A stretch of DNA of 64,000 bases from Clostridiales bacterium (GTDB taxonomy: Bacteria; Bacillota; Clostridia; Peptostreptococcales; Anaerovoracaceae), in NCBI GenBank assembly GCA_009776955.1, contig WRMW01000001.1, forward strand, positions 124,001 to 188,000, written 5' to 3'. This document shows positions 1-64,000 of the stretch, one piece after another (position 1 is the first letter of the stretch; each line of letters opens with the position of its first letter). The position numbers were made by a program, and so were the translations under genes. Under the pieces are notes generated by a model, which was given only the letters and a program-made list of their open reading frames with translations, did no database searches and was not told where the DNA came from.

Positions 1-72
1 AAGAAGTTTCTGCCAGGCGGGGAAGTTTACAAGAACGGCCCACCAGAGATCAAGGTGTTCGAGAAGCTGTAG
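1..72 (+). CDS. 3' end of an unidentified protein gene
   Basis: An open frame runs in from the left edge and ends at a TAG at 70-72, giving the last 23 residues of a protein (ending EIKVFEKL). It is too short to assign to a family. It ends about 30 bp before the rpsU promoter, so it belongs to a separate upstream transcription unit on the same strand. No clear terminator is seen between it and rpsU. Confidence 0.5.
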   Translation, partial: KKFLPGGEVYKNGPPEIKVFEKL

Positions 73-102
73 GGGGCGGTGTGCGCCCCTGCACGAAAAA
101 AC

Positions 103-131
103 TTGCACAGTGTAAAAAAAAGGTGTACAAT
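103..131 (+). promoter_or_regulatory. SigA-type promoter of rpsU
   Basis: TTGCAC (103-108) and TACAAT (126-131) are separated by exactly 17 bp and lie about 50 bp before the rpsU start. The layout is that of a housekeeping promoter. TACAAT recurs as the -10 element of several other promoters in this window. Confidence 0.75.
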
Positions 132-181
132 CGCTAGGCACGTTATAGTTCGGCTGATTGCAAAGAGGAGGTGACAAGCGA

Positions 182-361
182 ATGGCACAGGTGGTAGTCC
201 GCGAAAACGAGAGCCTTGAGAGCGCTCTGAAGCGTTTTAAGCGTTCTTGCGCCAGAGACGGGGTTATGTCCGAATTGCGTAAGCGTGAGCATTATGAGAA
301 GCCAAGCGTCCGCCGCAAGAAGAAGTCCGAGGCGGCTCGCAAGAAGGCCCGTAAGATGTAG
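182..361 (+). CDS. rpsU: 30S ribosomal protein S21
   Basis: 59-residue basic protein of the small ribosomal subunit. It begins [21 protein letters not shown], the conserved S21 N-terminus, and ends in a Lys/Arg-rich tail ([16 protein letters not shown]). The start at 182 is chosen over an upstream in-frame codon at 158 because AGGAGGTG lies just ahead of it and because it matches the family N-terminus. It has its own promoter (103-131) and intrinsic terminator (383-412), so it is probably monocistronic, with some read-through into phoH. S21 helps translation initiation on the 30S subunit. Confidence 0.97.
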
Positions 362-382
362 GGGCAAATTTCAGAAAATTGA

Positions 383-412
383 CGGGATGGGGGACACTCC
401 ATCCCGTTTTTA
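383..412 (+). terminator. Intrinsic terminator of rpsU
   Basis: CGGGATGG (383-390) pairs perfectly with CCATCCCG (399-406), followed by a run of T. It ends right at the beginning of the phoH frame, so phoH either relies on read-through or has its own promoter immediately after the hairpin. Confidence 0.85.
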
Positions 413-427
413 TTGTATACTCTGTAT

Positions 428-1396
428 GTGGAAAACGACGCAAAGGAAATAATACGCATCTCGCTTTCGGACTCGGCGGACGCCGGGCCTGTCTTTGGAG
501 CCCACGACGCAAACCTCAAACGCATCGAGGAAAGGTTTGGCGTGGAGGCCGTGATGCGTCGGGACGAAATAGTGGTGACGGGCAAGCTTGCGGAAAAGGC
601 CGCGGGCGTGATAGAGGACCTGCTCTGGATTCTTGAGAGTGGCGAGGGGGTTGACGAGCAGAAGCTTGAGTATGCTATCCACCTGAACGAGGAAGGGGGC
701 TCGTACAGAAAGAACGGCAAGAACAACGATGTCATAGCGTTCACCCACAGGGGCAAGCCGATAAAAGCCAAGACGCTTGGGCAGGGGACGTATGTGGACG
801 CGATACGCGCCCATGACATAGTGTTTGCCATAGGGCCTGCGGGGACGGGCAAGACTTATCTGGCGGTAGCGATGGCGGTGGCGGAGTTCAAGGCGAGGAA
901 CGTGGAGAAGATAATATTGGCGCGGCCGGCGGTGGAGGCGGGCGAGCGGCTAGGGTTCTTGCCGGGCGATCTCCACGAAAAGGTCGATCCATATCTCAGG
1001 CCGCTGTACGACGCTCTCTACGAAATAATGGGTCGCGACATGGCTTTGCGATTGAAAGAGAAAGAGGCCATAGAGGTGGTGCCGCTTGCGTATATGCGCG
1101 GGCGCACGCTCGACAACGCGTTTATCATATTGGACGAGGCGCAGAACACGACACGCGAGCAGATGAAGATGTTTTTGACGCGGATGGGCTTTGGGGCACA
1201 GGTGGTGGTGACCGGCGACGTGACGCAGATAGATCTGCCCGACGGCAAGCTTTCGGGGCTGCTCCATGCGGAAAAGGTGTTGGCGGGGGTGAAAGAGATA
1301 AGCTTCCAGAGGCTCAAAGAGAGCGATGTGGTGCGGCATACATTAGTCAAAAAGATCATAGGGGCGTACGAACGCTATGAGCGGCGCAAGAAATAG
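428..1396 (+). CDS. phoH: PhoH family ATPase (YbeZ/PhoL type)
   Basis: About 322 residues. A short N-terminal KH-like region precedes a RecA-like PhoH domain with Walker A GPAGTGKT (residues 136-143) and Walker B-like IILDEAQN. PhoH/YbeZ proteins are NTPases linked to ribosome maturation, usually beside ybeY, as here, where ybeY starts on the next base after the phoH stop. The start is uncertain. An in-frame TTG at 413 would overlap the terminator tail. GTG 428 has no Shine-Dalgarno but sits six bases after a TATACT that could be a -10 element, so a leaderless start is possible. The family assignment does not depend on this. Confidence 0.93.
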   Translation: MENDAKEIIRISLSDSADAGPVFGAHDANLKRIEERFGVEAVMRRDEIVVTGKLAEKAAGVIEDLLWILESGEGVDEQKLEYAIHLNEEGGSYRKNGKNNDVIAFTHRGKPIKAKTLGQGTYVDAIRAHDIVFAIGPAGTGKTYLAVAMAVAEFKARNVEKIILARPAVEAGERLGFLPGDLHEKVDPYLRPLYDALYEIMGRDMALRLKEKEAIEVVPLAYMRGRTLDNAFIILDEAQNTTREQMKMFLTRMGFGAQVVVTGDVTQIDLPDGKLSGLLHAEKVLAGVKEISFQRLKESDVVRHTLVKKIIGAYERYERRKK

Positions 1397-1885
1397 ATGC
1401 GGATAGTCTTTGACGAAGAATGGGAGCCCGACGCCGGCTTGCACAAGCTGTTTGAGCGGGCTGCAGAACTGGTGTTCGCACATGAAGGGGTGGACGGCAC
1501 GGGTTGCGAGGTGTCGGTTTTTTTTGCGGATGCGGATGAGATTGCGGCGCTGAATTTGCAGTATAGGGGGAAGGATGGGGCGACAGACGTGCTTTCGTTC
1601 CCGATGTACGAGGCGGCGGACGAGATACGGGCGGCGGCCTTGGATGCGTCCGACGAGCCAGAGGCAGGCCCCGTGCTGATCGGCGATGTGGTGATATGCA
1701 TGGACGTGGCGGAGCGGCAGGCGGCGGAGCTTGGGCATTCCACGGAGCGGGAGCTGGCCTATCTCTTTGCGCATAGCGCGCTTCACTTGCTAGGGCACGA
1801 CCATGAGGATGACGATGAGAGGCGGGCGGCGATGCGTGCCGCGGAGAAGGCCGTAATGGCGGAGATTGGGGAGGTGGCGATATGA
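1397..1885 (+). CDS. ybeY: Endoribonuclease YbeY (rRNA maturation factor)
   Basis: 162 residues. The UPF0054 zinc motif H-x3-H-x5-H is present as H126, H130, H136 in AHSALHLLGHDHED. YbeY is a metal-dependent single-strand RNase involved in 16S rRNA 3' processing and 70S quality control. The ATG follows the phoH stop without a gap, and the 3' end overlaps era by four bases (ATGA), so phoH-ybeY-era-recO are translationally coupled. The usual diacylglycerol kinase gene (dgkA) between ybeY and era in many Firmicutes is missing here. Confidence 0.95.
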   Translation: MRIVFDEEWEPDAGLHKLFERAAELVFAHEGVDGTGCEVSVFFADADEIAALNLQYRGKDGATDVLSFPMYEAADEIRAAALDASDEPEAGPVLIGDVVICMDVAERQAAELGHSTERELAYLFAHSALHLLGHDHEDDDERRAAMRAAEKAVMAEIGEVAI

Positions 1886-2775
1886 GGTCAGGGTTCGTAA
1901 GCATTGTCGGCAGGCCGAACGTGGGGAAGTCCACGTTGCTGAATGCGATGCTGGGCGAGAAGGTGGCGATAGTCTCAGGGAAGCCGCAGACGACGCGCAA
2001 CAGGATAAGGGGCGTCTATACGGAGCATGGCGAGGGTGGAAGCGTGCAGCTTGTGTTTATCGACACGCCGGGGATAGCGCGGCCTAAGAACAAACTAGGG
2101 TCGTATATGGCAGACCAAGCGCTGTCGACCTTGAGCGAGGTCGACATGATACTTTTCGTTGTGGATGAGTCATTGGGCGCCAAAGGCGGCGACCACTTTA
2201 TCATGGAGCGCATCAAGGAAGCGAAGACGCCGGCCATACTCGTCATAAACAAGATGGACGCTATGGAGCCGGACGTCTACCGCAAGGCGTTTGAGTCTTA
2301 TGAGCAGTCAGGTGTTTTTCAAAAACTGTTCGGCATCTCGGCGTTGAAAGGGCAGAACGTGGACATCTTGCTCGACGAGCTGAAATCGTATGCGGAAGAC
2401 GGCCCGCAATATTTCCCTGACGACATGGTTACGGATCTGCCGGAGCGGTTTTTGGCGTGCGAGATCATCCGGGAAAAGATGCTCCACTACCTGCACGAGG
2501 AAGTGCCGCACGGGGTCGCGGTGGAAATCGAAAATTACGAAGAAAAGCCGGGCATCACACGGATATCCGCCGTGATACTTACTGAGAAAAAGACGCATAA
2601 GGGCATTATTATCGGCAAGAACGGGCATACGCTCAAAGGTATAGGCATGAGCGCGCGAAAGGAGCTAGAGGCTCTGCTCGGCACAAAGGCCTTTCTTGAG
2701 TTGTGGGTCAAGGTTAAGGAGAACTGGCGCGACGACGGCCGCATGCTTTCTTCGCTCGGATACAAGCGGGAGTGA
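1882..2775 (+). CDS. era: GTPase Era
   Basis: 297 residues. It has a P-loop GRPNVGKS (10-17), a G3 motif DTPGIARPK and a G4 motif NKMD, followed by a C-terminal KH domain containing GKNGHTLKGIG. Era binds the 3' end of 16S rRNA and is needed for 30S assembly. Its length matches the family. It overlaps ybeY by four bases and recO by four bases (GTGA), part of a tight ribosome-biogenesis and repair operon. Confidence 0.97.
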   Translation: MRSGFVSIVGRPNVGKSTLLNAMLGEKVAIVSGKPQTTRNRIRGVYTEHGEGGSVQLVFIDTPGIARPKNKLGSYMADQALSTLSEVDMILFVVDESLGAKGGDHFIMERIKEAKTPAILVINKMDAMEPDVYRKAFESYEQSGVFQKLFGISALKGQNVDILLDELKSYAEDGPQYFPDDMVTDLPERFLACEIIREKMLHYLHEEVPHGVAVEIENYEEKPGITRISAVILTEKKTHKGIIIGKNGHTLKGIGMSARKELEALLGTKAFLELWVKVKENWRDDGRMLSSLGYKRE

Positions 2776-3446
2776 TAAAGACATACGAAGGCATTGTGAT
2801 ACGGCAGACAAAGACTGTGGGCGGTCGACGCATGGTTCTTATCTTTACGCGGGAGGAGGGCAAGCTGTCCGCGGGGACACACCTTTCGGAGAAAAGCAAG
2901 GGGGGAGGCCTTGCGCTAAGGCCTTTTGCCCACGGCCATTATGTGATATCGGAAAAGCGCGCAGGCTTGCGCTCAATATCGAAGGCTGACACCGTAGACG
3001 CGCACTTTGCCCTTGGCGAAGACGCGGACCGCTTTGCCGAGGCCTCTTTCGCATTGGAGTTTACGGACAGACTCCTGCCTGACGGGGTAAGCGAGCCTAG
3101 GATATTCGATTTGCTGAAAGACTGCCTAGGAATGCTCGGGCGCCGCAAGGCGGGCTTCAGGCTGCTTACGACTTCGTATATGGTCAAGGTGATGCAGACT
3201 CTAGGCATCTTCCCGGACACGGCTTCGCCGGACTTCGGCTTGTTGCTATCGGAGGTGAATGGTGATATATTGGATGTAGCCTTGTATATCGCCGAACAGC
3301 CTCTTGAGCGCATGGAAAAGCTGGCGCTTGACAGCGAAAAGGAGAAGGCCGCGTTCGAGGCCGTGAAGGCGTTTGCGCATAAGCATTTGGAGCTTGGGGC
3401 GCTCAAGAGCGAGCGGTTGCTCGCAGCCGGTGTTAATTACAGTTAG
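2772..3446 (+). CDS. recO: DNA repair protein RecO
   Basis: 224 residues, starting at a GTG that overlaps the era stop. The N-terminal OB-fold (EGIVIRQTKTVGGRRMVLIFTREEGKL) and the following helical domain fit RecO, which with RecR loads RecA on SSB-coated DNA. At 224 residues it is a little shorter than typical RecO (about 240-260). The CxxC pairs that form a zinc finger in many RecO proteins are absent. Confidence 0.88.
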   Translation: MIKTYEGIVIRQTKTVGGRRMVLIFTREEGKLSAGTHLSEKSKGGGLALRPFAHGHYVISEKRAGLRSISKADTVDAHFALGEDADRFAEASFALEFTDRLLPDGVSEPRIFDLLKDCLGMLGRRKAGFRLLTTSYMVKVMQTLGIFPDTASPDFGLLLSEVNGDILDVALYIAEQPLERMEKLALDSEKEKAAFEAVKAFAHKHLELGALKSERLLAAGVNYS

Positions 3447-3456
3447 GAGGACAGAC

Positions 3457-4041
3457 ATGGAAATCACACTTGAGAAGATCGAACTTGTCAAAGACAGGAC
3501 AGGGGTCAGCTACCGCGAGGCGAAGGAAGCCCTCGAGGTCACAGGAGGCAACGTCGTTGATGCCATCATCAAGATAGAGGATGAGATCAATGCCAAGGTC
3601 GGCGCCAAGATTTCGGACAATGGCGCCAAGGTCGTCGAAAAAATCAAGGAAGCGGTCAAGAAGGGCAATGTGACCAAGATCACGGTAAAAAAAGACGGCG
3701 AGGCGATGCTCAACATCCCTGTGACAGCTGGCGTAATCGGCACGGCGCTCGCACCGTGGCTTACCGTCATCGGCTCTATCGTCGCGCTCGGCATGAAGTG
3801 CGAAATACTCTTGGTTAAGGAGGACGGCACTGTTGTCGATCTTACGAGCAAGATGAATGAAACTCTTGACGACATGCGTGAAAAGGGCGGGGAGGCCATG
3901 GACTCCGTGCGCAGCAAGGTGGCAGAAAAGGCCGATGCGATGAAGGACAAGACGGGCAAGGCGCGGAGCGATGTAGACGAGATAAAGGATATAGTGGCGG
4001 ATGCCGCGAAAGAGATCAAGGGCAAAGTGACAGGGGAATAG
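3457..4041 (+). CDS. DUF4342 protein with N-terminal UBA/TS-N-like domain
   Basis: 194 residues, start supported by TTAGGAGG at 3443-3450. Residues 1-45 ([32 protein letters not shown]) look like the UBA/TS-N fold found in EF-Ts. The middle carries the DUF4342 segment with one hydrophobic helix ([20 protein letters not shown]). The C-terminal 60 residues are a charged, probably coiled-coil tail. Function is unknown. It lies between recO and glyQS with short gaps, so it is probably co-transcribed with them. Confidence 0.8.
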
Positions 4042-4048
4042 CAGCATA

Positions 4049-5461
4049 ATGGTCAAAACAATGGACAAAATAGTAGCTCTTTGCAAAAGCCGAGGCTTTA
4101 TATACCCTGGCTCGGAGATATATGGCGGCTTGGCGAACTCATGGGACTACGGCCCTCTGGGCATAGAGCTCAAGAACAACATCAAACGTGCTTGGTGGCG
4201 TAAGTTCGTACAGGAAAGCCCGCACAATGTCGGAGTTGATACGGCTATAATAATGAACAAGGAAGTCTGGGTGGCGTCGGGCCATGCGGGCGGGTTCGCA
4301 GACCCGCTTGTTGACTGCCGAAGCTGCAAGGCGCGTTTCCGTGCCGATCAATTGATAGAAGGGTTTTTCGAGCAAAAGGGCGAGATGCCGTCCCCGCCGC
4401 TAGATGGGTGGACGAACGACGACATGAGCGCATTTATGTCGGACAAAGGCGTTCCCTGCCCGACGTGCGGCAAGAGCGACTTTACTTCCATAAGGCAGTT
4501 CAACCTGATGTTCAAGACGCATACAGGCGTCACGGACGACTCGAAGAACGAGGTGTTTCTGCGGCCTGAGACAGCGCAGGGCATCTTTACGGAGTTCAAA
4601 AATGTCTTGCGCACGAGCCGCAAGAAACTGCCTTTCGGCATAGCGCAGATAGGCAAGTCTTTCCGCAACGAGATAACGCCCGGAAACTTCATCTTCCGCA
4701 CGCGGGAGTTTGAGCAGATGGAACTGGAGTTCTTTTGCAGGCCGGGCGAGGACTTGGAGTGGTTTGGGTACTGGAAGAAGTTCTGCTTCGACTTCGTGCT
4801 TATGCTCGGCATAAACAAAGACGATGTCAGGATGCGTGACCACAGCGAGGAGGAGCTTTCGCACTATAGCGCCGGCACCACGGACATCGAGTACCGCTTC
4901 CCCTTTGGGTGGGGCGAGCTCTGGGGCATAGCCGACAGGACGGACTACGACCTTAGATGCCATATGGACCATTCGGGCGAGGATATGTCGTACCGCGACC
5001 CCGAAACAAACGAGAAGTTTGTGCCTTATTGCGTGGAGCCGTCGGTGGGCGTGGATCGTATGCTGCTTATGGTGCTGGCTGACGCCTACGACGAGGAAGG
5101 CTTGGAGGCCGACGAGAAGGCGACAGACGACGTGCGGACGGTGCTTCGCTTCCATCCTGCGCTCGCGCCGTACAAGGCGGCGATCCTGCCCCTTACAAAA
5201 AAGCAGAACGAGCAGGCGGAAGCATTGTACAGCGAGCTTGCGAAGGACTTCATGGTGGACTTCGACGCAAGCGGGAACATCGGCAAGCGTTACCGCAGGC
5301 AGGACGAGGTGGGCACGCCGTATTGCATCACCGTGGATTTTGACACGGAGGCGGACGGAACGGTGACGGTGCGCGACCGCGACACCATGGAGCAGATACG
5401 GATAAAGGCTTCGGAAATCAAGGCGTTTCTTGAGGAGAAAATGATACTTGGGCCTGCTTGA
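4049..5461 (+). CDS. glyQS: Glycyl-tRNA synthetase, single-chain class II type
   Basis: 470 residues. The N-terminus [20 protein letters not shown] and the run [14 protein letters not shown] are signature sequences of the alpha2 (eukaryote/Thermus-like) GlyRS, not the alpha2beta2 enzyme. Class II motifs include FRNEI and the C-terminal anticodon-binding domain ([16 protein letters not shown]...). A zinc-binding insertion is visible (CRSCKARF and CPTCGK). It charges tRNA-Gly. The first ATG (4049) is preceded by AGGGGAA; an in-frame ATG at 4061 is an alternative start. Confidence 0.97.
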
Positions 5462-5603
5462 GCTGAAAATCCTTCTGGTGGTGATTCTTGCCGTGCCGAT
5501 GGTGCTGTTGGGCATCAAGCTCACAAGTTCGCTTGCGGATGCGGCACTGATGGGCAAGAAAAAGACAGGGAAGCGCAAAAAGGCTAAAGATGATGATGAT
5601 TAG
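5448..5603 (+). CDS. Small single-pass membrane protein
   Basis: 51 residues from a TTG start that overlaps the 3' end of glyQS by 14 bp, with GAGGAG at 5432-5437. Residues 5-22 ([18 protein letters not shown]) form one membrane segment. The tail is lysine-rich ([16 protein letters not shown]), suggesting an N-out, C-in anchor with a basic cytosolic end. Function is unknown. The ribosome-binding site and coupled position support translation, but the protein is short and composition-biased. Confidence 0.5.
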
Positions 5604-5630
5604 GCATTGGGACCGACAAAAGGTATATTT

Positions 5631-6431
5631 ATGGCAAAACTAACGCACGCGATTTTGATAGAGGGCGGCAGCGAGGCAGAGCGTTCTGGCAAGGCGGCGG
5701 CGCTGCTCAAGGAGCATTTTGCGGACGATCCGGAGGCAGCGGCCAGGCTTGATATTGAAAATGCTTTTGAAGACTTGATCATTGTCGAGCCTGAGGAAGG
5801 AAAGGATATCTTGGTGTCTCAAATTGAAGAGCTGACAGGGCTATTCAAGCAAAAACCTTTTGCCTCGACTGGCAGGGCATGCATTGTCCCACAGGGGGAG
5901 CGCATGAACGAGCATGCCCAGAACAAGCTGCTGAAGCTGCTCGAAGAACCCGCATTAGGCGGCCTTGTGCTTATCTTGACGGCAAATGCGGAACGGCTGC
6001 TTCCGACCGTACGTTCACGTTGCATGCGTATATGGCTCGGCCACCCGAAACCCGAGGCCGCTCCTGTGACGGAGGATTTGAGGCGGTTGACCGCCGTGCT
6101 TATATACGGGAAGGGCACGATTGCTGAAGCATGGCAGATTTTTTTGCGCTATGAGGCCTTGCGTGAGGAAGCGGTGGCTTTTCTCTTGAATTTCCAGCTC
6201 TTTCTTCGTTCGCTATCGGTAGGAAGAGCCGCTCCGGAGTTGGTCGGCGACGATTTGGATGAAGGGAAGTGGCTTAGGGAATCGGCCTCGAAAGTGCAGC
6301 AAAAACACGCGGAAAGGATGAGGAATGGCGTTTTGCAGATCGAGAAAGCTCTGGAGAGCATAGTGCGCGGCGACCGTGTGCGGTACGCTCTTCGCGGCAT
6401 GGCGCTGTCGATGTACGAGGGCGCGGTATAG
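5631..6431 (+). CDS. holB: DNA polymerase III delta-prime-like subunit
   Basis: 266 residues. AAA+ core with the clamp-loader signature ERMNEHAQNKLLKLLEEP and the SRC box SRCMRIW. The Walker A position reads GGSEAERSGKAA, not GxxGxGKT, so the subunit probably does not hydrolyse ATP, as is usual for delta-prime. It acts in loading the beta clamp. ATG 5631 is preferred to an upstream in-frame TTG (5607). It sits immediately ahead of ricT, as in B. subtilis (holB-yaaT). Confidence 0.85.
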   Translation: MAKLTHAILIEGGSEAERSGKAAALLKEHFADDPEAAARLDIENAFEDLIIVEPEEGKDILVSQIEELTGLFKQKPFASTGRACIVPQGERMNEHAQNKLLKLLEEPALGGLVLILTANAERLLPTVRSRCMRIWLGHPKPEAAPVTEDLRRLTAVLIYGKGTIAEAWQIFLRYEALREEAVAFLLNFQLFLRSLSVGRAAPELVGDDLDEGKWLRESASKVQQKHAERMRNGVLQIEKALESIVRGDRVRYALRGMALSMYEGAV

Positions 6432-6448
6432 TCAAGAAAGGACAGCAA

Positions 6449-7393
6449 ATGAGAACAGTTGCTACGGTAAAATTCAGAACCTCACAGAAGCACTATTATT
6501 TTGACCCTGCAGGCCATGAAGTGAAATGCGGCGATTACGTCGTCGTCGAAACTCAGAGAGGCAAGGAGCTAGGCATTGTCAGAGGCTCATTGCACGAGGT
6601 TTCGGAGAAGGAGTTCGGCAAGGCGATACGGCCTATTCTACGAAAAGCCACGCCTGACGATATCGCAATGGAGGCGGAGTATATGGACAGGCGCAAGGAA
6701 GCCGTGCAGGTATGCAAGCAAAAGATAGAGGACTACAATCTGCAGATGAAGCTTATAGACGCCGAATACACCTTTGATGGCTCAAAGCTGGTTTTCTACT
6801 TCACGGCGGAAAAGCGGGTGGACTTTCGCGATCTCGTCAAGGACCTTGCGGGGCATTTCCGCATGAGGATAGAGCTGAGGCAGATTGGCGTACGGGACGA
6901 AACACGAATACTCGGCGGCTTTGGGACATGTGGTCGCGAACTTTGCTGCAAGGGCTGGCTTACCGATTTTGAGCCGGTGTCCATCAAGATGGCGAAGGTG
7001 CAAAACCTCTCGCTCAACCCTGGAAAGATTTCAGGCTGCTGCGGTAGGCTGATGTGTTGCCTAAAATACGAGCATGACGTCTATACGGAGCTGAAGGCAG
7101 GGATGCCGGATGCAGGCGAGGTCGTCGATACGGGGCAAGGCCTGGCGCGCGTTTTCGACACGAATATTTTTGAGGGCACAGCCCGCGTAAGATATATTGA
7201 GGAGGAACGCACGCGCGACGAACCGGAAAAGCTTGGCACGGATATGTTTGAATTCAACAAGGCTGACCTAAAGCGCCTTGGCAAGAGCGGCAAGGGCAGG
7301 CCGAATGAGCAAGGCAAAGGCAGCAAGGAGATTGTGAGCAGCATAAAGACAGCAATCCAGGATGAAATCATCGAAGTCATCCCGGAACGCTAA
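6449..7393 (+). CDS. ricT: RicT (YaaT/PSP1 domain) iron-sulfur regulatory protein
   Basis: 314 residues. PSP1 domain at the N-terminus, then the cysteine clusters CGRELCCKGW (from residue 161) and GCCGRLMCCLKYE that hold Fe-S clusters in RicT. In B. subtilis RicT works with RicA and RicF to stimulate mRNA cleavage by RNase Y and phosphorelay to Spo0A. All the clustered cysteines are present, so it is likely functional. Start ATG with AAGGACAG 12 bp upstream. Confidence 0.93.
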   Translation: MRTVATVKFRTSQKHYYFDPAGHEVKCGDYVVVETQRGKELGIVRGSLHEVSEKEFGKAIRPILRKATPDDIAMEAEYMDRRKEAVQVCKQKIEDYNLQMKLIDAEYTFDGSKLVFYFTAEKRVDFRDLVKDLAGHFRMRIELRQIGVRDETRILGGFGTCGRELCCKGWLTDFEPVSIKMAKVQNLSLNPGKISGCCGRLMCCLKYEHDVYTELKAGMPDAGEVVDTGQGLARVFDTNIFEGTARVRYIEEERTRDEPEKLGTDMFEFNKADLKRLGKSGKGRPNEQGKGSKEIVSSIKTAIQDEIIEVIPER

Positions 7394-7410
7394 AATTTGC
7401 GATTAGGGCA

Positions 7411-7653
7411 TTAAAGGGTCTTCAGCTCGTCAAGGCACTTGCGGCAGATGTTCTTGTTGTAAATAACAGATACGTCAACCGCGCTGCCGCAGAAGATACA
7501 AGCAGGCTCATATTTTCTCAGAATGATATTGCTGTCGTCGACAAAAATTTCCACGGGGTCTTCTTTGTTGATGCCGAGCGTACGCCTTAGCTCCATGGGG
7601 AGCACGATCCTTCCGAGTTCATCGACTTTTCTTACAATACCTGTTGCTTTCAT
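7411..7653 (-). CDS. abrB: AbrB/SpoVT-family transcription regulator with zinc ribbon
   Basis: 80 residues on the minus strand, convergent with ricT. The N-terminal swapped-hairpin domain is clear (KATGIVRKVDELGRIVLPMELRRTLGI). The C-terminal half has two cysteine pairs, C52/C55 and C70/C73, that probably bind zinc, as in a subset of clostridial AbrB proteins. AAGAGGTTTTAAA precedes the ATG. AbrB-type proteins are global transition-state DNA-binding regulators; the targets here cannot be read from sequence. Confidence 0.9.
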   Translation of the reverse strand: MKATGIVRKVDELGRIVLPMELRRTLGINKEDPVEIFVDDSNIILRKYEPACIFCGSAVDVSVIYNKNICRKCLDELKTL

Positions 7654-7721
7654 TTTAAAACCTCTTCTTTCTGTAAAAATAGCTTAATAATGGGACATAC
7701 TACCACGCATTGCGGCAATTG

Positions 7722-8027
7722 TCAACCCCTCTTTTTGTTGCCTACAACCTTTGCAATCTGGGTGGCGGCCTTGACTATCACAGGGAGCGTGGTAAACAAG
7801 CCCTTTGTAGCCCTGAGCTTTTTCTGCGAATCTGCAATAAGTTTGTCAAGCTCCTTTGCGCGCCTAGAGGTGATTTCCGCCGTCACCTCAAGATCATTAA
7901 GCACCGACTGCGCCCGCTTCAATGTCTTTACCAAATTGTAGGCAGCTACGATTAAGTAGATGGCAAGAATAATCCCTGCAAGGATCAGCAGGCACAGAAG
8001 CGCGGTTTGAACATCAATAGTCAACAT
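7722..8027 (-). CDS. Single-pass membrane protein with cytosolic coiled coil
   Basis: 101 residues, start supported by GGAGGAAAACGT. Residues 7-32 are one membrane helix (TALLCLLILAGIILAIYLIVAAYNL). They are followed by an amphipathic, probably coiled-coil stretch and a second mildly hydrophobic segment. It resembles DUF948-type general stress/envelope proteins in layout, but no diagnostic motif is seen. It is divergent from murA. Confidence 0.6.
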   Translation of the reverse strand: MLTIDVQTALLCLLILAGIILAIYLIVAAYNLVKTLKRAQSVLNDLEVTAEITSRRAKELDKLIADSQKKLRATKGLFTTLPVIVKAATQIAKVVGNKKRG

Positions 8028-8116
8028 ACGTTTTCCTCCGTCAAATATATACTACGGTATAATTATATAAAACTTGTAAAAAAATGCAAGCAGATATTAC
8101 AAAAAGATTACACAAA

Positions 8117-8145
8117 TATTGCAAAATGTTTTTTCGTGATACAAT
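8117..8145 (+). promoter_or_regulatory. Extended -10 promoter of murA
   Basis: TGATACAAT (8137-8145) is a strong extended -10 element. The -35 could be TTGCAA (8119-8124, 15 bp spacing) or TATTGC (8117-8122, 17 bp spacing). Transcription should start around 8152, only a few bases before the murA ATG at 8155, so little or no 5' leader is expected. Confidence 0.6.
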
Positions 8146-8154
8146 AGCTTGGTT

Positions 8155-9432
8155 ATGGGAGTTATAAACGTTGAAAAATCTGGGCGCCTTGAGGGCGTGG
8201 TACAGATCGGCGGCTCCAAGAATGCGGTCTTGCCGCTCTTGGCGTCGACGTTGCTGACGGACGAACCCTGTGTGCTTGGCGGCGTGCCGGCGCTTAAAGA
8301 CGTCGACATCATGTGCAGGCTGCTCGAGTGCTTTGGTGCCGAAGTCACGGAAGACCGCTTGGCGGCGCAGATACGCATACATGCAAAAAACATCAAAACA
8401 AATATCGCCCCGCCAGACCTGGTGAAGGCCATGCGAGCGTCCATCGTCGCTATGGGGCCGCTTGTCGCACGGACAGGGAGCGTTGGCGTGTCGCTTCCTG
8501 GCGGGTGCGCCATAGGCGAGAGGCCTATAGACTTGCATATCAAAGGATTTCGCTCGCTGGGCGCATTCGTTGAATGTGAAGAGAGTGAAGACGGAGGGGG
8601 TTTTGTAAAGGCGGAGGCAGGGCGGCTCGTCGGCGCCGAAATATACCTCGACTTCGCGAGCGTCGGCGCTACGGAGAACATAATGATGGCTGCCGTCCTT
8701 GCCGACGGGACCACAATTATAGAAAACCCGGCACAGGAGCCGGAGATAGTGGATTTGGCGAATTTTTTGAACAAGATGGGAGCAAAGATACGCGGTGCAG
8801 GCACCGATGTGATACGCATAGAGGGCGTTGAAAAGCTGCATGGAGCTGAGCATACGGTCATACCTGACCGCATTGAGGCCGCGACCTTTATGCTCGCGGC
8901 GGCTATCACGGGCAGCAATATCCTCGTGGACAATATGCTGCCTAACCACGTGGTGCCTGTTATCGCGAAGCTTCGGGAAACGGGCGTTTACGTAAGGGAG
9001 GCTTTTGGCGGCATCGAGGTTGACGCTACGCGGGGCATGCTAAAGGCTACAGATATAAAAACTCTTCCGTATCCAGGTTTTCCTACGGATGTGCAGCCGC
9101 AGTTTATGGCATTCCTGACGGTTGTTGAGGGGCGGTCGAACATAATCGAAACCGTTTTTGAGAACCGCTTCATGCACATTGGGGAGCTTAACAAGATGAA
9201 CGCGGGCATAGTGGACAATGGCAGGCATGCCTTGGTTCCGGGCGGTGCGTCGCTCAAGGGGGCGAAAGTGCGCGCTACAGACCTTAGGGCAGGCGCCGCG
9301 CTTATTCTGGCGGGGCTTGCGGCGGAAGGGCTGACGACCGTGTCCGATATCTACCATGTGGACAGGGGGTATGAAGGGCTGACAGAAAAGCTCTCAAAGC
9401 TGGGTGCAAGAATACGGCGGTCGGAGTCTTAG
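8155..9432 (+). CDS. murA: UDP-N-acetylglucosamine 1-carboxyvinyltransferase
   Basis: 425 residues. First committed enzyme of peptidoglycan precursor synthesis, transferring enolpyruvate from PEP to UDP-GlcNAc. The N-terminal GGSKNAVLPLLAS and the loop SLPGGCAIGERPIDLH contain the catalytic cysteine (C118), the residue attacked by fosfomycin. The start could be ATG 8155 or TTG 8149; neither has a Shine-Dalgarno sequence, and both lie within ten bases of the -10 element. Confidence 0.96.
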   Translation: MGVINVEKSGRLEGVVQIGGSKNAVLPLLASTLLTDEPCVLGGVPALKDVDIMCRLLECFGAEVTEDRLAAQIRIHAKNIKTNIAPPDLVKAMRASIVAMGPLVARTGSVGVSLPGGCAIGERPIDLHIKGFRSLGAFVECEESEDGGGFVKAEAGRLVGAEIYLDFASVGATENIMMAAVLADGTTIIENPAQEPEIVDLANFLNKMGAKIRGAGTDVIRIEGVEKLHGAEHTVIPDRIEAATFMLAAAITGSNILVDNMLPNHVVPVIAKLRETGVYVREAFGGIEVDATRGMLKATDIKTLPYPGFPTDVQPQFMAFLTVVEGRSNIIETVFENRFMHIGELNKMNAGIVDNGRHALVPGGASLKGAKVRATDLRAGAALILAGLAAEGLTTVSDIYHVDRGYEGLTEKLSKLGARIRRSES

Positions 9433-9465
9433 ATTCAACGTGCGTAGCTTTAGGCGAGGCGCAGG

Positions 9466-9768
9466 CTATTCTTCATCTTCCCGCGCTGTCGGCATACCAT
9501 CCATTGCCTGAGCCCCTAGAGCCTCCTCGTATTTCACGAAAACGGCATCCCTGATATAGCTGCGCGTTTCGGGAGTGAGGGGATGCGCAACATCGCGGTA
9601 TTCGCCGTCGCTGATTTTGCGGCTTGGCATCGCAAGGAACTTACCGTTCTGCCCGTCGATGATTTTGATGTCATGCACGACAAACTCATCGTCAAACGTG
9701 ACAGAGGCAACCGCCTTGAGCTTGCTGTCATTCGGAACCAGCCTGATACGGACATCTGTGATTCTCAT
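9466..9768 (-). CDS. spoVG: SpoVG family regulator
   Basis: 100 residues, with the family opening [11 protein letters not shown] and the core [18 protein letters not shown], followed by AMPSRK and the HPLTPETR segment. SpoVG is a small nucleic-acid-binding regulator of sporulation, cell division and virulence genes in Firmicutes. GGGGAGGG precedes the ATG. It is transcribed away from murC from a shared promoter region (9815-9844). In B. subtilis spoVG precedes glmU-prs; here murC sits between and the orientation is reversed. Confidence 0.95.
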
Positions 9769-9814
9769 GATACTACCCTCCCCGTAATATCGTGGCTACG
9801 TTTGTCAGACGCTT

Positions 9815-9844
9815 ATTGTATCATATGGTGAAGTGTGATACAAT
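9815..9844. promoter_or_regulatory. Symmetrical bidirectional promoter between spoVG and murC
   Basis: A 30-bp stretch has perfect 9-bp inverted ends, ATTGTATCA (9815-9823) and TGATACAAT (9836-9844). Read forward it gives TTGTAT-N17-TACAAT (9816-9821/9839-9844) for murC. Read on the minus strand it gives the same TTGTAT-N17-TACAAT for spoVG. The two promoters are therefore superimposed, each -35 lying on the complement of the other -10. Confidence 0.75.
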
Positions 9845-9867
9845 CCTGATGGAGGAATTCTCGCAAA

Positions 9868-11301
9868 TTGATCGACTTTGACAGCGTTCGTCATGTTCAT
9901 TGCATAGGGATTGGTGGCATAGGGGTATCCGCGATTGCGGAGATATTGCTGCATAGGGGAGTAATGGTCTCTGGATCGGATTCCAACGAAAGCGAAATCA
10001 CCGACCGACTTATTGAAAAAGGGGCGAAAGTCTACTTGGGCCATCGTGAGAAAAATATCGCGGGGGCGGATCTTGTGCTTTACTCGGCTGCTGTGCCGCC
10101 GAACAATGTGGAGCTTCGCGGGGCGCGCACGAAGGGGGTGGCGGTGGTTACTAGGGCTGAGGCGTTAGGCCAGCTTATGCGTGAGGCAAGGCATAGCATC
10201 GCTGTGGCGGGCTCTCACGGCAAGACCACGACGACGTCCATGATCTCGCTTATCCTGAAAAACGCGGACAAGACGCCCACAATACTTGTAGGCGGCAATC
10301 TGAGCGAGATTGGCGGCAATGTGGCGGTCGGCGACCCAGACTATTTTATCACCGAGGCTTGCGAATATATGGATTCGTTTCTTTCGCTCTCGCCCAAATA
10401 CGCCGTCGTACTGAATATAGACAGCGACCACTTCGACTATTTCAAGGACATTGACCACCTGGTGCGTTCGTTTGAGACCTTTGCGAACTTGGTGCCGGAG
10501 GACGGCGCGGTGTTTGCGTACGACGCGAACCCGTTTGTAAGCAGCATACTCGAAGAACTGGACCGGCCGTACGTGACTTTTGGATTCCATGAGAATTGCA
10601 ATTACAGGGCGGACAATATCAAGTTCGACCGCAACGGCTTTCCGGCTTTCTCCATAGTGATAGACGGAAGGCCGCTGTGTCGCGTGCAATTGCAGATACC
10701 TGGGGAGTACAATATAGCGAACGCTTTGGCGGCGATGGCATGCGCGACGACGATGGGGATAGATCCGGGCGTGATCGTCTATACGCTGGAGCAGTACAAG
10801 GGTACGCAGCGGCGGTTTGACATTCAGGGGTTCACGACGGGCGGGGTCAAGATCGTGGACGATTACGCGCACCATCCTACCGAAATCGTGGCTACGATCA
10901 ATGCCGCGCGAAAGGTGCCGCATGAAAAGATGTGGGTGCTTTTTCAGCCCCATACCTACACACGGACATTGGCGCTGCACGACGACTTCGCCGAGGCTCT
11001 GGACTTGGCGGACAGGGTGGTGCTTGCGGAGATATATGCAGCACGAGAGAAGAACCCGCACAACGTAAGCTCACGTTCTATACTTGCGAAAATGAAGGAG
11101 AAGGATCCTGGCAAGGAGGCGTGGTTTATAGAGACCATGGACGAGATCGCGGACTTCGTGCTTGCGTACGCAGAGCCGGGCGACCTAGTCATCACTATGG
11201 GCGCCGGGGATATCTACAGGGCTGGGGAAGCTATACTTGAGAAGGACCAGGAGGCGTATTTTGGGAGCGGAGATGGCGGCTTCTCCGCGGTGGAGAGTTG
11301 A
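9868..11301 (+). CDS. murC: UDP-N-acetylmuramate--L-alanine ligase
   Basis: 477 residues. Mur ligase with an N-terminal Rossmann domain (HCIGIGGIGVSAIAEIL), the ATP loop GSHGKTTTT near residue 113, and DYAHHPTEI in the C-terminal domain. It adds the first amino acid to UDP-MurNAc. TTG start at 9868 with GGAGG at 9851-9855. An ATP- and Mg-dependent cytosolic enzyme, here placed with spoVG, a GlmU-like protein and prs. Confidence 0.96.
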   Translation: MIDFDSVRHVHCIGIGGIGVSAIAEILLHRGVMVSGSDSNESEITDRLIEKGAKVYLGHREKNIAGADLVLYSAAVPPNNVELRGARTKGVAVVTRAEALGQLMREARHSIAVAGSHGKTTTTSMISLILKNADKTPTILVGGNLSEIGGNVAVGDPDYFITEACEYMDSFLSLSPKYAVVLNIDSDHFDYFKDIDHLVRSFETFANLVPEDGAVFAYDANPFVSSILEELDRPYVTFGFHENCNYRADNIKFDRNGFPAFSIVIDGRPLCRVQLQIPGEYNIANALAAMACATTMGIDPGVIVYTLEQYKGTQRRFDIQGFTTGGVKIVDDYAHHPTEIVATINAARKVPHEKMWVLFQPHTYTRTLALHDDFAEALDLADRVVLAEIYAAREKNPHNVSSRSILAKMKEKDPGKEAWFIETMDEIADFVLAYAEPGDLVITMGAGDIYRAGEAILEKDQEAYFGSGDGGFSAVES

Positions 11302-11326
11302 GCGTGGGCGAATAAGGGAATATGCA

Positions 11327-12043
11327 ATGGATAGGGATATGGACAATTTAGAGAGATATTATAACGAAAAGGCGGCGGAGAGGCGGCGCGTGAATCTGGC
11401 GTTCGCGGCGCAGGGGGTGGAGTTTTTTGACATTGGCATGGCCGAGATAGGGGAAGGCGTGACTATAGGGGAAGGTACACATATCGGGATGGGGGTTTTG
11501 ATTGAAAAAAATTCTATAATTGGGAAAAATTGCAGGATAGGGCAAAGCTGTCGCATCGAGGGCTGCGAGGTCGGCGACGGGGCGGCGATCGACCAGAGCG
11601 TGGTGCTTGACAGCCGAATAGGGGAGGACACTTCCGTGGGGCCTTTTGCTTATATACGGCCGGGCAGCGTGATAGGCCGCCGCTGTCGCATAGGCGACTT
11701 CGTCGAGATAAAGAACAGCGTCATAGGGGACGGCACAAAAGTCTCGCACCTCAGCTATGTGGGCGATTCGGACTTGGGCGAAGGCATCAATGTCGGATGT
11801 GGCGTCGTGTTCGTCAATTATGACGGGCTTGAGAAGCATCGTTCGAGGGTAGGCGACGGGGCTTTCATCGGCTGCAACGTGAACATAATCTCGCCTGTGA
11901 ATATCGGCTCAGGCTCGTATATCGCGGCGGGCGGGACGGTGACGCACGACGTGCCTCCGGGCGCGCTGTTTGTGGCGCGTGACAGAGGGCGTAATATAGA
12001 TGGCTGGGTGGAGCGGCGTGGGCTGCTCAAAACCCGGCAATAA
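11327..12043 (+). CDS. GlmU-type acetyltransferase domain protein lacking the uridyltransferase half
   Basis: 238 residues. Nearly the whole protein is a left-handed beta helix of hexapeptide repeats. The signature segments of the GlmU C-terminal domain are present: GPFAYIRPGSVIG, GDFVEIKNSVIGDG, SHLSYVGDS, NYDGLEKH and DGAFIGCNVNIISPVNIG. The nucleotidyltransferase domain that normally makes up the first 230 residues of GlmU is replaced by about 40 unrelated residues. It probably acetylates glucosamine-1-phosphate; UTP transfer would need another protein. It occupies the glmU slot ahead of prs. Start ATG 11327 has AAGGGA upstream. Confidence 0.85.
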   Translation: MDRDMDNLERYYNEKAAERRRVNLAFAAQGVEFFDIGMAEIGEGVTIGEGTHIGMGVLIEKNSIIGKNCRIGQSCRIEGCEVGDGAAIDQSVVLDSRIGEDTSVGPFAYIRPGSVIGRRCRIGDFVEIKNSVIGDGTKVSHLSYVGDSDLGEGINVGCGVVFVNYDGLEKHRSRVGDGAFIGCNVNIISPVNIGSGSYIAAGGTVTHDVPPGALFVARDRGRNIDGWVERRGLLKTRQ

Positions 12044-12062
12044 ACAAGGAGGACTTATTGAT

Positions 12063-13016
12063 ATGCGTGTTGAGAGCTTGTTTCCGGAATTTAAGATTTT
12101 TGCGGGCAATTCAAATCCTGTGCTGGCGGAGGAAATAGCGTCGGTAATGGGCAAACCGCTTGGCAAGGCGGCGGTGTCCACGTTTTCGGACGGCGAAATC
12201 TCGGTCAATGTGCGAGAGTCAGTGCGAGGCCGCGATGTCTTTATTATTCAGTCGACATGCAGCCCAGGCAACAACAACCTTATGGAGCTGCTGATACTTA
12301 TCGACGCGATGAAGCGGGCGTCGGCGGGGCGCATCAATGCGGTTGTCCCGTATTACGGCTATGCGAGGCAGGACAGGAAGGCGAAGCCACGCGACCCGAT
12401 CACGGCCAAGCTGGTGGCGAACCTTATAAGCGCGGCGGGCGCGGACAGGGTGGTCACGATGGACTTGCACGCGTCGCAGATACAGGGTTATTTCGACATA
12501 CCGGTCGACCACTTGTTCGGTATGCCGGTGTTCGTGAGGTACTTCAAAAAGAAGAAAATCGCGGATCTTACCATTGTTTCGCCCGACCACGGCAGCGTGA
12601 CGAGGGCACGGGGTATGGCTCAGCCGCTCAATGTGCCCATCGCCATTATCGACAAGCGGCGCCAAAAGGCGAACGAGAGCGAAATAATGAACGTCATCGG
12701 GGACATAGAGGGGCAGGCCTGCATCCTGGTGGACGACATCATTGACACGGCGGGGACCATCACAAACGCGGCGAACAAATTGACGGAGCTGGGGGCGACG
12801 GAGGTCTATGCGTGCGCAACGCATGGCGTGCTGTCGGGCGAGGCGATCGAACGTATCCAGGCGTCGAGCATCCGTGAGCTCGTGGTTCTCAACACCGTGA
12901 ACATCGGCGAAGAGAAGCTGATCGACAAGATAAAGGTGCTGTCGGTCGCTCCCATCTTCGCTGAGGCGATGAGCAATATCCACAGCAACGACTCTGTCAG
13001 CAAGATGTTTGTCTGA
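12063..13016 (+). CDS. prs: Ribose-phosphate pyrophosphokinase
   Basis: 317 residues. It makes PRPP from ribose-5-phosphate and ATP for purine, pyrimidine, His and NAD synthesis. Seen are FSDGEISVNVRESVRGRDVF, the YGYARQDRK ATP loop, the MDLHASQIQGYF segment and the PRPP-binding loop ILVDDIIDTAGT. ATG 12063 has AAGGAGG nine bases upstream. Conserved neighbour of glmU and pth in Firmicutes. Confidence 0.97.
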   Translation: MRVESLFPEFKIFAGNSNPVLAEEIASVMGKPLGKAAVSTFSDGEISVNVRESVRGRDVFIIQSTCSPGNNNLMELLILIDAMKRASAGRINAVVPYYGYARQDRKAKPRDPITAKLVANLISAAGADRVVTMDLHASQIQGYFDIPVDHLFGMPVFVRYFKKKKIADLTIVSPDHGSVTRARGMAQPLNVPIAIIDKRRQKANESEIMNVIGDIEGQACILVDDIIDTAGTITNAANKLTELGATEVYACATHGVLSGEAIERIQASSIRELVVLNTVNIGEEKLIDKIKVLSVAPIFAEAMSNIHSNDSVSKMFV

Positions 13017-13038
13017 CGGATCCGGCGGGGCGGGCGTG

Positions 13039-13749
13039 ATGATAGTGATTGTGGGACTCGGCAACCCTGGAACAAAGTACAGCCATACAAAGCACAACAT
13101 AGGGTTTATGGTCGTCGATTTGCTGGCTGAGCGGCACGGGATCAAGGTGTCGAGGCTGAAGCACAAGGCGTATATCGGCGACGGCATGATAGCGGGGAAG
13201 AAGGTGCTGCTTGTGAAGCCGCAGACTTTTATGAACGATTCGGGGCAGAGCGTCCGCGAGGCCTTGGGCTATTATGACGTGGCGGTGGGTGACTTGATGG
13301 TGGTGTACGACGATGTGGACATACCTATGGGGGCGCTGCGCATACGCAAGAGGGGGAGCGCAGGCACGCACAACGGGATGAGGAGCATAATATACCAGCT
13401 TGAGGACGATGGGTTTCCGAGGTTCCGTGTGGGGATCGGGGGGGAGCGCGGGCCGCTGGAGCTTTATGAGTATGTGTTGACGGGTTTCCCCGACGAGGTC
13501 ATGGGGGAGATGCGGGAGGCAGTGGAGCGGTGTGCGGACGCGGTGGAGGCGGCGGTCGCGGAGGGGGTCGAGGCGGCGATGCTGCGGTATAACGTGAGCG
13601 CAGGGCAGCCCAGTCGTCATTGCGAGGAACGGAGTGACGAAGCAATCCAGCATAATGTGTCTAGCCTTCGGCGCTCGACGCAAAGCCCCGATTCTGACTC
13701 TAACGACACGGATCTCCGGGCTGCCCGTCCCGACTCGCAAGATGAATAG
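13039..13749 (+). CDS. pth: Peptidyl-tRNA hydrolase with repeat-derived C-terminal extension
   Basis: 236 residues against about 185-190 for the family. The enzyme core is intact: GLGNPGTKY with N9, catalytic H19 in HTKHN, FMNDSG and GTHNGMRS. It releases peptides from peptidyl-tRNAs that drop off the ribosome. From about residue 188 the protein changes into RHCEERSDEAIQ and Ser/Asp-rich sequence encoded by an inserted repeat (about 13602-13743). The insertion kept the frame open to a stop that overlaps the mfd start. Start ATG 13039; GTG 13036 is equally possible. Confidence 0.93.
   Translation: MIVIVGLGNPGTKYSHTKHNIGFMVVDLLAERHGIKVSRLKHKAYIGDGMIAGKKVLLVKPQTFMNDSGQSVREALGYYDVAVGDLMVVYDDVDIPMGALRIRKRGSAGTHNGMRSIIYQLEDDGFPRFRVGIGGERGPLELYEYVLTGFPDEVMGEMREAVERCADAVEAAVAEGVEAAMLRYNVSAGQPSRHCEERSDEAIQHNVSSLRRSTQSPDSDSNDTDLRAARPDSQDE
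13602..13743. repeat. Short interspersed repeat inserted at the 3' end of pth
   Basis: GGGCAGCCC (about 13604) and GGGCTGCCC (13718-13726) flank a segment that encodes RHCEERSDEAIQ, a peptide known from interspersed palindromic repeats in many bacterial genomes. The module at 13665-13693 matches 52625-52653 in the E2 gene with two differences in 29 bases. The module at 13719-13743 matches 52808-52832 with four differences in 25. The terminal GGGCAGCCCGGAG motif is shared, in inverse orientation, with the copy at 19570. Confidence 0.75.
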
Positions 13750-16700
13750 TCCTGTGCGGCATGCGGGGCTTGAGGGGGTGCAGGCGGCGCCGATAGCGGC
13801 GCGGCTTGTGATAGAAGCGGGCGAGGGCGCCAAGGCGCTGATCGTGACAGCGGGGGCGGGGTCTGCCGCCTCTTTTGCAAAGACGCTGGGATTTTTTTTG
13901 GACGGGGTGGCCGAGGTGTGCGTGCTGCCGGAGGACGACCCGCCTTTTCTTCATGCGGAGGCCAGGAGCAGGGAGACCGAGGCCGCACGGCTGAATGCGA
14001 TGACGGCCTTGACGTCGCCGGGTGCGGCGGTGGTGGTCTGCCCGGTGAGCGCGGCGATAAGGGATGTGTGCAGCCCGGAGGCGTTTGCGGGGGCGCGCCT
14101 TGAGCTTGCCGTGGGGATGGAGCTGCCGAGGGACGGGTTTATACGCGGGCTTGCAGGGCTCGGGTACAGGCGCGCCCCGTATACGGAGAGTCCGGGGGAG
14201 TTTTCGGCGCGGGGGGACGTGGTGGATGTTTTTCCGGTGAATCGCGAGGAGCCGCTAAGGGTGTCGTTTTTTGATACGCTCGTCGAGAACGTGCGTTCGT
14301 TCGACCCGGAGACGCAGAAGTCGCGGGGGGGCGGGCTACAACCTGAAGGTAGGCAGTGCGGCGCTCTCGATTTTGGCGTAGGTCGGCCCACAACTGTAGT
14401 TATCGCACCGGCGGCGGAGCCTGCGGGGGAGGGGCTTTCGTTGGTGGACTGGGTGGGCGAGGGGGGCGTTTTTGCGTGCATCGACCCTGTGCGGGTGGGG
14501 AGGGCGCTGGAGCTTCGGGAGATGGAGGCGTTGCAGGATTTTGAGGCGATGATGGATGAGGGCGAGGAAGCTGACTGGGGGGCATTTCGCGGGGGGGATT
14601 ATTGGCGGGAGTGTTTAGGGCGGCATAGGCCGCATATGTTTGAGCCGTACGGGGAGGCTATGACGGCGGGCGTCCTGACATTGCAGGGTGTCGGTGAATC
14701 ATGCGAAGGTTACGAAACCGTAGCCTATGAGGCGAAATACGCGGCTGCGCTTTATGGGCAGCTGGACTTGCTTGCCGCCGAGTTGAAACGGTATCTGCGA
14801 GACAAGTTTACCATAACAATAATCGCGTCAACCGAAGCGCGTCTTGTTTCCCTGCGCGAATTTGCGGAGCAGGAGGGGCTTGCGGACAGGATATTCTTCG
14901 CTGTCGGCGAGCTTGCGGCAGGGTTTGAGATAAGTAGCGAGAAGCGGGTATGGCTTTGGGACGGCGACATCTTCAAGTCAGGCAAGAAAAGCCGACGCAC
15001 CCGCGTCAAAGGCCACGAAAAGATATCGGCGTTCACGGACATTGAAAAGGGCGATTATATAGTCCATGAAAATCACGGCATAGGCGTGTACAGGGGCATA
15101 AAGACCATCGAGGCGGACGGCGGCGAGCGCGACTATTTGACGATAGCCTATTCGGGAAAAGACGTGCTCTATCTGCCGGTCGAGCAGATGGACAGGGTGC
15201 AGAAATATGTGGGCGGCGGCGAGAAGCGGCCGCGTGTGAGCAAGCTTGGGTCGGGCGACTGGGAGCGGACGAAGGCTCGCGTGCGTGCGGAGATAGAGGA
15301 ATATGCGGGCGAGCTTACGCGGCTCGCGGCCGAGCGAAAGCTGGCGACGGGCTTCGCGTTTTCGCCTGACACGGTATGGCTGAAAGATTTCGAAGACCGC
15401 TTTCCGTTCGAGCCGACGCCAGACCAGGTGCGGTGCTTCGAGACTGTGCGGGGCGATATGGAGAACCCCTGGCCGATGGACAGGCTTATCTGCGGCGACG
15501 TGGGCTACGGCAAGACGGAGGTGGCTTTGCGGGCGGTGTTCAAATGCGTGCAGGACGGAAAGCAGGCGGCGATACTAGTGCCCACGACCATACTTGCGTC
15601 GCAACACTTCCGTACTTTTTCCGAGCGATTTTCGGATTTCCCCGTGGAGGTGGAAATGCTTTCCCGATTCCAGTCCGCAGGGGAGCAGCGAAAGATCGCA
15701 AAGGGGCTTGCGGACGGCGGCGTCGACATAGTGATAGGGACTCATGCCTTGCTGTCGTCGAAAATCGTGTTCAAGGACCTTGGTTTGCTAATTATCGACG
15801 AGGAACAGCGCTTCGGGGTGAAGCAAAAGGAAAAAATAAGGGGTCTGCGGGCGGGGGTGGACATCCTGACTTTGACCGCGACGCCCATACCGCGCACGCT
15901 CAATATGTCGCTACTTGGGATAAAGGACATGGACCTGATCGAGGACCCGCCGGAGGACCGCTACCCTGTGCGGACATTCGTGTCCGAGGAACGGGCGGAC
16001 GTCATTTCGGAAAGCGTCCGGCGCGAGCTAGACCGCGGCGGCCAGGTCTATGTCGTCTACAACAGGGTGAGCGGCATAGAGCGGGTGGCGGAGCAGATTC
16101 GCGCGCTTGCCCCACAAGCCCGCCTTGGCGTCTGCCACGCCAAGATGAACGAGCGAATGATCGAGGAAGTTATGCACGACTTTTACGAGGGCGAGTACGA
16201 TGTGCTGCTGTCCACGACGATTATAGAGTCGGGGCTCGACATCCCGAACGTCAACACCATAGTTATTCTCGACGCCGACAGGCTCGGCCTGACGCAATTG
16301 TACCAGCTGCGGGGGCGTGTCGGACGGACGAACAGGATAGCCTTTGCATATCTTATGTATCGCAGGGACAAGGTGCTTACCGAGAACGCGGAGAAGCGTC
16401 TGCGAACGATACGGGAGTTTACGGAGTTTGGGAGCGGGTTCAAGGTCGCCATGAAAGACCTCGAGATACGCGGGGCGGGCAACTTGCTCGGGGTCAGCCA
16501 GCACGGGCATATGGCGTCCGTGGGCTATGAAATGTATTGCAAGCTGATAGACGAGGCGGTGACGCGGCTTGCGGGCAGGGCGCCCGTACACAAGGACATC
16601 GAGAACGAGTGCCGCGTGGAGCTCTTTGCGTCGGCGGTCATACCGCCGGGCTATATCGAGGACGAAATAGTGAAGCTGCAGGCGTACAAGCGGATATCAT

Positions 16701-17065
16701 TTGTGGACAGCGAGCAGAGCAAGACGGCCGTGCTCGATGAATTGGGCGACCGCTTTGGGCCCGTCCCGTCCTCGGTGCTTACGCTTATCCATGCGGCGTG
16801 GATGCGGCACCTTGGGGAGAGGGCGGGGCTTTCGGAAATAAAGCTGAAGCCCAAGCTTGCGGAAATGGTCTACCGCGAGGCGCCCGCAAACCTTATGGAA
16901 CGTGTGTTCTTGGCTTCGGACAAGGCGCATAGCGAAGGCGCGGCCCTCGAAGCTGACATGAAGGCCACGCCCAAGCTTGTTCTGAAATTCCCGCATGGCG
17001 TCTCTGGCGATGGGGTGGTGCAAATCGCGTTGGATGTGCTTAATGTTTTGTCCTGCGCTTCTTGA
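13742..17065 (+). CDS. mfd: Transcription-repair coupling factor Mfd
   Basis: 1107 residues. It displaces RNA polymerase stalled at lesions and recruits UvrA. In order: UvrB-like N-terminal region; RNA-polymerase-interacting domain around GDYIVHENHGIGVYRG and VLYLPVEQMDRVQKY; SF2 motor with Walker A GDVGYGKTE (near 584), DEEQ box, TATPIPRTLNMSL; motif VI region QLRGRVGRTNR; C-terminal TRCF domain. ATG 13742 overlaps the pth stop. An in-frame repeat adds about 20 residues near 200 (14330-14395). The 3' end overlaps an opposite-strand gene by 26 bp. Confidence 0.96.
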   Translation: MNSPVRHAGLEGVQAAPIAARLVIEAGEGAKALIVTAGAGSAASFAKTLGFFLDGVAEVCVLPEDDPPFLHAEARSRETEAARLNAMTALTSPGAAVVVCPVSAAIRDVCSPEAFAGARLELAVGMELPRDGFIRGLAGLGYRRAPYTESPGEFSARGDVVDVFPVNREEPLRVSFFDTLVENVRSFDPETQKSRGGGLQPEGRQCGALDFGVGRPTTVVIAPAAEPAGEGLSLVDWVGEGGVFACIDPVRVGRALELREMEALQDFEAMMDEGEEADWGAFRGGDYWRECLGRHRPHMFEPYGEAMTAGVLTLQGVGESCEGYETVAYEAKYAAALYGQLDLLAAELKRYLRDKFTITIIASTEARLVSLREFAEQEGLADRIFFAVGELAAGFEISSEKRVWLWDGDIFKSGKKSRRTRVKGHEKISAFTDIEKGDYIVHENHGIGVYRGIKTIEADGGERDYLTIAYSGKDVLYLPVEQMDRVQKYVGGGEKRPRVSKLGSGDWERTKARVRAEIEEYAGELTRLAAERKLATGFAFSPDTVWLKDFEDRFPFEPTPDQVRCFETVRGDMENPWPMDRLICGDVGYGKTEVALRAVFKCVQDGKQAAILVPTTILASQHFRTFSERFSDFPVEVEMLSRFQSAGEQRKIAKGLADGGVDIVIGTHALLSSKIVFKDLGLLIIDEEQRFGVKQKEKIRGLRAGVDILTLTATPIPRTLNMSLLGIKDMDLIEDPPEDRYPVRTFVSEERADVISESVRRELDRGGQVYVVYNRVSGIERVAEQIRALAPQARLGVCHAKMNERMIEEVMHDFYEGEYDVLLSTTIIESGLDIPNVNTIVILDADRLGLTQLYQLRGRVGRTNRIAFAYLMYRRDKVLTENAEKRLRTIREFTEFGSGFKVAMKDLEIRGAGNLLGVSQHGHMASVGYEMYCKLIDEAVTRLAGRAPVHKDIENECRVELFASAVIPPGYIEDEIVKLQAYKRISFVDSEQSKTAVLDELGDRFGPVPSSVLTLIHAAWMRHLGERAGLSEIKLKPKLAEMVYREAPANLMERVFLASDKAHSEGAALEADMKATPKLVLKFPHGVSGDGVVQIALDVLNVLSCAS
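14330..14395. repeat. Interspersed repeat copy within mfd
   Basis: The segment 14352-14390 aligns with 19573-19610 in the deaminase gene (about 31 of 38 bases by hand). Both copies are read in the same frame and give related peptides, GRQCGALDFGVGRP here and GGQPGALDLGASRP there. It falls in a loop after the UvrB-like RSFDPETQ motif, where family members do not have this sequence. Confidence 0.6.
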
Positions 17066-17207
17066 CGCACTCGGTCAGCAGGTATTCGATCTGCCCGTTG
17101 ATCGAGCGGAACTCGTCATCTGCCCAAGCTGCGATCTCTGCGTAGAGCTTGCTTGACAGCCTTAGCGGAAGCTGCTTCTTTTCGTTTTTCTCTGCTTCGG
17201 ATGGCAT
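17040..17207 (-). CDS. Small ribbon-helix-helix (Arc-type) DNA-binding protein
   Basis: 55 residues on the minus strand. The segment KQLPLRLSSKLYAEIAAWAD plus FRSINGQIEYLLTE is the beta-strand and two-helix pattern of Arc/MetJ-like proteins. Such proteins bind tandem short operators as dimers. GAGGGTGGG lies about 8 bp ahead of the ATG. It is directly downstream of the SPFH gene, with a 38-bp gap, so the two probably form an operon. Its last 26 bases overlap the mfd 3' end on the other strand. Paired TGATATCA sites over the operon promoter (18276-18294) are plausible targets. Confidence 0.75.
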   Translation of the reverse strand: MPSEAEKNEKKQLPLRLSSKLYAEIAAWADDEFRSINGQIEYLLTECVKKRRTKH

Positions 17208-17245
17208 TGTTTTCCCACCCTCGTTTCATGGGTCTATCGCGTTCC

Positions 17246-18241
17246 TTAATACAATGAGCCGCTGTTGACGATGGGCTGTGCGTCCCTGTTGCCGCAGAGG
17301 ACTACGAGCAGGTTGCTTACCATCGCCGCCTTGCGTTCGTTGTCAAGCTCCACGATGCCGTGCTCGTTCAATTCGCATAGCGCCTGCTCGACCATGCCGA
17401 CAGCGCCCCTGACTATAAGCGCGCGTGCGTCGATGATGGCCTTTGCCTGCTGCCTTTGGAGCATAGCTGCCGCGATTTCAGGCGAGTAGGCGAGGTGCGT
17501 AATACGGGCTTCCATTACCTCCAGTCCGGCGATGTCCACCTTTTGCTGTATCTCGCCCCTAAGCTGCTCGGCTATCTCCATGCTGCTGCCCCTGAGCGTG
17601 AGCTCGTCCTCGCCGCCGGTGATGTCGTAGGGGTACATGCGCACGATGTTTCTGAGCGCGGAGTCGCATTGCGTCGAAAGGAACAGATTGTAGTCATCCA
17701 CGTTGAAAACGGCCTTTGCGGTGTTGACGACGCGCCATATGACCACGATGCCTATCTCTATCGGGTTGCCGAGCTGGTCGTTTATCTTCTGCTTTTCGTT
17801 GTTCAGCGTCATGGCTTTGAGAGAAACTTTTCTGGGCGCGGATTTGTAAGTGCTAACGCCGTTTGCAGTCTTCCATCCGCTTTCTTCGTCATTCAGCTTC
17901 GTTGGCACGGCAAAGGGGTTGACGAAGAAAAAGCCCTCTTTTTTCAGGCTACCGTAGTATTTGCCGAAAAACGTGAGTACATAGGCCTCGTTCGGCTTGA
18001 GTATCCGCAGCCCTAAGCTTATGAAAGTGATAGCGGCCCAGCATATGGCAGCAATTAGCCAAGCGGCTGCCAACATAAAGGATGTTTGCGTCCATCCTAA
18101 GACGGCGAGCGCATAAGGAGCCCCTGCAGCCCAGCTTACCAAAAAGACCGACACTATCGCGAGCACGACCATCAACGCCAGCATTGCCATCCCTGAGATA
18201 TATCTTGCCTGTCTTTCTTCTGCCTTGTTCTGTACGTCCAT
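17246..18241 (-). CDS. SPFH/band-7 domain membrane protein
   Basis: 331 residues. Two membrane segments (about 18-40 and 50-78) are followed by a long SPFH domain starting LRILKPNEAYVLTFFGKYYGSLKKEGFFFVNPF. SPFH proteins form large oligomeric scaffolds in functional membrane microdomains. GGAGGTAAGAAGAA precedes the ATG. It is first in a minus-strand operon with the RHH protein. The exact role is unknown; pairing of an SPFH protein with a small Arc-like regulator is a recurring arrangement as far as I recall. Confidence 0.88.
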   Translation of the reverse strand: MDVQNKAEERQARYISGMAMLALMVVLAIVSVFLVSWAAGAPYALAVLGWTQTSFMLAAAWLIAAICWAAITFISLGLRILKPNEAYVLTFFGKYYGSLKKEGFFFVNPFAVPTKLNDEESGWKTANGVSTYKSAPRKVSLKAMTLNNEKQKINDQLGNPIEIGIVVIWRVVNTAKAVFNVDDYNLFLSTQCDSALRNIVRMYPYDITGGEDELTLRGSSMEIAEQLRGEIQQKVDIAGLEVMEARITHLAYSPEIAAAMLQRQQAKAIIDARALIVRGAVGMVEQALCELNEHGIVELDNERKAAMVSNLLVVLCGNRDAQPIVNSGSLY

Positions 18242-18275
18242 TTCTTCTTACCTCCAAATGTGACTGATATGTTTA

Positions 18276-18314
18276 TGATATCATAATGATATCAGGTATC
18301 TTTGTGCTTGTCAA
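18276..18314 (-). promoter_or_regulatory. Promoter and twin-palindrome operator of the SPFH-RHH operon
   Basis: On the minus strand TTGACA (complement of 18309-18314) and TATCAT (complement of 18286-18291) are 17 bp apart. Two copies of the self-palindrome TGATATCA (18276-18283 and 18287-18294), three bases apart, cover the -10 and the start-site region. This layout suits repression by a ribbon-helix-helix dimer pair. Confidence 0.7.
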
Positions 18315-18336
18315 GCAGGAAAAGAGGAAATATTGT
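18308..18336 (+). promoter_or_regulatory. Promoter of hisC, sharing the -35 with the divergent promoter
   Basis: TTGTCA (18308-18313) and TATTGT (18331-18336) are 17 bp apart. The -35 overlaps, base for base except one, the -35 of the minus-strand promoter, because TTGTCAA reads as TTGACAA on the other strand. A GTG at 18344 lies seven bases after the -10. Confidence 0.6.
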
Positions 18337-18343
18337 TCGCATT

Positions 18344-19456
18344 GTGGTAAACTCTCTTGTTATGGACGTAATTACTGGGAATAAAAATAATAATGCGTAT
18401 CTTGCGGGGTTGTACAGCGGCGAGCCGTATGTGAGCGGGGAGCAGCCGGGGCTGGGCGTCGTGAAGCTGAACACGAACGAGAACCCGTACCCGCCGGCGC
18501 CTGGCGTGCTTAGGGCGCTTGCGGATTTTGACGGGCGGGGGCTCAGGCTATATCCCAAGCAGGACGGCGGGATGCTGCGTGAGGCGATAGCGGCCCTGCA
18601 CGGCGTCGCGGTGGAGAAGGTCTTTGTCGGCAATGGCTCGGACGAGGTTTTGGCGCTTGCGTTCCGTGCGTGCTTCGGGCTTGGGCGGGACTGCCCTGTG
18701 CTTTTCCCCGACATAAGCTATTCGTTCTACCCTGTGTGGTGCGAGTTTTTTGGGATACCCTATGAGGCGGTCCCTTTGGGGGAGGACTTGCTGCCTGCGG
18801 CGGACGGCTATGCACGGCATAACGGCGGGATAGTGATATGCGAGCCGAACGCGCCGACGAGCCTTGCGGCGGGCGAGGCGTTTGTAAGCGAGGTGATAGA
18901 GGCGAACGGCGGGGTGTCTGTCGTGGGGGGGGACGAGGCATATGCCGACTTCTGCGATTATTCCGCGATACCGCTCACGGCGAATGTGAAGAACCTGCTT
19001 GTGACACGTTCGTTCTCCAAGGGGCGGTCGCTTGCGGGGCTGAGGATAGGCTACGCCATAGGGGACGCGCGGCTGATAGAGGCGCTTATGGCGGCAAAGG
19101 ACTCCTACAATTCATACCCGATAGGCGCTTTTGCGGAGGCGCTTGGCATGGCGGCAATCGCTGACGACGATTACTATAGGATGGTCGTGGACAAGATCAG
19201 GCAGACGCGGGACGCCGTCGCTGCACGGCTCAGGGAGCATGGGTTTGACGTGCCGGAGCCGTCGGGGAACTTTGTGTTCGTGGGCTGCGGGAGCGCGGAG
19301 CGTGCACGGGAGATATATGCATATTTGCGGAGCGGGGGCGTCTATGTGCGGTATTTCGACAAGGCACGGATAGACGATAGGCTGAGGGTAAGCATAGGCA
19401 AGCCGGAGGACATGGAGGTGTTTTTTGCGCGATTGGAGGAATACCTTGCTATTTAA
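18344..19456 (+). CDS. hisC: Histidinol-phosphate aminotransferase family protein
   Basis: About 370 residues. Fold-type I PLP aminotransferase with KLNTNENPYPPAP at the N-terminus, FVGNGSDEVLALAF, and the PLP lysine in TRSFSKGRSLAGLRIGY. HisC converts imidazole-acetol phosphate to histidinol phosphate. No other his genes are nearby, so the role in His synthesis rests on family only; aromatic aminotransferase activity is possible. Start is GTG 18344 (possibly leaderless) or ATG 18362. Neither has a good ribosome-binding site. Confidence 0.85.
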   Translation: MVNSLVMDVITGNKNNNAYLAGLYSGEPYVSGEQPGLGVVKLNTNENPYPPAPGVLRALADFDGRGLRLYPKQDGGMLREAIAALHGVAVEKVFVGNGSDEVLALAFRACFGLGRDCPVLFPDISYSFYPVWCEFFGIPYEAVPLGEDLLPAADGYARHNGGIVICEPNAPTSLAAGEAFVSEVIEANGGVSVVGGDEAYADFCDYSAIPLTANVKNLLVTRSFSKGRSLAGLRIGYAIGDARLIEALMAAKDSYNSYPIGAFAEALGMAAIADDDYYRMVVDKIRQTRDAVAARLREHGFDVPEPSGNFVFVGCGSAERAREIYAYLRSGGVYVRYFDKARIDDRLRVSIGKPEDMEVFFARLEEYLAI

Positions 19457-20831
19457 GGACATAGCTGTATTGAATGAGGACTTTTCCGTTTCGCACGGCA
19501 TGGATGTGCGAGTGGAGGGGTCGCGAATTGCGGCGGTAGGGGGGGCGAGCCAAGGCGGACGGTCATATGGCGGGCAGCCCGGAGCTCTCGATTTAGGCGC
19601 GAGTCGCCCCGATAGCGCCCCTGTCGAACGCGTGTTCGATGGGCGGGGGAAGCTGCTTATGCCGGGGTTCTACAATTCGCATACGCACTCGTCTATGACG
19701 CTGCTTCGCGGCTATGGCGAGAATCTGCCGCTTCGTGAATGGCTTACAAAAAAAATATTCCCTTTAGAGGAGAGGCTTACGGGCGAGGACTGTTACCACG
19801 GGACGATGCTGGCAATGGCGGAGTCGTTTTCGCATGGGATAGTCTCGTCATCCGACAATTATTTCTTCTGCGAGGACATAGTAAGGGCAGCGGTGGAGTC
19901 CGGCGCGAAGATGAATGCGTCGCGAGGCCTGAGCTTCTTCGACGATCTGCTCGACCTCGCCGGCTTCACGCCTTACCATGAGTCGAGAAAGCTTTTCAAC
20001 GATCATCACGGGGCGGCGGACGGACGCATCCGCGTCGACATAGGGATGCATGCGGAGTATACGGCGACGCCTGCGCTTATAGAGGCGGTGGCGGCTCTGT
20101 CGCATGAAACGGGTGCGGGCGTGCATGTGCATGTCTCGGAGACGAGAAGCGAGCATGAGGAGTGCAAAGCGAAAAACGGCGGGCGCACGCCCACCCAGGT
20201 CCTTGCCGACGCCGGAGTCTTTGACAACGGCGGGCTTGCGGCGCATTGCGTGTGGATAGAGGAATGCGACGCTGATATCCTCAAAGAGAAGGGCGTAACC
20301 GCCGTCACTTGTCCCGCAAGCAATATGAAGCTTGCAAGCGGCATGGCGCGAGTGCCGCTCCTTATCGAAAAGGGCGTGAACGTGGCGCTCGGCACGGATG
20401 GGGCGGCGAGCAACAACAGCCTGAATTTCTTAGACGATATGAAGCTGATGTCGCTGTCTGCCAAGGTACGCCTAAACGACCCGACGGCGCTCACGCCCGA
20501 GGAAGCGCTTTATATAGCGACGCGGGGCGGCGCGCTTGCACAGGGGCGTGCGGACTGCGGCTATATAAAAGAAGGGTATCGTGCCGACCTTGTCGTGCTC
20601 GACCTTTCCTCGCCCTCGCTGAACCCCGTATACAATATGGCGAACGCGCTCGTCTTCGCCGTTTCGAGCCGCGACATAGTTATGACCATGGTTGACGGCA
20701 AGGTGGTCTACGAGCGTGGCGCGTTCCCGACGCTCGATATCGAACGGACGCTGCATGAGGTGGAGCGTTCCCGCGTCAGGATATTGGGGGAGCTCGGAGA
20801 GCCTGTGGAGCTCGGAGCGTCGAATAAATGA
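19446..20831 (+). CDS. mtaD: 5'-methylthioadenosine/S-adenosylhomocysteine deaminase-like amidohydrolase
   Basis: 461 residues. Metal ligands of the amidohydrolase barrel are visible: HTH in MPGFYNSHTHSSM, HVHVSET, LAAHCVW and LGTDGAASNN. The last two and the HTHSSMTLLRG run fit the MTA/SAH deaminase group, which deaminates by-products of SAM use; related substrates such as guanine or 5'-deoxyadenosine remain possible. TTG start with GGAGGAAT upstream, overlapping hisC by 11 bp. About 25 residues in the N-terminal beta domain (after RIAAVGG) come from an inserted repeat. The stop overlaps the flippase start. Confidence 0.85.
   Translation: MLFKDIAVLNEDFSVSHGMDVRVEGSRIAAVGGASQGGRSYGGQPGALDLGASRPDSAPVERVFDGRGKLLMPGFYNSHTHSSMTLLRGYGENLPLREWLTKKIFPLEERLTGEDCYHGTMLAMAESFSHGIVSSSDNYFFCEDIVRAAVESGAKMNASRGLSFFDDLLDLAGFTPYHESRKLFNDHHGAADGRIRVDIGMHAEYTATPALIEAVAALSHETGAGVHVHVSETRSEHEECKAKNGGRTPTQVLADAGVFDNGGLAAHCVWIEECDADILKEKGVTAVTCPASNMKLASGMARVPLLIEKGVNVALGTDGAASNNSLNFLDDMKLMSLSAKVRLNDPTALTPEEALYIATRGGALAQGRADCGYIKEGYRADLVVLDLSSPSLNPVYNMANALVFAVSSRDIVMTMVDGKVVYERGAFPTLDIERTLHEVERSRVRILGELGEPVELGASNK
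19560..19625. repeat. Interspersed repeat copy within the deaminase gene
   Basis: 19573-19610 matches the repeat copy in mfd, and GGCGGGCAGCCCGGAGCTC (from 19570) matches, inverted, the end of the pth copy (17 of 19). The frame stays open and codes for GGQPGALDLGASRP between two strands of the amidohydrolase beta sandwich. Confidence 0.6.
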
Positions 20832-22558
20832 GCGACGGCAGAGTCCCTCTGAACAAGCGTACGTTTATGTACGGCGCCGCCATACTCTCGGCTGCCGGCA
20901 TCCTTATAAAAATTCTCGGCGCTGTTTTCCGCATACCCCTCGGCAATCTTATAGGCGACGAGGGGATGGGCTATTACAATGCGGTCTACCCTATATATAC
21001 GCTGCTGGTGGTCATAGCGACGACCGGCATCCCCATCGCCGTGTCGAGGCTTGTCGCTGAGCATTATGTGGACGATGACCCTGGCGGCGCGAACCGTGTG
21101 TTCAAGACAGCCCTAGGCCTGATGTGCGTGATAGGGGTGGGTTTCTTCTGCGTGCTGTTCTTCGGCGCCTCCGCCATCACGTCGAGCCTGACGGATCTTT
21201 CGGACGCTGTCCACGCGATGAGGGCTATAGCCCCCGCTTTGATATTCGTGCCGGTGATGGCGGCGTTCAGGGGCTATTTCCAAGGTATGCAGAATATGAA
21301 GCCGACGGCGCTTTCGCAGGTCACGGAGCAGATCTTCCGCATAGTAATAGGGCTTGCCCTGGCGTTCGCCCTTATGGCATTGGGGACGGACTATGCGGCG
21401 GCGGGCGGCACTTTCGGCGCGACGGCAGGAGCGGTGGCGGGTCTGGTCACGCTTATAATAATTTATTCAAGGATGCGAAAAACAGCCTCGTACCGCGAAA
21501 AACGCGAGGTCTCGAGGCAGGAGCGCGACAGGGGGAGACGCGATTCGACAGGGAGCATCATCAAAAAAATTGCCGTTATCGCGATACCCATTACGGTCGG
21601 CGCCGCAATTATGCCTATTATGTACAACATAGATGTATGGGTGGTGCCGGCAAGGCTGTCGTTTGCGGGGTTCGACGCCGCCACGGTACGCAGCATGTAC
21701 GGGCAGCTCACGGGCTTCGCCGAGCCGATCACGAACTTGCCCAAGGTGCTGACGCAGGCGATAGCGATAAGCATGGTGCCGACCATAGTGCGGGCGTGGA
21801 AGGAGAAGGACAGGGATTTCTTGAAGTACAACATCACGCTCGGGCTCAGGTTCGCGTTCATCATCGGGCTGCCATGCACGGTGGGGCTGATGATACTTGC
21901 GGAGCCGGTGATGTTTTTGCTCTACCCGTTCCAGCCGGAGGCGGCGGCGGGGGCGGCGCCTGCGCTGTTCATATTTGCGATAGGCATAGTGTTCCTCTCG
22001 TCGATAGACGCCCTGACGAGCACGCTCCAAGGGGTGGGCAAGCAGATGATACCGTTTATAAACATCGCCATCGGGGCGGGCTGCAAACTCGTGATAACAT
22101 ATTTTTTGACAGGGATTCCGTCCGTGAACATCAAGGGGGCGGCCATAGGCACGATAGTGGCGTTCGCGGTCGCTACGGTCCTGAACTACCGTGCCGTGGT
22201 GACCTACACGGGTACGCGGTTCGACTTGAACCTTACGTTTGTTAGACCCATTATAAGCGGGCTTGTGATGGGCGGCGTGGTGGCTGCGGTCTATTTCGGC
22301 CTGTACGGCGCGATATCGGGGTCGGGCGGGTCGCTCGCACAGCTTGTATCCGAACAATTGCAAAGGGAGCTGACGGGGGCGATGCTGAGCAATGCGATAG
22401 CCACGATGACCGCTATTTTGGCGGGCATAATCGTCTACATAGTGATGCTTTTCGTCTCGCGTTCGATCAAGGGGGAGGAGCTCAGGCTGCTGCCGAAGGG
22501 GGAGAAGCTGTATAGGTTTTACCGGAAGGTGACGAGGAAAAGGGGAGCGGCAAAATAA
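20828..22558 (+). CDS. MurJ/SpoVB-like polysaccharide flippase (MOP superfamily)
   Basis: 576 residues with about 14 hydrophobic segments. The N-terminus (KRTFMYGAAILSAAGILIKILGAVFRIPLGNLIGDEGMGYYNAVYPIYTLL, in part) has the pattern of SpoVB/YtgP-type putative lipid II or polysaccharide flippases. It probably moves lipid-linked sugars across the membrane. ATG overlaps the deaminase stop by four bases, so hisC, the deaminase and this gene are one coupled operon. SpoVB and MurJ roles cannot be separated from sequence alone. Confidence 0.85.
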   Translation: MSDGRVPLNKRTFMYGAAILSAAGILIKILGAVFRIPLGNLIGDEGMGYYNAVYPIYTLLVVIATTGIPIAVSRLVAEHYVDDDPGGANRVFKTALGLMCVIGVGFFCVLFFGASAITSSLTDLSDAVHAMRAIAPALIFVPVMAAFRGYFQGMQNMKPTALSQVTEQIFRIVIGLALAFALMALGTDYAAAGGTFGATAGAVAGLVTLIIIYSRMRKTASYREKREVSRQERDRGRRDSTGSIIKKIAVIAIPITVGAAIMPIMYNIDVWVVPARLSFAGFDAATVRSMYGQLTGFAEPITNLPKVLTQAIAISMVPTIVRAWKEKDRDFLKYNITLGLRFAFIIGLPCTVGLMILAEPVMFLLYPFQPEAAAGAAPALFIFAIGIVFLSSIDALTSTLQGVGKQMIPFINIAIGAGCKLVITYFLTGIPSVNIKGAAIGTIVAFAVATVLNYRAVVTYTGTRFDLNLTFVRPIISGLVMGGVVAAVYFGLYGAISGSGGSLAQLVSEQLQRELTGAMLSNAIATMTAILAGIIVYIVMLFVSRSIKGEELRLLPKGEKLYRFYRKVTRKRGAAK

Positions 22559-22897
22559 AGCGAATAGCGACTTGGCAGTTCTAAATATTACTGCTTCTTG
22601 TTTGATTATAATATTCCGTATCAATACTTTTTGAAATTGTGAAAAAGATGGGGACGCAGGGCGGGTCAAAACGTGTTATTTTTGTACTCTAAAAAGTGTC
22701 GGGAGCCCGAAGCCGGCGCTTTTTTGTATGGGAAACACGCCGCCCATACATACGGCAAACAATGAAGTTTCAACGAAAGGAGGGAAAAGCAAAACAGCTT
22801 CTGGCAGTGTGAAAGAGCAAGCTGCCAAGGCATTAGCAACAGTAGCAAGCAAGAAAGTTTATCAATGAAAACACAAAGAATCGAAAGGAGTCTATAA
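22559..22897. other. 339-bp gap at the core/phage-remnant boundary
   Basis: The first 120 bp are AT-rich (for example TATAAT at 22607-22612 without a matching -35) and hold no credible gene. From 22660 composition shifts to phage-like sequence. It includes one doubtful 46-codon frame (22728-22868) and the ribosome-binding site AAAGGAG of the tail-tube gene. No clean terminator follows the flippase. Confidence 0.5.
22728..22868 (+). CDS. Possible 46-residue phage-type protein or gene remnant
   Basis: ATG to TGA frame encoding a polar N-terminus and an Ala/Lys-rich helical end (VKEQAAKALATVASKKVYQ). There is no ribosome-binding site before the ATG, so it may be the tail of a truncated phage gene. 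It lies 30 bp ahead of the tail-tube gene. Confidence 0.3.
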   Translation: MGNTPPIHTANNEVSTKGGKSKTASGSVKEQAAKALATVASKKVYQ

Positions 22898-23548
22898 ATG
22901 GACAACAACACAATCAACACACAGGACAGCACGGTCATAGGGCTTAGGGGCTTCTATATGGCTAAGTACGGCTTTGAAAATAGCGATGTCAGGTACACCG
23001 ACGGCGGCGTGTTCTTCGACGCCGTAAGCTTTCAGAACGAGCCGCAAGTCGGGGAGGTTCAGAAGTTCTACGTCAACAACGTCGTGAAGTACCAAGCCGG
23101 TGGCGATAGGATCAATAGCGAGAACCTGACCTTCGGCACGGATGGGCTGTCGCAGTTCACTACCATGTATATGCTTGGCATCGAGCCTAAGCAACGCAAT
23201 ATCGACGGCAACATCGTCGAGACCATAGAGTTCGACGACGACATCCAGGCGCCATACCTCGGCATAGGCTATATAGAAACAAACATAGCGGTGGACGGCT
23301 CGACCACCTACAAGCCGGTGGTGTACCTGAAGGCCAGATTCAACGTGACAGGCCAGACCATCAACACCAAGGGCGAAAACTACGAATGGCAGACCAAGTC
23401 CGTGACAGCGTCCGCCATCGGCAGCGATGAGGCTAAGCGCCCTGTAAGGGTCGAGTCGGCCTCCATGCTCGCGACCTTTGAAGAAGCGGACGCCTTTGTC
23501 CGCAGCATACTCGCTATCCCCATGCCTACACCCGGGCAGATAGGCTGA
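22898..23548 (+). CDS. Phage major tail (tube) protein
   Basis: 216 residues, start supported by GAAAGGAG. It opens VIGLRGFYMAKYGFENSDVRYTDGG and continues with beta-rich segments, the pattern of siphophage/phi13-type major tail proteins, including an N-terminal segment about a 'GV-Y' strand and a late RFNVTGQ strand. It is the only complete gene of a tail module whose next genes (chaperone, tape measure) are broken by an IS element. The protein may still be made, but no complete phage is present. Confidence 0.65.
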   Translation: MDNNTINTQDSTVIGLRGFYMAKYGFENSDVRYTDGGVFFDAVSFQNEPQVGEVQKFYVNNVVKYQAGGDRINSENLTFGTDGLSQFTTMYMLGIEPKQRNIDGNIVETIEFDDDIQAPYLGIGYIETNIAVDGSTTYKPVVYLKARFNVTGQTINTKGENYEWQTKSVTASAIGSDEAKRPVRVESASMLATFEEADAFVRSILAIPMPTPGQIG

Positions 23549-23610
23549 CCAGAAGACGCCAGGGGCTCGCCGCAAGCGGCGAACCCCCGCAAATGCAAAG
23601 GAGAACAGAA

Positions 23611-23691
23611 ATGGCAAGATTTTTCGAAATAAACATAATGGGCAAGTCCTACCCGATGTGCGCAACGCTCAACGCGCTGTTCGCTATAGCG
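23611..23691 (+). pseudogene. 5' fragment of a phage tail-assembly-chaperone-like gene
   Basis: AAAGGAGAACAGAA precedes an ATG at 23611. The frame encodes MARFFEINIMGKSYPMCATL and continues for seven more codons before the left end of the IS element at 23692. The reading frame then runs into IS sequence to a stop at 23832. Position after the tail tube fits a tail-assembly chaperone, but only 27 codons survive, so the identity is inferred from context. Confidence 0.5.
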
Positions 23692-23811
23692 TGTCAACGC
23701 CGATTTAAAAATGTAGTTTTTTGGCGGTCAAAAAATGCATGTTTTTCTTGGCGCAGCAATCTGCCAAGCCGAACCGCCGTTATCCTGCCAGGTTCAAAAG
23801 CATCACCTCCT

Positions 23812-24606
23812 TCATGCGCTTTCGTCGAATAAAGTATTAACTGTCAACTGTTTTTGCTTCATGAACTCTTTTCGTTCCTTTAGCCGGTAGCTTTCCCCTT
23901 TGATGTTGATTACAGTTGAGTGGTGCAGCACCCTGTCGAGGATCGCCGCTGCAATCGTCACATCTGCGAACACCTCGTTCCAGCTAGAAAAGGTTTTGTT
24001 CGATGTGAAAATCGTCGAGGTTTTCTCGTAGCGGCGCGTGATTAGTTGGAAAAACAGATTTGCGCCCTGGATATCCATTGGCAGGTAACCAATCTCATCG
24101 ATTATCAGAAGCCTGTATTTCGCAAGAAGCCTCAGTTTTTCGGGCAGTCTGTTTTCAAAATGCGCCTTCTTGAGCTGCTCGATAAGATTGTGGCAGTTGA
24201 TGTAGTAAGTGGAAACCCTATGCGACGCAGCAATCATCCCGAGCGCTGTTGCAAGATGGGTTTTCCCGACGCCTGGCGGCCCAAGAAACACGATGTTTTC
24301 CCCGTTTTCTAGAAAGCGCATCGTTGCAAGCTCATCTATCTGTTTCTTGTCGATTGACGGCTGGAACGGGAAATCGAAGTCGCCGAGCCCCTTTTTTATC
24401 GGGAAGCCGGACATCTGAAGCTGCTTCTCATAGGCTCGTTCTCGCTTGCTTTTGGCCTCCTCGGAAAAGATGTGGTCAAGCACATCAACGACATTCATGT
24501 CATCCTTGACCGCTTTCTCCAGATAGTTGTCGATAATCTGAAGCGTGTTTCTCATTTTTAGCCCTTCAAGGTTGTTCTTCAGGCGTTCCATCGCAAGTTC
24601 GCTCAT
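23812..24606 (-). CDS. istB: IS21 helper ATPase IstB
   Basis: 264 residues. AAA+ ATPase with Walker A GPPGVGKTHLA, Walker B LLIIDEIGYLP and sensor region TIFTSNK, the DnaC/IstB pattern. It regulates target choice for IstA. ATG overlaps the istA stop by four bases. Full length, apparently functional. Confidence 0.96.
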   Translation of the reverse strand: MSELAMERLKNNLEGLKMRNTLQIIDNYLEKAVKDDMNVVDVLDHIFSEEAKSKRERAYEKQLQMSGFPIKKGLGDFDFPFQPSIDKKQIDELATMRFLENGENIVFLGPPGVGKTHLATALGMIAASHRVSTYYINCHNLIEQLKKAHFENRLPEKLRLLAKYRLLIIDEIGYLPMDIQGANLFFQLITRRYEKTSTIFTSNKTFSSWNEVFADVTIAAAILDRVLHHSTVINIKGESYRLKERKEFMKQKQLTVNTLFDESA

Positions 24607-25805
24607 GTCGCCACCTCGTCATACATAGACAAATCATGAGGGTGTACGGGAAAGTCAATGACATTACTGCCGTCAAGCAGCGTGTTTTCCACGTCAAAAC
24701 CTTGTTTAAGGGTAAGCCTCCTGTAGTGATGCGCATTCACGACCATGCCGCGCCTCTCACTGGATTTTTTGTGCACAGCTATCTGTCTGCTGCCGTGATA
24801 ACATGCAATCACCCCGTCCATCGCCACCACAGCCACATCTTTGCCAACGTATTCCACCGGGACTGAGTACATCGAGCCGCCGTAGGACACAAGGCAGTCC
24901 TTCTGAACTTTGCGCAGGTTCATGCGGTCTATGATGTATTCGCGGGTCAGAGGGTTCAAGTTCTCCTTTTGCAAAAGATTGGTTGGTATCGCACCCGTTG
25001 TGGCGTGGATGTTTCCGTTGACTTTATTGCACCACGCGAGTGCCTTGCCGTTCAAATCATCAAGAGAGCCATACTTGATTCCTGTCATGAAATTGTCTCT
25101 GACAAACCGCACCGTACGCTCCACCTTGCCTTTTGTCTGACCGCGATATGGGCGGCATAGCACGGGTTTGAACCCACAAAAGCCGGCAAAATCCTCAAAC
25201 TGCCTGTTGAGCGAGGATTCCTCCTGCTTCAAAAGCCGCTTGATGACGACCTGTTTCATGTTGTCGTAAAGTATCTCGTCCGGATAGCCGCCGAAGTGCC
25301 GAAAAGCGTTTTGGTGACAGCGGATTAAGGTGTTCGTGCTCATGTCTGTGACAAATTCAATGTAACGCATCCTTGAATAGCCAAGAATCATCAGGAACAG
25401 ATACAGCTTTTTGTCCCTTCCGCCCTCAAAAACGGTGCGATCCTCGAAGTGCGCCCAGTCAACCTGCGCCTGAAGGCCAGGTGTTGTCTCAAAGCGAATT
25501 GTCGCCCTTTCGTCAAGGTCTTTTTTCTTGGTGCGGACATATTCCTTCACGATGCTGTATTTGCCGCTAAAGCCTTGCTCCTGCAGTTTCTCAAGTATTC
25601 GCACGGCTGAATAAGGTGCCTCGTCAAGCCAGATGTCAATCTGGCGCTTGTACGGATCAAGTATGGACGCCTTGGGCTCCGTAAGGTTGTATACAGGCCT
25701 AGTGTCCGAGTCGGCATACTTCTTTGCCGTCCGAGGGTCGATATTGTACTTTTGGGCAATTTGTGTGTAGTTCATTCCCTTTTGTTTGTCGCTACGAATG
25801 TTCAT
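24603..25805 (-). CDS. istA: IS21 transposase IstA
   Basis: 400 residues from the ATG preceded by AAGGAG. N-terminal HTH (GMNYTQIAQKYNIDPRTAKKYA). A DDE/RNase H-like core follows, with D in QAQVDWAHFE, D in PDEILYDNMKQVV and E in GKVERTVRFVRDNF, then the Mu-transposase-type C-terminal beta domain. No frameshift or stop interrupts it, so the element may be mobile. An in-frame ATG six codons upstream is less likely because it lacks a spaced ribosome-binding site. Confidence 0.95.
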   Translation of the reverse strand: MNIRSDKQKGMNYTQIAQKYNIDPRTAKKYADSDTRPVYNLTEPKASILDPYKRQIDIWLDEAPYSAVRILEKLQEQGFSGKYSIVKEYVRTKKKDLDERATIRFETTPGLQAQVDWAHFEDRTVFEGGRDKKLYLFLMILGYSRMRYIEFVTDMSTNTLIRCHQNAFRHFGGYPDEILYDNMKQVVIKRLLKQEESSLNRQFEDFAGFCGFKPVLCRPYRGQTKGKVERTVRFVRDNFMTGIKYGSLDDLNGKALAWCNKVNGNIHATTGAIPTNLLQKENLNPLTREYIIDRMNLRKVQKDCLVSYGGSMYSVPVEYVGKDVAVVAMDGVIACYHGSRQIAVHKKSSERRGMVVNAHHYRRLTLKQGFDVENTLLDGSNVIDFPVHPHDLSMYDEVAT

Positions 25806-25947
25806 CCATTTTTCTCCTTCCATTCATCTGCTCCTTCCGGCTGATATTCTGAAAACCGGTTTCGAGCATAGCACGTAGCATTCTTCACCGCCAAAAAACT
25901 ACATTTTTTGTCCGCCATTTTCCCACATTTTCTCACCGCCGCTTACA

Positions 25948-26594
25948 GCGAAAAAGGATGGGAAACAGCTAGAGAACAGGGCACATATCTTGGCGAAGAG
26001 ATTGTAGATTCGCAATGCGAGGCCATCGAGGAAGAAACCCCCGCCCTTTCGCTCACCATCGGCGAGACCATCGCATTGGCCGCAGAGGAAACCCTTGGGT
26101 CCGTGAACGCGTCGGGGCAGTCGCTCGGCAAGGCGCTGATGTATGGTGCGGGCCAAGGCGTAATGGGCAACGCCCGGTACTTCTCAAATGCGGCTGCGGC
26201 CGCCGCGCGGGCTGCGCTAAGCGCGATGAAGCGGGAGATGGGCATAAACTCCCCGTCCAAGGAGGGGGCGTATATCGGCGCAAACTTTATCGGCAGCATA
26301 GCGGCGGCGGCACTTGAAGCTACGCCGAACCTTGCGCGCAGCATATCTCTGGCCGGCCACGCCATGACAGACGCGCTTGCAGGCCAGGGTGCTTCGTTCG
26401 GCTTTGACGGCCTTATGCGCGGAGAGGGAGCCGACCCCATACAGGGTTTCATAAGCGACCGTACAGCGGACCGAATAGCGGATCGTATGGCAAAACGGAT
26501 GTCCGGCACCATTACGGATGGATTGTCACGAATAAACGTGATTATGGACAAACATGAATTTGACCGCCTTGTAATAGGGGCGCTAAAGCCATAA
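25948..26594 (+). pseudogene. 3' fragment of a phage tail tape-measure gene
   Basis: The open frame emerges from the IS right end and codes for about 215 residues rich in Ala and amphipathic helices. MKREMGINSPSKEGAYIG is the hallmark 'GINSPSK' segment near the C-terminus of siphophage tape-measure proteins. The usual long N-terminal portion is absent, and the apparent start lies inside the IS. The upstream part was lost together with most of the chaperone gene. Confidence 0.65.
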
Positions 26595-26719
26595 GAGCGA
26601 ACCCATTCAAGCATGAAATCTTGAAGAAACGGGTTTGTTACAAAATGATGTCAAGGGTGGATTTCTGCGAAAATTGTGCTAATATATGTCGTTATTCTAT
26701 GAATAGGAGGAGAATGAAA

Positions 26720-27163
26720 ATGAAAAAGATTATGTTAGTGGTAATGGCGATGGTGTGCGCGCTTGCGTTGGCGGCGTGTTCGAGCGGGTCCCAGTCCGAG
26801 GGGCCGGGCGGCCTGGTCGAGCCAGACAATGAAGGCCGCGAGCTGCAGTTCACGGTGACCCTGCCGGGCAATCCCACGACGGGGTATTCGTGGCAGTACA
26901 CCATGGAGCCGGAAGGGGTCGTAAGGGAGATTGCGAACGATTATGTGCAGGACGAGGCGGACGACGGGATGGCGGGCGTGCCCGGCGTGTTCACGTTCGT
27001 GTTTGAAGGTGTGGCTGAAGGCATGACGCAGCTTGACTTCACCTACGGGCAGCCTTGGGACGGCGGCGAGATGTCGGATGATGTCGCGTCGTACACGCTT
27101 GCCGTGGACAGCGAAATGTACATTTCGGTAGAGGCGTCGTATATGAATATTGCCAGCTCTTAA
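26720..27163 (+). CDS. Secreted lipoprotein, chagasin-like (I42) protease inhibitor
   Basis: 147 residues. Lipoprotein signal MKKIMLVVMAMVCALALAAC with the lipobox cysteine at 20. The mature part carries the chagasin loop NPTTGYSW, a second loop region around AGVPGVFTF and a third, QPWDGGE, in the position of the RPW motif. I42 inhibitors block papain-type cysteine proteases. AGGAGG lies nine bases before ATG 26720. It is monocistronic, between the phage remnant and HU. Confidence 0.8.
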   Translation: MKKIMLVVMAMVCALALAACSSGSQSEGPGGLVEPDNEGRELQFTVTLPGNPTTGYSWQYTMEPEGVVREIANDYVQDEADDGMAGVPGVFTFVFEGVAEGMTQLDFTYGQPWDGGEMSDDVASYTLAVDSEMYISVEASYMNIASS

Positions 27164-27234
27164 TTTGCCTGTAATAGCAGGAAGTGGAAGCGGAAATTTT
27201 TTCGGAAAAAGTCGCGAAATTTAGCCGTTTTCGC

Positions 27235-27263
27235 TTGACATCGGGCTATGAGTCTGGGACAAT
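27235..27263 (+). promoter_or_regulatory. Promoter of the HU gene
   Basis: Consensus TTGACA (27235-27240) is followed after 17 bp by GACAAT (27258-27263), about 60 bp before the HU start. The near-consensus sequence fits the strong expression expected for HU. Confidence 0.8.
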
Positions 27264-27322
27264 ACGAATGCAATAATTTGTAGCCAGAAGGCTTATATGG
27301 ATAACCAAAGGAGGGTTTTCAA

Positions 27323-27601
27323 GTGAACAAACAGGAATTGATTGCGGAAGTAGCGGCTAAGGCAAGCTTAACGAAAAAGGATGCCGAGAATGCGGTGAAC
27401 GGTACGATCGGCGCCATCGAGGCGGCGCTCGTCAAAGGGGAGAAGGTACAGCTGATCGGTTTTGGCACGTTCGAAACGCGCCAGCGTAAAGCACGCAAGG
27501 GCCGCAATCCGCGTAAGCCGGACGAAGTGATGGATATCCCAGCTTCGACGGCGCCTGTGTTCAAAGCCGGCAAAGCGCTTAAGGATGCTGTGAACAAATA
27601 G
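27323..27601 (+). CDS. hup: DNA-binding protein HU
   Basis: 92 residues from a GTG start preceded by [19 protein letters not shown], the core [18 protein letters not shown] and the C-terminal [14 protein letters not shown]-like end (here [16 protein letters not shown]) are diagnostic. HU bends DNA and compacts the nucleoid. It has its own strong promoter and terminator. Confidence 0.97.
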
Positions 27602-27633
27602 CGCGCCAGTGTGTCGAATCAGAAACATAAGGT

Positions 27634-27667
27634 CGGAGCGGCGTTGGCGCCGCTCCGGTTTTTTTGT
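27634..27667 (+). terminator. Intrinsic terminator of the HU gene
   Basis: CGGAGCGGCG and CGCCGCTCCG form a 10-bp GC-rich stem with a four-base loop, followed by GGTTTTTTTG. Confidence 0.92.
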
Positions 27668-27703
27668 GGCTGATATGGCGCGATAGGGCGTGTGAGGGCG
27701 CAT

Positions 27704-27946
27704 ATGAGGATCGATAAGTTTTTGAAGGTTTCAAGGATAATAAAGCGTCGGACGGTGGCGAAGGATGCGTGCGACCTTGAGCGTGTATTGCTGAACGGGC
27801 GCGTGTGCAAGGCTGGCGCGGATGTGGGCGTGGGGGACGTGATAGAGGTGCATTTCGGACAGAGCGTGTTCAAGGCACGGGTGCGCTCGCTGAAAGAGAG
27901 CGTACGCAAGGAGGACGCGGGGGATATGTACGAGGTTATTGATTAA
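27704..27946 (+). CDS. rqcP: S4-domain RNA-binding protein RqcP
   Basis: 80 residues, almost entirely an S4 domain (MRIDKFLKVSRIIKRRTVAKDACD...GRVCKAGADVGVGDVIEV). RqcP (YabO) works with RqcH in ribosome-associated quality control, adding alanine tails to stalled chains on 50S subunits. The position just after HU is conserved in Firmicutes (hup-yabO). GAGGG lies five bases ahead of ATG 27704. It abuts the convergent folate transporter gene. Confidence 0.9.
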   Translation: MRIDKFLKVSRIIKRRTVAKDACDLERVLLNGRVCKAGADVGVGDVIEVHFGQSVFKARVRSLKESVRKEDAGDMYEVID

Positions 27947-28519
27947 TCAATATAAGTATTTTTCTAGGCGGCGGAGGCGGGTTAGGAGCAGATAGAGGAT
28001 AAGGATGTGCAGGGGGGACTGGACGGCGTTGTTGAAGACGCGCGCCCAGGTGAACACTTCGCCGGCGCTTCTGCCGAACATCAGGACGAGCCAGATCAGG
28101 TTCAGGCCGAGCAGCACTATAAAGAGGTTCAGCGCCCAGGCTATGATGATGCGCGGCAGGGTGATTTGCCGACGGAAGAAGAAGCATGCGAAGATAAAGC
28201 ATGTCACCATCTCGGATATGGCGAAGCCGGGGAAGTACGGCCCGCCGAGGCCGCCGGTGGCTATGAAGCCGAGGGAGTCGCCTGCGAAGCCGAAGGCGAG
28301 GCCTGCTATCGGCCCGTAGAAAGCCGCCGCCAGAGCGTCTGGTATGTAGGCAAAGGTGATAAGCCTGAAACCTGGCGCAAGATATATCGTAAGGAATGGG
28401 AGCCCCAGGATAGTGCGGAGGCCGAGCAGCACGCCCAGCACGGCCAGCGATCTGACCGAAAAGACGTCCGTCGCAAAAAACTCACGCAGGGTCAGCGTGC
28501 CGTCACTTAGTCTTGGCAT
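27947..28519 (-). CDS. folT: Folate-specific ECF transporter S component
   Basis: 190 residues with five to six membrane segments. The FolT-type sequence IYLAPGFRLITFAYIPDALAA and GFAGDSLGFIATGG is clear. S components capture the vitamin and dock on a shared EcfAA'T module, which is not in this window. AAGGAGG precedes the ATG. A tetrahydrofolate riboswitch in the leader (28600-28713) supports folate as the substrate. Confidence 0.9.
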   Translation of the reverse strand: MPRLSDGTLTLREFFATDVFSVRSLAVLGVLLGLRTILGLPFLTIYLAPGFRLITFAYIPDALAAAFYGPIAGLAFGFAGDSLGFIATGGLGGPYFPGFAISEMVTCFIFACFFFRRQITLPRIIIAWALNLFIVLLGLNLIWLVLMFGRSAGEVFTWARVFNNAVQSPLHILILYLLLTRLRRLEKYLY

Positions 28520-28599
28520 AACAAAAACCTCCTTCCGAAGCGCGAAGCAGGTTCACTTGCACTTTCCTCGGAAAAAGGCTCATTCCTATCATCCGTTTT

Positions 28600-28713
28600 G
28601 GCAGTGCGTAGCGAACGCGATGCCGCATCGCGGAGGCCCTGGCAGGCGACCCCTTCGTCTGCGGGCGACATCCCATCCCGCAGCACTTGACGCGCAGCAT
28701 CTACTCTACTGTC
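28600..28713 (-). ncRNA. Tetrahydrofolate (THF) riboswitch upstream of folT
   Basis: Minus strand. The 5' part reads AGAGTAGATGCTGCGCGTCA, matching the THF consensus GUAGAUG..CGCGU.AAGUG. CTGCGGG pairs with CCCGCAG around the conserved ATGGGATGTCG loop. GATGC and CGCG pair with a distal CGCG...GCATC (P2), and flanking CAGT..TA pairs with TA..ACTG (P1). THF riboswitches of this class control folT and folate genes in Clostridia. The region after it is rich in short inverted repeats near the ribosome-binding site, suggesting translational control. Confidence 0.85.
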
Positions 28714-28719
28714 CACACC

Positions 28720-28748
28720 ACAATAACACTTTTACGTTCGTCGCGCAA
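28720..28748 (-). promoter_or_regulatory. Promoter of the THF riboswitch-folT transcript
   Basis: On the minus strand TTGCGC (complement of 28743-28748) and TATTGT (complement of 28720-28725) are separated by 17 bp. Transcription would start about where the riboswitch P1 helix begins. Confidence 0.65.
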
Positions 28749-28797
28749 TCTGTTATTATGGTTATTATAATTGTTATACAATGAAAGGAAAATTGAT

Positions 28798-29286
28798 TTG
28801 GAACCGATAAATGGCGATAAATATTTTGACTTGATGGTGAAGGGGTTTTCCCATCTCGAGCTGAGGGAAACAGAGCAGATGACGATATTCAGGGAGGGGG
28901 TTTTCAAGTTGCGATGGCTTTCGCGCGTGTGGTTCAATTCCTATATCACGTTTGCGGACGAGCTTGACCTTGACGCTTTGAAGAGTTATGAGATGGATTG
29001 CTTCACGCTCGCAAGGCGGACTCGCAACCTTATGGGGGAGCTTTTGGTCTGCAATGCGGTGGTCGTGAGCGGGAGCGTGAGCGAGGATGCCGCGGAGTAT
29101 GCGCGGACACGCCCGACCAAGAGCCCTATGATGAGCAGGTATCCGGTGGTGGTCGATCTAGCGCGCGGCGAAACGCACTACTACACGGGGCCTATATTGT
29201 ATGGGATACTTTATGAAAAATTTGAGCGCGAGTATATCCACGGGCATTTTGCCCTGCCGCTGGAGGCTCTCAAGGGTGGGAGATAA
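28798..29286 (+). CDS. Hypothetical 162-residue protein
   Basis: Starts at TTG 28798, with AAAGGAAA about eight bases upstream. An upstream in-frame TTG (28771) has no ribosome-binding site. No membrane segment or known motif is recognised. The sequence is mixed alpha/beta, with FRWLSRVWFNSYITFADELD-like aromatic-rich stretches and YPVVVDLARGETHYYTGPILYG near the end. It stands alone at the left border of the catabolic island, divergent from folT. Confidence 0.65.
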   Translation: MEPINGDKYFDLMVKGFSHLELRETEQMTIFREGVFKLRWLSRVWFNSYITFADELDLDALKSYEMDCFTLARRTRNLMGELLVCNAVVVSGSVSEDAAEYARTRPTKSPMMSRYPVVVDLARGETHYYTGPILYGILYEKFEREYIHGHFALPLEALKGGR

Positions 29287-29344
29287 TGGAACGAATGCGC
29301 GAAAAGTTATGTAGGATTATTGTCGAATATATGTGGAATATATG

Positions 29345-29373
29345 TTGACTTTGGGAGAGTCGAGGGGTATCAT
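29345..29373 (+). promoter_or_regulatory. Promoter of the first TRAP operon
   Basis: TTGACT (29345-29350), 17 bp, TATCAT (29368-29373), about 50 bp upstream of dctQ. Confidence 0.7.
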
Positions 29374-29424
29374 CTTATGATGTTACACATTGTATTGTAT
29401 GAGCAAAGAAAGGAGTACCGCTAA

Positions 29425-30003
29425 ATGGCAGGAACCATAAAGGGTGTAAAAATGTTTACCAAGGCCTTGATGTATGTCACTTGTGCATCTACCTTGGCGT
29501 TGCTTTGCCTGACTGTGGGGAACGTGATAATGCGCTATGTGTTCCAGACCCCGTTTTCGGGCATCATGGAGTGGAGCCAGATGTTCCTAATCATATCCAT
29601 GACGTGCATGGCGCATGCTTTGGTGGAGGGGCGTTTTGTGGCTGTCGGGGCGTTTATCGACCGCCTTCCCAAGAAGGCTGACTTCGCCGTCGAGATCATA
29701 ATGGGAGCGGTGGCGATAGCGTACTTCACCATCATAGGCGTGCAGCTTCTTCTGCAGATCGCGCCTTCGATTCAGTTCAATGAGCTTTACTTCGTCATAA
29801 ACGTGCCGAGGTGGCCGATGTACTTGGTGCTTGGGATATCGTTCCTTGCCTGCGTGCCGGCTACGGTGGTCTATGTGATCGAGCGCATCAAGAACTACGT
29901 GCCTTTGAGCGAAAGGGGTATTTTGGACGACAATCCTGACCTCGCCATCCTGGCGCTTGTTGAAGGCGACGAAGAAGGCGAAGCGGAAGGAGGTGTGGCA
30001 TAA
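29425..30003 (+). CDS. dctQ: TRAP transporter small permease (DctQ), system 1
   Basis: 192 residues with four membrane segments. NVIMRYVFQTPFSGIMEWSQMFLI is the DctQ signature region. DctQ supports DctM in sodium-driven uptake of organic acids delivered by a periplasmic-type binding protein. AAAGGAG precedes the ATG, and the stop overlaps the dctM start (TAATG). The gene order here is Q-M-P; the binding protein follows after its own promoter. Confidence 0.93.
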   Translation: MAGTIKGVKMFTKALMYVTCASTLALLCLTVGNVIMRYVFQTPFSGIMEWSQMFLIISMTCMAHALVEGRFVAVGAFIDRLPKKADFAVEIIMGAVAIAYFTIIGVQLLLQIAPSIQFNELYFVINVPRWPMYLVLGISFLACVPATVVYVIERIKNYVPLSERGILDDNPDLAILALVEGDEEGEAEGGVA

Positions 30004-31298
30004 TGGCTCCAGAAACAATTGGTTTTATAGCTATCGGCATTTTGGTGTTGCTTATATTGCTGCGCGTATGGATAGGCGTGGCGATGGGCCTTGTGGGGTT
30101 TGTAGGCCTCGTCGTTATGCGCGGCACGGAGCAGGCTCTGCAATGGTCTGGCGATGCCATGTTTTCAAGCATCAATTCCTATACCATGACCGTCGTTCCT
30201 ATGTTTGCGCTGATGGGCATGATTATCTCCGAGTCCAATCTGGGGCGCGACCTTTTCAAGGCGTGCTATGCCCTGATAGGGTGGATAAGGGGCGGCCTTG
30301 CCGCCGCGACCATAGCCACGTCGGGTCTGCTCGGTGCCATATGCGGCTCGCATATGGTAGGCACGGTCATCATGTCCAAGATAGCCCTGCCGGAAATGAA
30401 GCGCTACAAGTATGACGAGTCTTTTGCCGCGGCCACGGTATGCGCCGGCGCGCCGCTTTCAATCATCATACCTCCGTCCCTGCCGCTTATAATGTACGGC
30501 ATACTGACGGAGCAGAGCGTAGGCAAGCTCTTTATGTCGGGCATCATACCGGGCGTCGCTATGATAGCCGTGTTCATAGCCATAGTGGTCATCATGTGTA
30601 CGCGAAAGCCCTCGCTTGGCCCCAAGGCCGATAAGATGACGCCGCGCGAGGTGGGAAAGGCATCGCTCGGCATCATCCCCGTCGTGATACTCTTTGTGGC
30701 GGTGCTAGGCGGCATATACACGGGCGTGTTCACCACGACGGAGTCCGGCGCCATAGGCAGCACGGGCGCCATCATCATCGCATTGGTATACAAGTCCCTT
30801 AACGGCAAGAAGTTCCTGCTTGCGTTGAAGGAGACGGCGATGGTCGTGGGCATGGTGTTCTCGCTGCTTCTCGGAACATACATATTTATCAGGTTCATCA
30901 CATATTCCAAGGTGCCGTTCGCGTTCTCGGATTTCTTGGTCGGGCTGGACGTGCCGCTGCCTGTGATGATGCTGGCGCTGGCGGTGATTTACATAGTGCT
31001 TGGCATGATAATACCCGAAATACCCATGCTGTTGCTTACAGTGCCCATCATCTATCCGGCACTTGTGGCGATAGGTTTCGACTCCATCTGGGTGGGCATA
31101 TACATAGTGCTTATGATGGCTCTGGGGGCGGTCACGCCGCCTATAGGTATGGTCGTGTTCATTGTGTCTGGGATGTCGAAGGTAAGCGCGCCCAAGCTGT
31201 TCAAGGCGGTGGTGCCGTTTATCGTCGGCGACCTTGTAGTGATAGGCCTGCTATGCGCGTTCCCGGCGATGGCGACATATATACCGTCGTTGATGTGA
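30003..31298 (+). CDS. dctM: TRAP transporter large permease (DctM), system 1
   Basis: 431 residues with about 12 hydrophobic segments. Typical DctM runs include MVPMFALMGMI-like VVPMFALMGMIISES, GAICGSHMVGTVIM, IIIPPSLPLIMYGILTE and LMMALGAVTPPIGM. It forms the transport channel with DctQ. Full family length. Confidence 0.95.
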   Translation: MAPETIGFIAIGILVLLILLRVWIGVAMGLVGFVGLVVMRGTEQALQWSGDAMFSSINSYTMTVVPMFALMGMIISESNLGRDLFKACYALIGWIRGGLAAATIATSGLLGAICGSHMVGTVIMSKIALPEMKRYKYDESFAAATVCAGAPLSIIIPPSLPLIMYGILTEQSVGKLFMSGIIPGVAMIAVFIAIVVIMCTRKPSLGPKADKMTPREVGKASLGIIPVVILFVAVLGGIYTGVFTTTESGAIGSTGAIIIALVYKSLNGKKFLLALKETAMVVGMVFSLLLGTYIFIRFITYSKVPFAFSDFLVGLDVPLPVMMLALAVIYIVLGMIIPEIPMLLLTVPIIYPALVAIGFDSIWVGIYIVLMMALGAVTPPIGMVVFIVSGMSKVSAPKLFKAVVPFIVGDLVVIGLLCAFPAMATYIPSLM

Positions 31299-31304
31299 CG
31301 GGTA

Positions 31305-31346
31305 TTGACAATGTTCCGATAAACTAATAGTATATACGATTAGTTT
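31305..31346 (+). promoter_or_regulatory. Internal promoter with inverted repeat before dctP (system 1)
   Basis: TTGACA (31305-31310), 17 bp, TAGTAT (31328-31333). AAACTAAT (31321-31328) and ATTAGTTT (31339-31346) are a perfect 8-bp inverted repeat spanning the -10, a possible operator. A separate promoter would allow the binding protein to be made in excess of the permease. Confidence 0.6.
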
Positions 31347-31398
31347 TGGAAATATAGTAAAAAAACTATAAATGGTAGAACCAAGGAGGAGACAAAAG

Positions 31399-32514
31399 AT
31401 GAAGAAAAAATTAATGTTGGTGCTTGCGGTGGTAGTCGCATTCACAATGGTGTTCGCTGCTTGCGGCAGCCCGGCGCCTGCGCCTGAGCCTGCACCCGCC
31501 CCGGCACCTGCCCCGGCGGCTCCAGCCCCAGAAGATCCGACCGATGACCGCACGTTTGACTGGGACATCAGCGTAACGCTTGGCGAGCCGGTTTCGCCGA
31601 GCTGGGCTAGGCTTTTCGAGCAACTTAGGGACGAGAGCGGCGGCAGGATTAACCCGACCGTGTTCTGGTCAGGTTCGCTTCTGCCCATTCCTGAGATTCC
31701 CAGGGGCATGGCGAGCGGCGCCGCGGCATTCTCGAATCTGCCCACGCCCAACTACCCTGACGCGCTTCCGCTGACCTGCCGCATTATGCAGCTGCCGTTC
31801 CTCGGCCTTGAGGAGCCGCTTGACAGCGCGCAGATTTACATGCAGCTTCTTTCGGAGTTCCCGGAAATGGTGGAGGAGCTTGCGAGCTTCAACATGGTCG
31901 CCATCGGCGCCACCCCGCTGGGTGTGTACGACATGCACTTCACCGACAAGAACCCTGTCCACCTTCCTGAAGACCTCAGAGGCAGGCAGATGGTTCCGTA
32001 CAATGTCGTGTTCCTGCCCCTGCTTGAAGCCAACGGCGTCGGCGTCAACTACATCGCCCCCGGCGAAATCTTTGAGGCGCTCAATAACAACGTCGTTGAT
32101 GGTTACATCAACAACTGGGCGTTCAAGGGCTGGTTCGGCCTTACCGACCTGATCAATCAGAGCGTCGCGTTCGGCCCCTACGGCATGTACACAGAGTTCA
32201 ACGTGCTTGTGGTCAACAAAGATATGTTCGAGGATATGCCCGCAGACCTGCAGCAGCTTGTCAGGGACACGTTCTGGAACAATGGCGGCTACAGGGATAT
32301 GTGGGGCGACACGATGGATATCGTCGTCAACCAGAGAGCCATAGCCGAAGACAAGGGCAACCTTATCACAGTCCTTACCGATGACGAAGTCGCAGTGTGG
32401 AGAGAGGCTCTGCTCCCGCAGCATAGGGTCGTCCTCGACGAGATCAATGCTCAGCGCGGCGACGACGTGGCTGACAGGATATACAACAGGCTGCTTGAGA
32501 TCCTTGGCCGGTAG
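31399..32514 (+). CDS. dctP: TRAP substrate-binding lipoprotein (DctP), system 1
   Basis: 371 residues. Lipoprotein signal ending VFAAC, then an Ala-Pro linker of about 20 residues that tethers the binding domain to the membrane. The DctP fold is recognisable in SGSLLPIPEIPRGMASGAA, ATPLGVYDMHF, LRGRQMVPYN and GYINNWAFKGWFGL. GGAGGAGA lies seven bases ahead of ATG 31399. It is closely similar to the orphan DctP at 53074 (same SGSLLPIPEIPRGMASGA and QHRVVLDEINAQRGD motifs) and quite different from the DctP at 40302. Confidence 0.93.
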   Translation: MKKKLMLVLAVVVAFTMVFAACGSPAPAPEPAPAPAPAPAAPAPEDPTDDRTFDWDISVTLGEPVSPSWARLFEQLRDESGGRINPTVFWSGSLLPIPEIPRGMASGAAAFSNLPTPNYPDALPLTCRIMQLPFLGLEEPLDSAQIYMQLLSEFPEMVEELASFNMVAIGATPLGVYDMHFTDKNPVHLPEDLRGRQMVPYNVVFLPLLEANGVGVNYIAPGEIFEALNNNVVDGYINNWAFKGWFGLTDLINQSVAFGPYGMYTEFNVLVVNKDMFEDMPADLQQLVRDTFWNNGGYRDMWGDTMDIVVNQRAIAEDKGNLITVLTDDEVAVWREALLPQHRVVLDEINAQRGDDVADRIYNRLLEILGR

Positions 32515-32573
32515 GCTTAGGTTCGGGTTCAGAGAGTAAGCTTGCGAGGTATTATGTAAACCATAGACCATAT

Positions 32574-32608
32574 CAGGGGCTGTCTTTTTAGGCAGTCCCT
32601 GAGTTTTA
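32574..32608 (+). terminator. Stem-loop after dctP (system 1)
   Basis: CAGGGGCTGTC (32574-32584) pairs over 11 positions, including two G-U, with GGCAGTCCCTG (32591-32601), followed by AGTTTTAT. It is probably a moderate terminator separating dctP from the hydrolase gene. Confidence 0.65.
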
Positions 32609-32655
32609 TAAGTTATAGTAATCAGAGTTTTTATAAGCAGAATAGGAGGTACTAA

Positions 32656-34344
32656 ATGTCTAAGTGTTCAGAACCAAAATATGGCGTGATAAAAGAAACT
32701 GTTATGGTGCCTGCGCGCGATGGCGTGGGGCTTGCGGTCGATATTTACAGGCCGGACACGGACGGCAAGTTTCCGGCGCTTCTGTCGCAGTCGCCGTACG
32801 GCAAGGACTGCCAGGTGTTCGAGTCGCCGCCACAGCCTTTCGGCAAGTCCATTTTTGAGGCTTCCGTTGAGTCGGGCGATCCGTACTGGTTTGCGAAGCG
32901 TGGGTACGCATTCGCGATCGCGGACTTCCGCGGGCTTGGCGACAGCGAAGGGTATCACGACGGCATGATGAGCTATAAGGAGCGTTGCGAAGATGGCTAC
33001 GATATATGCGAGTGGCTTGCGGCGCAGCCTTGGTGCGATGGGGGCGTCGGGGGCGCGGGGATATGTTACTTCGCAAACGCGCAATTGCAGTTGGCGGCGT
33101 CGCAGCCTCCGTCGCTTAAGTGCATAGCGCCCTGGGAAATCTACGGCGACGATTTGTACAAGCATGGGCAGTACGAGGGCGGTGTGCTGAATATCTTCCT
33201 GTACGGCCTGTATACGGGCACGTATCCGGCACGCTGCGGCTATGCCGTGACCGACAGGGTGCGCTCGGCGATGCAGTTGGCGTACGCAGACAAGCCGGAG
33301 GAGCTGGACAAGATGGTGAAGGAAGCGATGGCGGATCCCGATCTGCGTCAATACCCCTATCTCTACCATCTATTGAAGTATCCGACGAAGAACCCGATAC
33401 TCTTCGACTTTATGCTCAACCCGCTCGACGGGCCCTATTACCGCGAGCGTAGCGTTATCGAGCGTATCGGCGACATAAAGGTCCCGACCTATGTGGGCGG
33501 GCCGTTCTTCAGCTTCTTTTCGGAGCCGCAGATAAACGTCTACAACAGGCTTTCCAAGGATGTGCCCAAGAAGCTGCGGTTCTACACGGATATGGGCGTG
33601 CGTCCGTGGTACACCGACCATGACGAGCTTCTGCGTTGGTACGACTATTGGCTAAAGGGCATCGAGACTGGCATAATGGACGAGGAGCCGGTCCGCTACA
33701 GCGTGACGGGTCTCAACAAGTGGCGTACAGCCAAGGAGTTCCCGATCGAGAACATGGAGTACAAGCCGTTCTACCTGAACAGCCTGGAGCAGCTGAAGCC
33801 TGAGCCGGAGCTTTACAACGACGAGCCGGACAGCTTTGTGCAGGCGCCGCTGTTCGTGACAGAGGAGCGGGCAAGGATTATTTATGTGTCGCCGCCGCTG
33901 CACGAGCCGCTGCAATGCACGGGCGCGCCGCGCATAAAGTTCTATGCGTCCATCGACCAAAAGGACACGAACTGGCGCGTGAACGTACGCACCTACGGGT
34001 CGGACGACATCTATCCCCTGGCGCAGGGCTGGCTCAAGGCCTCGCTTAGAAAGCGTGACTATGACCGCGACGTGCCGTGGGAGATAGAGCATGATTATAC
34101 GAAGTTCGACAACCCTACGCCTGGCGAGATTTACGAGTACGAGATACAGATGCGGCCGATGTCGCATATGTTCGACAAGGGCGACAGGATACAGCTGGAG
34201 ATAAGCTGCTTCGACGTCCCGACGGATATCGAGACCTACGACATCTACTGGCATGTCTGCTCGGCAAAGACGACGCTGCATAAGGTCTACCGCGACGCAG
34301 ACCACCATTCGGTGCTGATGCTGCCGGTGGTGCCGCTGGAGTAG
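32656..34344 (+). CDS. CocE/NonD-family hydrolase with Cys in the nucleophile position
   Basis: 562 residues. X-Pro dipeptidyl-peptidase/CocE architecture. The alpha/beta-hydrolase half includes VPARDGVGLAVDIYRP and DFRGLGDSEG, with a cap domain and the RWYDYWLKG segment. The C-terminal jelly-roll (IKFYASIDQKDTNWRV...HDYTKFDNPTPGEIYEYEI) is present. CocE-type enzymes hydrolyse esters or amides. The nucleophile elbow reads GGAGICYFAN, so C137 stands where family members and the paralogue at 54310 have Ser (GMAGNSGLAM). AATAGGAGG precedes the ATG. It follows a TRAP binding protein, as does the paralogue, suggesting hydrolysis of imported esters. Confidence 0.88.
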   Translation: MSKCSEPKYGVIKETVMVPARDGVGLAVDIYRPDTDGKFPALLSQSPYGKDCQVFESPPQPFGKSIFEASVESGDPYWFAKRGYAFAIADFRGLGDSEGYHDGMMSYKERCEDGYDICEWLAAQPWCDGGVGGAGICYFANAQLQLAASQPPSLKCIAPWEIYGDDLYKHGQYEGGVLNIFLYGLYTGTYPARCGYAVTDRVRSAMQLAYADKPEELDKMVKEAMADPDLRQYPYLYHLLKYPTKNPILFDFMLNPLDGPYYRERSVIERIGDIKVPTYVGGPFFSFFSEPQINVYNRLSKDVPKKLRFYTDMGVRPWYTDHDELLRWYDYWLKGIETGIMDEEPVRYSVTGLNKWRTAKEFPIENMEYKPFYLNSLEQLKPEPELYNDEPDSFVQAPLFVTEERARIIYVSPPLHEPLQCTGAPRIKFYASIDQKDTNWRVNVRTYGSDDIYPLAQGWLKASLRKRDYDRDVPWEIEHDYTKFDNPTPGEIYEYEIQMRPMSHMFDKGDRIQLEISCFDVPTDIETYDIYWHVCSAKTTLHKVYRDADHHSVLMLPVVPLE

Positions 34345-34396
34345 TGCTGGGGCGGCTCTGAATCAACCAAAGTCAAATCAAACTAAATCAAATACG

Positions 34397-34433
34397 GTCG
34401 GCGCGGAAATGTCACGCGCCGACTGCATTTTTT
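34397..34433 (+). terminator. Intrinsic terminator after the first CocE-like gene
   Basis: GTCGGCGCG (34397-34405) and CGCGCCGAC (34415-34423) form a perfect 9-bp stem, followed by TGCATTTTTT. Confidence 0.88.
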
Positions 34434-34485
34434 GTCAATTGTGCAAAGTGTGCGACTCACGGCAAAACTATTAGGCAAAGTGAAA

Positions 34486-34514
34486 TTGACACATTTTTTT
34501 GCTCTTGTTAAATT
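34486..34514 (+). promoter_or_regulatory. Probable promoter of the molybdopterin-enzyme operon
   Basis: TTGACA (34486-34491), 17 bp, TAAATT (34509-34514) within a very AT-rich stretch. It lies just after a terminator and about 120 bp upstream of the catalytic-subunit start, leaving a leader of roughly 115 bases. Confidence 0.6.
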
Positions 34515-34636
34515 TATATTAAATATAAAGCTTGTTGTCCATTGAGTAGTTCGTCAGCAAAACAAAGCGTCTTATCGTTATAGCATCTGATAGATAGTGC
34601 AAATGTGGTAATGAACGAAAGGAGCAATGCATCGTC

Positions 34637-37414
34637 ATGAGCATTGATGTAAAGGACAGACAAAAGACCTTCAAGGCCGCCAGTCTTATGGGGCCGAGGA
34701 GCGGCCTGCCTACCGTCGTCGATTCCGACGGCGAAAAAATCACCCGGATACGCCCTATGTATTATGAGGACTATGCAAATTGGGAAAGCCTGAACCCGTA
34801 TAAAATCATAGCCAAGGGAAAGGAGTTTACGCCGCCTAAGAAATCTCTTCCAGCCGTATACTATCTTTCGTATAAAAAGCGTGTCTATTCAAACAACCGC
34901 GTCAAATGGCCTCTCAAACGCGTCGACTGGAACCTGGAAGGCGAGCGCAACCCGCAAAACCGCGGCAAGTCCAAGTACGAGCGCATATCTTGGGACGAGG
35001 CGACGGACATCATCGCGAAGGAGACCATGCGCATAAAAGAAAAGTACGGCATGAGCGCCGTGCTCGCGGAAGCCGATATGCACGGCGAGGGCAAGCACGT
35101 AGCCCCGAGCCATGGGTGTATGAACCGTTTGCTTGCGCTTCTCGGCGGCTATACGGTGCAGATGAGGAACGAGGACAGTTGGGAAGGCTGGTATTGGGGC
35201 TCCAAGCATGTATGGGGCGGCGAGCCTGTCGGTCAGCCTCAGCCCTCGGGCAATGTCTGGCCTGATATAGCGAAGCATGCCGATACGCTTCTGTTCTGGG
35301 CCGCAGACCCTGAGGTGACAGCGGCCGGCTTCGAGGGCTATGTCCCGAGCAAGCTGTCATATTGGCTTCACAGCCTCGGCCAAAAGTTCATATTTATAGA
35401 CCCGGCACTCAACTTCACGGGTGTCAACCAAGCGGACAAGTGGATACCCGTCCTGCCAAATACGGATGCTGCTCTGGGGCTTGCCATATGCTATGTATGG
35501 CTGACCGAAGGCTGCTACGACAAGGAATATGTCAAGACGCACGTAGTCGGCGCGGAGCCGTTCTTCGACTATGTGCTAGGCAAGACGGAGGACGGGATTC
35601 CAAAGACGCCAAAATGGGCAAGCGAAAAGACCAGCGTTCCTAGCTACACGATCAAGGCGCTTGCGCGTCATTGGGCTAAGAATGTGACGAGCCTGACCAT
35701 CGGAAACGGCGGCCCGGGCATCAGAGGCCCCTACAGCCATGAACATTGCCGCATCCAGTCAATCCTGCTTTCGATGCAGGGCTTGGCAAAGCCAGGGCGG
35801 CATCTTGCGAAATGGCTCGAATGGGCTCTTATGTCGAAGGACTATGCCATGCCGTTCCAAGGCATTGAGGAAATGAATATACCGCACCGTGCGGAATTGG
35901 TAAGGCCTGCCGGAGCCTTGTTTGACGAGGACATGATAAAGGAGATGAACAAGCGCGGCATGTCCGATGTAGGCGCCATAGACGCAGAGGAGATGGTGCG
36001 GCGCCTCACGGAAAAAGACTTCGGCTTTGCGGAGGTCCTCTCGATGTCCGATGCACAAAAGAAAGTAGGGCGCCTTGTCGAAATCACGAACCCGATACCG
36101 ACCCCTCCCGCCCAGGCTGTTCCTAAGTGCATGGTGCATGACGCGATATTGAACGACGAGATTGAGTGGTACGGGCTGTACTCGTTCTGCGGCCCGGTGA
36201 AGGAACAATGGGACAAGTTCAAGTTCCCAGAGAAGAATTGTTCACGCATACACATGATATGGACGGATTCGCCATGCATGGTGACTTGTTGGAACGACGG
36301 CTACAATTTTGTGAAGGCGTTGCAGTCCGACGAAATCGAGTTTGTGGTCGCACAGCACCCTTGGCTCGAAAACGATTGTTACCTGGCGGATCTGATTCTG
36401 CCAGTTCAGACAAAATTTGAGATGGAGGACATATGCGACGATGCGACCAGCGGCGGCATCACTAGCGTATTCCATGAAATGGCCGCGTGTCCGCCAGTGG
36501 GCGAGTCGCTGAACGACTTCGACTGCGTGGCGGAAGTGGCGCGGAAGATAGGGCACGACATATATATGCGCTATACAGCGAATGAAACCACTTCGGCGGA
36601 CTGCGTCGACCTTTTCTGGCAGGGTTCGGGAGTGGCGCACCTTGATACAGAGGACAGCTTCAAAAACAAGGGGATTTTCTTTGTGCCTTGCAAACCTGAC
36701 ATGCAAGAGACGATTCCGCCTGGCTACAGGCCGTTTGCGGACGACCCGGAGAACAATCCTCTCAAAACGCCCACGGGGAAGCTCGAATTTACGTCCACGG
36801 GGCTACAGAAGCATTTCCCGGATGACAAGGAGCGCCCACCGTACCCGATATGGATAGAGAAGGGCGAGTTCCACGATGAGAGCCTGTCCTCCGAACGTGC
36901 GAAGGATTATCCGCTCCTGTGCATGTCCAACCATGGGCGTTGGCGGTTCCATGCCAACCTTGACGACATCACCTGGCATCGCGAGATCGAGACTATGAAG
37001 ATACGCGGGAAGGACGGCTACCAATACGAACCTGCCTGGCTCAATACGAAAACTGCGGCGGAGCTTGGCATACAGCACGGCGATATTGTCAAAGTCTACA
37101 ATGAGCGCGGCGTGGTGCTTTGCGGGGCTTATGTGACGGAAAGGGTCGTGCCGCAGACAGTCTATGTCGACCACGGGGCACGGTTCGACCCGATAGACCC
37201 CCTCTGGCTCGACAGGGGCGGCGCGGTCAACCTGATTACGCCGCACGCCATCAGCTCGAAGAACGCGACAGGCATGGTCGTCTCAGGCTTCCTTGTGGCG
37301 GTGGAGAAGGTCATGGACGAGGAAATGGGTGCCTGGATGAAAAAATACCCTGAAGCGTTTGCGCGCAAGGTAGACCCTGACTGCGGCGTCTGCCTGGACG
37401 GCTGGCTCGTTTGA
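34637..37414 (+). CDS. Molybdopterin enzyme, pyrogallol-phloroglucinol transhydroxylase-like large subunit
   Basis: 925 residues, DMSO-reductase superfamily. There is no N-terminal CxxC..C iron-sulfur motif and no Tat signal, so the subunit is probably cytosolic. Domain landmarks are YERISWDEATDIIAKE, the D180-S181-W182 triplet in NEDSWEGWYWG, H149 in DMHGEGK, FIDPALNFTGVNQADKW and a C-terminal MGD-binding domain (LLCMSNHGRWRFHANL ... GDIVKVYNERG). In Pelobacter acidigallici transhydroxylase, from memory, His144, Asp174, Ser175 (Mo ligand) and Trp176 occupy equivalent spots, and that subunit also lacks the Fe-S motif. Acetylene hydratases and catechol dehydroxylases are other relatives. Reaction and substrate are unproven. 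Confidence 0.85.
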   Translation: MSIDVKDRQKTFKAASLMGPRSGLPTVVDSDGEKITRIRPMYYEDYANWESLNPYKIIAKGKEFTPPKKSLPAVYYLSYKKRVYSNNRVKWPLKRVDWNLEGERNPQNRGKSKYERISWDEATDIIAKETMRIKEKYGMSAVLAEADMHGEGKHVAPSHGCMNRLLALLGGYTVQMRNEDSWEGWYWGSKHVWGGEPVGQPQPSGNVWPDIAKHADTLLFWAADPEVTAAGFEGYVPSKLSYWLHSLGQKFIFIDPALNFTGVNQADKWIPVLPNTDAALGLAICYVWLTEGCYDKEYVKTHVVGAEPFFDYVLGKTEDGIPKTPKWASEKTSVPSYTIKALARHWAKNVTSLTIGNGGPGIRGPYSHEHCRIQSILLSMQGLAKPGRHLAKWLEWALMSKDYAMPFQGIEEMNIPHRAELVRPAGALFDEDMIKEMNKRGMSDVGAIDAEEMVRRLTEKDFGFAEVLSMSDAQKKVGRLVEITNPIPTPPAQAVPKCMVHDAILNDEIEWYGLYSFCGPVKEQWDKFKFPEKNCSRIHMIWTDSPCMVTCWNDGYNFVKALQSDEIEFVVAQHPWLENDCYLADLILPVQTKFEMEDICDDATSGGITSVFHEMAACPPVGESLNDFDCVAEVARKIGHDIYMRYTANETTSADCVDLFWQGSGVAHLDTEDSFKNKGIFFVPCKPDMQETIPPGYRPFADDPENNPLKTPTGKLEFTSTGLQKHFPDDKERPPYPIWIEKGEFHDESLSSERAKDYPLLCMSNHGRWRFHANLDDITWHREIETMKIRGKDGYQYEPAWLNTKTAAELGIQHGDIVKVYNERGVVLCGAYVTERVVPQTVYVDHGARFDPIDPLWLDRGGAVNLITPHAISSKNATGMVVSGFLVAVEKVMDEEMGAWMKKYPEAFARKVDPDCGVCLDGWLV

Positions 37415-37446
37415 CGGGCATAGCGTAGAGGAAAAGGAGAAACGAT

Positions 37447-38262
37447 ATGGCGAAGGCATTTGTGATAGACGTGGCGCTGTGCAGTGGATGCTATTGCTGC
37501 CAGGTCGCCTGCAAGGACGAACATTGCGGCAATGACTGGTCGCCGTATGCGAAGCCGCAGCCCGACACGGGGCAGTTTTGGCTCAAAATCTGCGAGAAGC
37601 CGGACGGGACCATACCGAAAGTAAGGGTCACCTACACCCCTAAGCTCTGTAACCATTGCGAGAGGCCGGCGTGTATCGCGGCTTGCGGCAAGGAAGCGAT
37701 AAAGAAGCGCGACGACGGGCTGGTGCTTATCGACCCTGAGATATGCACAGGCTGTGGCAAGTGCATGGATGCCTGCCCGTATGAAAGCATTTACAAAAAT
37801 GAGGACTCAAAGCTCTGCCAGAAGTGTACGGGCTGCGCCCACCTCCTGGACAGCGGGTACAATGAACCGAGGTGTACGGAGGTTTGCCCGACGGGCGCGT
37901 TCCAATTTGGCGACGAAAGCGAGCTTGCGGATTTGATCAAGGGCGCGGATGTCCTCAAGCCCGAGACGGGCATAGGCCCGAAGGTGTATTACCGCAATAT
38001 ACCAGGCCAGTTCATAGCCGGCACGCTCTTTGACCCCATAGAGGACGAGATAATAGAATACGCACGGGTGATGGCGGTATCGGGAGGCAAAATCATAAAT
38101 GTGCTGTCCGACGACTTCGGCGATTTTTGGCTACGAGACCTCGCAGTCGGCGCATGGGACATCACCATCACGAAGGAAGGGTACGAACACAAGCATTTTT
38201 ACAATTTGCGCACCGATGAGTGCGTGAATCTTGGCGATATAGCATTAGACAGGAAGGCATAG
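37447..38262 (+). CDS. Iron-sulfur subunit of the transhydroxylase-like enzyme
   Basis: 271 residues. Four ferredoxin-type cysteine sets: C12/C15/C18/C22 (VALCSGCYCCQVACKDEHC region), CNHCERPACIAAC, CTGCGKCMDACP and CQKCTGCAHLL with a later CTEVCP. After about residue 175 comes a small beta-sandwich domain (IAGTLFDP ... GAWDITITKEGYEHKHFYNLRTD) of the transthyretin/CnaB kind. The Pelobacter transhydroxylase beta subunit ends in the same sort of domain but, as I recall, has only three clusters. Four clusters imply a full electron wire, so a net redox reaction is possible. Starts 33 bp after the large subunit with AAAAGGAG. Confidence 0.88.
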   Translation: MAKAFVIDVALCSGCYCCQVACKDEHCGNDWSPYAKPQPDTGQFWLKICEKPDGTIPKVRVTYTPKLCNHCERPACIAACGKEAIKKRDDGLVLIDPEICTGCGKCMDACPYESIYKNEDSKLCQKCTGCAHLLDSGYNEPRCTEVCPTGAFQFGDESELADLIKGADVLKPETGIGPKVYYRNIPGQFIAGTLFDPIEDEIIEYARVMAVSGGKIINVLSDDFGDFWLRDLAVGAWDITITKEGYEHKHFYNLRTDECVNLGDIALDRKA

Positions 38263-38307
38263 GCTGGTTTGCAACTTGCAGATGATGAAAAACCGAAAGG
38301 AGTCGTT

Positions 38308-38916
38308 ATGGGCGAGGATAAAGACATGGCAGTGGCTGTAGCCGCAGACGAAGAAGCCGTAGTGGACGAGGATGAAATAAATCCGAGGTTTGAATACTAT
38401 CCGGGGGTGTTTCTGACGCCCCGCGTAAAGGAAGTGCCCATATACGAAAATGTGGCGGCGAGGGTGGCGTCTTGGTCAAGCTGGATCTCAATGGGGGCTA
38501 TAATATTCCTGCTTGGCATGACCTTCCTCGATGTAATCCTGCGCGCTTTGTTTTCTGCGCCATTTCCCGGCACCTATGACTGGACTCGTTACCTTATGGT
38601 GCTGATTGCTTCGTTCGGCATGCCGCTCTGCACGATGAACGACGAGCACGTCTGCATAGACTTTCTTGTGCGTAGGCTGCCCGACCGGATACAGACGGGG
38701 CTTGCGTGGTTTGGTTACGCCTTGGCGGTCTTGGTGCTGAGCATCTATGTATCCCAAAGCTGGGAGCAGGGCACGTTCAATGCATCGATAGGGCAGACGA
38801 GCGTCGGGGTGCCGTGGCCGACATACCCGTTCTTCTATTTCATATCGATAGGCTTTGCCTGTATGCTCGGGATAGTGGTGGTCAAAATGATAAACCTCGG
38901 AAGGGGGGTGAAGTAG
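38308..38916 (+). CDS. dctQ: TRAP transporter small permease (DctQ), system 2
   Basis: 202 residues. An unusual acidic N-terminal tail of about 50 residues (VAVAADEEAVVDEDEINPRFEYY) precedes four membrane segments with FLDVILRALFSAPFPGTYDWTRYLMV. AAAGGAG lies ahead of ATG 38308, 46 bp after the Fe-S subunit, so this transporter is probably co-transcribed with the molybdopterin enzyme and imports its substrate. Confidence 0.9.
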   Translation: MGEDKDMAVAVAADEEAVVDEDEINPRFEYYPGVFLTPRVKEVPIYENVAARVASWSSWISMGAIIFLLGMTFLDVILRALFSAPFPGTYDWTRYLMVLIASFGMPLCTMNDEHVCIDFLVRRLPDRIQTGLAWFGYALAVLVLSIYVSQSWEQGTFNASIGQTSVGVPWPTYPFFYFISIGFACMLGIVVVKMINLGRGVK

Positions 38917-40221
38917 ATGGAGCCTGTAACACTCGGTCTGATCCTTATAGCGCTGCTCCTTGTCCTTCTCTTTCTGAAGGTCTGGCTTGGCGTCGCGATG
39001 GCGTTCACAGGGCTTGTCGGCATCGCCCTGCTCACGGATTTCGATATGGCGCGCAAAATGGTCGGGATCGAGCCTTTCGCACAGATGCTGCAATACACGT
39101 TCTCTGCCGTGCCGCTCTTTATATTGATGGGCATAATAATCTCAAACACGGGCATGGGCAGGAACCTTTTCGACATGGCAGCGAAGTTTGTCGGCCAGGT
39201 CCGAGGGGGGCTTGCGATAGCGACCGTCGGCGCCTGCGCGGTGTTCTCTGCCGTCTGCGGCTCTTCCATGGCTACAGCGGTGACCATGGGGAAGGTCGCC
39301 TTCCCGGAGATGAAAAGGCACAATTATGACGAGTCGATGGCGATTGGCGCCATTGCGGCGGGAGGGTCCATAGGGATCATGATACCGCCGAGCCTTGCGT
39401 TCATACTTTATGGGCTTATCACGCAGGAATCCATAGGCAGGCTGTTTATGGCAGGCATCGTGCCCGGCGTGATGCAAGCCGTTTTTTATGCGATTCTTAT
39501 AACGATTATGTGCAAGTTCAACCCCAAGCTCGGCCCGGCGGCGCCGCGTGCCACATGGAAGGAACGTGCGTCCTCGCTGCCACAGACCGTGCCCATAATC
39601 ATATTGATCATTCTCGTGCTCGGCGGGATATATGGCGGCGTTTTCACAGCCACGGAGGCGGGTGCCATAGGGGCGTGCTGCGCCATCATCATCGCCCTTG
39701 CTTTCCGCAAGCTCACGAAGAAGGGCTTTGTAGGATCGATACGCGAGGCGGCTTCGACAACGGGCATGATACTCATACTCATCGTCGGCGCATATGTGTT
39801 TATGCGGTTCCTGACCTTGTCCGGGCTCCCATCGGTGCTGAGCGGCTTTGCGAACAGCCTGCAGGACAGGCGCTGGGTAGTGCTTATCTTCATCATCGTG
39901 CTCTACCTCGGACTCGGTTGCATCATGGACATCTACAGCGTAATAGTGCTGACGCTGCCAATCACTTACCCACTGATGAAAGCGCTCGGGTACGACATGA
40001 TTTGGTATGGGGTGCTACTTGTGAAGCTGATTGAGCTTGGCGAGATAACGCCGCCGGTCGGCATCAATACATATGTTTTGGCAAGAACGTGCAAGGTGAG
40101 GCCGGAAACCGCGTTCAAAGGCATCATACCGTTTATCATATCGGATTTGGTGATTGTTGCGATCATCTGCATCTGGCCTGAATTGCCGATGCTTTTGGTG
40201 AACACCTCGCAAGCAGGATAG
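38917..40221 (+). CDS. dctM: TRAP transporter large permease (DctM), system 2
   Basis: 434 residues with about 12 hydrophobic segments and DctM hallmarks: VPLFILMGIIISNTGMG, VCGSSMATAVTMGKVAFPEM, GGSIGIMIPPSLAFILYG, GEITPPVGINTYV. Begins directly after the dctQ stop with AAGGGGGTG as ribosome-binding site. Confidence 0.95.
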   Translation: MEPVTLGLILIALLLVLLFLKVWLGVAMAFTGLVGIALLTDFDMARKMVGIEPFAQMLQYTFSAVPLFILMGIIISNTGMGRNLFDMAAKFVGQVRGGLAIATVGACAVFSAVCGSSMATAVTMGKVAFPEMKRHNYDESMAIGAIAAGGSIGIMIPPSLAFILYGLITQESIGRLFMAGIVPGVMQAVFYAILITIMCKFNPKLGPAAPRATWKERASSLPQTVPIIILIILVLGGIYGGVFTATEAGAIGACCAIIIALAFRKLTKKGFVGSIREAASTTGMILILIVGAYVFMRFLTLSGLPSVLSGFANSLQDRRWVVLIFIIVLYLGLGCIMDIYSVIVLTLPITYPLMKALGYDMIWYGVLLVKLIELGEITPPVGINTYVLARTCKVRPETAFKGIIPFIISDLVIVAIICIWPELPMLLVNTSQAG

Positions 40222-40301
40222 GTTCGTTCCGGCATATTGTCGGTTTAGGATAAAGATTTGTATTAGTTAGTGAAAATGCAAGAGGAATAGGAGGAAAACA
40301 A

Positions 40302-41561
40302 ATGATAAGGAAGAGGAAAAAATTAGCTATCGTAATCGCGCTGGTGTTGGTGTTCACCTTTGTCTTGGGTGCGTGCAGCACCCCTGCGCCAGCAGAGCCT
40401 GCCCCTGCGCCCGCTCCCGCTGCCCCTGCCCCCGCCGCCCCTGATGCAAGCGGCGATGCGGTGCGTGCGGACTATCCGCGCGAGGGCACGTCTGTCCGCG
40501 ACGGAGACCCCGAATCCCAAGGCGCGCCGCTGTCGCCGGATCCAATCATAGTCCCCGTGCCGGCAGGCCACGAGGATTCGCAGTGGAACCTTTCGGCGAA
40601 TGAGCAGGGCTTCCCGGACATGCCCATGTTGAAGTTTGCACGTGATGCCTTTGAGCATATCAAGGTGCGTACGAACGGGCAGGTCGATATCACGCTTTAT
40701 GATTCGAGCACGCTCGTCCCATTTGAAGCCCAGTTTGCATCCGTGTCGCAGGGCATCTGTGATATCACCGTCTATCTGGCGAACTTCCAAGAAGGCACGC
40801 AGCCGATTGCGGATATGTTCCAGATTCCGCCTACGACGGAAAGCCATGACACTCAGACGATGACAAAGATTTACCGCAACTTCGTGTTCGGCAATGATGT
40901 ATTCTTCCAGGAGAACGCCAAGGCGAACGTGGAGTGGCTCTCGGTCTGGGCGTTCGCGCCGAACATCATCTCGACGGTCAACACCCCGATCCGCTCTGTG
41001 GAGGATGTGAGGGGACAGACGCTCATCACCTCGAACCTCCAGGTCCCGTATCTGCAGGCCATGGGCGGCACAGGCGTGGTTCAGGGCATTGCGGACTATT
41101 ATACCTCGCTTGAAAGAGGCGTTGCGGGCGGCATCATCACGCATATCCCGATCACCCACGAGTTCAGGATGACCGATGTGCTCGGCTACCATACCTTTAT
41201 GGGCGACAGCGTATATTCGGGCATCGGCTCACTGATGCAGGGCTATCTGATCAACAAGCCCGTATGGGATTCGATTCCGCCTGAGTACCAGGCAGTCGTC
41301 AGGGAAGAGCTTTGGTGGGCGGCGGATGCGCAGGCATACAACAACGACAACATGATTCAGACTGGCGTCAAGTACATGGAAGAGATTGGCAATGAACTTA
41401 TCTTCCTGCCGCCCGATGAAGCCCAGAAGTTCTTTGACGCAGCGGATGTCTGCTATCAGAACTGGCTTGCACAGGCGACGAGCTCAGGCGGCCTTTCCGA
41501 GGCGGAAGCGGTAGATCTGTACGAGAGATTTATACGGGCGATACAGAACAAGGAGATGTAG
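40302..41561 (+). CDS. dctP: TRAP substrate-binding lipoprotein (DctP), system 2
   Basis: 419 residues. Lipobox VLGAC, then an Ala/Pro linker (EPAPAPAPAAPAPAAP) and an extra acidic segment of about 50 residues before the DctP domain. Recognisable parts are RTNGQVDITLYDSSTLVPF, TVNTPIRSVEDVRGQTLITSN and INKPVWDSIPPEYQAVVREE. It is only distantly related to the other two DctP proteins here, implying a different ligand. TAGGAGG precedes the ATG. Confidence 0.92.
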   Translation: MIRKRKKLAIVIALVLVFTFVLGACSTPAPAEPAPAPAPAAPAPAAPDASGDAVRADYPREGTSVRDGDPESQGAPLSPDPIIVPVPAGHEDSQWNLSANEQGFPDMPMLKFARDAFEHIKVRTNGQVDITLYDSSTLVPFEAQFASVSQGICDITVYLANFQEGTQPIADMFQIPPTTESHDTQTMTKIYRNFVFGNDVFFQENAKANVEWLSVWAFAPNIISTVNTPIRSVEDVRGQTLITSNLQVPYLQAMGGTGVVQGIADYYTSLERGVAGGIITHIPITHEFRMTDVLGYHTFMGDSVYSGIGSLMQGYLINKPVWDSIPPEYQAVVREELWWAADAQAYNNDNMIQTGVKYMEEIGNELIFLPPDEAQKFFDAADVCYQNWLAQATSSGGLSEAEAVDLYERFIRAIQNKEM

Positions 41562-41627
41562 CCTGGAACATGGTTCAAGGCAATTAATTGAATAACAAAT
41601 AACGGATTTGTTGTTGGCAGCTACGGC

Positions 41628-41658
41628 TAGAGGAGCGGCTTCATCAGCCGCTCCTCTA
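41628..41658. other. Perfect 13-bp stem-loop between dctP and the reductase gene
   Basis: TAGAGGAGCGGCT (41628-41640) and AGCCGCTCCTCTA (41646-41658) are exact inverted repeats around a five-base loop TCATC. There is no T-run, so it is not a standard terminator. It may stabilise or define the 3' end of the upstream mRNA or limit read-through. It sits 20 bp before the next start codon. Confidence 0.75.
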
Positions 41659-41677
41659 CCGCAGGCAGGAGAGATAA

Positions 41678-42814
41678 GTGAAATATAGAAAACTTGGAAC
41701 GAGCGATTTTGACATTTCGATACTTTCCGCGGAATTGCTCGGGCTTGATTTTGTCGCAGACGGGCTTAAGCGGGAAGATTTTGACGAGCAAATCGAGGCA
41801 GTGCGGTATGCGTTTGGGGAGGGCGTCAATGCGCTCAATCTCGGGCTTCCGTTCTACCTCGACGAGCCGGAAAGATATACGGGCAAGATAAAGGCACTTC
41901 TTGCTGAGGATGGCGTCAAAGGCAAGGTGAGGCTTTTTGCCAATATGTCGATGACGGGCGACCTCACGATTGCAGACCTCGACAACAGGCTCGGCCTTTT
42001 GCATGAATGGTTTGGCGTTGAGTGCTTCGATTATTGCCTTGTCGAAGACATCGACCGTTTCGCATGGAAGCGAGTGGAGCAGCTTGGCGTGGTCGATTGG
42101 GTGAAAGGGCAGGTGAAGGCGGGCCGCGTCAGGGAGTTCGGGTTTGACTTCAGGGACGATTGCTTTTTCTTGAAGAACATCTTTGACGCATACGAATGGG
42201 GGGTGGCGCAGTTTCGCTACAGCTTCATGGACAGCACCCTTCACCCTGGCTTTTCCGGAATCGAGTATGTGGTGAACGCGAAGGCGGGCTTGGTCACGAC
42301 GGAGCCGTTCAAGACGCGAAGGCTTTTGGCCAATATACCCGAAGCTGCACAGGAGCTTTGGGGCGGCGGCCGCGTACAGCGCGATGCCGAGGAGTGGGCG
42401 CTGCTTTGGGTGTGGAATCATCCGGAGATATCGTCGGTGTTCACCTCTTTTGAAAACAAGGACGAGGCAAAGCGGTTTATTGAATATGCAGACCGCCAGG
42501 AGCCTATTGTGATGCTTGATGAAATAGCGATAAACAAGGTGATAGATGTCTACAAAAAGAAACGTGTGTTCGCGTGTACGGAATGCCGGTGCTGTATGCC
42601 ATGTCCGATAGACATGGACTCTCCGGGCATAGCGGCGCTGTACAACGACTATCTTATGTACGGCAACGCAGACGTGCCACGTTTCCTTTACGGCATTCGC
42701 GGATTTGACAAGATAGAATGCAAGGCCTGTGGGGTATGCTCAAAACACTGTCCCAGAAAGTACAAGTTGATGGACGTTGTGCAGGAAGCCCAGGCTTTGT
42801 TTGGAAATTCATAA
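41678..42814 (+). CDS. Aldo/keto reductase with C-terminal 4Fe-4S ferredoxin domain
   Basis: 378 residues. N-terminal KYRKLGTSDFDISIL is the AKR start, followed by a TIM-barrel; the usual catalytic pattern is weakly conserved. Residues from about 300 contain CTECRCCMPCPIDM and CKACGVCSKHCP, two 4Fe-4S motifs. Proteins of this layout use NAD(P)H or ferredoxin and occur in anaerobes. It could pass electrons to or from the molybdopterin enzyme or reduce a ring ketone; this is inference. GTG start with AGGAGA. Confidence 0.85.
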   Translation: MKYRKLGTSDFDISILSAELLGLDFVADGLKREDFDEQIEAVRYAFGEGVNALNLGLPFYLDEPERYTGKIKALLAEDGVKGKVRLFANMSMTGDLTIADLDNRLGLLHEWFGVECFDYCLVEDIDRFAWKRVEQLGVVDWVKGQVKAGRVREFGFDFRDDCFFLKNIFDAYEWGVAQFRYSFMDSTLHPGFSGIEYVVNAKAGLVTTEPFKTRRLLANIPEAAQELWGGGRVQRDAEEWALLWVWNHPEISSVFTSFENKDEAKRFIEYADRQEPIVMLDEIAINKVIDVYKKKRVFACTECRCCMPCPIDMDSPGIAALYNDYLMYGNADVPRFLYGIRGFDKIECKACGVCSKHCPRKYKLMDVVQEAQALFGNS

Positions 42815-42848
42815 GTTATTGCAGATGTGTATACCAAAGGAGTCGACT

Positions 42849-43862
42849 ATGAAACCGCACGAAAAGTACAAACATTTAGTAAAGGAATTTGAATTTAGGA
42901 ACGGCCCCGAAGGGCTGTATCCAGAGCAATTGTTCTGGATGGAAGGCTCAAAGCATATGGAAGGCTTCAACGCCTGCTTCTCGTTTATGTATGTCAAGGC
43001 TCCGCAGACTTTCCACCCGATGGAAGGGGCACTTGTACACCCCTATGACGAGCTGCTCGTCTTTGAGACGCTGAACAAGGACGATATATTGTCGTTCGAT
43101 GCCGAGATTTCGGTAGAGATAGGCGATGGCGACGACCGTGAGATACATACTTTTACGGAACCGTCTGTTGTGTTGATTCCGAAAGGCACGGTACACGGGC
43201 CTGTACGAGTCAAGAGGGTCGGGTCGCCCATCGTCCACTACACCATCAGCCTTGCAAGCGACTACAAGGCCGAGGCGGTCGTGCCGACAGGCGAGGCAAA
43301 GACGGGCGGCACAAAGTACAAGGCGAATATCGCAAAGATGACAGGCAACCTCGAAAGCCGGATGAAGGAGATATCGCAGGACGAAGGCTCCGGCATGGGC
43401 TACGAAGAGGTGATGGACGAGCGTGGCGTCCTCAGGCCGGCCGAGCGCGGCATAGGCCCAGGCAACGCCACCGAATGCGTCTGGCTCTACGGCGAGGACC
43501 TTCTGGGCTTTGATGTCAATTTCACTTGGGGCATATATGGCAATGTCGGCAAATGGCATGTGGGCGGCGAAGTCCATACGCACCCCGAGGAAGAGATACT
43601 TATCTGTGTCGGCTGGGATCCTGACAATCCCATGAACCTCGGCGCAGAGGTAGAGATGGGGCTTGGGCCGGAAGTGGATATGTATGTGCTCAACAAGCCC
43701 GGCCTTTATATAGCGCCTAAAGGCTTCCCGCACCTGCCTATGTTTACACGGTGGTGCGACGCCTCGGCGTTTGGCTTTATGGTAGTCTGCCTTGACGGGC
43801 ATCATGGCTCGCCATGGGTGGAGATGGACTTGGATGCGTATGAGGCATCCGGGCAATGGTAG
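42849..43862 (+). CDS. Bicupin protein 1
   Basis: 337 residues. Two cupin-like halves: the first with HPYDELLVFE and PKGTVHGP, the second with HTHPEEEILICVGW and PKGFPHLP. The histidines and glutamates in these motifs could bind one metal per domain. Function unknown; anaerobic context argues against a dioxygenase and favours an isomerase or lyase. GGAGTC precedes ATG 42849. A paralogue follows 29 bp downstream. Confidence 0.75.
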   Translation: MKPHEKYKHLVKEFEFRNGPEGLYPEQLFWMEGSKHMEGFNACFSFMYVKAPQTFHPMEGALVHPYDELLVFETLNKDDILSFDAEISVEIGDGDDREIHTFTEPSVVLIPKGTVHGPVRVKRVGSPIVHYTISLASDYKAEAVVPTGEAKTGGTKYKANIAKMTGNLESRMKEISQDEGSGMGYEEVMDERGVLRPAERGIGPGNATECVWLYGEDLLGFDVNFTWGIYGNVGKWHVGGEVHTHPEEEILICVGWDPDNPMNLGAEVEMGLGPEVDMYVLNKPGLYIAPKGFPHLPMFTRWCDASAFGFMVVCLDGHHGSPWVEMDLDAYEASGQW

Positions 43863-43891
43863 TGAACTTTACGTTCGGAAAGGATTAAATT

Positions 43892-44914
43892 ATGAGACCT
43901 AAACTGCACAAACACCTCGTAAAGCCGCTGGCTTGGAGAGAAGGCCCCAAGGGGCTGTTCGCGTCACCGCTGTTTTGGATGGAAGGGGCAAAGGACATGG
44001 AAGGCTTCCAAGGGTCGTTTGCCTATGGATTTGTAAAAGAGAACGGGAAGCTGATGCCGCAGGACGGGCATTTGATCCATCCGTTCGACACGGTGCTATG
44101 CTTTGTCGGAACGACGCATGGGGATATCCTCGACCTCGGGGCCACTGTGTCCGTCGAGATCGGCGAGGAGCGCGAAGTCTATACCTTTGACCAGAGCCAA
44201 GTAGTCGCCATACCCAAGGGCACGCAATATGGCAACGTCACAGTGAGCAATTTCAAAAAATCGTTCGCTTTTTATCCCATATACCTTGCGCCAGAGTATT
44301 CGGCAATCGAGATTCCATCGTCCGAATTGAAAGACCCTGTACCTGGCACGAAGTACAAGGGCTATGCTAGGCTATACGCATGGGCTGTCGACCCGGATAC
44401 GGGCGAGGTGCAGCATGACGGCGGCGCAATAGACTACGACGGCAGCGGCATGGGCTATACGAAGCTTACTGACGACCGCGGCGTTATGCACCCGCTTCAG
44501 AACGCGGGGCCTGGCGGCATGGGGCCAGGCAACGCAGATGAATTGATATGGGTGTTCGGCGACCAATTGCAAGGCTTTGAGCTGAATACGCTCTGGGGCC
44601 ATTATACTGGCTGCGGCATATGGCATAGGGGCGGCGAGGCGCATACCCATCCAAATGAGGAAGTCCTCATTTATGTAGGCATGGACGCTGACGACCCCTT
44701 GAACATGGGCGCTGAGATAGAGACTGCCCTTGGCGAGGAAGACGAGCGTTATTACATGAACGTTCCATCCGTGTGGATTTGCCCGAAGAACTTTTTCCAT
44801 CTGCCTTCCATCACGCGATGGGTGCAGAGGCCTTATGGGTTCATGGTCATAAATCTTGACGGCACGCACTCCTCGCCGTGGCAGGACAAAGACGGTGAGC
44901 GCATAGAGAGCTAA
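43892..44914 (+). CDS. Bicupin protein 2
   Basis: 340 residues and a clear paralogue of the preceding gene (shared LVKPLAWREGPKGLFASPLFWMEGAKDMEGF pattern, WHRGGEAHTHPNEEVLIYVG, GSGMGY). The first-domain motif reads HPFDTVLCFVG, so the acidic ligand E is missing there, while the second domain keeps HTHPNEEVLIY. A two-gene bicupin unit suggests a heteromeric enzyme or one active and one structural partner. GGAAAGGA precedes the ATG. Confidence 0.75.
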   Translation: MRPKLHKHLVKPLAWREGPKGLFASPLFWMEGAKDMEGFQGSFAYGFVKENGKLMPQDGHLIHPFDTVLCFVGTTHGDILDLGATVSVEIGEEREVYTFDQSQVVAIPKGTQYGNVTVSNFKKSFAFYPIYLAPEYSAIEIPSSELKDPVPGTKYKGYARLYAWAVDPDTGEVQHDGGAIDYDGSGMGYTKLTDDRGVMHPLQNAGPGGMGPGNADELIWVFGDQLQGFELNTLWGHYTGCGIWHRGGEAHTHPNEEVLIYVGMDADDPLNMGAEIETALGEEDERYYMNVPSVWICPKNFFHLPSITRWVQRPYGFMVINLDGTHSSPWQDKDGERIES

Positions 44915-44940
44915 GGCTTGGCATTGAAAAGGAGACGGAT

Positions 44941-45390
44941 ATGGCAAAACCTATGACGAGAGAAGCGTTCCAGAGATATCTGGACTACTTCAACAGGCAG
45001 GATTTCGATGGGATACTGAGCCATTTTGCGGACGATTGTGTGTTGCACTACATGACCGATTGGACGCGTGAGCCGCAAGAATATGCAACTTTGACCGGCA
45101 AGGACGCTTTTAAGGCGAATTATACGAATATGTATGAAAACTTCCATGAGCGGCTGCGCCTCGGCGTATATATGTCGACTGAGGACACGATTTTTGTGGA
45201 GCTCTTCACTTCCTTCACTGCTAGGAAAGACGTCACATTCCGTGCAGGGACGCTGAAAGAGGGCGAGACCTTTTACTGCAATCAATACATAGACTACGAC
45301 GTAGATGCTGAGGGCAAGTTCACGCGCATCCGCATAGCGCAATTTGATTCCCAGGACTACCCCGATGAGCGTTACTATGATATTGTGTAA
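44941..45390 (+). CDS. NTF2/SnoaL-like protein 1
   Basis: 149 residues with the cone-shaped alpha+beta pattern of the SnoaL/NTF2 fold: REAFQRYLDYFNRQDFDGILSHFADDCVLHYMTDW at the start and YDVDAEGKFTRIRIAQFD at the end. Such proteins can be cyclases, isomerases or dehydratases, or non-enzymatic. AAAGGAG precedes the ATG; 26 bp after bicupin 2, so likely the same operon. Confidence 0.7.
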   Translation: MAKPMTREAFQRYLDYFNRQDFDGILSHFADDCVLHYMTDWTREPQEYATLTGKDAFKANYTNMYENFHERLRLGVYMSTEDTIFVELFTSFTARKDVTFRAGTLKEGETFYCNQYIDYDVDAEGKFTRIRIAQFDSQDYPDERYYDIV

Positions 45391-45412
45391 GAGGCGCGGA
45401 AAGGAGAGTTAG

Positions 45413-45844
45413 ATGACAAGAGAAGATTTTTTAGTCTACATGGACCATTTCAACAACATGCGCTATGACGAGCTTGTGAAGTATTTTACGGATGACATCC
45501 AGGTGAAGTATTTTACGGACATGAAGCGAGGCGCGCCGCGCGGTGACATAGCTGACGGGCCTGCGGCTTTTGTCGCGAACTACAAGCAGCTGCATTCTAC
45601 GCTTATCGAGAAGCTGGAATTGGGCAAGTATGTCGCTACCGATGAGAACATCTTTTGCGAGCTTTGGACGGAATTTCATTTCACGAAGGACAATCCGGAC
45701 TTTTCGGCCGGCCCCATGAAAAAGGGCGATGTCTTTGTGTGCACGAATTTCGTCCTGTATTTCCTCGACGAGAACGGGAAGTTCAAGGAGATACATATAG
45801 CTCACCACTTGGTCCACCCGCCGTCGGAAGCCCGCTTGGCGTGA
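45413..45844 (+). CDS. NTF2/SnoaL-like protein 2
   Basis: 143 residues and a paralogue of the preceding protein (REDFLVYMDHFNNMRYDELVKYFTDDIQVKYFTDM; ENGKFKEIHIAHH). AAAGGAGAG precedes the ATG, 22 bp after the first copy. The shared YFNxxxxDxxxxxFxDD opening and KFxxIxIA end show recent or maintained duplication. The pair may act together on an intermediate of the pathway; no catalytic residues can be assigned. Confidence 0.7.
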   Translation: MTREDFLVYMDHFNNMRYDELVKYFTDDIQVKYFTDMKRGAPRGDIADGPAAFVANYKQLHSTLIEKLELGKYVATDENIFCELWTEFHFTKDNPDFSAGPMKKGDVFVCTNFVLYFLDENGKFKEIHIAHHLVHPPSEARLA

Positions 45845-45863
45845 TCCGGCGGCATTGAGCGAT

Positions 45864-47441
45864 ATGCTTGCTCCGTATCATACAATAGTGGAGCTCCTTG
45901 GCTCTTTCGGGCTTGCAGCGGATTCTGAACCGGGCGAGAGCACGGCCTATAGATGGGTCGAATTGCTCTCGCCCGAAATAGGGTTTGACAGCAAGGATAC
46001 TATATATATAGCCCCGCACGCGCTTCCCAAGGATGTCAAAGTCCCCGAGGGGTTTTTCTGCGTAATGGCCGGCGACCCTGCCAAGGCAGGTGTGCTTGTC
46101 AGGGCTGTCAAAGACTATATAGAGAAGCTGCAGGGTTGGGAGAAAGCCATGATGGCCTATGTGATTGAAAAAGACCTCCACGGCTTGCTCAAGGCAAGCG
46201 GCGCCATCATCGGCAATACGTTACTTGTCTATAATGAGAATTTCCGCTTGCTCACTTACTATGCAGACAACCCGGATGACGACGAGTATTACAGCGATCT
46301 GATAAAAGCCAATACTCTATCTGAGCATGAGAAGCCGGATTTTGCAGCAAGATCTGACCCGCAGATGGATACGGATTCGGGTTTTGAAAAGGCGGCCGAG
46401 CGGGTAGGCGGCGTATTTGTCGCACGCACGCTTTTTGTGCAAGACTATCCCAAAGGGCAAATCTGTATGCTCTGCGACCCGGACACAGCCACGCCTGGAC
46501 GAATCGCTTTGTTTGAGATAATGCTGAATTGGCTCCAGATATTTTTTGACCGGGAGGCGCCCAATGTCGAAAGCTCGAAAAACATTGAGGCGTTTTTGAT
46601 TGACCTTGTCGAAAACCGTAGCACAGACCCAGTATCGATCAGCAACCGTGCGGACTATTGCGGAATTCCGACCAACAAGTATTATTGCCTGTTCGTGGCA
46701 CGGTTCAAAGACGGGTTTCGTGACAATGAAGCAAAGCAATTGTTGAAAAAACTCAAGAAAGAGCTTCCACAGGCAAGGATGCTGTTGTACAACGGCAACA
46801 TCATGATGCTCAATTATTACAAGGAGGCTACCAACAGGGATGAGACCGAGGAATGGATCGCCCATATAAGCGACGCGCTCAAAGAAGCGCGTGCGGAACT
46901 GGGGGTATCGGCTCCCGAGGAGTCGCTCGCCAAACTGCACCTTTCATACAAACGCGCAATAATGGCAATCGAATATGGCCGGCGGGTCCATCAAAGGCGG
47001 ATGGCGAAAGAAGGATGTCTGGAAGATATCGACAGGTACACAGGGTACGACATTTATCTTTACGAAACCTACTACGTATACCATCTTATAGACGTGGTAA
47101 ATGCAGAAAACCGTGCGACGCTCGAAAGCAGCCTCTGCATGCGCGCACTGGCAAAACTCTATGCGGTCGATTGCGAGAACAAGACGGACAATCTGAGCCT
47201 TCTTTATTGCTACCTCATCAATGAGAGGTCGGCATCCAAGACTGCGGCAGTCATGCATATGCACAGAAACAATGTGATTTACCGCATGAACCGCATCGAG
47301 CGGATACTTGGGATAGATATGCGGGAATATCATATCCGCTTCAAGTTTTTGCTCTCATACCGCATCATAGATTATTTCGGTGCGGATTTTTTGAAAAATG
47401 TTGATTATGCCACATTTGGAACGAACATGACGAAAAAATAG
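45864..47441 (+). CDS. PucR/CdaR-type transcription regulator
   Basis: About 525 residues. N-terminal and central sensory regions are unassigned. The C-terminal PucR HTH is clear: SASKTAAVMHMHRNNVIYRMNRIERILGIDM. Regulators of this type activate catabolic genes for purines, sugar acids and aromatic compounds. It lies in the same direction 20 bp after the NTF2 pair and probably controls the island. No SD-like sequence is strong: ATG 45864 has GGCGG 11 bases upstream; TTG 45855 is an alternative. Confidence 0.82.
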   Translation: MLAPYHTIVELLGSFGLAADSEPGESTAYRWVELLSPEIGFDSKDTIYIAPHALPKDVKVPEGFFCVMAGDPAKAGVLVRAVKDYIEKLQGWEKAMMAYVIEKDLHGLLKASGAIIGNTLLVYNENFRLLTYYADNPDDDEYYSDLIKANTLSEHEKPDFAARSDPQMDTDSGFEKAAERVGGVFVARTLFVQDYPKGQICMLCDPDTATPGRIALFEIMLNWLQIFFDREAPNVESSKNIEAFLIDLVENRSTDPVSISNRADYCGIPTNKYYCLFVARFKDGFRDNEAKQLLKKLKKELPQARMLLYNGNIMMLNYYKEATNRDETEEWIAHISDALKEARAELGVSAPEESLAKLHLSYKRAIMAIEYGRRVHQRRMAKEGCLEDIDRYTGYDIYLYETYYVYHLIDVVNAENRATLESSLCMRALAKLYAVDCENKTDNLSLLYCYLINERSASKTAAVMHMHRNNVIYRMNRIERILGIDMREYHIRFKFLLSYRIIDYFGADFLKNVDYATFGTNMTKK

Positions 47442-47456
47442 AAACGAGGGGTTTTT

Positions 47457-48494
47457 ATGAAAGACATACCTTCACGTCAAAAGCACGGCTCAATGCCGTG
47501 GTTGATGCAACAATTACCGCCGCCGCTTCCGGGGAGTCGCCCGGTGACGGCAAGAGAGAATCTGAGGCGCGTCTTTGCGGGGGAGAAGCCACTATGGCTG
47601 CCTGTCTGGAATGTGGATGCGCAGACTGTGTACCCCGATGTAGTGTGGGAGCATCCGCCGTATGACGAGGACGGCCTTGACTGGTTCGGAACGGAATGGG
47701 TGATGGTCGATATTGCAGGCGGCCAGATGCCAAAGACCGGGACAAGGGTGATAAGCGATTTTCGCAAATGGAAAGAGGAGGTAAAATTCCCAGATCTTGC
47801 CGAGGTCGACTGGGCAGGGGACGCCGCTATCCAGACGCAGCGTTATGACCCGGACCGTATGCACGTGTTCCATACGGCCGAAGGGCTTTTTGAGCGGCTT
47901 CATGAGTTGATGCCGTTCGACGAGTCGTTGCTGGCTTTTTATGACGATCCGGACCTCTTGCAAGAATGGTTTGACGCTATGGTCGATTACAAGATAGAGC
48001 TTTTAGGCCATGTATTCAAGCACTACGACCCTGTGGACTATATTATCTACGGGGACGATTGGGGTACGCAACGTGCAGGTTTTTTCAGCAATGAGATGTT
48101 CAGGGAGACGCTGATGCCGAATACGAAGCGCATCTGGGACTGGGTGCATGAGCAGGGCAAATTTGTCGAACTCCATTCGTGCGGGTTGACACAGCAATAT
48201 ATAGAGGAGATAATCGAGATGGGTTGCGATGCGTGGACGCCGCAGACGAACAACGACCTCGATATGCTGACAGAGAAGTACGGCGACAAAATAACGTTGA
48301 CTGTGCCTATGGAGGGGGTCGAAACGGCGAAGAGCGCTGATGAAGCCCGCAGGCTGGTGCGTTGTTTCGTGGATAAGTATGCGCCACGCGGGCGTATCGT
48401 GGCGGGCAAGCTTTTTGAGGTGCCTCCTGAGATTTGTGACGCGGCATATGAGGAACTGTATATTTATTCTTCGGAGTATTATGCTAGGGTTTAG
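47457..48494 (+). CDS. Uroporphyrinogen decarboxylase (URO-D) family protein, methyltransferase-like
   Basis: 345 residues. TIM-barrel of the URO-D/MtaA superfamily, with TARENLRRVFAGEKPLWLPVW and a late ELHSCG motif. His and Cys in that position bind zinc in the corrinoid methyltransferase branch, so a role in methyl or methoxyl transfer is more likely than haem synthesis. No corrinoid protein or haem genes are nearby. ACGAGGGG precedes the ATG. Confidence 0.75.
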   Translation: MKDIPSRQKHGSMPWLMQQLPPPLPGSRPVTARENLRRVFAGEKPLWLPVWNVDAQTVYPDVVWEHPPYDEDGLDWFGTEWVMVDIAGGQMPKTGTRVISDFRKWKEEVKFPDLAEVDWAGDAAIQTQRYDPDRMHVFHTAEGLFERLHELMPFDESLLAFYDDPDLLQEWFDAMVDYKIELLGHVFKHYDPVDYIIYGDDWGTQRAGFFSNEMFRETLMPNTKRIWDWVHEQGKFVELHSCGLTQQYIEEIIEMGCDAWTPQTNNDLDMLTEKYGDKITLTVPMEGVETAKSADEARRLVRCFVDKYAPRGRIVAGKLFEVPPEICDAAYEELYIYSSEYYARV

Positions 48495-48544
48495 GGGGTG
48501 GAGCTAGGGGTTCTGGAGCAAGGGGCTGGCACGAGGAGTCGGGC

Positions 48545-48577
48545 TAGGAGTAGCGAGGAGTAGCAAGGAGTAGCAAG
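48545..48577 (+). repeat. Three tandem 10-bp Shine-Dalgarno-like repeats
   Basis: TAGGAGTAGC, GAGGAGTAGC and AAGGAGTAGC (48545-48574) stand head to tail immediately before the ATG at 48578. Each contains GGAG, and the last is spaced normally for initiation. Confidence 0.8.
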
Positions 48578-50029
48578 ATGTCTATACATTCCGGGTGGCT
48601 GATGCCGCATCCGCCGCTGATTTTTCCGGAAGTAGGGCGTGGCAAGCAAAATGAGATCGGCGCGACCGTGGCGGCTTTCAAGGCCGCGGCTGTGCTGATT
48701 GCTGAGACGGCGCCCGAAACCATAGTGATAATATCGCCGCATTCGGTGGTATATTCGGACTATTTCCATATCTCGTCGGGCGAGGGCGCGGAGGGGGATA
48801 TGCGTGCCTTCGGTGCGCCGGGCGTGTGTGTGCGTGCCGAGTACGACGAGGAGTTCGTAGGGGCGCTGTCGAGGCTGTGCGAAGATGAGGGCTTTCCGGC
48901 GGGTACGCTTGGCGAGGACGAGGGCGGTCGGGAGCGGCCGGCTGCGCTTGACCATGGGGTGGCAATACCTGTTAGGTTTATCAATGAAGCGTATAAGGGG
49001 GCAGGGGGTGCGGTGTCTGGCGCTTCGGGGGCGGCGGAGCCGCCCCGCTATGTGCGCGTGGGCGTTTCGGGGCTTTCGGTGGAGGACCACTATGTTTTTG
49101 GCGGGTTGATTGCGAGCGTAGCTGAACGGCTTGGGCGAAAGACCGTGGTCATCGCAAGCGGGGATCTGTCCCACAAGCTTGTGGATGACGGGCCGTACGG
49201 CTATGCTCCCGAGGGGCCTGAGTTTGACAGAGTTGTATGCGAGGTGGCAGAGGACGGGGATTTTTCTCGGCTCTTTGACATGGACGCAGGGTTTTTGGAG
49301 AAAGCCGCCGAATGCGGGCACAGGCCGCTTCTCGTGATGGCGGGGGCGCTTGACCGCAAGGCCGTCGAGAGCGAATTGTACAGTTATGAGGGGCCTTTTG
49401 GCGTGGGCTATGGCATCGCGTCCTTTGTCGTGTGCGGCGAGGACGGGGGACGGACATTTTTGGATGATTTTCTTCGTGCGGAGCTTGAGCGGGCGTCGGA
49501 GCGCATGGCCTCCGAAAGCCCGCATGTAGAGCTTGCACGGAGAACGGTAGAATCCTACGTGCGGACGGGGCGTGTGTATGAAAGCCCTGAGTCTTTGGCA
49601 GAGGAACTGACGGCCGGCAGGGCGGGGGTGTTCGTGACCATCAAGAAGCAGGGGGCGTTGCGAGGCTGCATCGGCACGATAACGCCTGTGACCGAGAACG
49701 TCGGAGAGGAGATACGCGCGAACGCAGTGAGCGCGGCTGCCCGCGATCCGCGTTTCCCTGCCATTGACGAAGAGGAGCTTCCGTATCTGGAGTATTCGGT
49801 GGACGTGCTTGCGCCTGCGGAGCCGATTATGGGAGCGGATGAGCTTGACCCGTTCCGTTACGGCGTCATAGTGAACCTAGGTCGTAAGCGCGGGCTTTTG
49901 CTGCCGAACCTTGAGGGGATAGAGGATGCCGAGACGCAAGTGGGCATAGCGATGAAAAAGGCCGGCATCGCGGAAAGAGACCGCTCGCTCGTGGATCTGG
50001 AGCGGTTTGAGGTGGTGCGGCATCGCTGA
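48578..50029 (+). CDS. Memo-like/AMMECR1 fusion protein (AmmeMemoRadiSam A and B)
   Basis: 483 residues. Residues 1 to about 285 are a LigB/Memo-type domain (GWLMPHPPLIFPEVGRGK, IIISPHSVVYSDYF, ASGDLSHKL). From about 300 to the end is AMMECR1 (GVFVTIKKQGALRGCIGTI, AVSAAARDPRFPAI). The pair normally occurs with a dedicated radical SAM enzyme of unknown reaction; that gene is not visible here. A low-complexity Gly/Ala insertion (AGGAVSGASGAAEPP) lies near residue 150. Not an obvious member of the TRAP-linked pathway. Confidence 0.85.
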   Translation: MSIHSGWLMPHPPLIFPEVGRGKQNEIGATVAAFKAAAVLIAETAPETIVIISPHSVVYSDYFHISSGEGAEGDMRAFGAPGVCVRAEYDEEFVGALSRLCEDEGFPAGTLGEDEGGRERPAALDHGVAIPVRFINEAYKGAGGAVSGASGAAEPPRYVRVGVSGLSVEDHYVFGGLIASVAERLGRKTVVIASGDLSHKLVDDGPYGYAPEGPEFDRVVCEVAEDGDFSRLFDMDAGFLEKAAECGHRPLLVMAGALDRKAVESELYSYEGPFGVGYGIASFVVCGEDGGRTFLDDFLRAELERASERMASESPHVELARRTVESYVRTGRVYESPESLAEELTAGRAGVFVTIKKQGALRGCIGTITPVTENVGEEIRANAVSAAARDPRFPAIDEEELPYLEYSVDVLAPAEPIMGADELDPFRYGVIVNLGRKRGLLLPNLEGIEDAETQVGIAMKKAGIAERDRSLVDLERFEVVRHR

Positions 50030-50060
50030 TTGGAGCGACAGGCGGTCGCAGGGGTTTTAG

Positions 50061-50137
50061 TGGTACATCCAGCGCGATTCGAACGCGCGACCTCTGCCTT
50101 CGGAGGGCAGCACTCTATCCAGCTGAGCTATGGATGC
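50061..50137 (-). tRNA. tRNA-Arg (anticodon CCG)
   Basis: A 77-nt cloverleaf on the minus strand. Acceptor GCATCCA/TGGATGT (one G-U), D stem GCTC/GAGT, anticodon stem CTGCC/GGCAG with loop CTCCGAA giving CCG, T stem GCGCG/CGCGC with TTCGAAT, and an encoded CCA end. It reads CGG codons. It stands alone in the island between the AMMECR1 fusion gene and the E1 genes. Confidence 0.95.
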
Positions 50138-50241
50138 GTATCGGTTTTTATAATACATTATTGGGGCGGATTGCACAAGGGCGTACACTATGGTAATGTA
50201 CGTTAATAATGTTTGGAAAGAGTCTGGAGGTAGTCGTTTAA

Positions 50242-51210
50242 GTGGAACTTGCAAAACAGGAATATCTTTCGCTGTACGAGACGATGTTGCGGATAAGGGG
50301 CTTCGAGGAGCGTTCCCGCGAGCTGATGCTTGAGGGGAGGCTGTGCGGTTTTCTGCACCTTTACTCAGGGGAGGAAGCCGTCGCGGCCGGCGTGTGCAGC
50401 GAGCTTTCGGACGAGGACTGCATATGCAGCACGCATAGGGGGCACGGGCATATCATCGCGAAGGGCGGAAGCATACCCAAGATGATGGCGGAGCTTTTCG
50501 GCAAGGACACGGGCTATTCGCAGGGCAAGAGCGGATCCATGCACATCGCCGACATGGACATAGGCATCGTGGGGGCGAACGGCATCGTCGGCGCTTGCAT
50601 ACCCATCGCGAACGGAGTTGCGTTTGCGCTTAGATATAAGAACAAGGACGCCGTCTCGGTGGCGTTTTTCGGCGATGGCGCCACAAACAGGGGGACCTTC
50701 CACGAGGCACTGAACCTCGCCGCCGCATGGAAGCTGCCGACGGTCTTTGTCTGCGAGAACAACGGGTTCGGCATGTCCACCCCGCCGTCCCGTGCCACGA
50801 ACAACAAGTACCTTTCAGAGCGGGCGACCGCTTACAACATACCAGGCATCACGGTGGACGGCAACGACCCCGTGGCGGTGAAAAGGGCCATGGCGGTCGC
50901 TGCGGCACGGGCCAAAAAAGGGGACGGCCCTACATTGCTGGAATGCGTGACATGGCGGCATCATGGGCACTATATAGGGGACCCGGCGCTGTACAAAGAC
51001 CCCGAGCTCCAGAAGAAGTGGCTCGCGCCGGAGGTGGACCCCATCCCTCGTTTCGAGAAACGTCTGCTCAGCGAGGGCCATGCGAGCGAGGCGGAGCTTG
51101 AGGAAATAAGGGGGCGGGTGCACGCGGAGATCGAGGCGGCCGTCGCTTTCGCCGCAGATAGCCCGGAGCCGCCGCCAGATTCGATGTACGAGAATGTGTA
51201 TTCTGAATAA
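50242..51210 (+). CDS. acoA: Thiamine-dependent dehydrogenase E1 alpha (acetoin dehydrogenase-like)
   Basis: 322 residues. TPP motif GDGATNRGTFHEALNLAAAWKLPTVFVCENN in part (GDG to NN about 30 residues), STHRGHGH and SGSMHIADM, as in acetoin/2-oxoacid dehydrogenase alpha subunits. With the beta subunit it cleaves a 2-oxo or 1,2-diketone substrate and transfers the acyl group to lipoate. GTG start with GGAGG upstream. Substrate is inferred only from family; in this island it may act on a ring-cleavage product. Confidence 0.9.
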   Translation: MELAKQEYLSLYETMLRIRGFEERSRELMLEGRLCGFLHLYSGEEAVAAGVCSELSDEDCICSTHRGHGHIIAKGGSIPKMMAELFGKDTGYSQGKSGSMHIADMDIGIVGANGIVGACIPIANGVAFALRYKNKDAVSVAFFGDGATNRGTFHEALNLAAAWKLPTVFVCENNGFGMSTPPSRATNNKYLSERATAYNIPGITVDGNDPVAVKRAMAVAAARAKKGDGPTLLECVTWRHHGHYIGDPALYKDPELQKKWLAPEVDPIPRFEKRLLSEGHASEAELEEIRGRVHAEIEAAVAFAADSPEPPPDSMYENVYSE

Positions 51211-51285
51211 TTTTACAATAATAGGAAATTTTACAAGCAGAGAGATGGGTTTTACGAGCAGGGCAGCAAGGAGCGAGAGAATAGC

Positions 51286-52257
51286 ATGGCGGTAATGACA
51301 TATGTGGACGCTATAAGGGATGCGCAAAGGCAGGAGATGCTGCGTGACCCCGATGTGTTTGTGGCGGGCGAGGACGTGGCGCTTATGGGCAGCTCATTCG
51401 GGCAGACCGCCGGGCTCTATGACGAGTTCGGGCCTATGCGGGTGCTTGACACGCCGATAAGCGAGGGACAGATTGTAAGCCTTGGGGTCGGGGCGGCGGC
51501 GATGGGGCTACGGCCTGTACTGTCGCTCGATTTCTGTGATTTTTTGGGCTGTTGCTTCGACGAGATATTGAATCAGGCGGCAAAGATGACCTATATGCTC
51601 AACGGGCAGACGAGCATGCCGCTTGTGATAAGGGCGAACCTGGGCGGGGAGATAAACGCGGCGGCGCAGCACTCGCAATGCCTTGAAGCGCTGTTTACGC
51701 ACCTGCCGGGGCTGAAGGTGGTGGCGAGCTCAGGGCCGCGCCTAGCCAAGGGGCTGCTGTCGCAGGCGATACGCGACAACAATCCCGTGATGGTGTTTGA
51801 GCACAAAGGCCTCAACGGCATGAAGGAAGAAGTGCCCGACGGGGAGTACGCGGTGCCGTTCGGCAAGGCGGAGATAATGCGGGGCGGCGGCGACGTGACG
51901 CTTGTTTCGTGGTCGAAGATGGCGCATAAGTGCGTGAACGCGGCGAACGAGCTTGCGGGCAGCGTGGACGCCGAGGTGATAGACCTCGTCTCGCTCTACC
52001 CATTGGACATGGATACCATACTGGGGTCGGTGGAAAAGACCGGCCGCATAGTCATAGCTCATGAGGCGGTGGAGACGGGCGGGTTCGGCGCGGAGATAGC
52101 AGCGCGGCTTGCGGACGAGGGGTTTGACTATCTCGACGCGCCGGTAAAGAGGGTGGGGGCACCGTTTACGCCTGTGCCTTTCGCCGCCGCTCTGGAGCGG
52201 AATTATCAGCCGAACGAGGCGCGGATCGTGGAAGCCGTCCGCAGTTTGTTTGCATAA
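51286..52257 (+). CDS. acoB: Thiamine-dependent dehydrogenase E1 beta
   Basis: 323 residues. TYVDAIRDAQRQEMLRDPDVFVAGEDV opening, DTPISEGQIVSLGVGAA, and the C-terminal transketolase domain (VIAHEAVETGGFGAEIAARL). Partner of the preceding alpha subunit. AAGGAG 11 bases upstream of ATG 51286. The E2 start follows 23 bp after its stop. Confidence 0.92.
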   Translation: MAVMTYVDAIRDAQRQEMLRDPDVFVAGEDVALMGSSFGQTAGLYDEFGPMRVLDTPISEGQIVSLGVGAAAMGLRPVLSLDFCDFLGCCFDEILNQAAKMTYMLNGQTSMPLVIRANLGGEINAAAQHSQCLEALFTHLPGLKVVASSGPRLAKGLLSQAIRDNNPVMVFEHKGLNGMKEEVPDGEYAVPFGKAEIMRGGGDVTLVSWSKMAHKCVNAANELAGSVDAEVIDLVSLYPLDMDTILGSVEKTGRIVIAHEAVETGGFGAEIAARLADEGFDYLDAPVKRVGAPFTPVPFAAALERNYQPNEARIVEAVRSLFA

Positions 52258-52280
52258 TAATGGGGGGCGCGGAGGCTGTA

Positions 52281-52907
52281 ATGGTTACGGAAGTGGTGAT
52301 GCCCAAGCTTGGGCTGACGATGACGGAAGGGCTTGTTGTCGGGCTGTTGAAGAATGAGGGGGACGCGGTCAAGAAGGGCGAGGGCGTTTTTGAGATTGAG
52401 ACGGAGAAGCTGACGAACACGGTGGAGGCGCCGGTGGATGGGGTGCTTGTGCGGGTGGAGGCGAAGGTGGGGGAGGTGTACCCGATAGCGGCGGTGCTAG
52501 GGTACGTTGGGGACGAGGGTGGGGCTTTGCGCCGCGTCCGCAGGGGTGCTACCGAAAGGCTCGCTACGGCTTCGCAAAGCTCCGCCTCCGCCTCGCTTTC
52601 TGAGACCCCTTGCTCCGCCTCGTGCCTTCGGCACTCGACGCAAAGCTCCGATTACGACACGCAAGGGGCGGATGGCATTTCTTCAACTGGCCGGGTCAAG
52701 GCGTCGCCGGCGGCGAGGGCGCTTGCGAGGAAGTATGGGGTGGATTATGCGGGGCTGAAGGGGTCCGGGCCGGGGGGGCGGATCGTGCGGGAGGATGTGG
52801 AGCGCGAGGCTGCACGCTCCGAGTCGCAAGATACGGACTGTCGCATAGAACCCTTGCAGCAAGGCCTATACACGGGGGCACGGCGGACGCTGTGGACGCA
52901 TCGATAG
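52281..52907 (+). CDS. Truncated dihydrolipoamide acyltransferase (E2): lipoyl and E1/E3-binding domains only
   Basis: 208 residues. Lipoyl domain at 1-75 with the lipoylated lysine in IETEKLTNTVEAP. A linker rich in Ser/Ala follows, encoded by repeat sequence (about residues 85-135). The peripheral subunit-binding domain (ASPAARALARKYGVDYAGLKGSGPGGRIVREDVE) is next, and then another repeat-derived stretch carries the frame to a stop. The catalytic acyltransferase domain (about 230 residues with HxxxDG) is absent, and no remnant of it is seen before the next promoter. Start at 52281 has GGAGG; an upstream ATG (52260) is possible. Confidence 0.85.
   Translation: MVTEVVMPKLGLTMTEGLVVGLLKNEGDAVKKGEGVFEIETEKLTNTVEAPVDGVLVRVEAKVGEVYPIAAVLGYVGDEGGALRRVRRGATERLATASQSSASASLSETPCSASCLRHSTQSSDYDTQGADGISSTGRVKASPAARALARKYGVDYAGLKGSGPGGRIVREDVEREAARSESQDTDCRIEPLQQGLYTGARRTLWTHR
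52528..52675. repeat. Repeat-rich insertion in the E2 linker
   Basis: Contains the module 52625-52653 that matches the pth copy (27 of 29 bases) and is read in the same frame (LRHSTQSSDYD here, LRRSTQSPDSD in Pth). Preceded by shorter CTCCGCCTC reiterations. Confidence 0.7.
52808..52880. repeat. Repeat module at the truncated end of E2
   Basis: 52808-52832 matches 13719-13743 of the pth copy with four differences in 25. It lies where the E2 catalytic domain should begin, so recombination at this repeat may have caused the truncation. Confidence 0.6.
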
Positions 52908-52959
52908 CCAATGCCGGCGGTTGTAAGACATTTCACAAAAACCACACAAAAACTTCGTG

Positions 52960-52988
52960 TTGACACGCATAGAAATAAGGTCTAAAAT
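52960..52988 (+). promoter_or_regulatory. Promoter of the third dctP gene
   Basis: TTGACA (52960-52965), 17 bp, TAAAAT (52983-52988), about 85 bp upstream of the start codon. Confidence 0.72.
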
Positions 52989-53073
52989 TTCAATATTATG
53001 CTGGCATTTTGCCGCTTATGGAAAATTGCCTGTTTAAGTTAAGTTGATTTAGGATTAAAGGAGGAATACTTAC

Positions 53074-54204
53074 ATGAAGAAAAAGCTTATGATAGTTGTT
53101 GCGTTGGCCGTCGCGTTTGCGTTGGTTTTCGCGGCTTGCGGAGGCGGCGGCAGTAGCGACCCTGCGCCCGCGCCCGCTCCGTCCGCACCCTCGGACACCC
53201 CCGCCCCGGCTCCGGCCGATTCGGACGAGGTGTACGAAGTGCTGGTAAGCATGACGCACGGCGAGCCTGTTTCACCGGGCTGGGCCAGCGCGTTCAATCA
53301 GCTTGAGGAGCGGAGCGGCGGCAGGCTCGACACTACGCTGTTCTGGTCGGGTTCGCTTCTGCCGATACCGGAGATACCCAGGGGCATGGCAAGCGGCGCG
53401 GCGACATTCTCAAACCTGCCGACGCCAAACTATCCCGATGTATGGCCGCTGAACTGCCGCATACTGCAGCTTCCGTTCATGGGTCTGCAGAATCCGGTTG
53501 AAAGCGCGGCGATATATATGCAATTGCTCGAAGAGTTCCCGGAGATGAAGGCTGAGCTTGCGGATTTCAACATCATTCCGGTGGGCGCCACCCCGCTTGG
53601 CATGTACGCCATGCACTTCAGAGACGGTTCGGAAGTCCGCCGTCCTGAAGACCTCAGGGGCAAGCAGATGGTTCCGTTCAACGTCGTGTTCCTGCCATTG
53701 CTCGAAGCCAACGGCGTTGGCGTCAACTACATCCCGCCGGGCGAGATGTTTGAGGCCCTCAACAACAACATCATCGACGGCTATATCAATAGCTGGGCGT
53801 TCCAGGGCTGGTTCGGGCTTACTGAGCTTATGAATTCGCACGTCAACTTCGGCGAGTACGGCGCATATCAGGAGTTCAACATCCTTGCGGTCAACCTTGA
53901 GTTCTACAACTCGTTGCCTGCCGACCTTCAGCAATTGTGGCACGACGTTATGTGGAACGATGGCGGCTATCTGGAAATGTGGGATGACACCGCTACATTG
54001 TACTACGGCGAAATGGAGAAGGGCACGGCGAAAGGCGATGTCATTGTTGACCTTACCCCGGAGGAGATCGATGTCTGGAGGCAGGCATTGCTTCCGCAGC
54101 ACAGGGTAGTGCTTGACGAAATCAACGCGCAGCGCGGCGACAATGTTGCCGATGCCATCTATCAAAGGATTCAGGAGATTCTGGCAGAGAATTACGGCGC
54201 ATAG
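53074..54204 (+). CDS. dctP: Orphan TRAP substrate-binding lipoprotein (DctP), third copy
   Basis: 376 residues. Lipobox VFAAC, Ala/Pro/Ser linker, then a DctP domain closely similar throughout to the protein at 31399. There is no DctQ/DctM nearby, so it may share the permease of system 1 and widen its substrate range. AAAGGAGG precedes the ATG. A CocE-like gene follows, just as for the first copy. Confidence 0.92.
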   Translation: MKKKLMIVVALAVAFALVFAACGGGGSSDPAPAPAPSAPSDTPAPAPADSDEVYEVLVSMTHGEPVSPGWASAFNQLEERSGGRLDTTLFWSGSLLPIPEIPRGMASGAATFSNLPTPNYPDVWPLNCRILQLPFMGLQNPVESAAIYMQLLEEFPEMKAELADFNIIPVGATPLGMYAMHFRDGSEVRRPEDLRGKQMVPFNVVFLPLLEANGVGVNYIPPGEMFEALNNNIIDGYINSWAFQGWFGLTELMNSHVNFGEYGAYQEFNILAVNLEFYNSLPADLQQLWHDVMWNDGGYLEMWDDTATLYYGEMEKGTAKGDVIVDLTPEEIDVWRQALLPQHRVVLDEINAQRGDNVADAIYQRIQEILAENYGA

Positions 54205-54241
54205 TTTTTGTTTCGTGAAACGATAGTTTGTCAATTCAATG

Positions 54242-54263
54242 GGGGTTGCTTTCCGGCAACCCC
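54242..54263 (+). terminator. Stem-loop after the third dctP
   Basis: GGGGTTGC (54242-54249) pairs with GCAACCCC (54256-54263), followed by a short T-rich tail (TATTTG). Probably a partial terminator or mRNA-stabilising hairpin before the hydrolase gene. Confidence 0.6.
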
Positions 54264-54309
54264 TATTTGACTAAGTAAAACTGGTGGAAATCATTCAAAG
54301 GAGGGCGTG

Positions 54310-56079
54310 ATGGCAGGAGAGATTATCAAGAAAAAGATGGAATTTGGCGGAGAGACCTTCGATGTGTCTTTTCGCAAAATGAAGGAAAGGCCCCCGAAGA
54401 ACAATATCGACAGGGGCGAGTTGGATGAGAACGGGCGACCAACGTATTGCGTTAACGGGTGGGGCGATTGGCCGGAGCTGAACCCGAGGACATACGAGGT
54501 GGCGCCTGGCATCATATGCGAGCAGGATGTCGCTATACCCATGCGGGACGGCATCATCACCTATGCGGATATCTACAGGCCCAAGGACGACAGCGTGAAG
54601 GTGCCGGCTATCATCGCATGGAGCTTTTTCGGCAAGAGGCCGTGCGCCGACTCGGATATTGAATGGCAGACCAAGGGCGTGCCCTACGGCTCCCATTCCA
54701 AATTTACAAAGTTCGAAGGGCCGGATCCGCTATATTGGTGCCATCAAGGCTACGCCATCATAAATTACGATATGCGTGGCGTCGGCAACTCGGAGGGCGA
54801 TTGCAATATTTGGGGCAAGCAGGAAGGGAGCGACGGCTACGACCTCGTGGAGTGGCTTGGCGTCCAAGACTGGTGCAGCGGCAAGGTAGGTATGGCCGGA
54901 AACTCAGGGCTCGCCATGTGCCAGTGGAGGATTGCGGCGGAGCAGCCTCCGCACCTCGCGTGCATAGCGCCGTGGGAAGGTACTGCGGAGGCGTACAGGG
55001 AATTTCTGAACAAGGGCGGCTTCACAGAGTACGGCTTCAACCAATTTCTTACGGTGGACTTCGTGGGGAACGGCTATATAGAGGACATCTATCAGACGTC
55101 GCTCGACTACCCCCTCAACAACGCTTATTGGGAGTCCAAAATTCCCGAATGGGAGAAGATTGAGGTGCCGGCGTATATCACAGGCGGGTGGAGCCATTTC
55201 CATCTCAGGGGCGCGACTAGGGGCTTTATGAAGATAAGCTCCACGCAGAAATGGTTCCGCGCGCACAGGGATTTTGAGTGGCCGGACTTTTATTCAAGGT
55301 TTGGGATCGACGACCTCAAGCGTTTCTTCGACAGGTACCTCAAGGGTATCCGCAACGGCTGGGAGGACACGCCGCGCGTGCGTATCGACGTTATGGACGC
55401 ATACGACTTCGACTATCAGACTCTGAGGGCGGAAACGGCTTGGCCGATACCTAGGACGGAGTACAAGCGCCTTTACCTCGACGCAAGAAGCCGCTCGATG
55501 TGCTTCGAGCCGCAGACCGTCGAGTCGAAGCTGCACTACGACGGCAACCTTGGCAAGGCGACGTTTGACATCACGTTCAACGAAACCACGGAGATTACCG
55601 GGCATATGCTCCTGCACCTCTGGGTCGAGGCGGACAGGCACGACGATATGGACATATTTGTGGCGGTGCAAAAGCTTGACGAAAAGGGCAAGTGGCTGCC
55701 GACCAATGTGTTCGGCGTGCCGCACCCCGGTGCCCCCGGCCGCCTGCGCGTGTCGCTCCGCGAAACCGATCCCGCGCGGACTGAGCACGAGTGGCAGCCC
55801 TATTATACATACGACAACCCCAAGAAATTGAAGCCCGGCGAGATAGTGCCCGTCGATATAGAGATATGGCCGCAGAGCAAGATATTCCATCCGGGCGAGC
55901 AGCTGCGCGTCGAGATAATGGGGCATTACGAGCGAATCGACTGGTTTGAGCCCTTTGCGTGGAATACGGACAATGCCGGAAACCATGTCATCCATACGGG
56001 CGGCAAATACGATTCCTATCTGCTCGTTCCGTTCATCCCGCCCAAGTACGTGGCGGGCAACGGGTACGCATATCGATAG
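54310..56079 (+). CDS. CocE/NonD-family hydrolase with canonical Ser nucleophile
   Basis: 589 residues. N-terminal extension of about 60 residues, then the alpha/beta-hydrolase (IPMRDGIITYADIYRPKDD, NYDMRGVGNSEGD), elbow GMAGNSGLAM with S199, cap, RFFDRYLKG and C-terminal jelly-roll (HLWVEADRHDDMDIFVAVQKLD...VEIMGHYERIDWFEPF). Probably an esterase or amidase for an imported compound. ATG 54310 or GTG 54307, with AAAGGAGGG just upstream. Last gene of the island before rpsO. Confidence 0.9.
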   Translation: MAGEIIKKKMEFGGETFDVSFRKMKERPPKNNIDRGELDENGRPTYCVNGWGDWPELNPRTYEVAPGIICEQDVAIPMRDGIITYADIYRPKDDSVKVPAIIAWSFFGKRPCADSDIEWQTKGVPYGSHSKFTKFEGPDPLYWCHQGYAIINYDMRGVGNSEGDCNIWGKQEGSDGYDLVEWLGVQDWCSGKVGMAGNSGLAMCQWRIAAEQPPHLACIAPWEGTAEAYREFLNKGGFTEYGFNQFLTVDFVGNGYIEDIYQTSLDYPLNNAYWESKIPEWEKIEVPAYITGGWSHFHLRGATRGFMKISSTQKWFRAHRDFEWPDFYSRFGIDDLKRFFDRYLKGIRNGWEDTPRVRIDVMDAYDFDYQTLRAETAWPIPRTEYKRLYLDARSRSMCFEPQTVESKLHYDGNLGKATFDITFNETTEITGHMLLHLWVEADRHDDMDIFVAVQKLDEKGKWLPTNVFGVPHPGAPGRLRVSLRETDPARTEHEWQPYYTYDNPKKLKPGEIVPVDIEIWPQSKIFHPGEQLRVEIMGHYERIDWFEPFAWNTDNAGNHVIHTGGKYDSYLLVPFIPPKYVAGNGYAYR

Positions 56080-56082
56080 GGC

Positions 56083-56111
56083 TTGTATTGTGATTGTGCA
56101 GATGGTACAAT
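56083..56111 (+). promoter_or_regulatory. Promoter of rpsO
   Basis: TTGTAT (56083-56088), 17 bp, TACAAT (56106-56111), the same pair of hexamers as the spoVG/murC promoters. The leader is about 95 bases and GC-rich, with room for S15 autoregulation. Confidence 0.75.
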
Positions 56112-56213
56112 AGCACGGTTGCGCCTCGGCTGCGTATAGCGACACTCCAACGCATACCCGGCCGGCGGTGAGGATTATTATAGAAATATGGTAAGCAGTA
56201 AAGGAGAAGGAAT

Positions 56214-56480
56214 ATGATTACGCATAAGCAAAAGACGCAGATCATTGCGGACTATCAGCTGGCGCCGGGCGACACCGGCTCGCCGGAGGTGCAGGTGGCC
56301 ATCCTGACGTTCAGGATCAACGACCTCAACGAGCATCTGAAGGCGCACCACAAGGACCACCATTCGCGGCGCGGGCTGCTGAAAATGGTCGGGCAGCGGC
56401 GCAATCTGCTGAACTATCTTAAGGCTAAGGACATTGAGCGGTATAGGTCGCTTATCGCGCGTCTTGGGCTTAGGAAGTAG
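56214..56480 (+). CDS. rpsO: 30S ribosomal protein S15
   Basis: 88 residues: [37 protein letters not shown] (in part) and [16 protein letters not shown] are diagnostic. S15 binds the 16S central domain and often represses its own translation. AAGGAGAAGG precedes the ATG. Followed by a terminator and pnp, the conserved rpsO-pnp order. Confidence 0.97.
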
Positions 56481-56496
56481 CAATCGCAAATTACAG

Positions 56497-56532
56497 GGCG
56501 AGGTCGAACGACTGACCTCGCCTTTGTTTTTT
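56497..56532 (+). terminator. Intrinsic terminator between rpsO and pnp
   Basis: GGCGAGGTC (56497-56505) and GACCTCGCC (56514-56522) form a perfect 9-bp stem followed by TTTGTTTTTT. Confidence 0.9.
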
Positions 56533-56597
56533 GAATAAAACGTCGGAAAGAAGTCGGAATTGAAAGAAGCAAGAGGTAGAAAGAAGGTAAGAAGAAG

Positions 56598-58697
56598 ATG
56601 AGATTTACAGATTTTAAGGTGTATAAGACGGCGCTCGGCGGCAGGCTGCTCCAGATTGAAGTGGGCAAGGTCGCGGAACAGGCGAACGGGGCGGTGACGG
56701 TGCGCTACGGGGAGACGGTCGTAAACGTGACGGCGTGCATGTCGAAGCAGCCCAGGGAAAACCAGGACTTTTTCCCGTTGTCTTGCGAGTACGAAGAGAA
56801 GATGTATGCGGCAGGGAAGATACCGGGTGGGTTTATACGGCGCGAGGGCCGTCCGTCTGAGAAGGCGACGCTTTTTGCGCGCTTGATGGACAGGCCGCTT
56901 AGGCCGCTGTTTCCGTCGGGGTTTTTCCACGATGTGCAGGTGGTGGCGTCGGTGCTTTGCGTAGACCCGGACTGTCCGCCTGAGGTGGCGGCGATGATAG
57001 GGTCGTCCGTATCGCTGTCGATATCGGACATCCCGTTTTACGGGCCTACGGCTTCGGTCGTGATGGGCTGGATAGACGGCAAGCCGGTGGTCAACCCGAC
57101 GCATGCCCAGCGCGAGGTGAGCGAGCTTTCGCTAGTGGTTTCTGGGACGCGGGAAGCCATCATGATGGTGGAGGCCGGCGCGAGCGAACTTGAGGAAGAG
57201 TATATACTCGACGCGCTCTTTACGGCGCACGACGAGATAAAGACCATAATAGAGTTTATCGACGAGATAGTGGCGGACATCGGCAAGCCGAAGTTCGAGC
57301 CCGAGGCGGAGCAGGTGCCGGAGGATCTTTTGGCGGACGTCTGCGGCTATATCGTGCCGAAGCTTGACGAAGCGCTGCATATCTTTGTGCGCAGCGACCA
57401 GCAGGCGCGGATCAAGGAGATAGAAACTGAGGCGAAGGCCGAGTTTGCCGAGAAGTACGCGGACGTGGAGAAGTACGGCAAGTACGTGGCTCGCGTGTTT
57501 GAGGAGCAGCTTGAGGCTAGGTTCCGCCGCATGATACTCGAAGAAGGGGTGAGGCCGGACGGCCGCGCGCCGACGGAAACCCGCCAAGTTTGGTGCGAAA
57601 CGGGCTTTTTGCCTCGCACGCACGGCTCGGGGCTTTTCAAGCGCGGCCAGACGCAAGTGCTTTCGGTCGCCACGCTTGCGCCGCTTCGTGAAGCGCAGAT
57701 GATAGACGGCATAGGCGACGAGACGGAAAAACGCTATATGCACCATTACAACTTCCCGCCGTTCTCGGTGGGCGAAACCAGGCCGATGCGCAGCCCTGGC
57801 CGCCGCGAGATAGGGCATGGCGCCTTGGCGGAGAGGGCGTTGCTGCCGGTGTTGCCGACGGAAGAGGAATTTCCCTATGCGATACGCGTGGTGTCGGAAA
57901 CTCTGTCGTCCAACGGCTCGTCCTCGATGGCGTCGGTCTGCGGCTCGTCAATGTCGCTGATGGACGCGGGCGTGGGCATAAAGGCGCCGGTTTCAGGCGT
58001 AGCGATGGGGCTTATCACGGACGGTAGCGGCAAGGTGGCCATCCTGACGGACATCCAGGGGCTTGAGGACCACTACGGCGATATGGACTTCAAGGTCGCG
58101 GGGACGCCTAATGGCATCACGGCGCTCCAGATGGACATAAAGGTACACGGGCTGTCGCGCGAGATAATGGAAAAGGCGATTATGCAGGCAAAGGAAGGCC
58201 GCGCCTTTATCCTTTCGCAGATGCTTGAAGAAATAAGCGAGCCCAGGGCGGAGCTCTCGCCTTACGCGCCGCGTATCGAGTCCATACAGATAGACCCAGA
58301 GGACATTGGGACCATCGTCGGCAAGGGCGGCAAGACCATCAACGGCATTATTGCAGAAACGGGCGTCAAGATAGACATAGACGACACGGGCCTTATCTCC
58401 ATCGCGTCCACCGAGCCGGAGGGCATGAAGCAGGCCATCCATATGATAGAGATGCTGCTCAAGGAGCCTGAGATCGGCGAAATCTACGAGGGCACGGTGA
58501 CGGGCATCAAGGAGTTTGGCGCGTTTGTCGAGATACTGCCGGGCAAGGAAGGGCTGTTGCATATTTCTGAGATGGACAACCACCGCGTGGCGCGCGTCGA
58601 GGACGTACTCGATATGGGCGACAAGGTAAGGGTCAAGGTAAAGGGCGTCGATGAAAAGAACGGCAAGATAAGCCTTTCGAGAAAAGCCCTGCTGTAA
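56598..58697 (+). CDS. pnp: Polyribonucleotide nucleotidyltransferase (PNPase)
   Basis: 699 residues. Two RNase PH domains (first with IPGGFIRREGRPSEKATL; second with FPPFSVGETRPMRSPGRREIGHG and SSSMASVCGSSMSLMDAGV), then KH (IGTIVGKGGKTINGI) and S1 (GEIYEGTVTGIKEFGAFVEILPGKEGLLHISE). It degrades RNA phosphorolytically from the 3' end. Full length. The M16 peptidase begins two bases after the stop. Confidence 0.97.
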   Translation: MRFTDFKVYKTALGGRLLQIEVGKVAEQANGAVTVRYGETVVNVTACMSKQPRENQDFFPLSCEYEEKMYAAGKIPGGFIRREGRPSEKATLFARLMDRPLRPLFPSGFFHDVQVVASVLCVDPDCPPEVAAMIGSSVSLSISDIPFYGPTASVVMGWIDGKPVVNPTHAQREVSELSLVVSGTREAIMMVEAGASELEEEYILDALFTAHDEIKTIIEFIDEIVADIGKPKFEPEAEQVPEDLLADVCGYIVPKLDEALHIFVRSDQQARIKEIETEAKAEFAEKYADVEKYGKYVARVFEEQLEARFRRMILEEGVRPDGRAPTETRQVWCETGFLPRTHGSGLFKRGQTQVLSVATLAPLREAQMIDGIGDETEKRYMHHYNFPPFSVGETRPMRSPGRREIGHGALAERALLPVLPTEEEFPYAIRVVSETLSSNGSSSMASVCGSSMSLMDAGVGIKAPVSGVAMGLITDGSGKVAILTDIQGLEDHYGDMDFKVAGTPNGITALQMDIKVHGLSREIMEKAIMQAKEGRAFILSQMLEEISEPRAELSPYAPRIESIQIDPEDIGTIVGKGGKTINGIIAETGVKIDIDDTGLISIASTEPEGMKQAIHMIEMLLKEPEIGEIYEGTVTGIKEFGAFVEILPGKEGLLHISEMDNHRVARVEDVLDMGDKVRVKVKGVDEKNGKISLSRKALL

Positions 58698-58699
58698 AA

Positions 58700-59950
58700 A
58701 TGAAGATAGAAAAGCTTTCGAACGGCCTGACGGTCGTTTTGGAAAACCTTGCACACGCGCCCTCGGCTTCGGTCGGGGCGTGGGTGCGTGCGGGGGCTGT
58801 AGACGAGGCGGCGGATGTCGGCGGTATCTCGCACTTCATCGAGCATATGATGTTCAAGGGCACGGCTTCACGGGACTATCGGAAAATATCGGAAGATTTA
58901 GAAAAGCTTGGAACGTCGGTGAACGCGTTCACCACCAAGGAGGCGACTTGCTTCTATGTCAAGTCGCTTTCCGCGAACCTTGTGGACAGCGTGGATGTGA
59001 TCGCGGACATGATGACGGGGTCGCTTTTCGACGCGGCCGAAATGGAGAAGGAAAAGGACGTCATCTACGAAGAAATGAAGATGATAGAGGACGTGCCGGA
59101 CGATTTTGGCGGCGACCTTATCCAAGAGGCCATCTTTGCCGGCACACCTTTGGCGAACCGCATAATAGGGACGCCTGCGAGCGTGGGGAATATCACGAGG
59201 GACGATGTGCTCGCCTATGTGGGCGGGCGGTATGCGGCGCCAGGGATGGTGCTTTCGTGCTCTGGGATGTTTGACGAAGGGGCGTTGATGGCGGCGCTTG
59301 AGAAGGGATTTGGCGGCATAGGGGCGGTGGGGCCGCCTGCGCGGGTTTATAAGGCAGCGTCGGGGTCGGCGCGGATAAGGAACTCCGTGGTGAAGGATAT
59401 CGAGCAGACCCATTTGTTTTTGGGGACGAAGGGGGTAAGCTTTACGGACGATGACGTCTATGCATTGAATCTATATGCGTCGATACTGGGCGGCGGCATG
59501 AGCTCACGGCTGTTTATGACCGTGCGTGAGGAGCTAGGGCTTGCGTATTCGGTATATGCGAGCGACTGTCCGTATGTGGATGACGGGCAATTCACTATAT
59601 ACGCGGGGGTGGCGGACGAGAAGGCCGCCGAGGCTGTGGGCGCCATTATGGGGGTGGTGAAGGGGCTTGCCGAGAACGGGATGGATGCGGCGGAGCTTTC
59701 CAAGGTGAAGGAACAGTACAAGGCGTCGTTTGTGTTCCGGCGCGAGAGCAACGCATCGCGAATGTTTGCGATGGGGCGGAATATGCTGCTGCTCGGACGG
59801 GTGTACACGGAGGAGGAGATACTTTCGCGGGTGGATGCGGTGACGGTGGATGATATCGTGCGGCTGGCCGAGAGGTATGCAGATTTTTCCAAGTATTCGG
59901 CGGTGGCGATAAGCGGCTGCGAGCATGATTTGGATGGGATGATGGGGTAG
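58700..59950 (+). CDS. M16 family zinc peptidase (processing-protease-like)
   Basis: 416 residues. Inverted zinc motif HFIEH at 45-49 in GGISHFIEHMMFKGT, with the downstream glutamate helix (KDVIYEEMKMIEDVPDD) and a second inactive M16 domain (LGTKGVSFTDDDVYALNL). Similar to YmxG/MlpA, often next to pnp and dut in Firmicutes. Starts two bases after pnp. Confidence 0.92.
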   Translation: MKIEKLSNGLTVVLENLAHAPSASVGAWVRAGAVDEAADVGGISHFIEHMMFKGTASRDYRKISEDLEKLGTSVNAFTTKEATCFYVKSLSANLVDSVDVIADMMTGSLFDAAEMEKEKDVIYEEMKMIEDVPDDFGGDLIQEAIFAGTPLANRIIGTPASVGNITRDDVLAYVGGRYAAPGMVLSCSGMFDEGALMAALEKGFGGIGAVGPPARVYKAASGSARIRNSVVKDIEQTHLFLGTKGVSFTDDDVYALNLYASILGGGMSSRLFMTVREELGLAYSVYASDCPYVDDGQFTIYAGVADEKAAEAVGAIMGVVKGLAENGMDAAELSKVKEQYKASFVFRRESNASRMFAMGRNMLLLGRVYTEEEILSRVDAVTVDDIVRLAERYADFSKYSAVAISGCEHDLDGMMG

Positions 59951-59964
59951 GGGGGAGGTCAGAA

Positions 59965-60231
59965 TGGCTCGCCAAGCTTCTCGAAGACATCGCGGAGATC
60001 AAGGCGGCCATCGGTAGGCTGCAAGAACACGACGCAGAAGCGGAGAAGCTGCACATCGCGCAGATCCGAGACCGCATAGCCATGGCGCACGGACACTTCA
60101 CAAGGCGCGGCTCCATCGACCGATACACCCTGTCATCGCTATGCGATATCTTCAATTGGTACGACGCCCGCGAGGAAAACACCTTTGTCGGCATGCATAT
60201 ACGGGACTTGAAAAACCTCAAGGTCGAATAA
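59965..60231 (+). pseudogene. Phage-derived gene fragment without a start codon
   Basis: A frame of 88 codons to TAA at 60229-60231 encodes WLAKLLEDIAEIKAAIGRLQ, then RDRIAMAHGHFTRRGSIDRY and FNWYDARE. The coiled-coil start and 'RDRI' plus 'YDA..N' pattern resemble small proteins found near holins in clostridial phages. No ATG, GTG or TTG with a ribosome-binding site opens the frame, so it is probably a 5'-truncated remnant. Assignment is from pattern memory. Confidence 0.45.
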
Positions 60232-60273
60232 AGGACGACGGGCTATTTTTGACGGACGAAATATATTCTATTC

Positions 60274-60304
60274 TTGACAACTATATCGCTGTGGTGATAT
60301 AGTT
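60274..60304 (+). promoter_or_regulatory. Promoter with built-in palindromic operator for the ART-HTH operon
   Basis: TTGACA (60274-60279) and TATAGT (60298-60303), 18 bp apart. The perfect 9-bp inverted repeat AACTATATC (60279-60287)/GATATAGTT (60296-60304) fills the spacer and -10, the usual arrangement for autorepression by an antitoxin. Confidence 0.75.
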
Positions 60305-60325
60305 TGGAATATTGGAGGAAGGCAT

Positions 60326-61012
60326 ATGGAAAACATCGTCACGCTCTATCATGGCTCAAGCAGCATAATAGAAAGGCCTAAATTTGGGAAGGGAAATCCC
60401 CGCAATGATTATGGCCTTGGGTTTTATTGCACGGAAAGCATCGAGTTGGCAAGGGAGTGGGCATCCAGCGACCGTGCCGGCGGATACGCAAATACCTATT
60501 CGCTAGACGCTTCCTCGCTATACGTTCTAAATCTGTCAGACGGGGCGTACGGCATTCTGAATTGGCTTGCGGTGTTGATTGACAACCGCACCTTTTTGAT
60601 AGACAATCCCATAGCGTCAGAAGCGAAAGAATATCTTGCAGCTTGGTTCTTGCCGGATGTAAGCGCCTTTGATGCGATTGTGGGATATCGCGCCGATGAT
60701 TCGTATTTTACATTCGCGCAGGATTTCCTCAACAACACCATTTCGGTGAGACAACTTGGCCGTGCAATGCTGCTTGGGCTGCTCGGCAAGCAATTTGTCC
60801 TCAAAAGCGAAAAAGCGTTCAGGCTGATTGAGTTCGTGGAAAGCGAAGCGGTCGATGGCGAGGTCTATTATGCAAAAAGGCGCAAGCGCGATATGGACGC
60901 AAGGGCGGACTATCTGGACAGGGAGCGTCACACAGCCCGCATTGACAGCGACATATACATGATTGACATTCTTAGACAGGGGATGAGGCAGGGCGATGCG
61001 CGCTTACAATGA
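60326..61012 (+). CDS. DUF3990-like putative ADP-ribosyltransferase (toxin candidate)
   Basis: 228 residues. The start TLYHGSSSIIERPKFGKGN and NDYGLGFYCTESIELAREWA match the H...Y pattern of DUF3990, an ADP-ribosyltransferase-like fold (LYHGS and GFYCT hold the predicted NAD-binding His and Tyr). TTGGAGGAAGG precedes the ATG. Overlaps by 17 bp the next gene, which ends in an HTH domain. The two likely form a toxin-antitoxin or regulatory pair; target unknown. Confidence 0.7.
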   Translation: MENIVTLYHGSSSIIERPKFGKGNPRNDYGLGFYCTESIELAREWASSDRAGGYANTYSLDASSLYVLNLSDGAYGILNWLAVLIDNRTFLIDNPIASEAKEYLAAWFLPDVSAFDAIVGYRADDSYFTFAQDFLNNTISVRQLGRAMLLGLLGKQFVLKSEKAFRLIEFVESEAVDGEVYYAKRRKRDMDARADYLDRERHTARIDSDIYMIDILRQGMRQGDARLQ

Positions 61013-61637
61013 GACGTATCTTAGCCATGCGGCAGACACGCTTGGCACCATGATGGCTTTTGCTGTCAACGATTGCGGGTTGGACGGCGATGTTTTCGCG
61101 CATATGTTTGTCGTCTCTGGGGTGGCAGGGCAGTTTGAACGTGGCAACCCAAAATATATTGCGGGGAAAAGCGGGGCGGAGCTGTTTTTTGATGTAGTTC
61201 AAAAGGGGGCATTCGATGTCGAAACTTCGGCAAGCAATTATCGCGACTATCGTACGGCGGATTATTGGGCGGGATGGGCTTTGGCGCAGTATCAATGGTT
61301 CACAGCCAAGACATTCGCTTCAATTTTGCGGGTGCTGCCGTTCAGCGAGATTGTGAATCTGTACCCGACATTGCACGAGGCGGACATCACGAAGTTTTTC
61401 GATGTGGCAAGCGGAATTTTTGAACGCGAAAGCCCCGAAACGAATTTGAAACGCATCAGGGGGGTAGCAGGTCTGTCTCAGTCAGGGCTGGCCAAGGAAG
61501 CGGGGGTCGCACTGCGTTCTATACAGATGTACGAACAGCGGAAAAAGGACATCAACAAGGCGCAGGCGGTCACCTTGGCCAAGATCGCCCGTACGCTTGG
61601 ATGCAATGTGGAGGATTTGCTTGAGAGCGAGGGATAG
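60996..61637 (+). CDS. HTH (XRE) protein with N-terminal partner domain, antitoxin candidate
   Basis: 213 residues. The N-terminal part (GTMMAFAVNDCGLDGDVFAHMFVVSGVAGQFERGN) resembles DUF3791-type partners of DUF3990. The C-terminal 65 residues are an XRE helix-turn-helix (LKRIRGVAGLSQSGLAKEAGVALRSIQMYEQ). Start overlaps the previous gene. It probably neutralises the ART-like protein and represses the promoter at 60274-60304. Confidence 0.72.
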   Translation: MRAYNETYLSHAADTLGTMMAFAVNDCGLDGDVFAHMFVVSGVAGQFERGNPKYIAGKSGAELFFDVVQKGAFDVETSASNYRDYRTADYWAGWALAQYQWFTAKTFASILRVLPFSEIVNLYPTLHEADITKFFDVASGIFERESPETNLKRIRGVAGLSQSGLAKEAGVALRSIQMYEQRKKDINKAQAVTLAKIARTLGCNVEDLLESEG

Positions 61638-61653
61638 GGTGGTGTCAGGAAAG

Positions 61654-61684
61654 TTGGCACGAGCGTGATAGATTTTGCTATAAT
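61654..61684 (+). promoter_or_regulatory. Extended -10 promoter of dut
   Basis: TTGGCA (61654-61659) and TGCTATAAT (61676-61684), spacing 19 bp to TATAAT, which is long but helped by the TGN extension. Confidence 0.6.
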
Positions 61685-61694
61685 GTTGTTCTTG

Positions 61695-61718
61695 CCATAG
61701 CCATAGCCATAGCCATAG
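61695..61718 (+). repeat. (CCATAG)4 tandem hexamer repeat in the dut leader
   Basis: Four exact CCATAG units lie between the dut promoter and its ribosome-binding site. Copy number could vary by slippage. Start codon is 31 bp further on. Confidence 0.85.
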
Positions 61719-61748
61719 GCATATGCTGGCAGAAAGGAAAGGGTCTGT

Positions 61749-62189
61749 ATGGAAAAGATATGCGTAAGGGTGACGGCTGAGGGCGAGCTTCCGAGGTATG
61801 AGACGGATGGGGCGGCCGGGATGGACCTGCAGGCCAGAGTGGACACCCCTGTAGAGCTTGCGCCGGGGGGACGGGCTTTGGTGTCGACGGGGCTCAGGAT
61901 AGAGCTTCCGAGGGGGTATGAGGCTCAGGTGCGGGCGCGGAGCGGGCTTGCCGCCAAGCATGGCATAGGGCTTGTGAACGGCATCGGCACGATAGACAGC
62001 GACTATAGGGGCGAGATAAAGATTTGCCTTATAAACTGGGGCGACGAGCCTTTTACGGTGAATGACGGCGACCGCGTGGCACAACTTGTGATCGCGAAGT
62101 ACGTGCAGGCCGAGATCGAGGCCGTGGACGGGCTTTCGGACACGGAGCGTGGTGCAGGCGGGTTCGGGCATACGGGGGTGCAGGGGTAG
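61749..62189 (+). CDS. dut: dUTP diphosphatase
   Basis: 146 residues with the five trimeric dUTPase motifs: [42 protein letters not shown] and GAGGFGHTG. It hydrolyses dUTP to dUMP, keeping uracil out of DNA. AAAGGAAAGGG precedes the ATG. Here it is its own unit and not coupled to the M16 peptidase. Confidence 0.96.
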
Positions 62190-62213
62190 GGGGCATTTCC
62201 TCTTGACAGGCGA

Positions 62214-62246
62214 TGCGGATCGTTATAAACTAATGATGTGAACTAA
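62214..62246 (+). promoter_or_regulatory. Probable promoter of the Phd-VapC pair
   Basis: TTGACA just before 62210 is followed by TATAAA (15 bp) or TAAACT (17 bp) near 62225-62232, about 50 bp ahead of the antitoxin start. Exact -10 is uncertain. Confidence 0.45.
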
Positions 62247-62278
62247 CCCGATCTTGCAAAGGCTAGGAGGTGTTTTAG

Positions 62279-62521
62279 GTGAAACAGATAAATATGCATG
62301 CGGCAAAAACACATCTTTCTGCGCTTGTAAAGGAAGCAGCCGGAGGCGAACCTTTTGCCATAGCCATAAACGGCAAGCCGATGGTGAAGGTCGTTCCGTT
62401 TGTGGGCAAGGCCCCGCTTCCGCGCATAGGCTTTATGGAGGGGGAGATAGTTATTCCCGACAATTTCGACCGATTGGACGAGGTCGAGATAGCTGCGATG
62501 TTTGAGGGAAGCCTGCAATGA
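62279..62521 (+). CDS. Phd/YefM-type antitoxin
   Basis: 80 residues. MKQINMHAAKTHLSALVKEAAGGEPFAIAINGKPM (in part) is the Phd/YefM DNA-binding fold. The C-terminal tail (FDRLDEVEIAAMFEG) is the usual toxin-wrapping segment. GTG start with TAGGAGG. Its last codons overlap the toxin start (ATGA). It probably represses its own promoter together with the toxin. Confidence 0.9.
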   Translation: MKQINMHAAKTHLSALVKEAAGGEPFAIAINGKPMVKVVPFVGKAPLPRIGFMEGEIVIPDNFDRLDEVEIAAMFEGSLQ

Positions 62522-62898
62522 AATACCTTTTGGACACGCATATACTGTTGTGGGCGGCGGCCGGAAATCTGCCAAAAATGGCACGGAAGTTCTTTGAGGA
62601 GAAAAACGAGCTATATTTCAGCTCTGCAAGCGTATGGGAGGTCGTGATCAAGCGTATGCGAAACAAAGATGATTTCCTTATCGACCCTAAGACCTTCTGC
62701 TCACGGCTGCTTGAAGCGGGCTACAAAGAGCTTCCAGTCACGGTGCGGCACGCTCTTTTGCTTGAATCCCTGCCGGAAATCCACAAAGACCCTTTTGACC
62801 GCATAATGCTTTCGCAGGCGTTGTCGGAGGGAATGGACTTTATAACAGCCGATGAAAAGATTGCCGAGTATCCCTGTCCTGTTGTGTTTGTGAGGTGA
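62518..62898 (+). CDS. vapC: PIN-domain toxin (VapC type)
   Basis: 126 residues. Acidic residues of the PIN active site are present: D6 in YLLDTHILLW, E in SSASVWEVVIK, D in KDPFDRIMLSQA and D in FITADEKI. VapC toxins cleave tRNA or rRNA. It overlaps the antitoxin by four bases. All key residues are intact. Confidence 0.92.
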   Translation: MKYLLDTHILLWAAAGNLPKMARKFFEEKNELYFSSASVWEVVIKRMRNKDDFLIDPKTFCSRLLEAGYKELPVTVRHALLLESLPEIHKDPFDRIMLSQALSEGMDFITADEKIAEYPCPVVFVR

Positions 62899-62910
62899 AG
62901 TGACTAGATT

Positions 62911-63906
62911 ATGTTGACGAGAGAGGATGTGGAGCGGCGCGAATATGAGATTCTTTCGCCTGATGCGGCCAAGGCTGCGGAGTCGAAGGGGCGCAGGCGG
63001 GATGAGGGCAAGTGCGAGTTCCGCACGGATTTTCAGCGCGACCGCGACCGCATAATTCATTCCAAGGCGCTGAGGCGTCTGATGCACAAGACGCAGGTTT
63101 ATATAGCGCCAGAGGAGGACCACTTCCGCACGCGGTTGACGCACACGCTTGAGGTGGCGCAGATCGCACGCACCATAGCGAGGGCGCTCAGGCTCAACGA
63201 GGACTTGACGGAGGCCATAGCGATGGGGCACGACCTTGGCCATACGCCGTTCGGCCATGCGGGGGAAACGGCGCTAGGGCAGGTGCATCCTGGCGGCTTC
63301 CGCCACAATGTACAGAGCATACGGGTTTGCGACGTGCTTGAGAAAAGCAGCGCAGGGCGGGGGATGAACCTTACGGAAGAAGTCCGCGACGGCATATTGA
63401 ACCATACGGGGGCGGGCGTGCCGACCACCCTTGAGGGGCGCATAGTCAAGACCGCGGACCGCATAGCCTATGTGAACCATGATACGGACGACGCGCTTAG
63501 AAACGGGATTATCACCGAGGGCGACCTCCCGAAGTCCGCGATATCTTTTCTGGGTGAAACCATAAGCAGGCGGATCAACACGCTTACGCGCGACATGGTG
63601 GAGGCTTCGGACGGAACGGGTGACATAAAACAGTCGGAGGCCTGCCTTGAGGCGATGAACGAGCTACGGGATTTTCTGTTCGCCGCCGTATACAGATCGG
63701 ACCTTGTCGAGTCCGACGCGGAGCGATACGAAATCGGCAACGCCATCCCTGCGTTATACGATTATTATTCAAAAAATCCCGAAAAAATCTCCCTGGAGTA
63801 CCAAGGGCTTATTGGTGAGTATGGGCTGGCGGAGATCGTGAAGGACCATGTGGCGGGGATGACGGACCGCTATGCGTGGGAAATGTACAAGAAACTGCGG
63901 AAATAG
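62911..63906 (+). CDS. dgt: Deoxyguanosinetriphosphate triphosphohydrolase-like HD protein
   Basis: 331 residues. HD-domain motifs include RTRLTHTLEVAQIARTIARAL, GHDLGHTPFGHAGE and KTADRIAYVNHDTDD. dGTPases release triphosphate from dNTPs. In Firmicutes this gene commonly precedes dnaG-rpoD; here another gene follows. Starts 13 bp after the toxin gene with a weak GTGAAGTG upstream. Confidence 0.92.
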   Translation: MLTREDVERREYEILSPDAAKAAESKGRRRDEGKCEFRTDFQRDRDRIIHSKALRRLMHKTQVYIAPEEDHFRTRLTHTLEVAQIARTIARALRLNEDLTEAIAMGHDLGHTPFGHAGETALGQVHPGGFRHNVQSIRVCDVLEKSSAGRGMNLTEEVRDGILNHTGAGVPTTLEGRIVKTADRIAYVNHDTDDALRNGIITEGDLPKSAISFLGETISRRINTLTRDMVEASDGTGDIKQSEACLEAMNELRDFLFAAVYRSDLVESDAERYEIGNAIPALYDYYSKNPEKISLEYQGLIGEYGLAEIVKDHVAGMTDRYAWEMYKKLRK

Positions 63907-63921
63907 AACAGGAGAGAGAGT

Positions 63922-64000
63922 ATGAGCAAGGCGAAAACCGGACCGGAATTAATCGAGATATCGAATAATATGGCTGTTGCGAAGGCGACGGCTCCGTGGT
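63922..64000 (+). CDS. 5' end of an unidentified gene, possibly a formate/nitrite transporter
   Basis: ATG at 63922 with GGAGAGAGAG upstream. The first 26 residues are SKAKTGPELIEISNNMAVAKATAPW. A polar helix followed by AKATAPW is how formate/nitrite-transporter-family proteins begin, but the window ends before any membrane segment, so this is a guess from pattern. Confidence 0.45.
   Translation, partial: MSKAKTGPELIEISNNMAVAKATAPW

Follow-up and report, generated by a model that had tools for sequence, protein, structure and literature searches.

The DNA analysed here (the window, 64,000 nucleotides from the genome of a gut-type anaerobe of the Clostridiales) encodes a two-subunit, Ser-ligated bis-MGD enzyme, AB, which has neither an N-terminal Fe-S domain nor a Tat signal. 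It belongs to a large sister family of pyrogallol transhydroxylase (PGT), here called W, that is apparently without a tested member; no measured activity for any W sequence was found in the literature searched. AB is probably a soluble cytoplasmic enzyme of ring hydroxyl chemistry acting on a polyhydroxylated aromatic other than pyrogallol, and it most likely transfers a hydroxyl group, or performs a net hydroxylation or dehydroxylation, on such a compound, which may also be carboxylated. Anaerobes that free the carbon of tannins and lignin monomers rely on few oxygen-free routes for moving ring hydroxyls, and another large family that combines the metal site of PGT with a changed pocket would broaden this chemistry. 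It would also correct surveys in which each relative is counted as a pyrogallol transhydroxylase: two PGT operons have been attributed to the published Chloroflexota genome RBG-1351 (PMC3971608). The enzyme of Chloroflexi bacterium RBG_13_51_18 (L131), apparently the same genome, is of the W type.

Metal site and substrate pocket of the large subunit

The genes of the enzyme and the residues corresponding to the metal site of the PGT large subunit (PGTL) are the following:

34637..37414, + strand: A, large Mo-binding subunit, family W (ORF, Pfam, phmmer, alignment, tree, model)
35081..35083, + strand: H149 of A, equivalent of PGTL H144 (alignment; invariant, 88/88 in W)
35174..35182, + strand: D180-S181-W182 of A, equivalent of PGTL D174-S175-W176 (alignment; D 87/88, S 88/88, W 80/88 in W)
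37447..38262, + strand: B, electron subunit with four 4Fe-4S clusters and a transthyretin-like domain at the C-terminus (ORF, Pfam, phmmer, alignment)

A is an ORF of 925 amino acids immediately preceded by the ribosome-binding site AAGGAG. Pfam detects Molybdopterin and Molydop_binding domains, a marginal AhtL-like_1st match (26.3 bits versus a cut-off of 27) and no N-terminal 4Fe-4S domain, and the N-terminus (MSIDVKDRQKTF) is no Tat signal, which bears out both absences claimed in the first-pass annotation. Among solved structures, the PGT large subunit 4v4c_A is the best phmmer match (E=4.8e-126; next match 2.5e-60), and identity to PGTL amounts to 31-33%. PGT is also the top Foldseek match of the model of A (E 7e-70), and the model superimposes on the PGT structure with 807 residues aligned at 2.3 A.

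The alignment pairs H149, D180, S181 and W182 of A with H144, D174, S175 and W176 of PGTL, a correspondence that had been proposed at the outset. The roles of H144, D174 and S175 were reportedly described in the 2004 paper on the PGT structure. S181 is the predicted Mo ligand; its proposed position at the metal is retained in the alignment but not secured by the model, which has low confidence at residues 180-201, metal site included.

The large-subunit tree covers W, the PGT clade and a DmsA-like outgroup (100/100). A is placed outside the PGT clade, in sister family W (bootstrap/SH-aLRT 100/100), and not inside a characterised clade with another substrate, in line with the earlier view of a transhydroxylase-like enzyme on a separate branch. 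W consists of 88 sequences from at least seven phyla, whose carriers range over gut and termite bacteria, Chloroflexota, Desulfobacterales, Gordonibacter and Sporomusa; a search of viral contigs gave no matches. The His/Asp/Ser set (88, 87 and 88 of the 88 W sequences, respectively) is invariant or nearly so in both W and PGT but not in the DmsA-like outgroups. Two substrate-pocket tyrosines of PGTL, Tyr404 and Tyr560, differ between the two families: Y404 is kept in 33/33 sequences of the PGT clade and in 0/88 of W, and a deletion removes the Y560 position from all 88 W sequences. Trp354, Phe468 and Cys557 of PGT are not kept in A either, whereas R177 and K190, invariant in W, are new relative to PGT. 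Since the metal-site residues are kept and the pocket is changed, AB probably handles a different plant polyphenol.

The fourth cluster of the small subunit

B (271 amino acids, with its own ribosome-binding site AAAAGGAG) matches the PGT small subunit 4v4c_B throughout its length (phmmer E=7e-45). The four complete 4Fe-4S motifs described in the first-pass annotation are present, with 16 ligand-type Cys at positions 12, 15, 18, 22 / 68, 71, 76, 80 / 100, 103, 106, 110 / 127, 130, 143, 147, whereas the distal cluster is missing from the three-cluster Pelobacter small subunit and the fourth is complete in 0/18 PGT-type small subunits. The C-terminal transthyretin-like domain is likewise there (CarboxypepD_reg, residues 190-251); it is common to all aligned members of the W and PGT families and therefore not rare within the group, contrary to what had been assumed.

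The fourth cluster, formed by C80, C100, C103 and C106, coincides with the position of FS4, the distal cluster of NarH, when the two proteins are aligned (offset 116). Among 57 W small subunits, this exit cluster is complete in 29, i.e., in B and 28 others, wholly missing in 24 and partial in four. The trait changes nine times on the tree, with repeated loss, and the small subunit of a close relative (L080, A 67% identical) lacks the cluster altogether. The fourth cluster of B is thus genuine but ancestral, a DmsB-like state at the electron-exit position, and its use as the hallmark of a new branch, as initially suggested, is ruled out. Through its four clusters, B would connect the Mo electronically with the protein surface, and AB could thereby exchange electrons with an external partner in a net redox reaction. 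As W contains natural four- and three-cluster versions, the link between exit cluster and net redox chemistry is directly testable.

Operon and genomic setting

The genes and sites around A and B are as follows:

34397..34432, + strand: hairpin followed by a T run, which may terminate the TRAP/CocE operon upstream (read directly: GTCGGCGCG-GAAATGTCA-CGCGCCGAC-TGCATTTTTT; its loop of 9 lies outside the limits of the terminator scan)
34486..34514, + strand: promoter-like site upstream of A, TTGACA-17-TAAATT (10/12 matches, suggestive; such sites outnumber those in shuffles by a modest margin, 21 versus 13.2)
38269..38916, + strand: TRAP small membrane subunit, DctQ (PF04290, E=8.5e-23)
38917..40221, + strand: TRAP large membrane subunit, DctM (PF06808, E=1.2e-94)
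40302..41561, + strand: TRAP solute-binding protein, DctP (PF03480, E=4.5e-31)
41678..42814, + strand: aldo/keto-reductase-like protein (AKR) with C-terminal 4Fe-4S domain (weak Aldo_ket_red, E=0.012; Fer4_9; homologue in L206)
42849..43862, + strand: bicupin-fold protein 1 (45% identical to cupin 2; no Pfam match)
43892..44914, + strand: bicupin-fold protein 2 (model pLDDT 81; Foldseek best 2vqa / oxalate decarboxylases, E ~1e-14)
44941..45390, + strand: SnoaL-like protein 1 (PF12680, E=8e-10)
45413..45844, + strand: SnoaL-like protein 2 (PF12680, E=5e-4)
45855..47441, + strand: PucR-type regulator (HTH_30, E=4e-14; GGDEF_2)
47457..48494, + strand: UroD-family protein, possible methyltransferase (PF01208, E=4.6e-12; 82% identical to its homologue in L066, a locus of the same genus)

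The adjacent TRAP transporter may bring the substrate of AB into the cell, and this substrate would likely be an aromatic acid or another anionic polyphenol. The cupin/SnoaL/TRAP/AKR module is also present in another genome (G009) without A and B, and it may therefore not share the substrate of the enzyme; for the bicupin proteins, the modelling suggests a fold and assigns no function. In the resorcinol pathway, a benzoquinone-cleaving complex is the analogue that was considered for the PDH-like genes at 50242-52907. These are E1 alpha/beta of the pyruvate dehydrogenase type according to NCBIfam. Nothing but proximity was found to connect them with W; the one other locus with such neighbours, L146, is PGT-type.

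The source genome encodes two further enzymes of the PGT type, one of them a true PGT (L008, 60% identical to PGTL). It also has a complete phloroglucinol degradation cluster with CtfAB, BKACE, SDR, cyclase and 3HCDH (L205), an enzyme set that has been reported before (PMC10470551). With these functions already covered, the enzyme of the window is probably not the pyrogallol enzyme. Together with the absence of Tyr404 and Tyr560 from 88/88 W sequences, the presence of a separate PGT argues more strongly than the fourth cluster for a substrate other than that of PGT. The product of AB would probably feed the trihydroxybenzene/phloroglucinol pathway of the organism.

W neighbourhoods vary widely from locus to locus. 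A PGT gene lies within 8 kb of the W gene in 10/80 loci, among them same-genus L078 with a 75% identical fragment, and further neighbours are SDR (12 loci), cyclase (five) and thiolase (four) genes. Two W loci (L069 and L070) are located near corrinoid/UroD/pterin methyltransferase modules. In Gordonibacter G460, six W genes occur although the genome lacks a PGT, so W has no need of PGT.

Candidate reactions and related enzymes

If the preferred reading of AB as a ring hydroxyl enzyme is correct, His149 and Asp180 would act at a Ser181-ligated Mo as their counterparts do in PGT, and a hydroxyl group of a polyhydroxylated aromatic ring would be added, removed or moved. A sub-case, which we regard as possible and hold tentatively, is a net phenol hydroxylase or dehydroxylase with electrons crossing the distal fourth cluster of B to or from an outside carrier. 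The exit cluster, complete in no PGT small subunit and placed at the NarH FS4 position, speaks for it, and the loss of the pocket tyrosines would suit a pocket that takes a single phenol rather than a pair; yet the cluster is wholly missing in 24/57 W small subunits, close relative L080 included, its state changes nine times on the tree, and no dedicated electron-partner gene was identified for AB. For W as a whole, it is doubtful that the family represents widespread net (de)hydroxylases of polyhydroxylated aromatic acids with external electron carriers, mis-annotated as PGT in at least seven phyla; the carriers would then be gut, sediment and soil anaerobes. Rather unlikely is a closed-cycle, PGT-like transhydroxylase of another phenol pair, with the fourth cluster as a relic, e.g., from hydroxyhydroquinone via 1,2,3,5-tetrahydroxybenzene to phloroglucinol, which, going by its citation in PMC3971608, has been reported for Pelobacter massiliensis. 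The identical metal-site residues, the W genes adjoining PGT and phloroglucinol pathway genes and the repeated loss of the exit cluster are consistent with such a cycle, but both pocket tyrosines are missing from all W sequences and Gordonibacter manages six W genes without any PGT.

It is improbable that W includes the resorcinol hydroxylase RehLS of Azoarcus anaerobius or its relatives, in which case a characterised member would already exist. RehLS is described as Ser-ligated, cytoplasmic and two-subunit, like AB, and RehL and PgtL have been grouped in one Ser-ligated RhL/PgtL family (PMC10100899). Three Pseudomonadota sequences (L108, L109 and L120) belong to W, but plasmid-borne forms from the same phylum (L159-L162) nest inside the PGT clade, so RehL could equally belong there. 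A plasmid search returned groups other than RehLS, and a search across the order of a proteobacterium that carries W yielded mostly PGT-like forms of ~1000 amino acids. It is very unlikely that AB is simply one more PGT isozyme with pyrogallol as its substrate. It resembles PGT (AthLS/PgtLS of Pelobacter acidigallici, PDB 4v4c) in overall similarity, its cytoplasmic two-subunit build without N-terminal Fe-S domain, the Ser Mo ligand, the equivalents of His144, Asp174 and Trp176 and the transthyretin-like C-terminal domain of the small subunit; against this stand the low identity, the separate clades (100/100), the missing pocket residues and the PGT at L008. Least credible is an S- or N-oxide reductase of the DMSO/TMAO type. 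A shares the superfamily, fold and Ser Mo ligand with DorA, TorA and MtsZ, TorA has a higher VIA-align Z than PGT and the highest of all, as expected with one common fold, and the NCBIfam profiles bisC and DmsA match far below their cut-offs. However, A has the PGT-type His/Asp pair that is missing in the DmsA-like outgroup tested, and the operon contains neither a Tat signal nor a membrane anchor subunit. The PDB matches (E=2.5e-60 versus 4.8e-126 for PGT) and the outgroup position of the DmsA-like sequences in the tree likewise place A with PGT. To our knowledge, DorA and TorA have no four-cluster partner subunit of the kind of B.

The gut catechol dehydroxylases (Dadh, Cadh, Hcdh, Eadh1-3) are bis-MGD enzymes that act on phenol hydroxyls with an Fe-S partner, as proposed for AB, and form a separate clade closest to acetylene hydratase (PMC7028382). 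An assignment of A to them was rejected, given the absent N-terminal 4Fe-4S domain and a match to acetylene hydratase of only E=5e-11, versus 4.8e-126 for PGT. MFS transporters are often encoded near the catechol dehydroxylases.

A and B in the window and their structural relatives

The two-subunit bis-MGD enzyme of the window is best read, by sequence comparison, as a polyhydroxybenzene (de)hydroxylase or transhydroxylase that would act on a substrate other than pyrogallol. Its large Mo-binding subunit (A) and small 4Fe-4S subunit (B) are real genes, and since they are preceded by a hairpin and a promoter-like site, they seem to open an operon:

34397-34432, hairpin with a T run, upstream of A
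34486-34514, promoter-like site, upstream of A
34637-37414, + strand, A, 925 aa, good ribosome-binding site
37447-38262, + strand, B, 271 aa, good ribosome-binding site

B is followed, with small gaps, by genes for a TRAP transporter, an aldo/keto-reductase (AKR)-like protein that bears a ferredoxin domain, a pair each of bicupins and SnoaL-like proteins, a PucR regulator, and a UroD-family protein; judged from spacing and strand alone, the operon apparently extends to 48494. The tandem bicupins (42849-44914, and at L206 within the same kind of TRAP/AKR/SnoaL module) had no Pfam matches; a search of 61 relatives detected them in 5, very weak matches included.

Pyrogallol-phloroglucinol transhydroxylase (PGT) was the top solved-structure match for both subunits (E = 4.8e-126 for A, 7e-45 for B). 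Domain search detected no N-terminal Fe-S domain in A, and inspection showed no Tat signal. The AlphaFold2 model of A (pLDDT 83, pTM 0.88), which is poor over residues 180-201, had the large subunit of the PGT structure (4v4c_A) as its top Foldseek match (E = 7e-70), with 807 residues superposed at 2.3 Å. The VIA-align Z score was higher for TorA than for PGT, which reflects the common fold.

A sister clade of PGT

A tree of 80 named loci plus relatives from whole genomes comprised two sister clades, i.e., PGT with the Pelobacter acidigallici large subunit PGTL (29 rows) and the family of A, here W (88 rows). W was monophyletic in the 126-row tree (SH-aLRT 100) and under a mixture model with 49 rows (bootstrap/SH-aLRT 100/100), and its status as a separate sister family is a strong claim at the family level. 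Its members originate from Bacillota, Actinomycetota, Chloroflexota, Thermodesulfobacteriota, Pseudomonadota, Spirochaetota, SAR324, and one archaeal MAG; the closest rows to A are uncultured Clostridia, several of them, judged from record titles, from rumen or other gut samples. No characterized member of W was found in the literature searched. Resorcinol hydroxylase (RehLS) has been placed together with PgtL (PMC10100899), and as the tree was built without it, W may or may not already include a characterized enzyme. Catechol dehydroxylases, the other group of bis-MGD enzymes from the gut that act on phenols, belong to a clade apart (PMC7028382; PMC12771579). Since the chemistry expected of W is of a known kind, it is not a new category of enzyme.

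The proteobacterial plasmid forms (L159-L162; Burkholderia, Ensifer, Salipiger, and Cupriavidus) fall inside the PGT clade and are about 992-997 aa long, being extended at the N-terminus. Three of the four plasmid records are annotated (all but that of L162), and in these, genes of the VOC family and for fumarylacetoacetate hydrolase are found close by, which suggests a transhydroxylase-like step before ring cleavage.

Active site and fourth cluster

We take the site residues of the PGTL crystal structure to be H144, D174, S175, W354, Y404, F468, C557, and Y560, and in the W/PGT alignment PGTL carries the expected letters at all eight positions. The equivalents of H144, D174, and S175 occur in 88/88, 87/88, and 88/88 W proteins, and the His/Asp pair is missing from the DmsA-like outgroup. 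Y404, in contrast, is present in 33/33 PGT-clade proteins but in 0/88 of W, the position of Y560 is deleted in every W protein, and W354, F468, and C557 are not retained. Metal chemistry is therefore probably common to both families and the substrate pocket different. R177 and K190, which flank the DSW motif, are invariant in W (88/88) and almost missing elsewhere; together with the TRAP transporter, these two basic residues would fit a carboxylated substrate.

B has 16 ligand cysteines, of which C80, C100, C103, and C106 make up the cluster that has no counterpart in PGT. The full set of four occurs in 29 of 57 small subunits from W, in none of 18 from PGT, and in the DmsB-like outgroup; the four are jointly missing in 24 and partial in 4 of the 57. 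The trait requires nine changes on the tree; that closely related members have lost the cluster repeatedly speaks against its being essential within W. Residues 61-150 of B align with NarH 177-266, and by the cluster order of NarH the fourth cluster would be the distal, electron-exit one. Its presence allows net redox chemistry.

Genomic context

The window's assembly (2.03 Mb, 91% complete) encodes two PGT-type enzymes. One, about 50 kb away (L008), is a PGT that shares 60% identity with PGTL and has a three-cluster small subunit; the other is at L009. The assembly also has a single cluster (L205) of genes for CoA transferase, BKACE, SDR, cyclase, and 3-hydroxyacyl-CoA dehydrogenase, the set demonstrated for the breakdown of phloroglucinol by Clostridium scatologenes (PMC10470551). 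Thus, pyrogallol is already catered for. The PGT-type large subunits at L009:6241-9342 and L059:6523-9630 (about 1033 aa) carry N-terminal extensions of roughly 140-160 aa.

A W gene and a PGT gene are no more than 8 kb apart at 10 of 80 loci, including one from the same genus (L078), whose W fragment is 75% identical to A. Genes near W encode SDR (12 loci), cyclase (5), thiolase (4), and MFS transporters (at least 16). Corrinoid and pterin-binding methyltransferase genes accompany W at L069 and L070, together with UroD, an arrangement like that for O-demethylation of methoxyaromatics; L071 has corrinoid and pterin-binding genes. Gordonibacter sp. Marseille-P2775 (L126; G460) has six W large subunits and none of the PGT type; this gut genome is also rich in other bis-MGD enzymes. 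As genome G009 carries the window-type cupin/SnoaL/TRAP/AKR module without A and B, the module may act at another step.

On both sides of the A/B operon (29425-34344 and 53074-56079) stands a further TRAP solute-binding gene with a CocE/NonD-type hydrolase gene behind it; the membrane subunits of TRAP1 share 60-78% identity with those next to the PGT at L008. An IS21-type transposase with its IstB helper (23812-25823) lies upstream of the catabolic region. The window also encodes a LigB-like domain fused with AMMECR1 (48578-50029) and PDH-type E1 alpha and beta subunits together with a short E2 (50242-52907), which has lipoyl and E3-binding domains only and lacks the acyltransferase domain.
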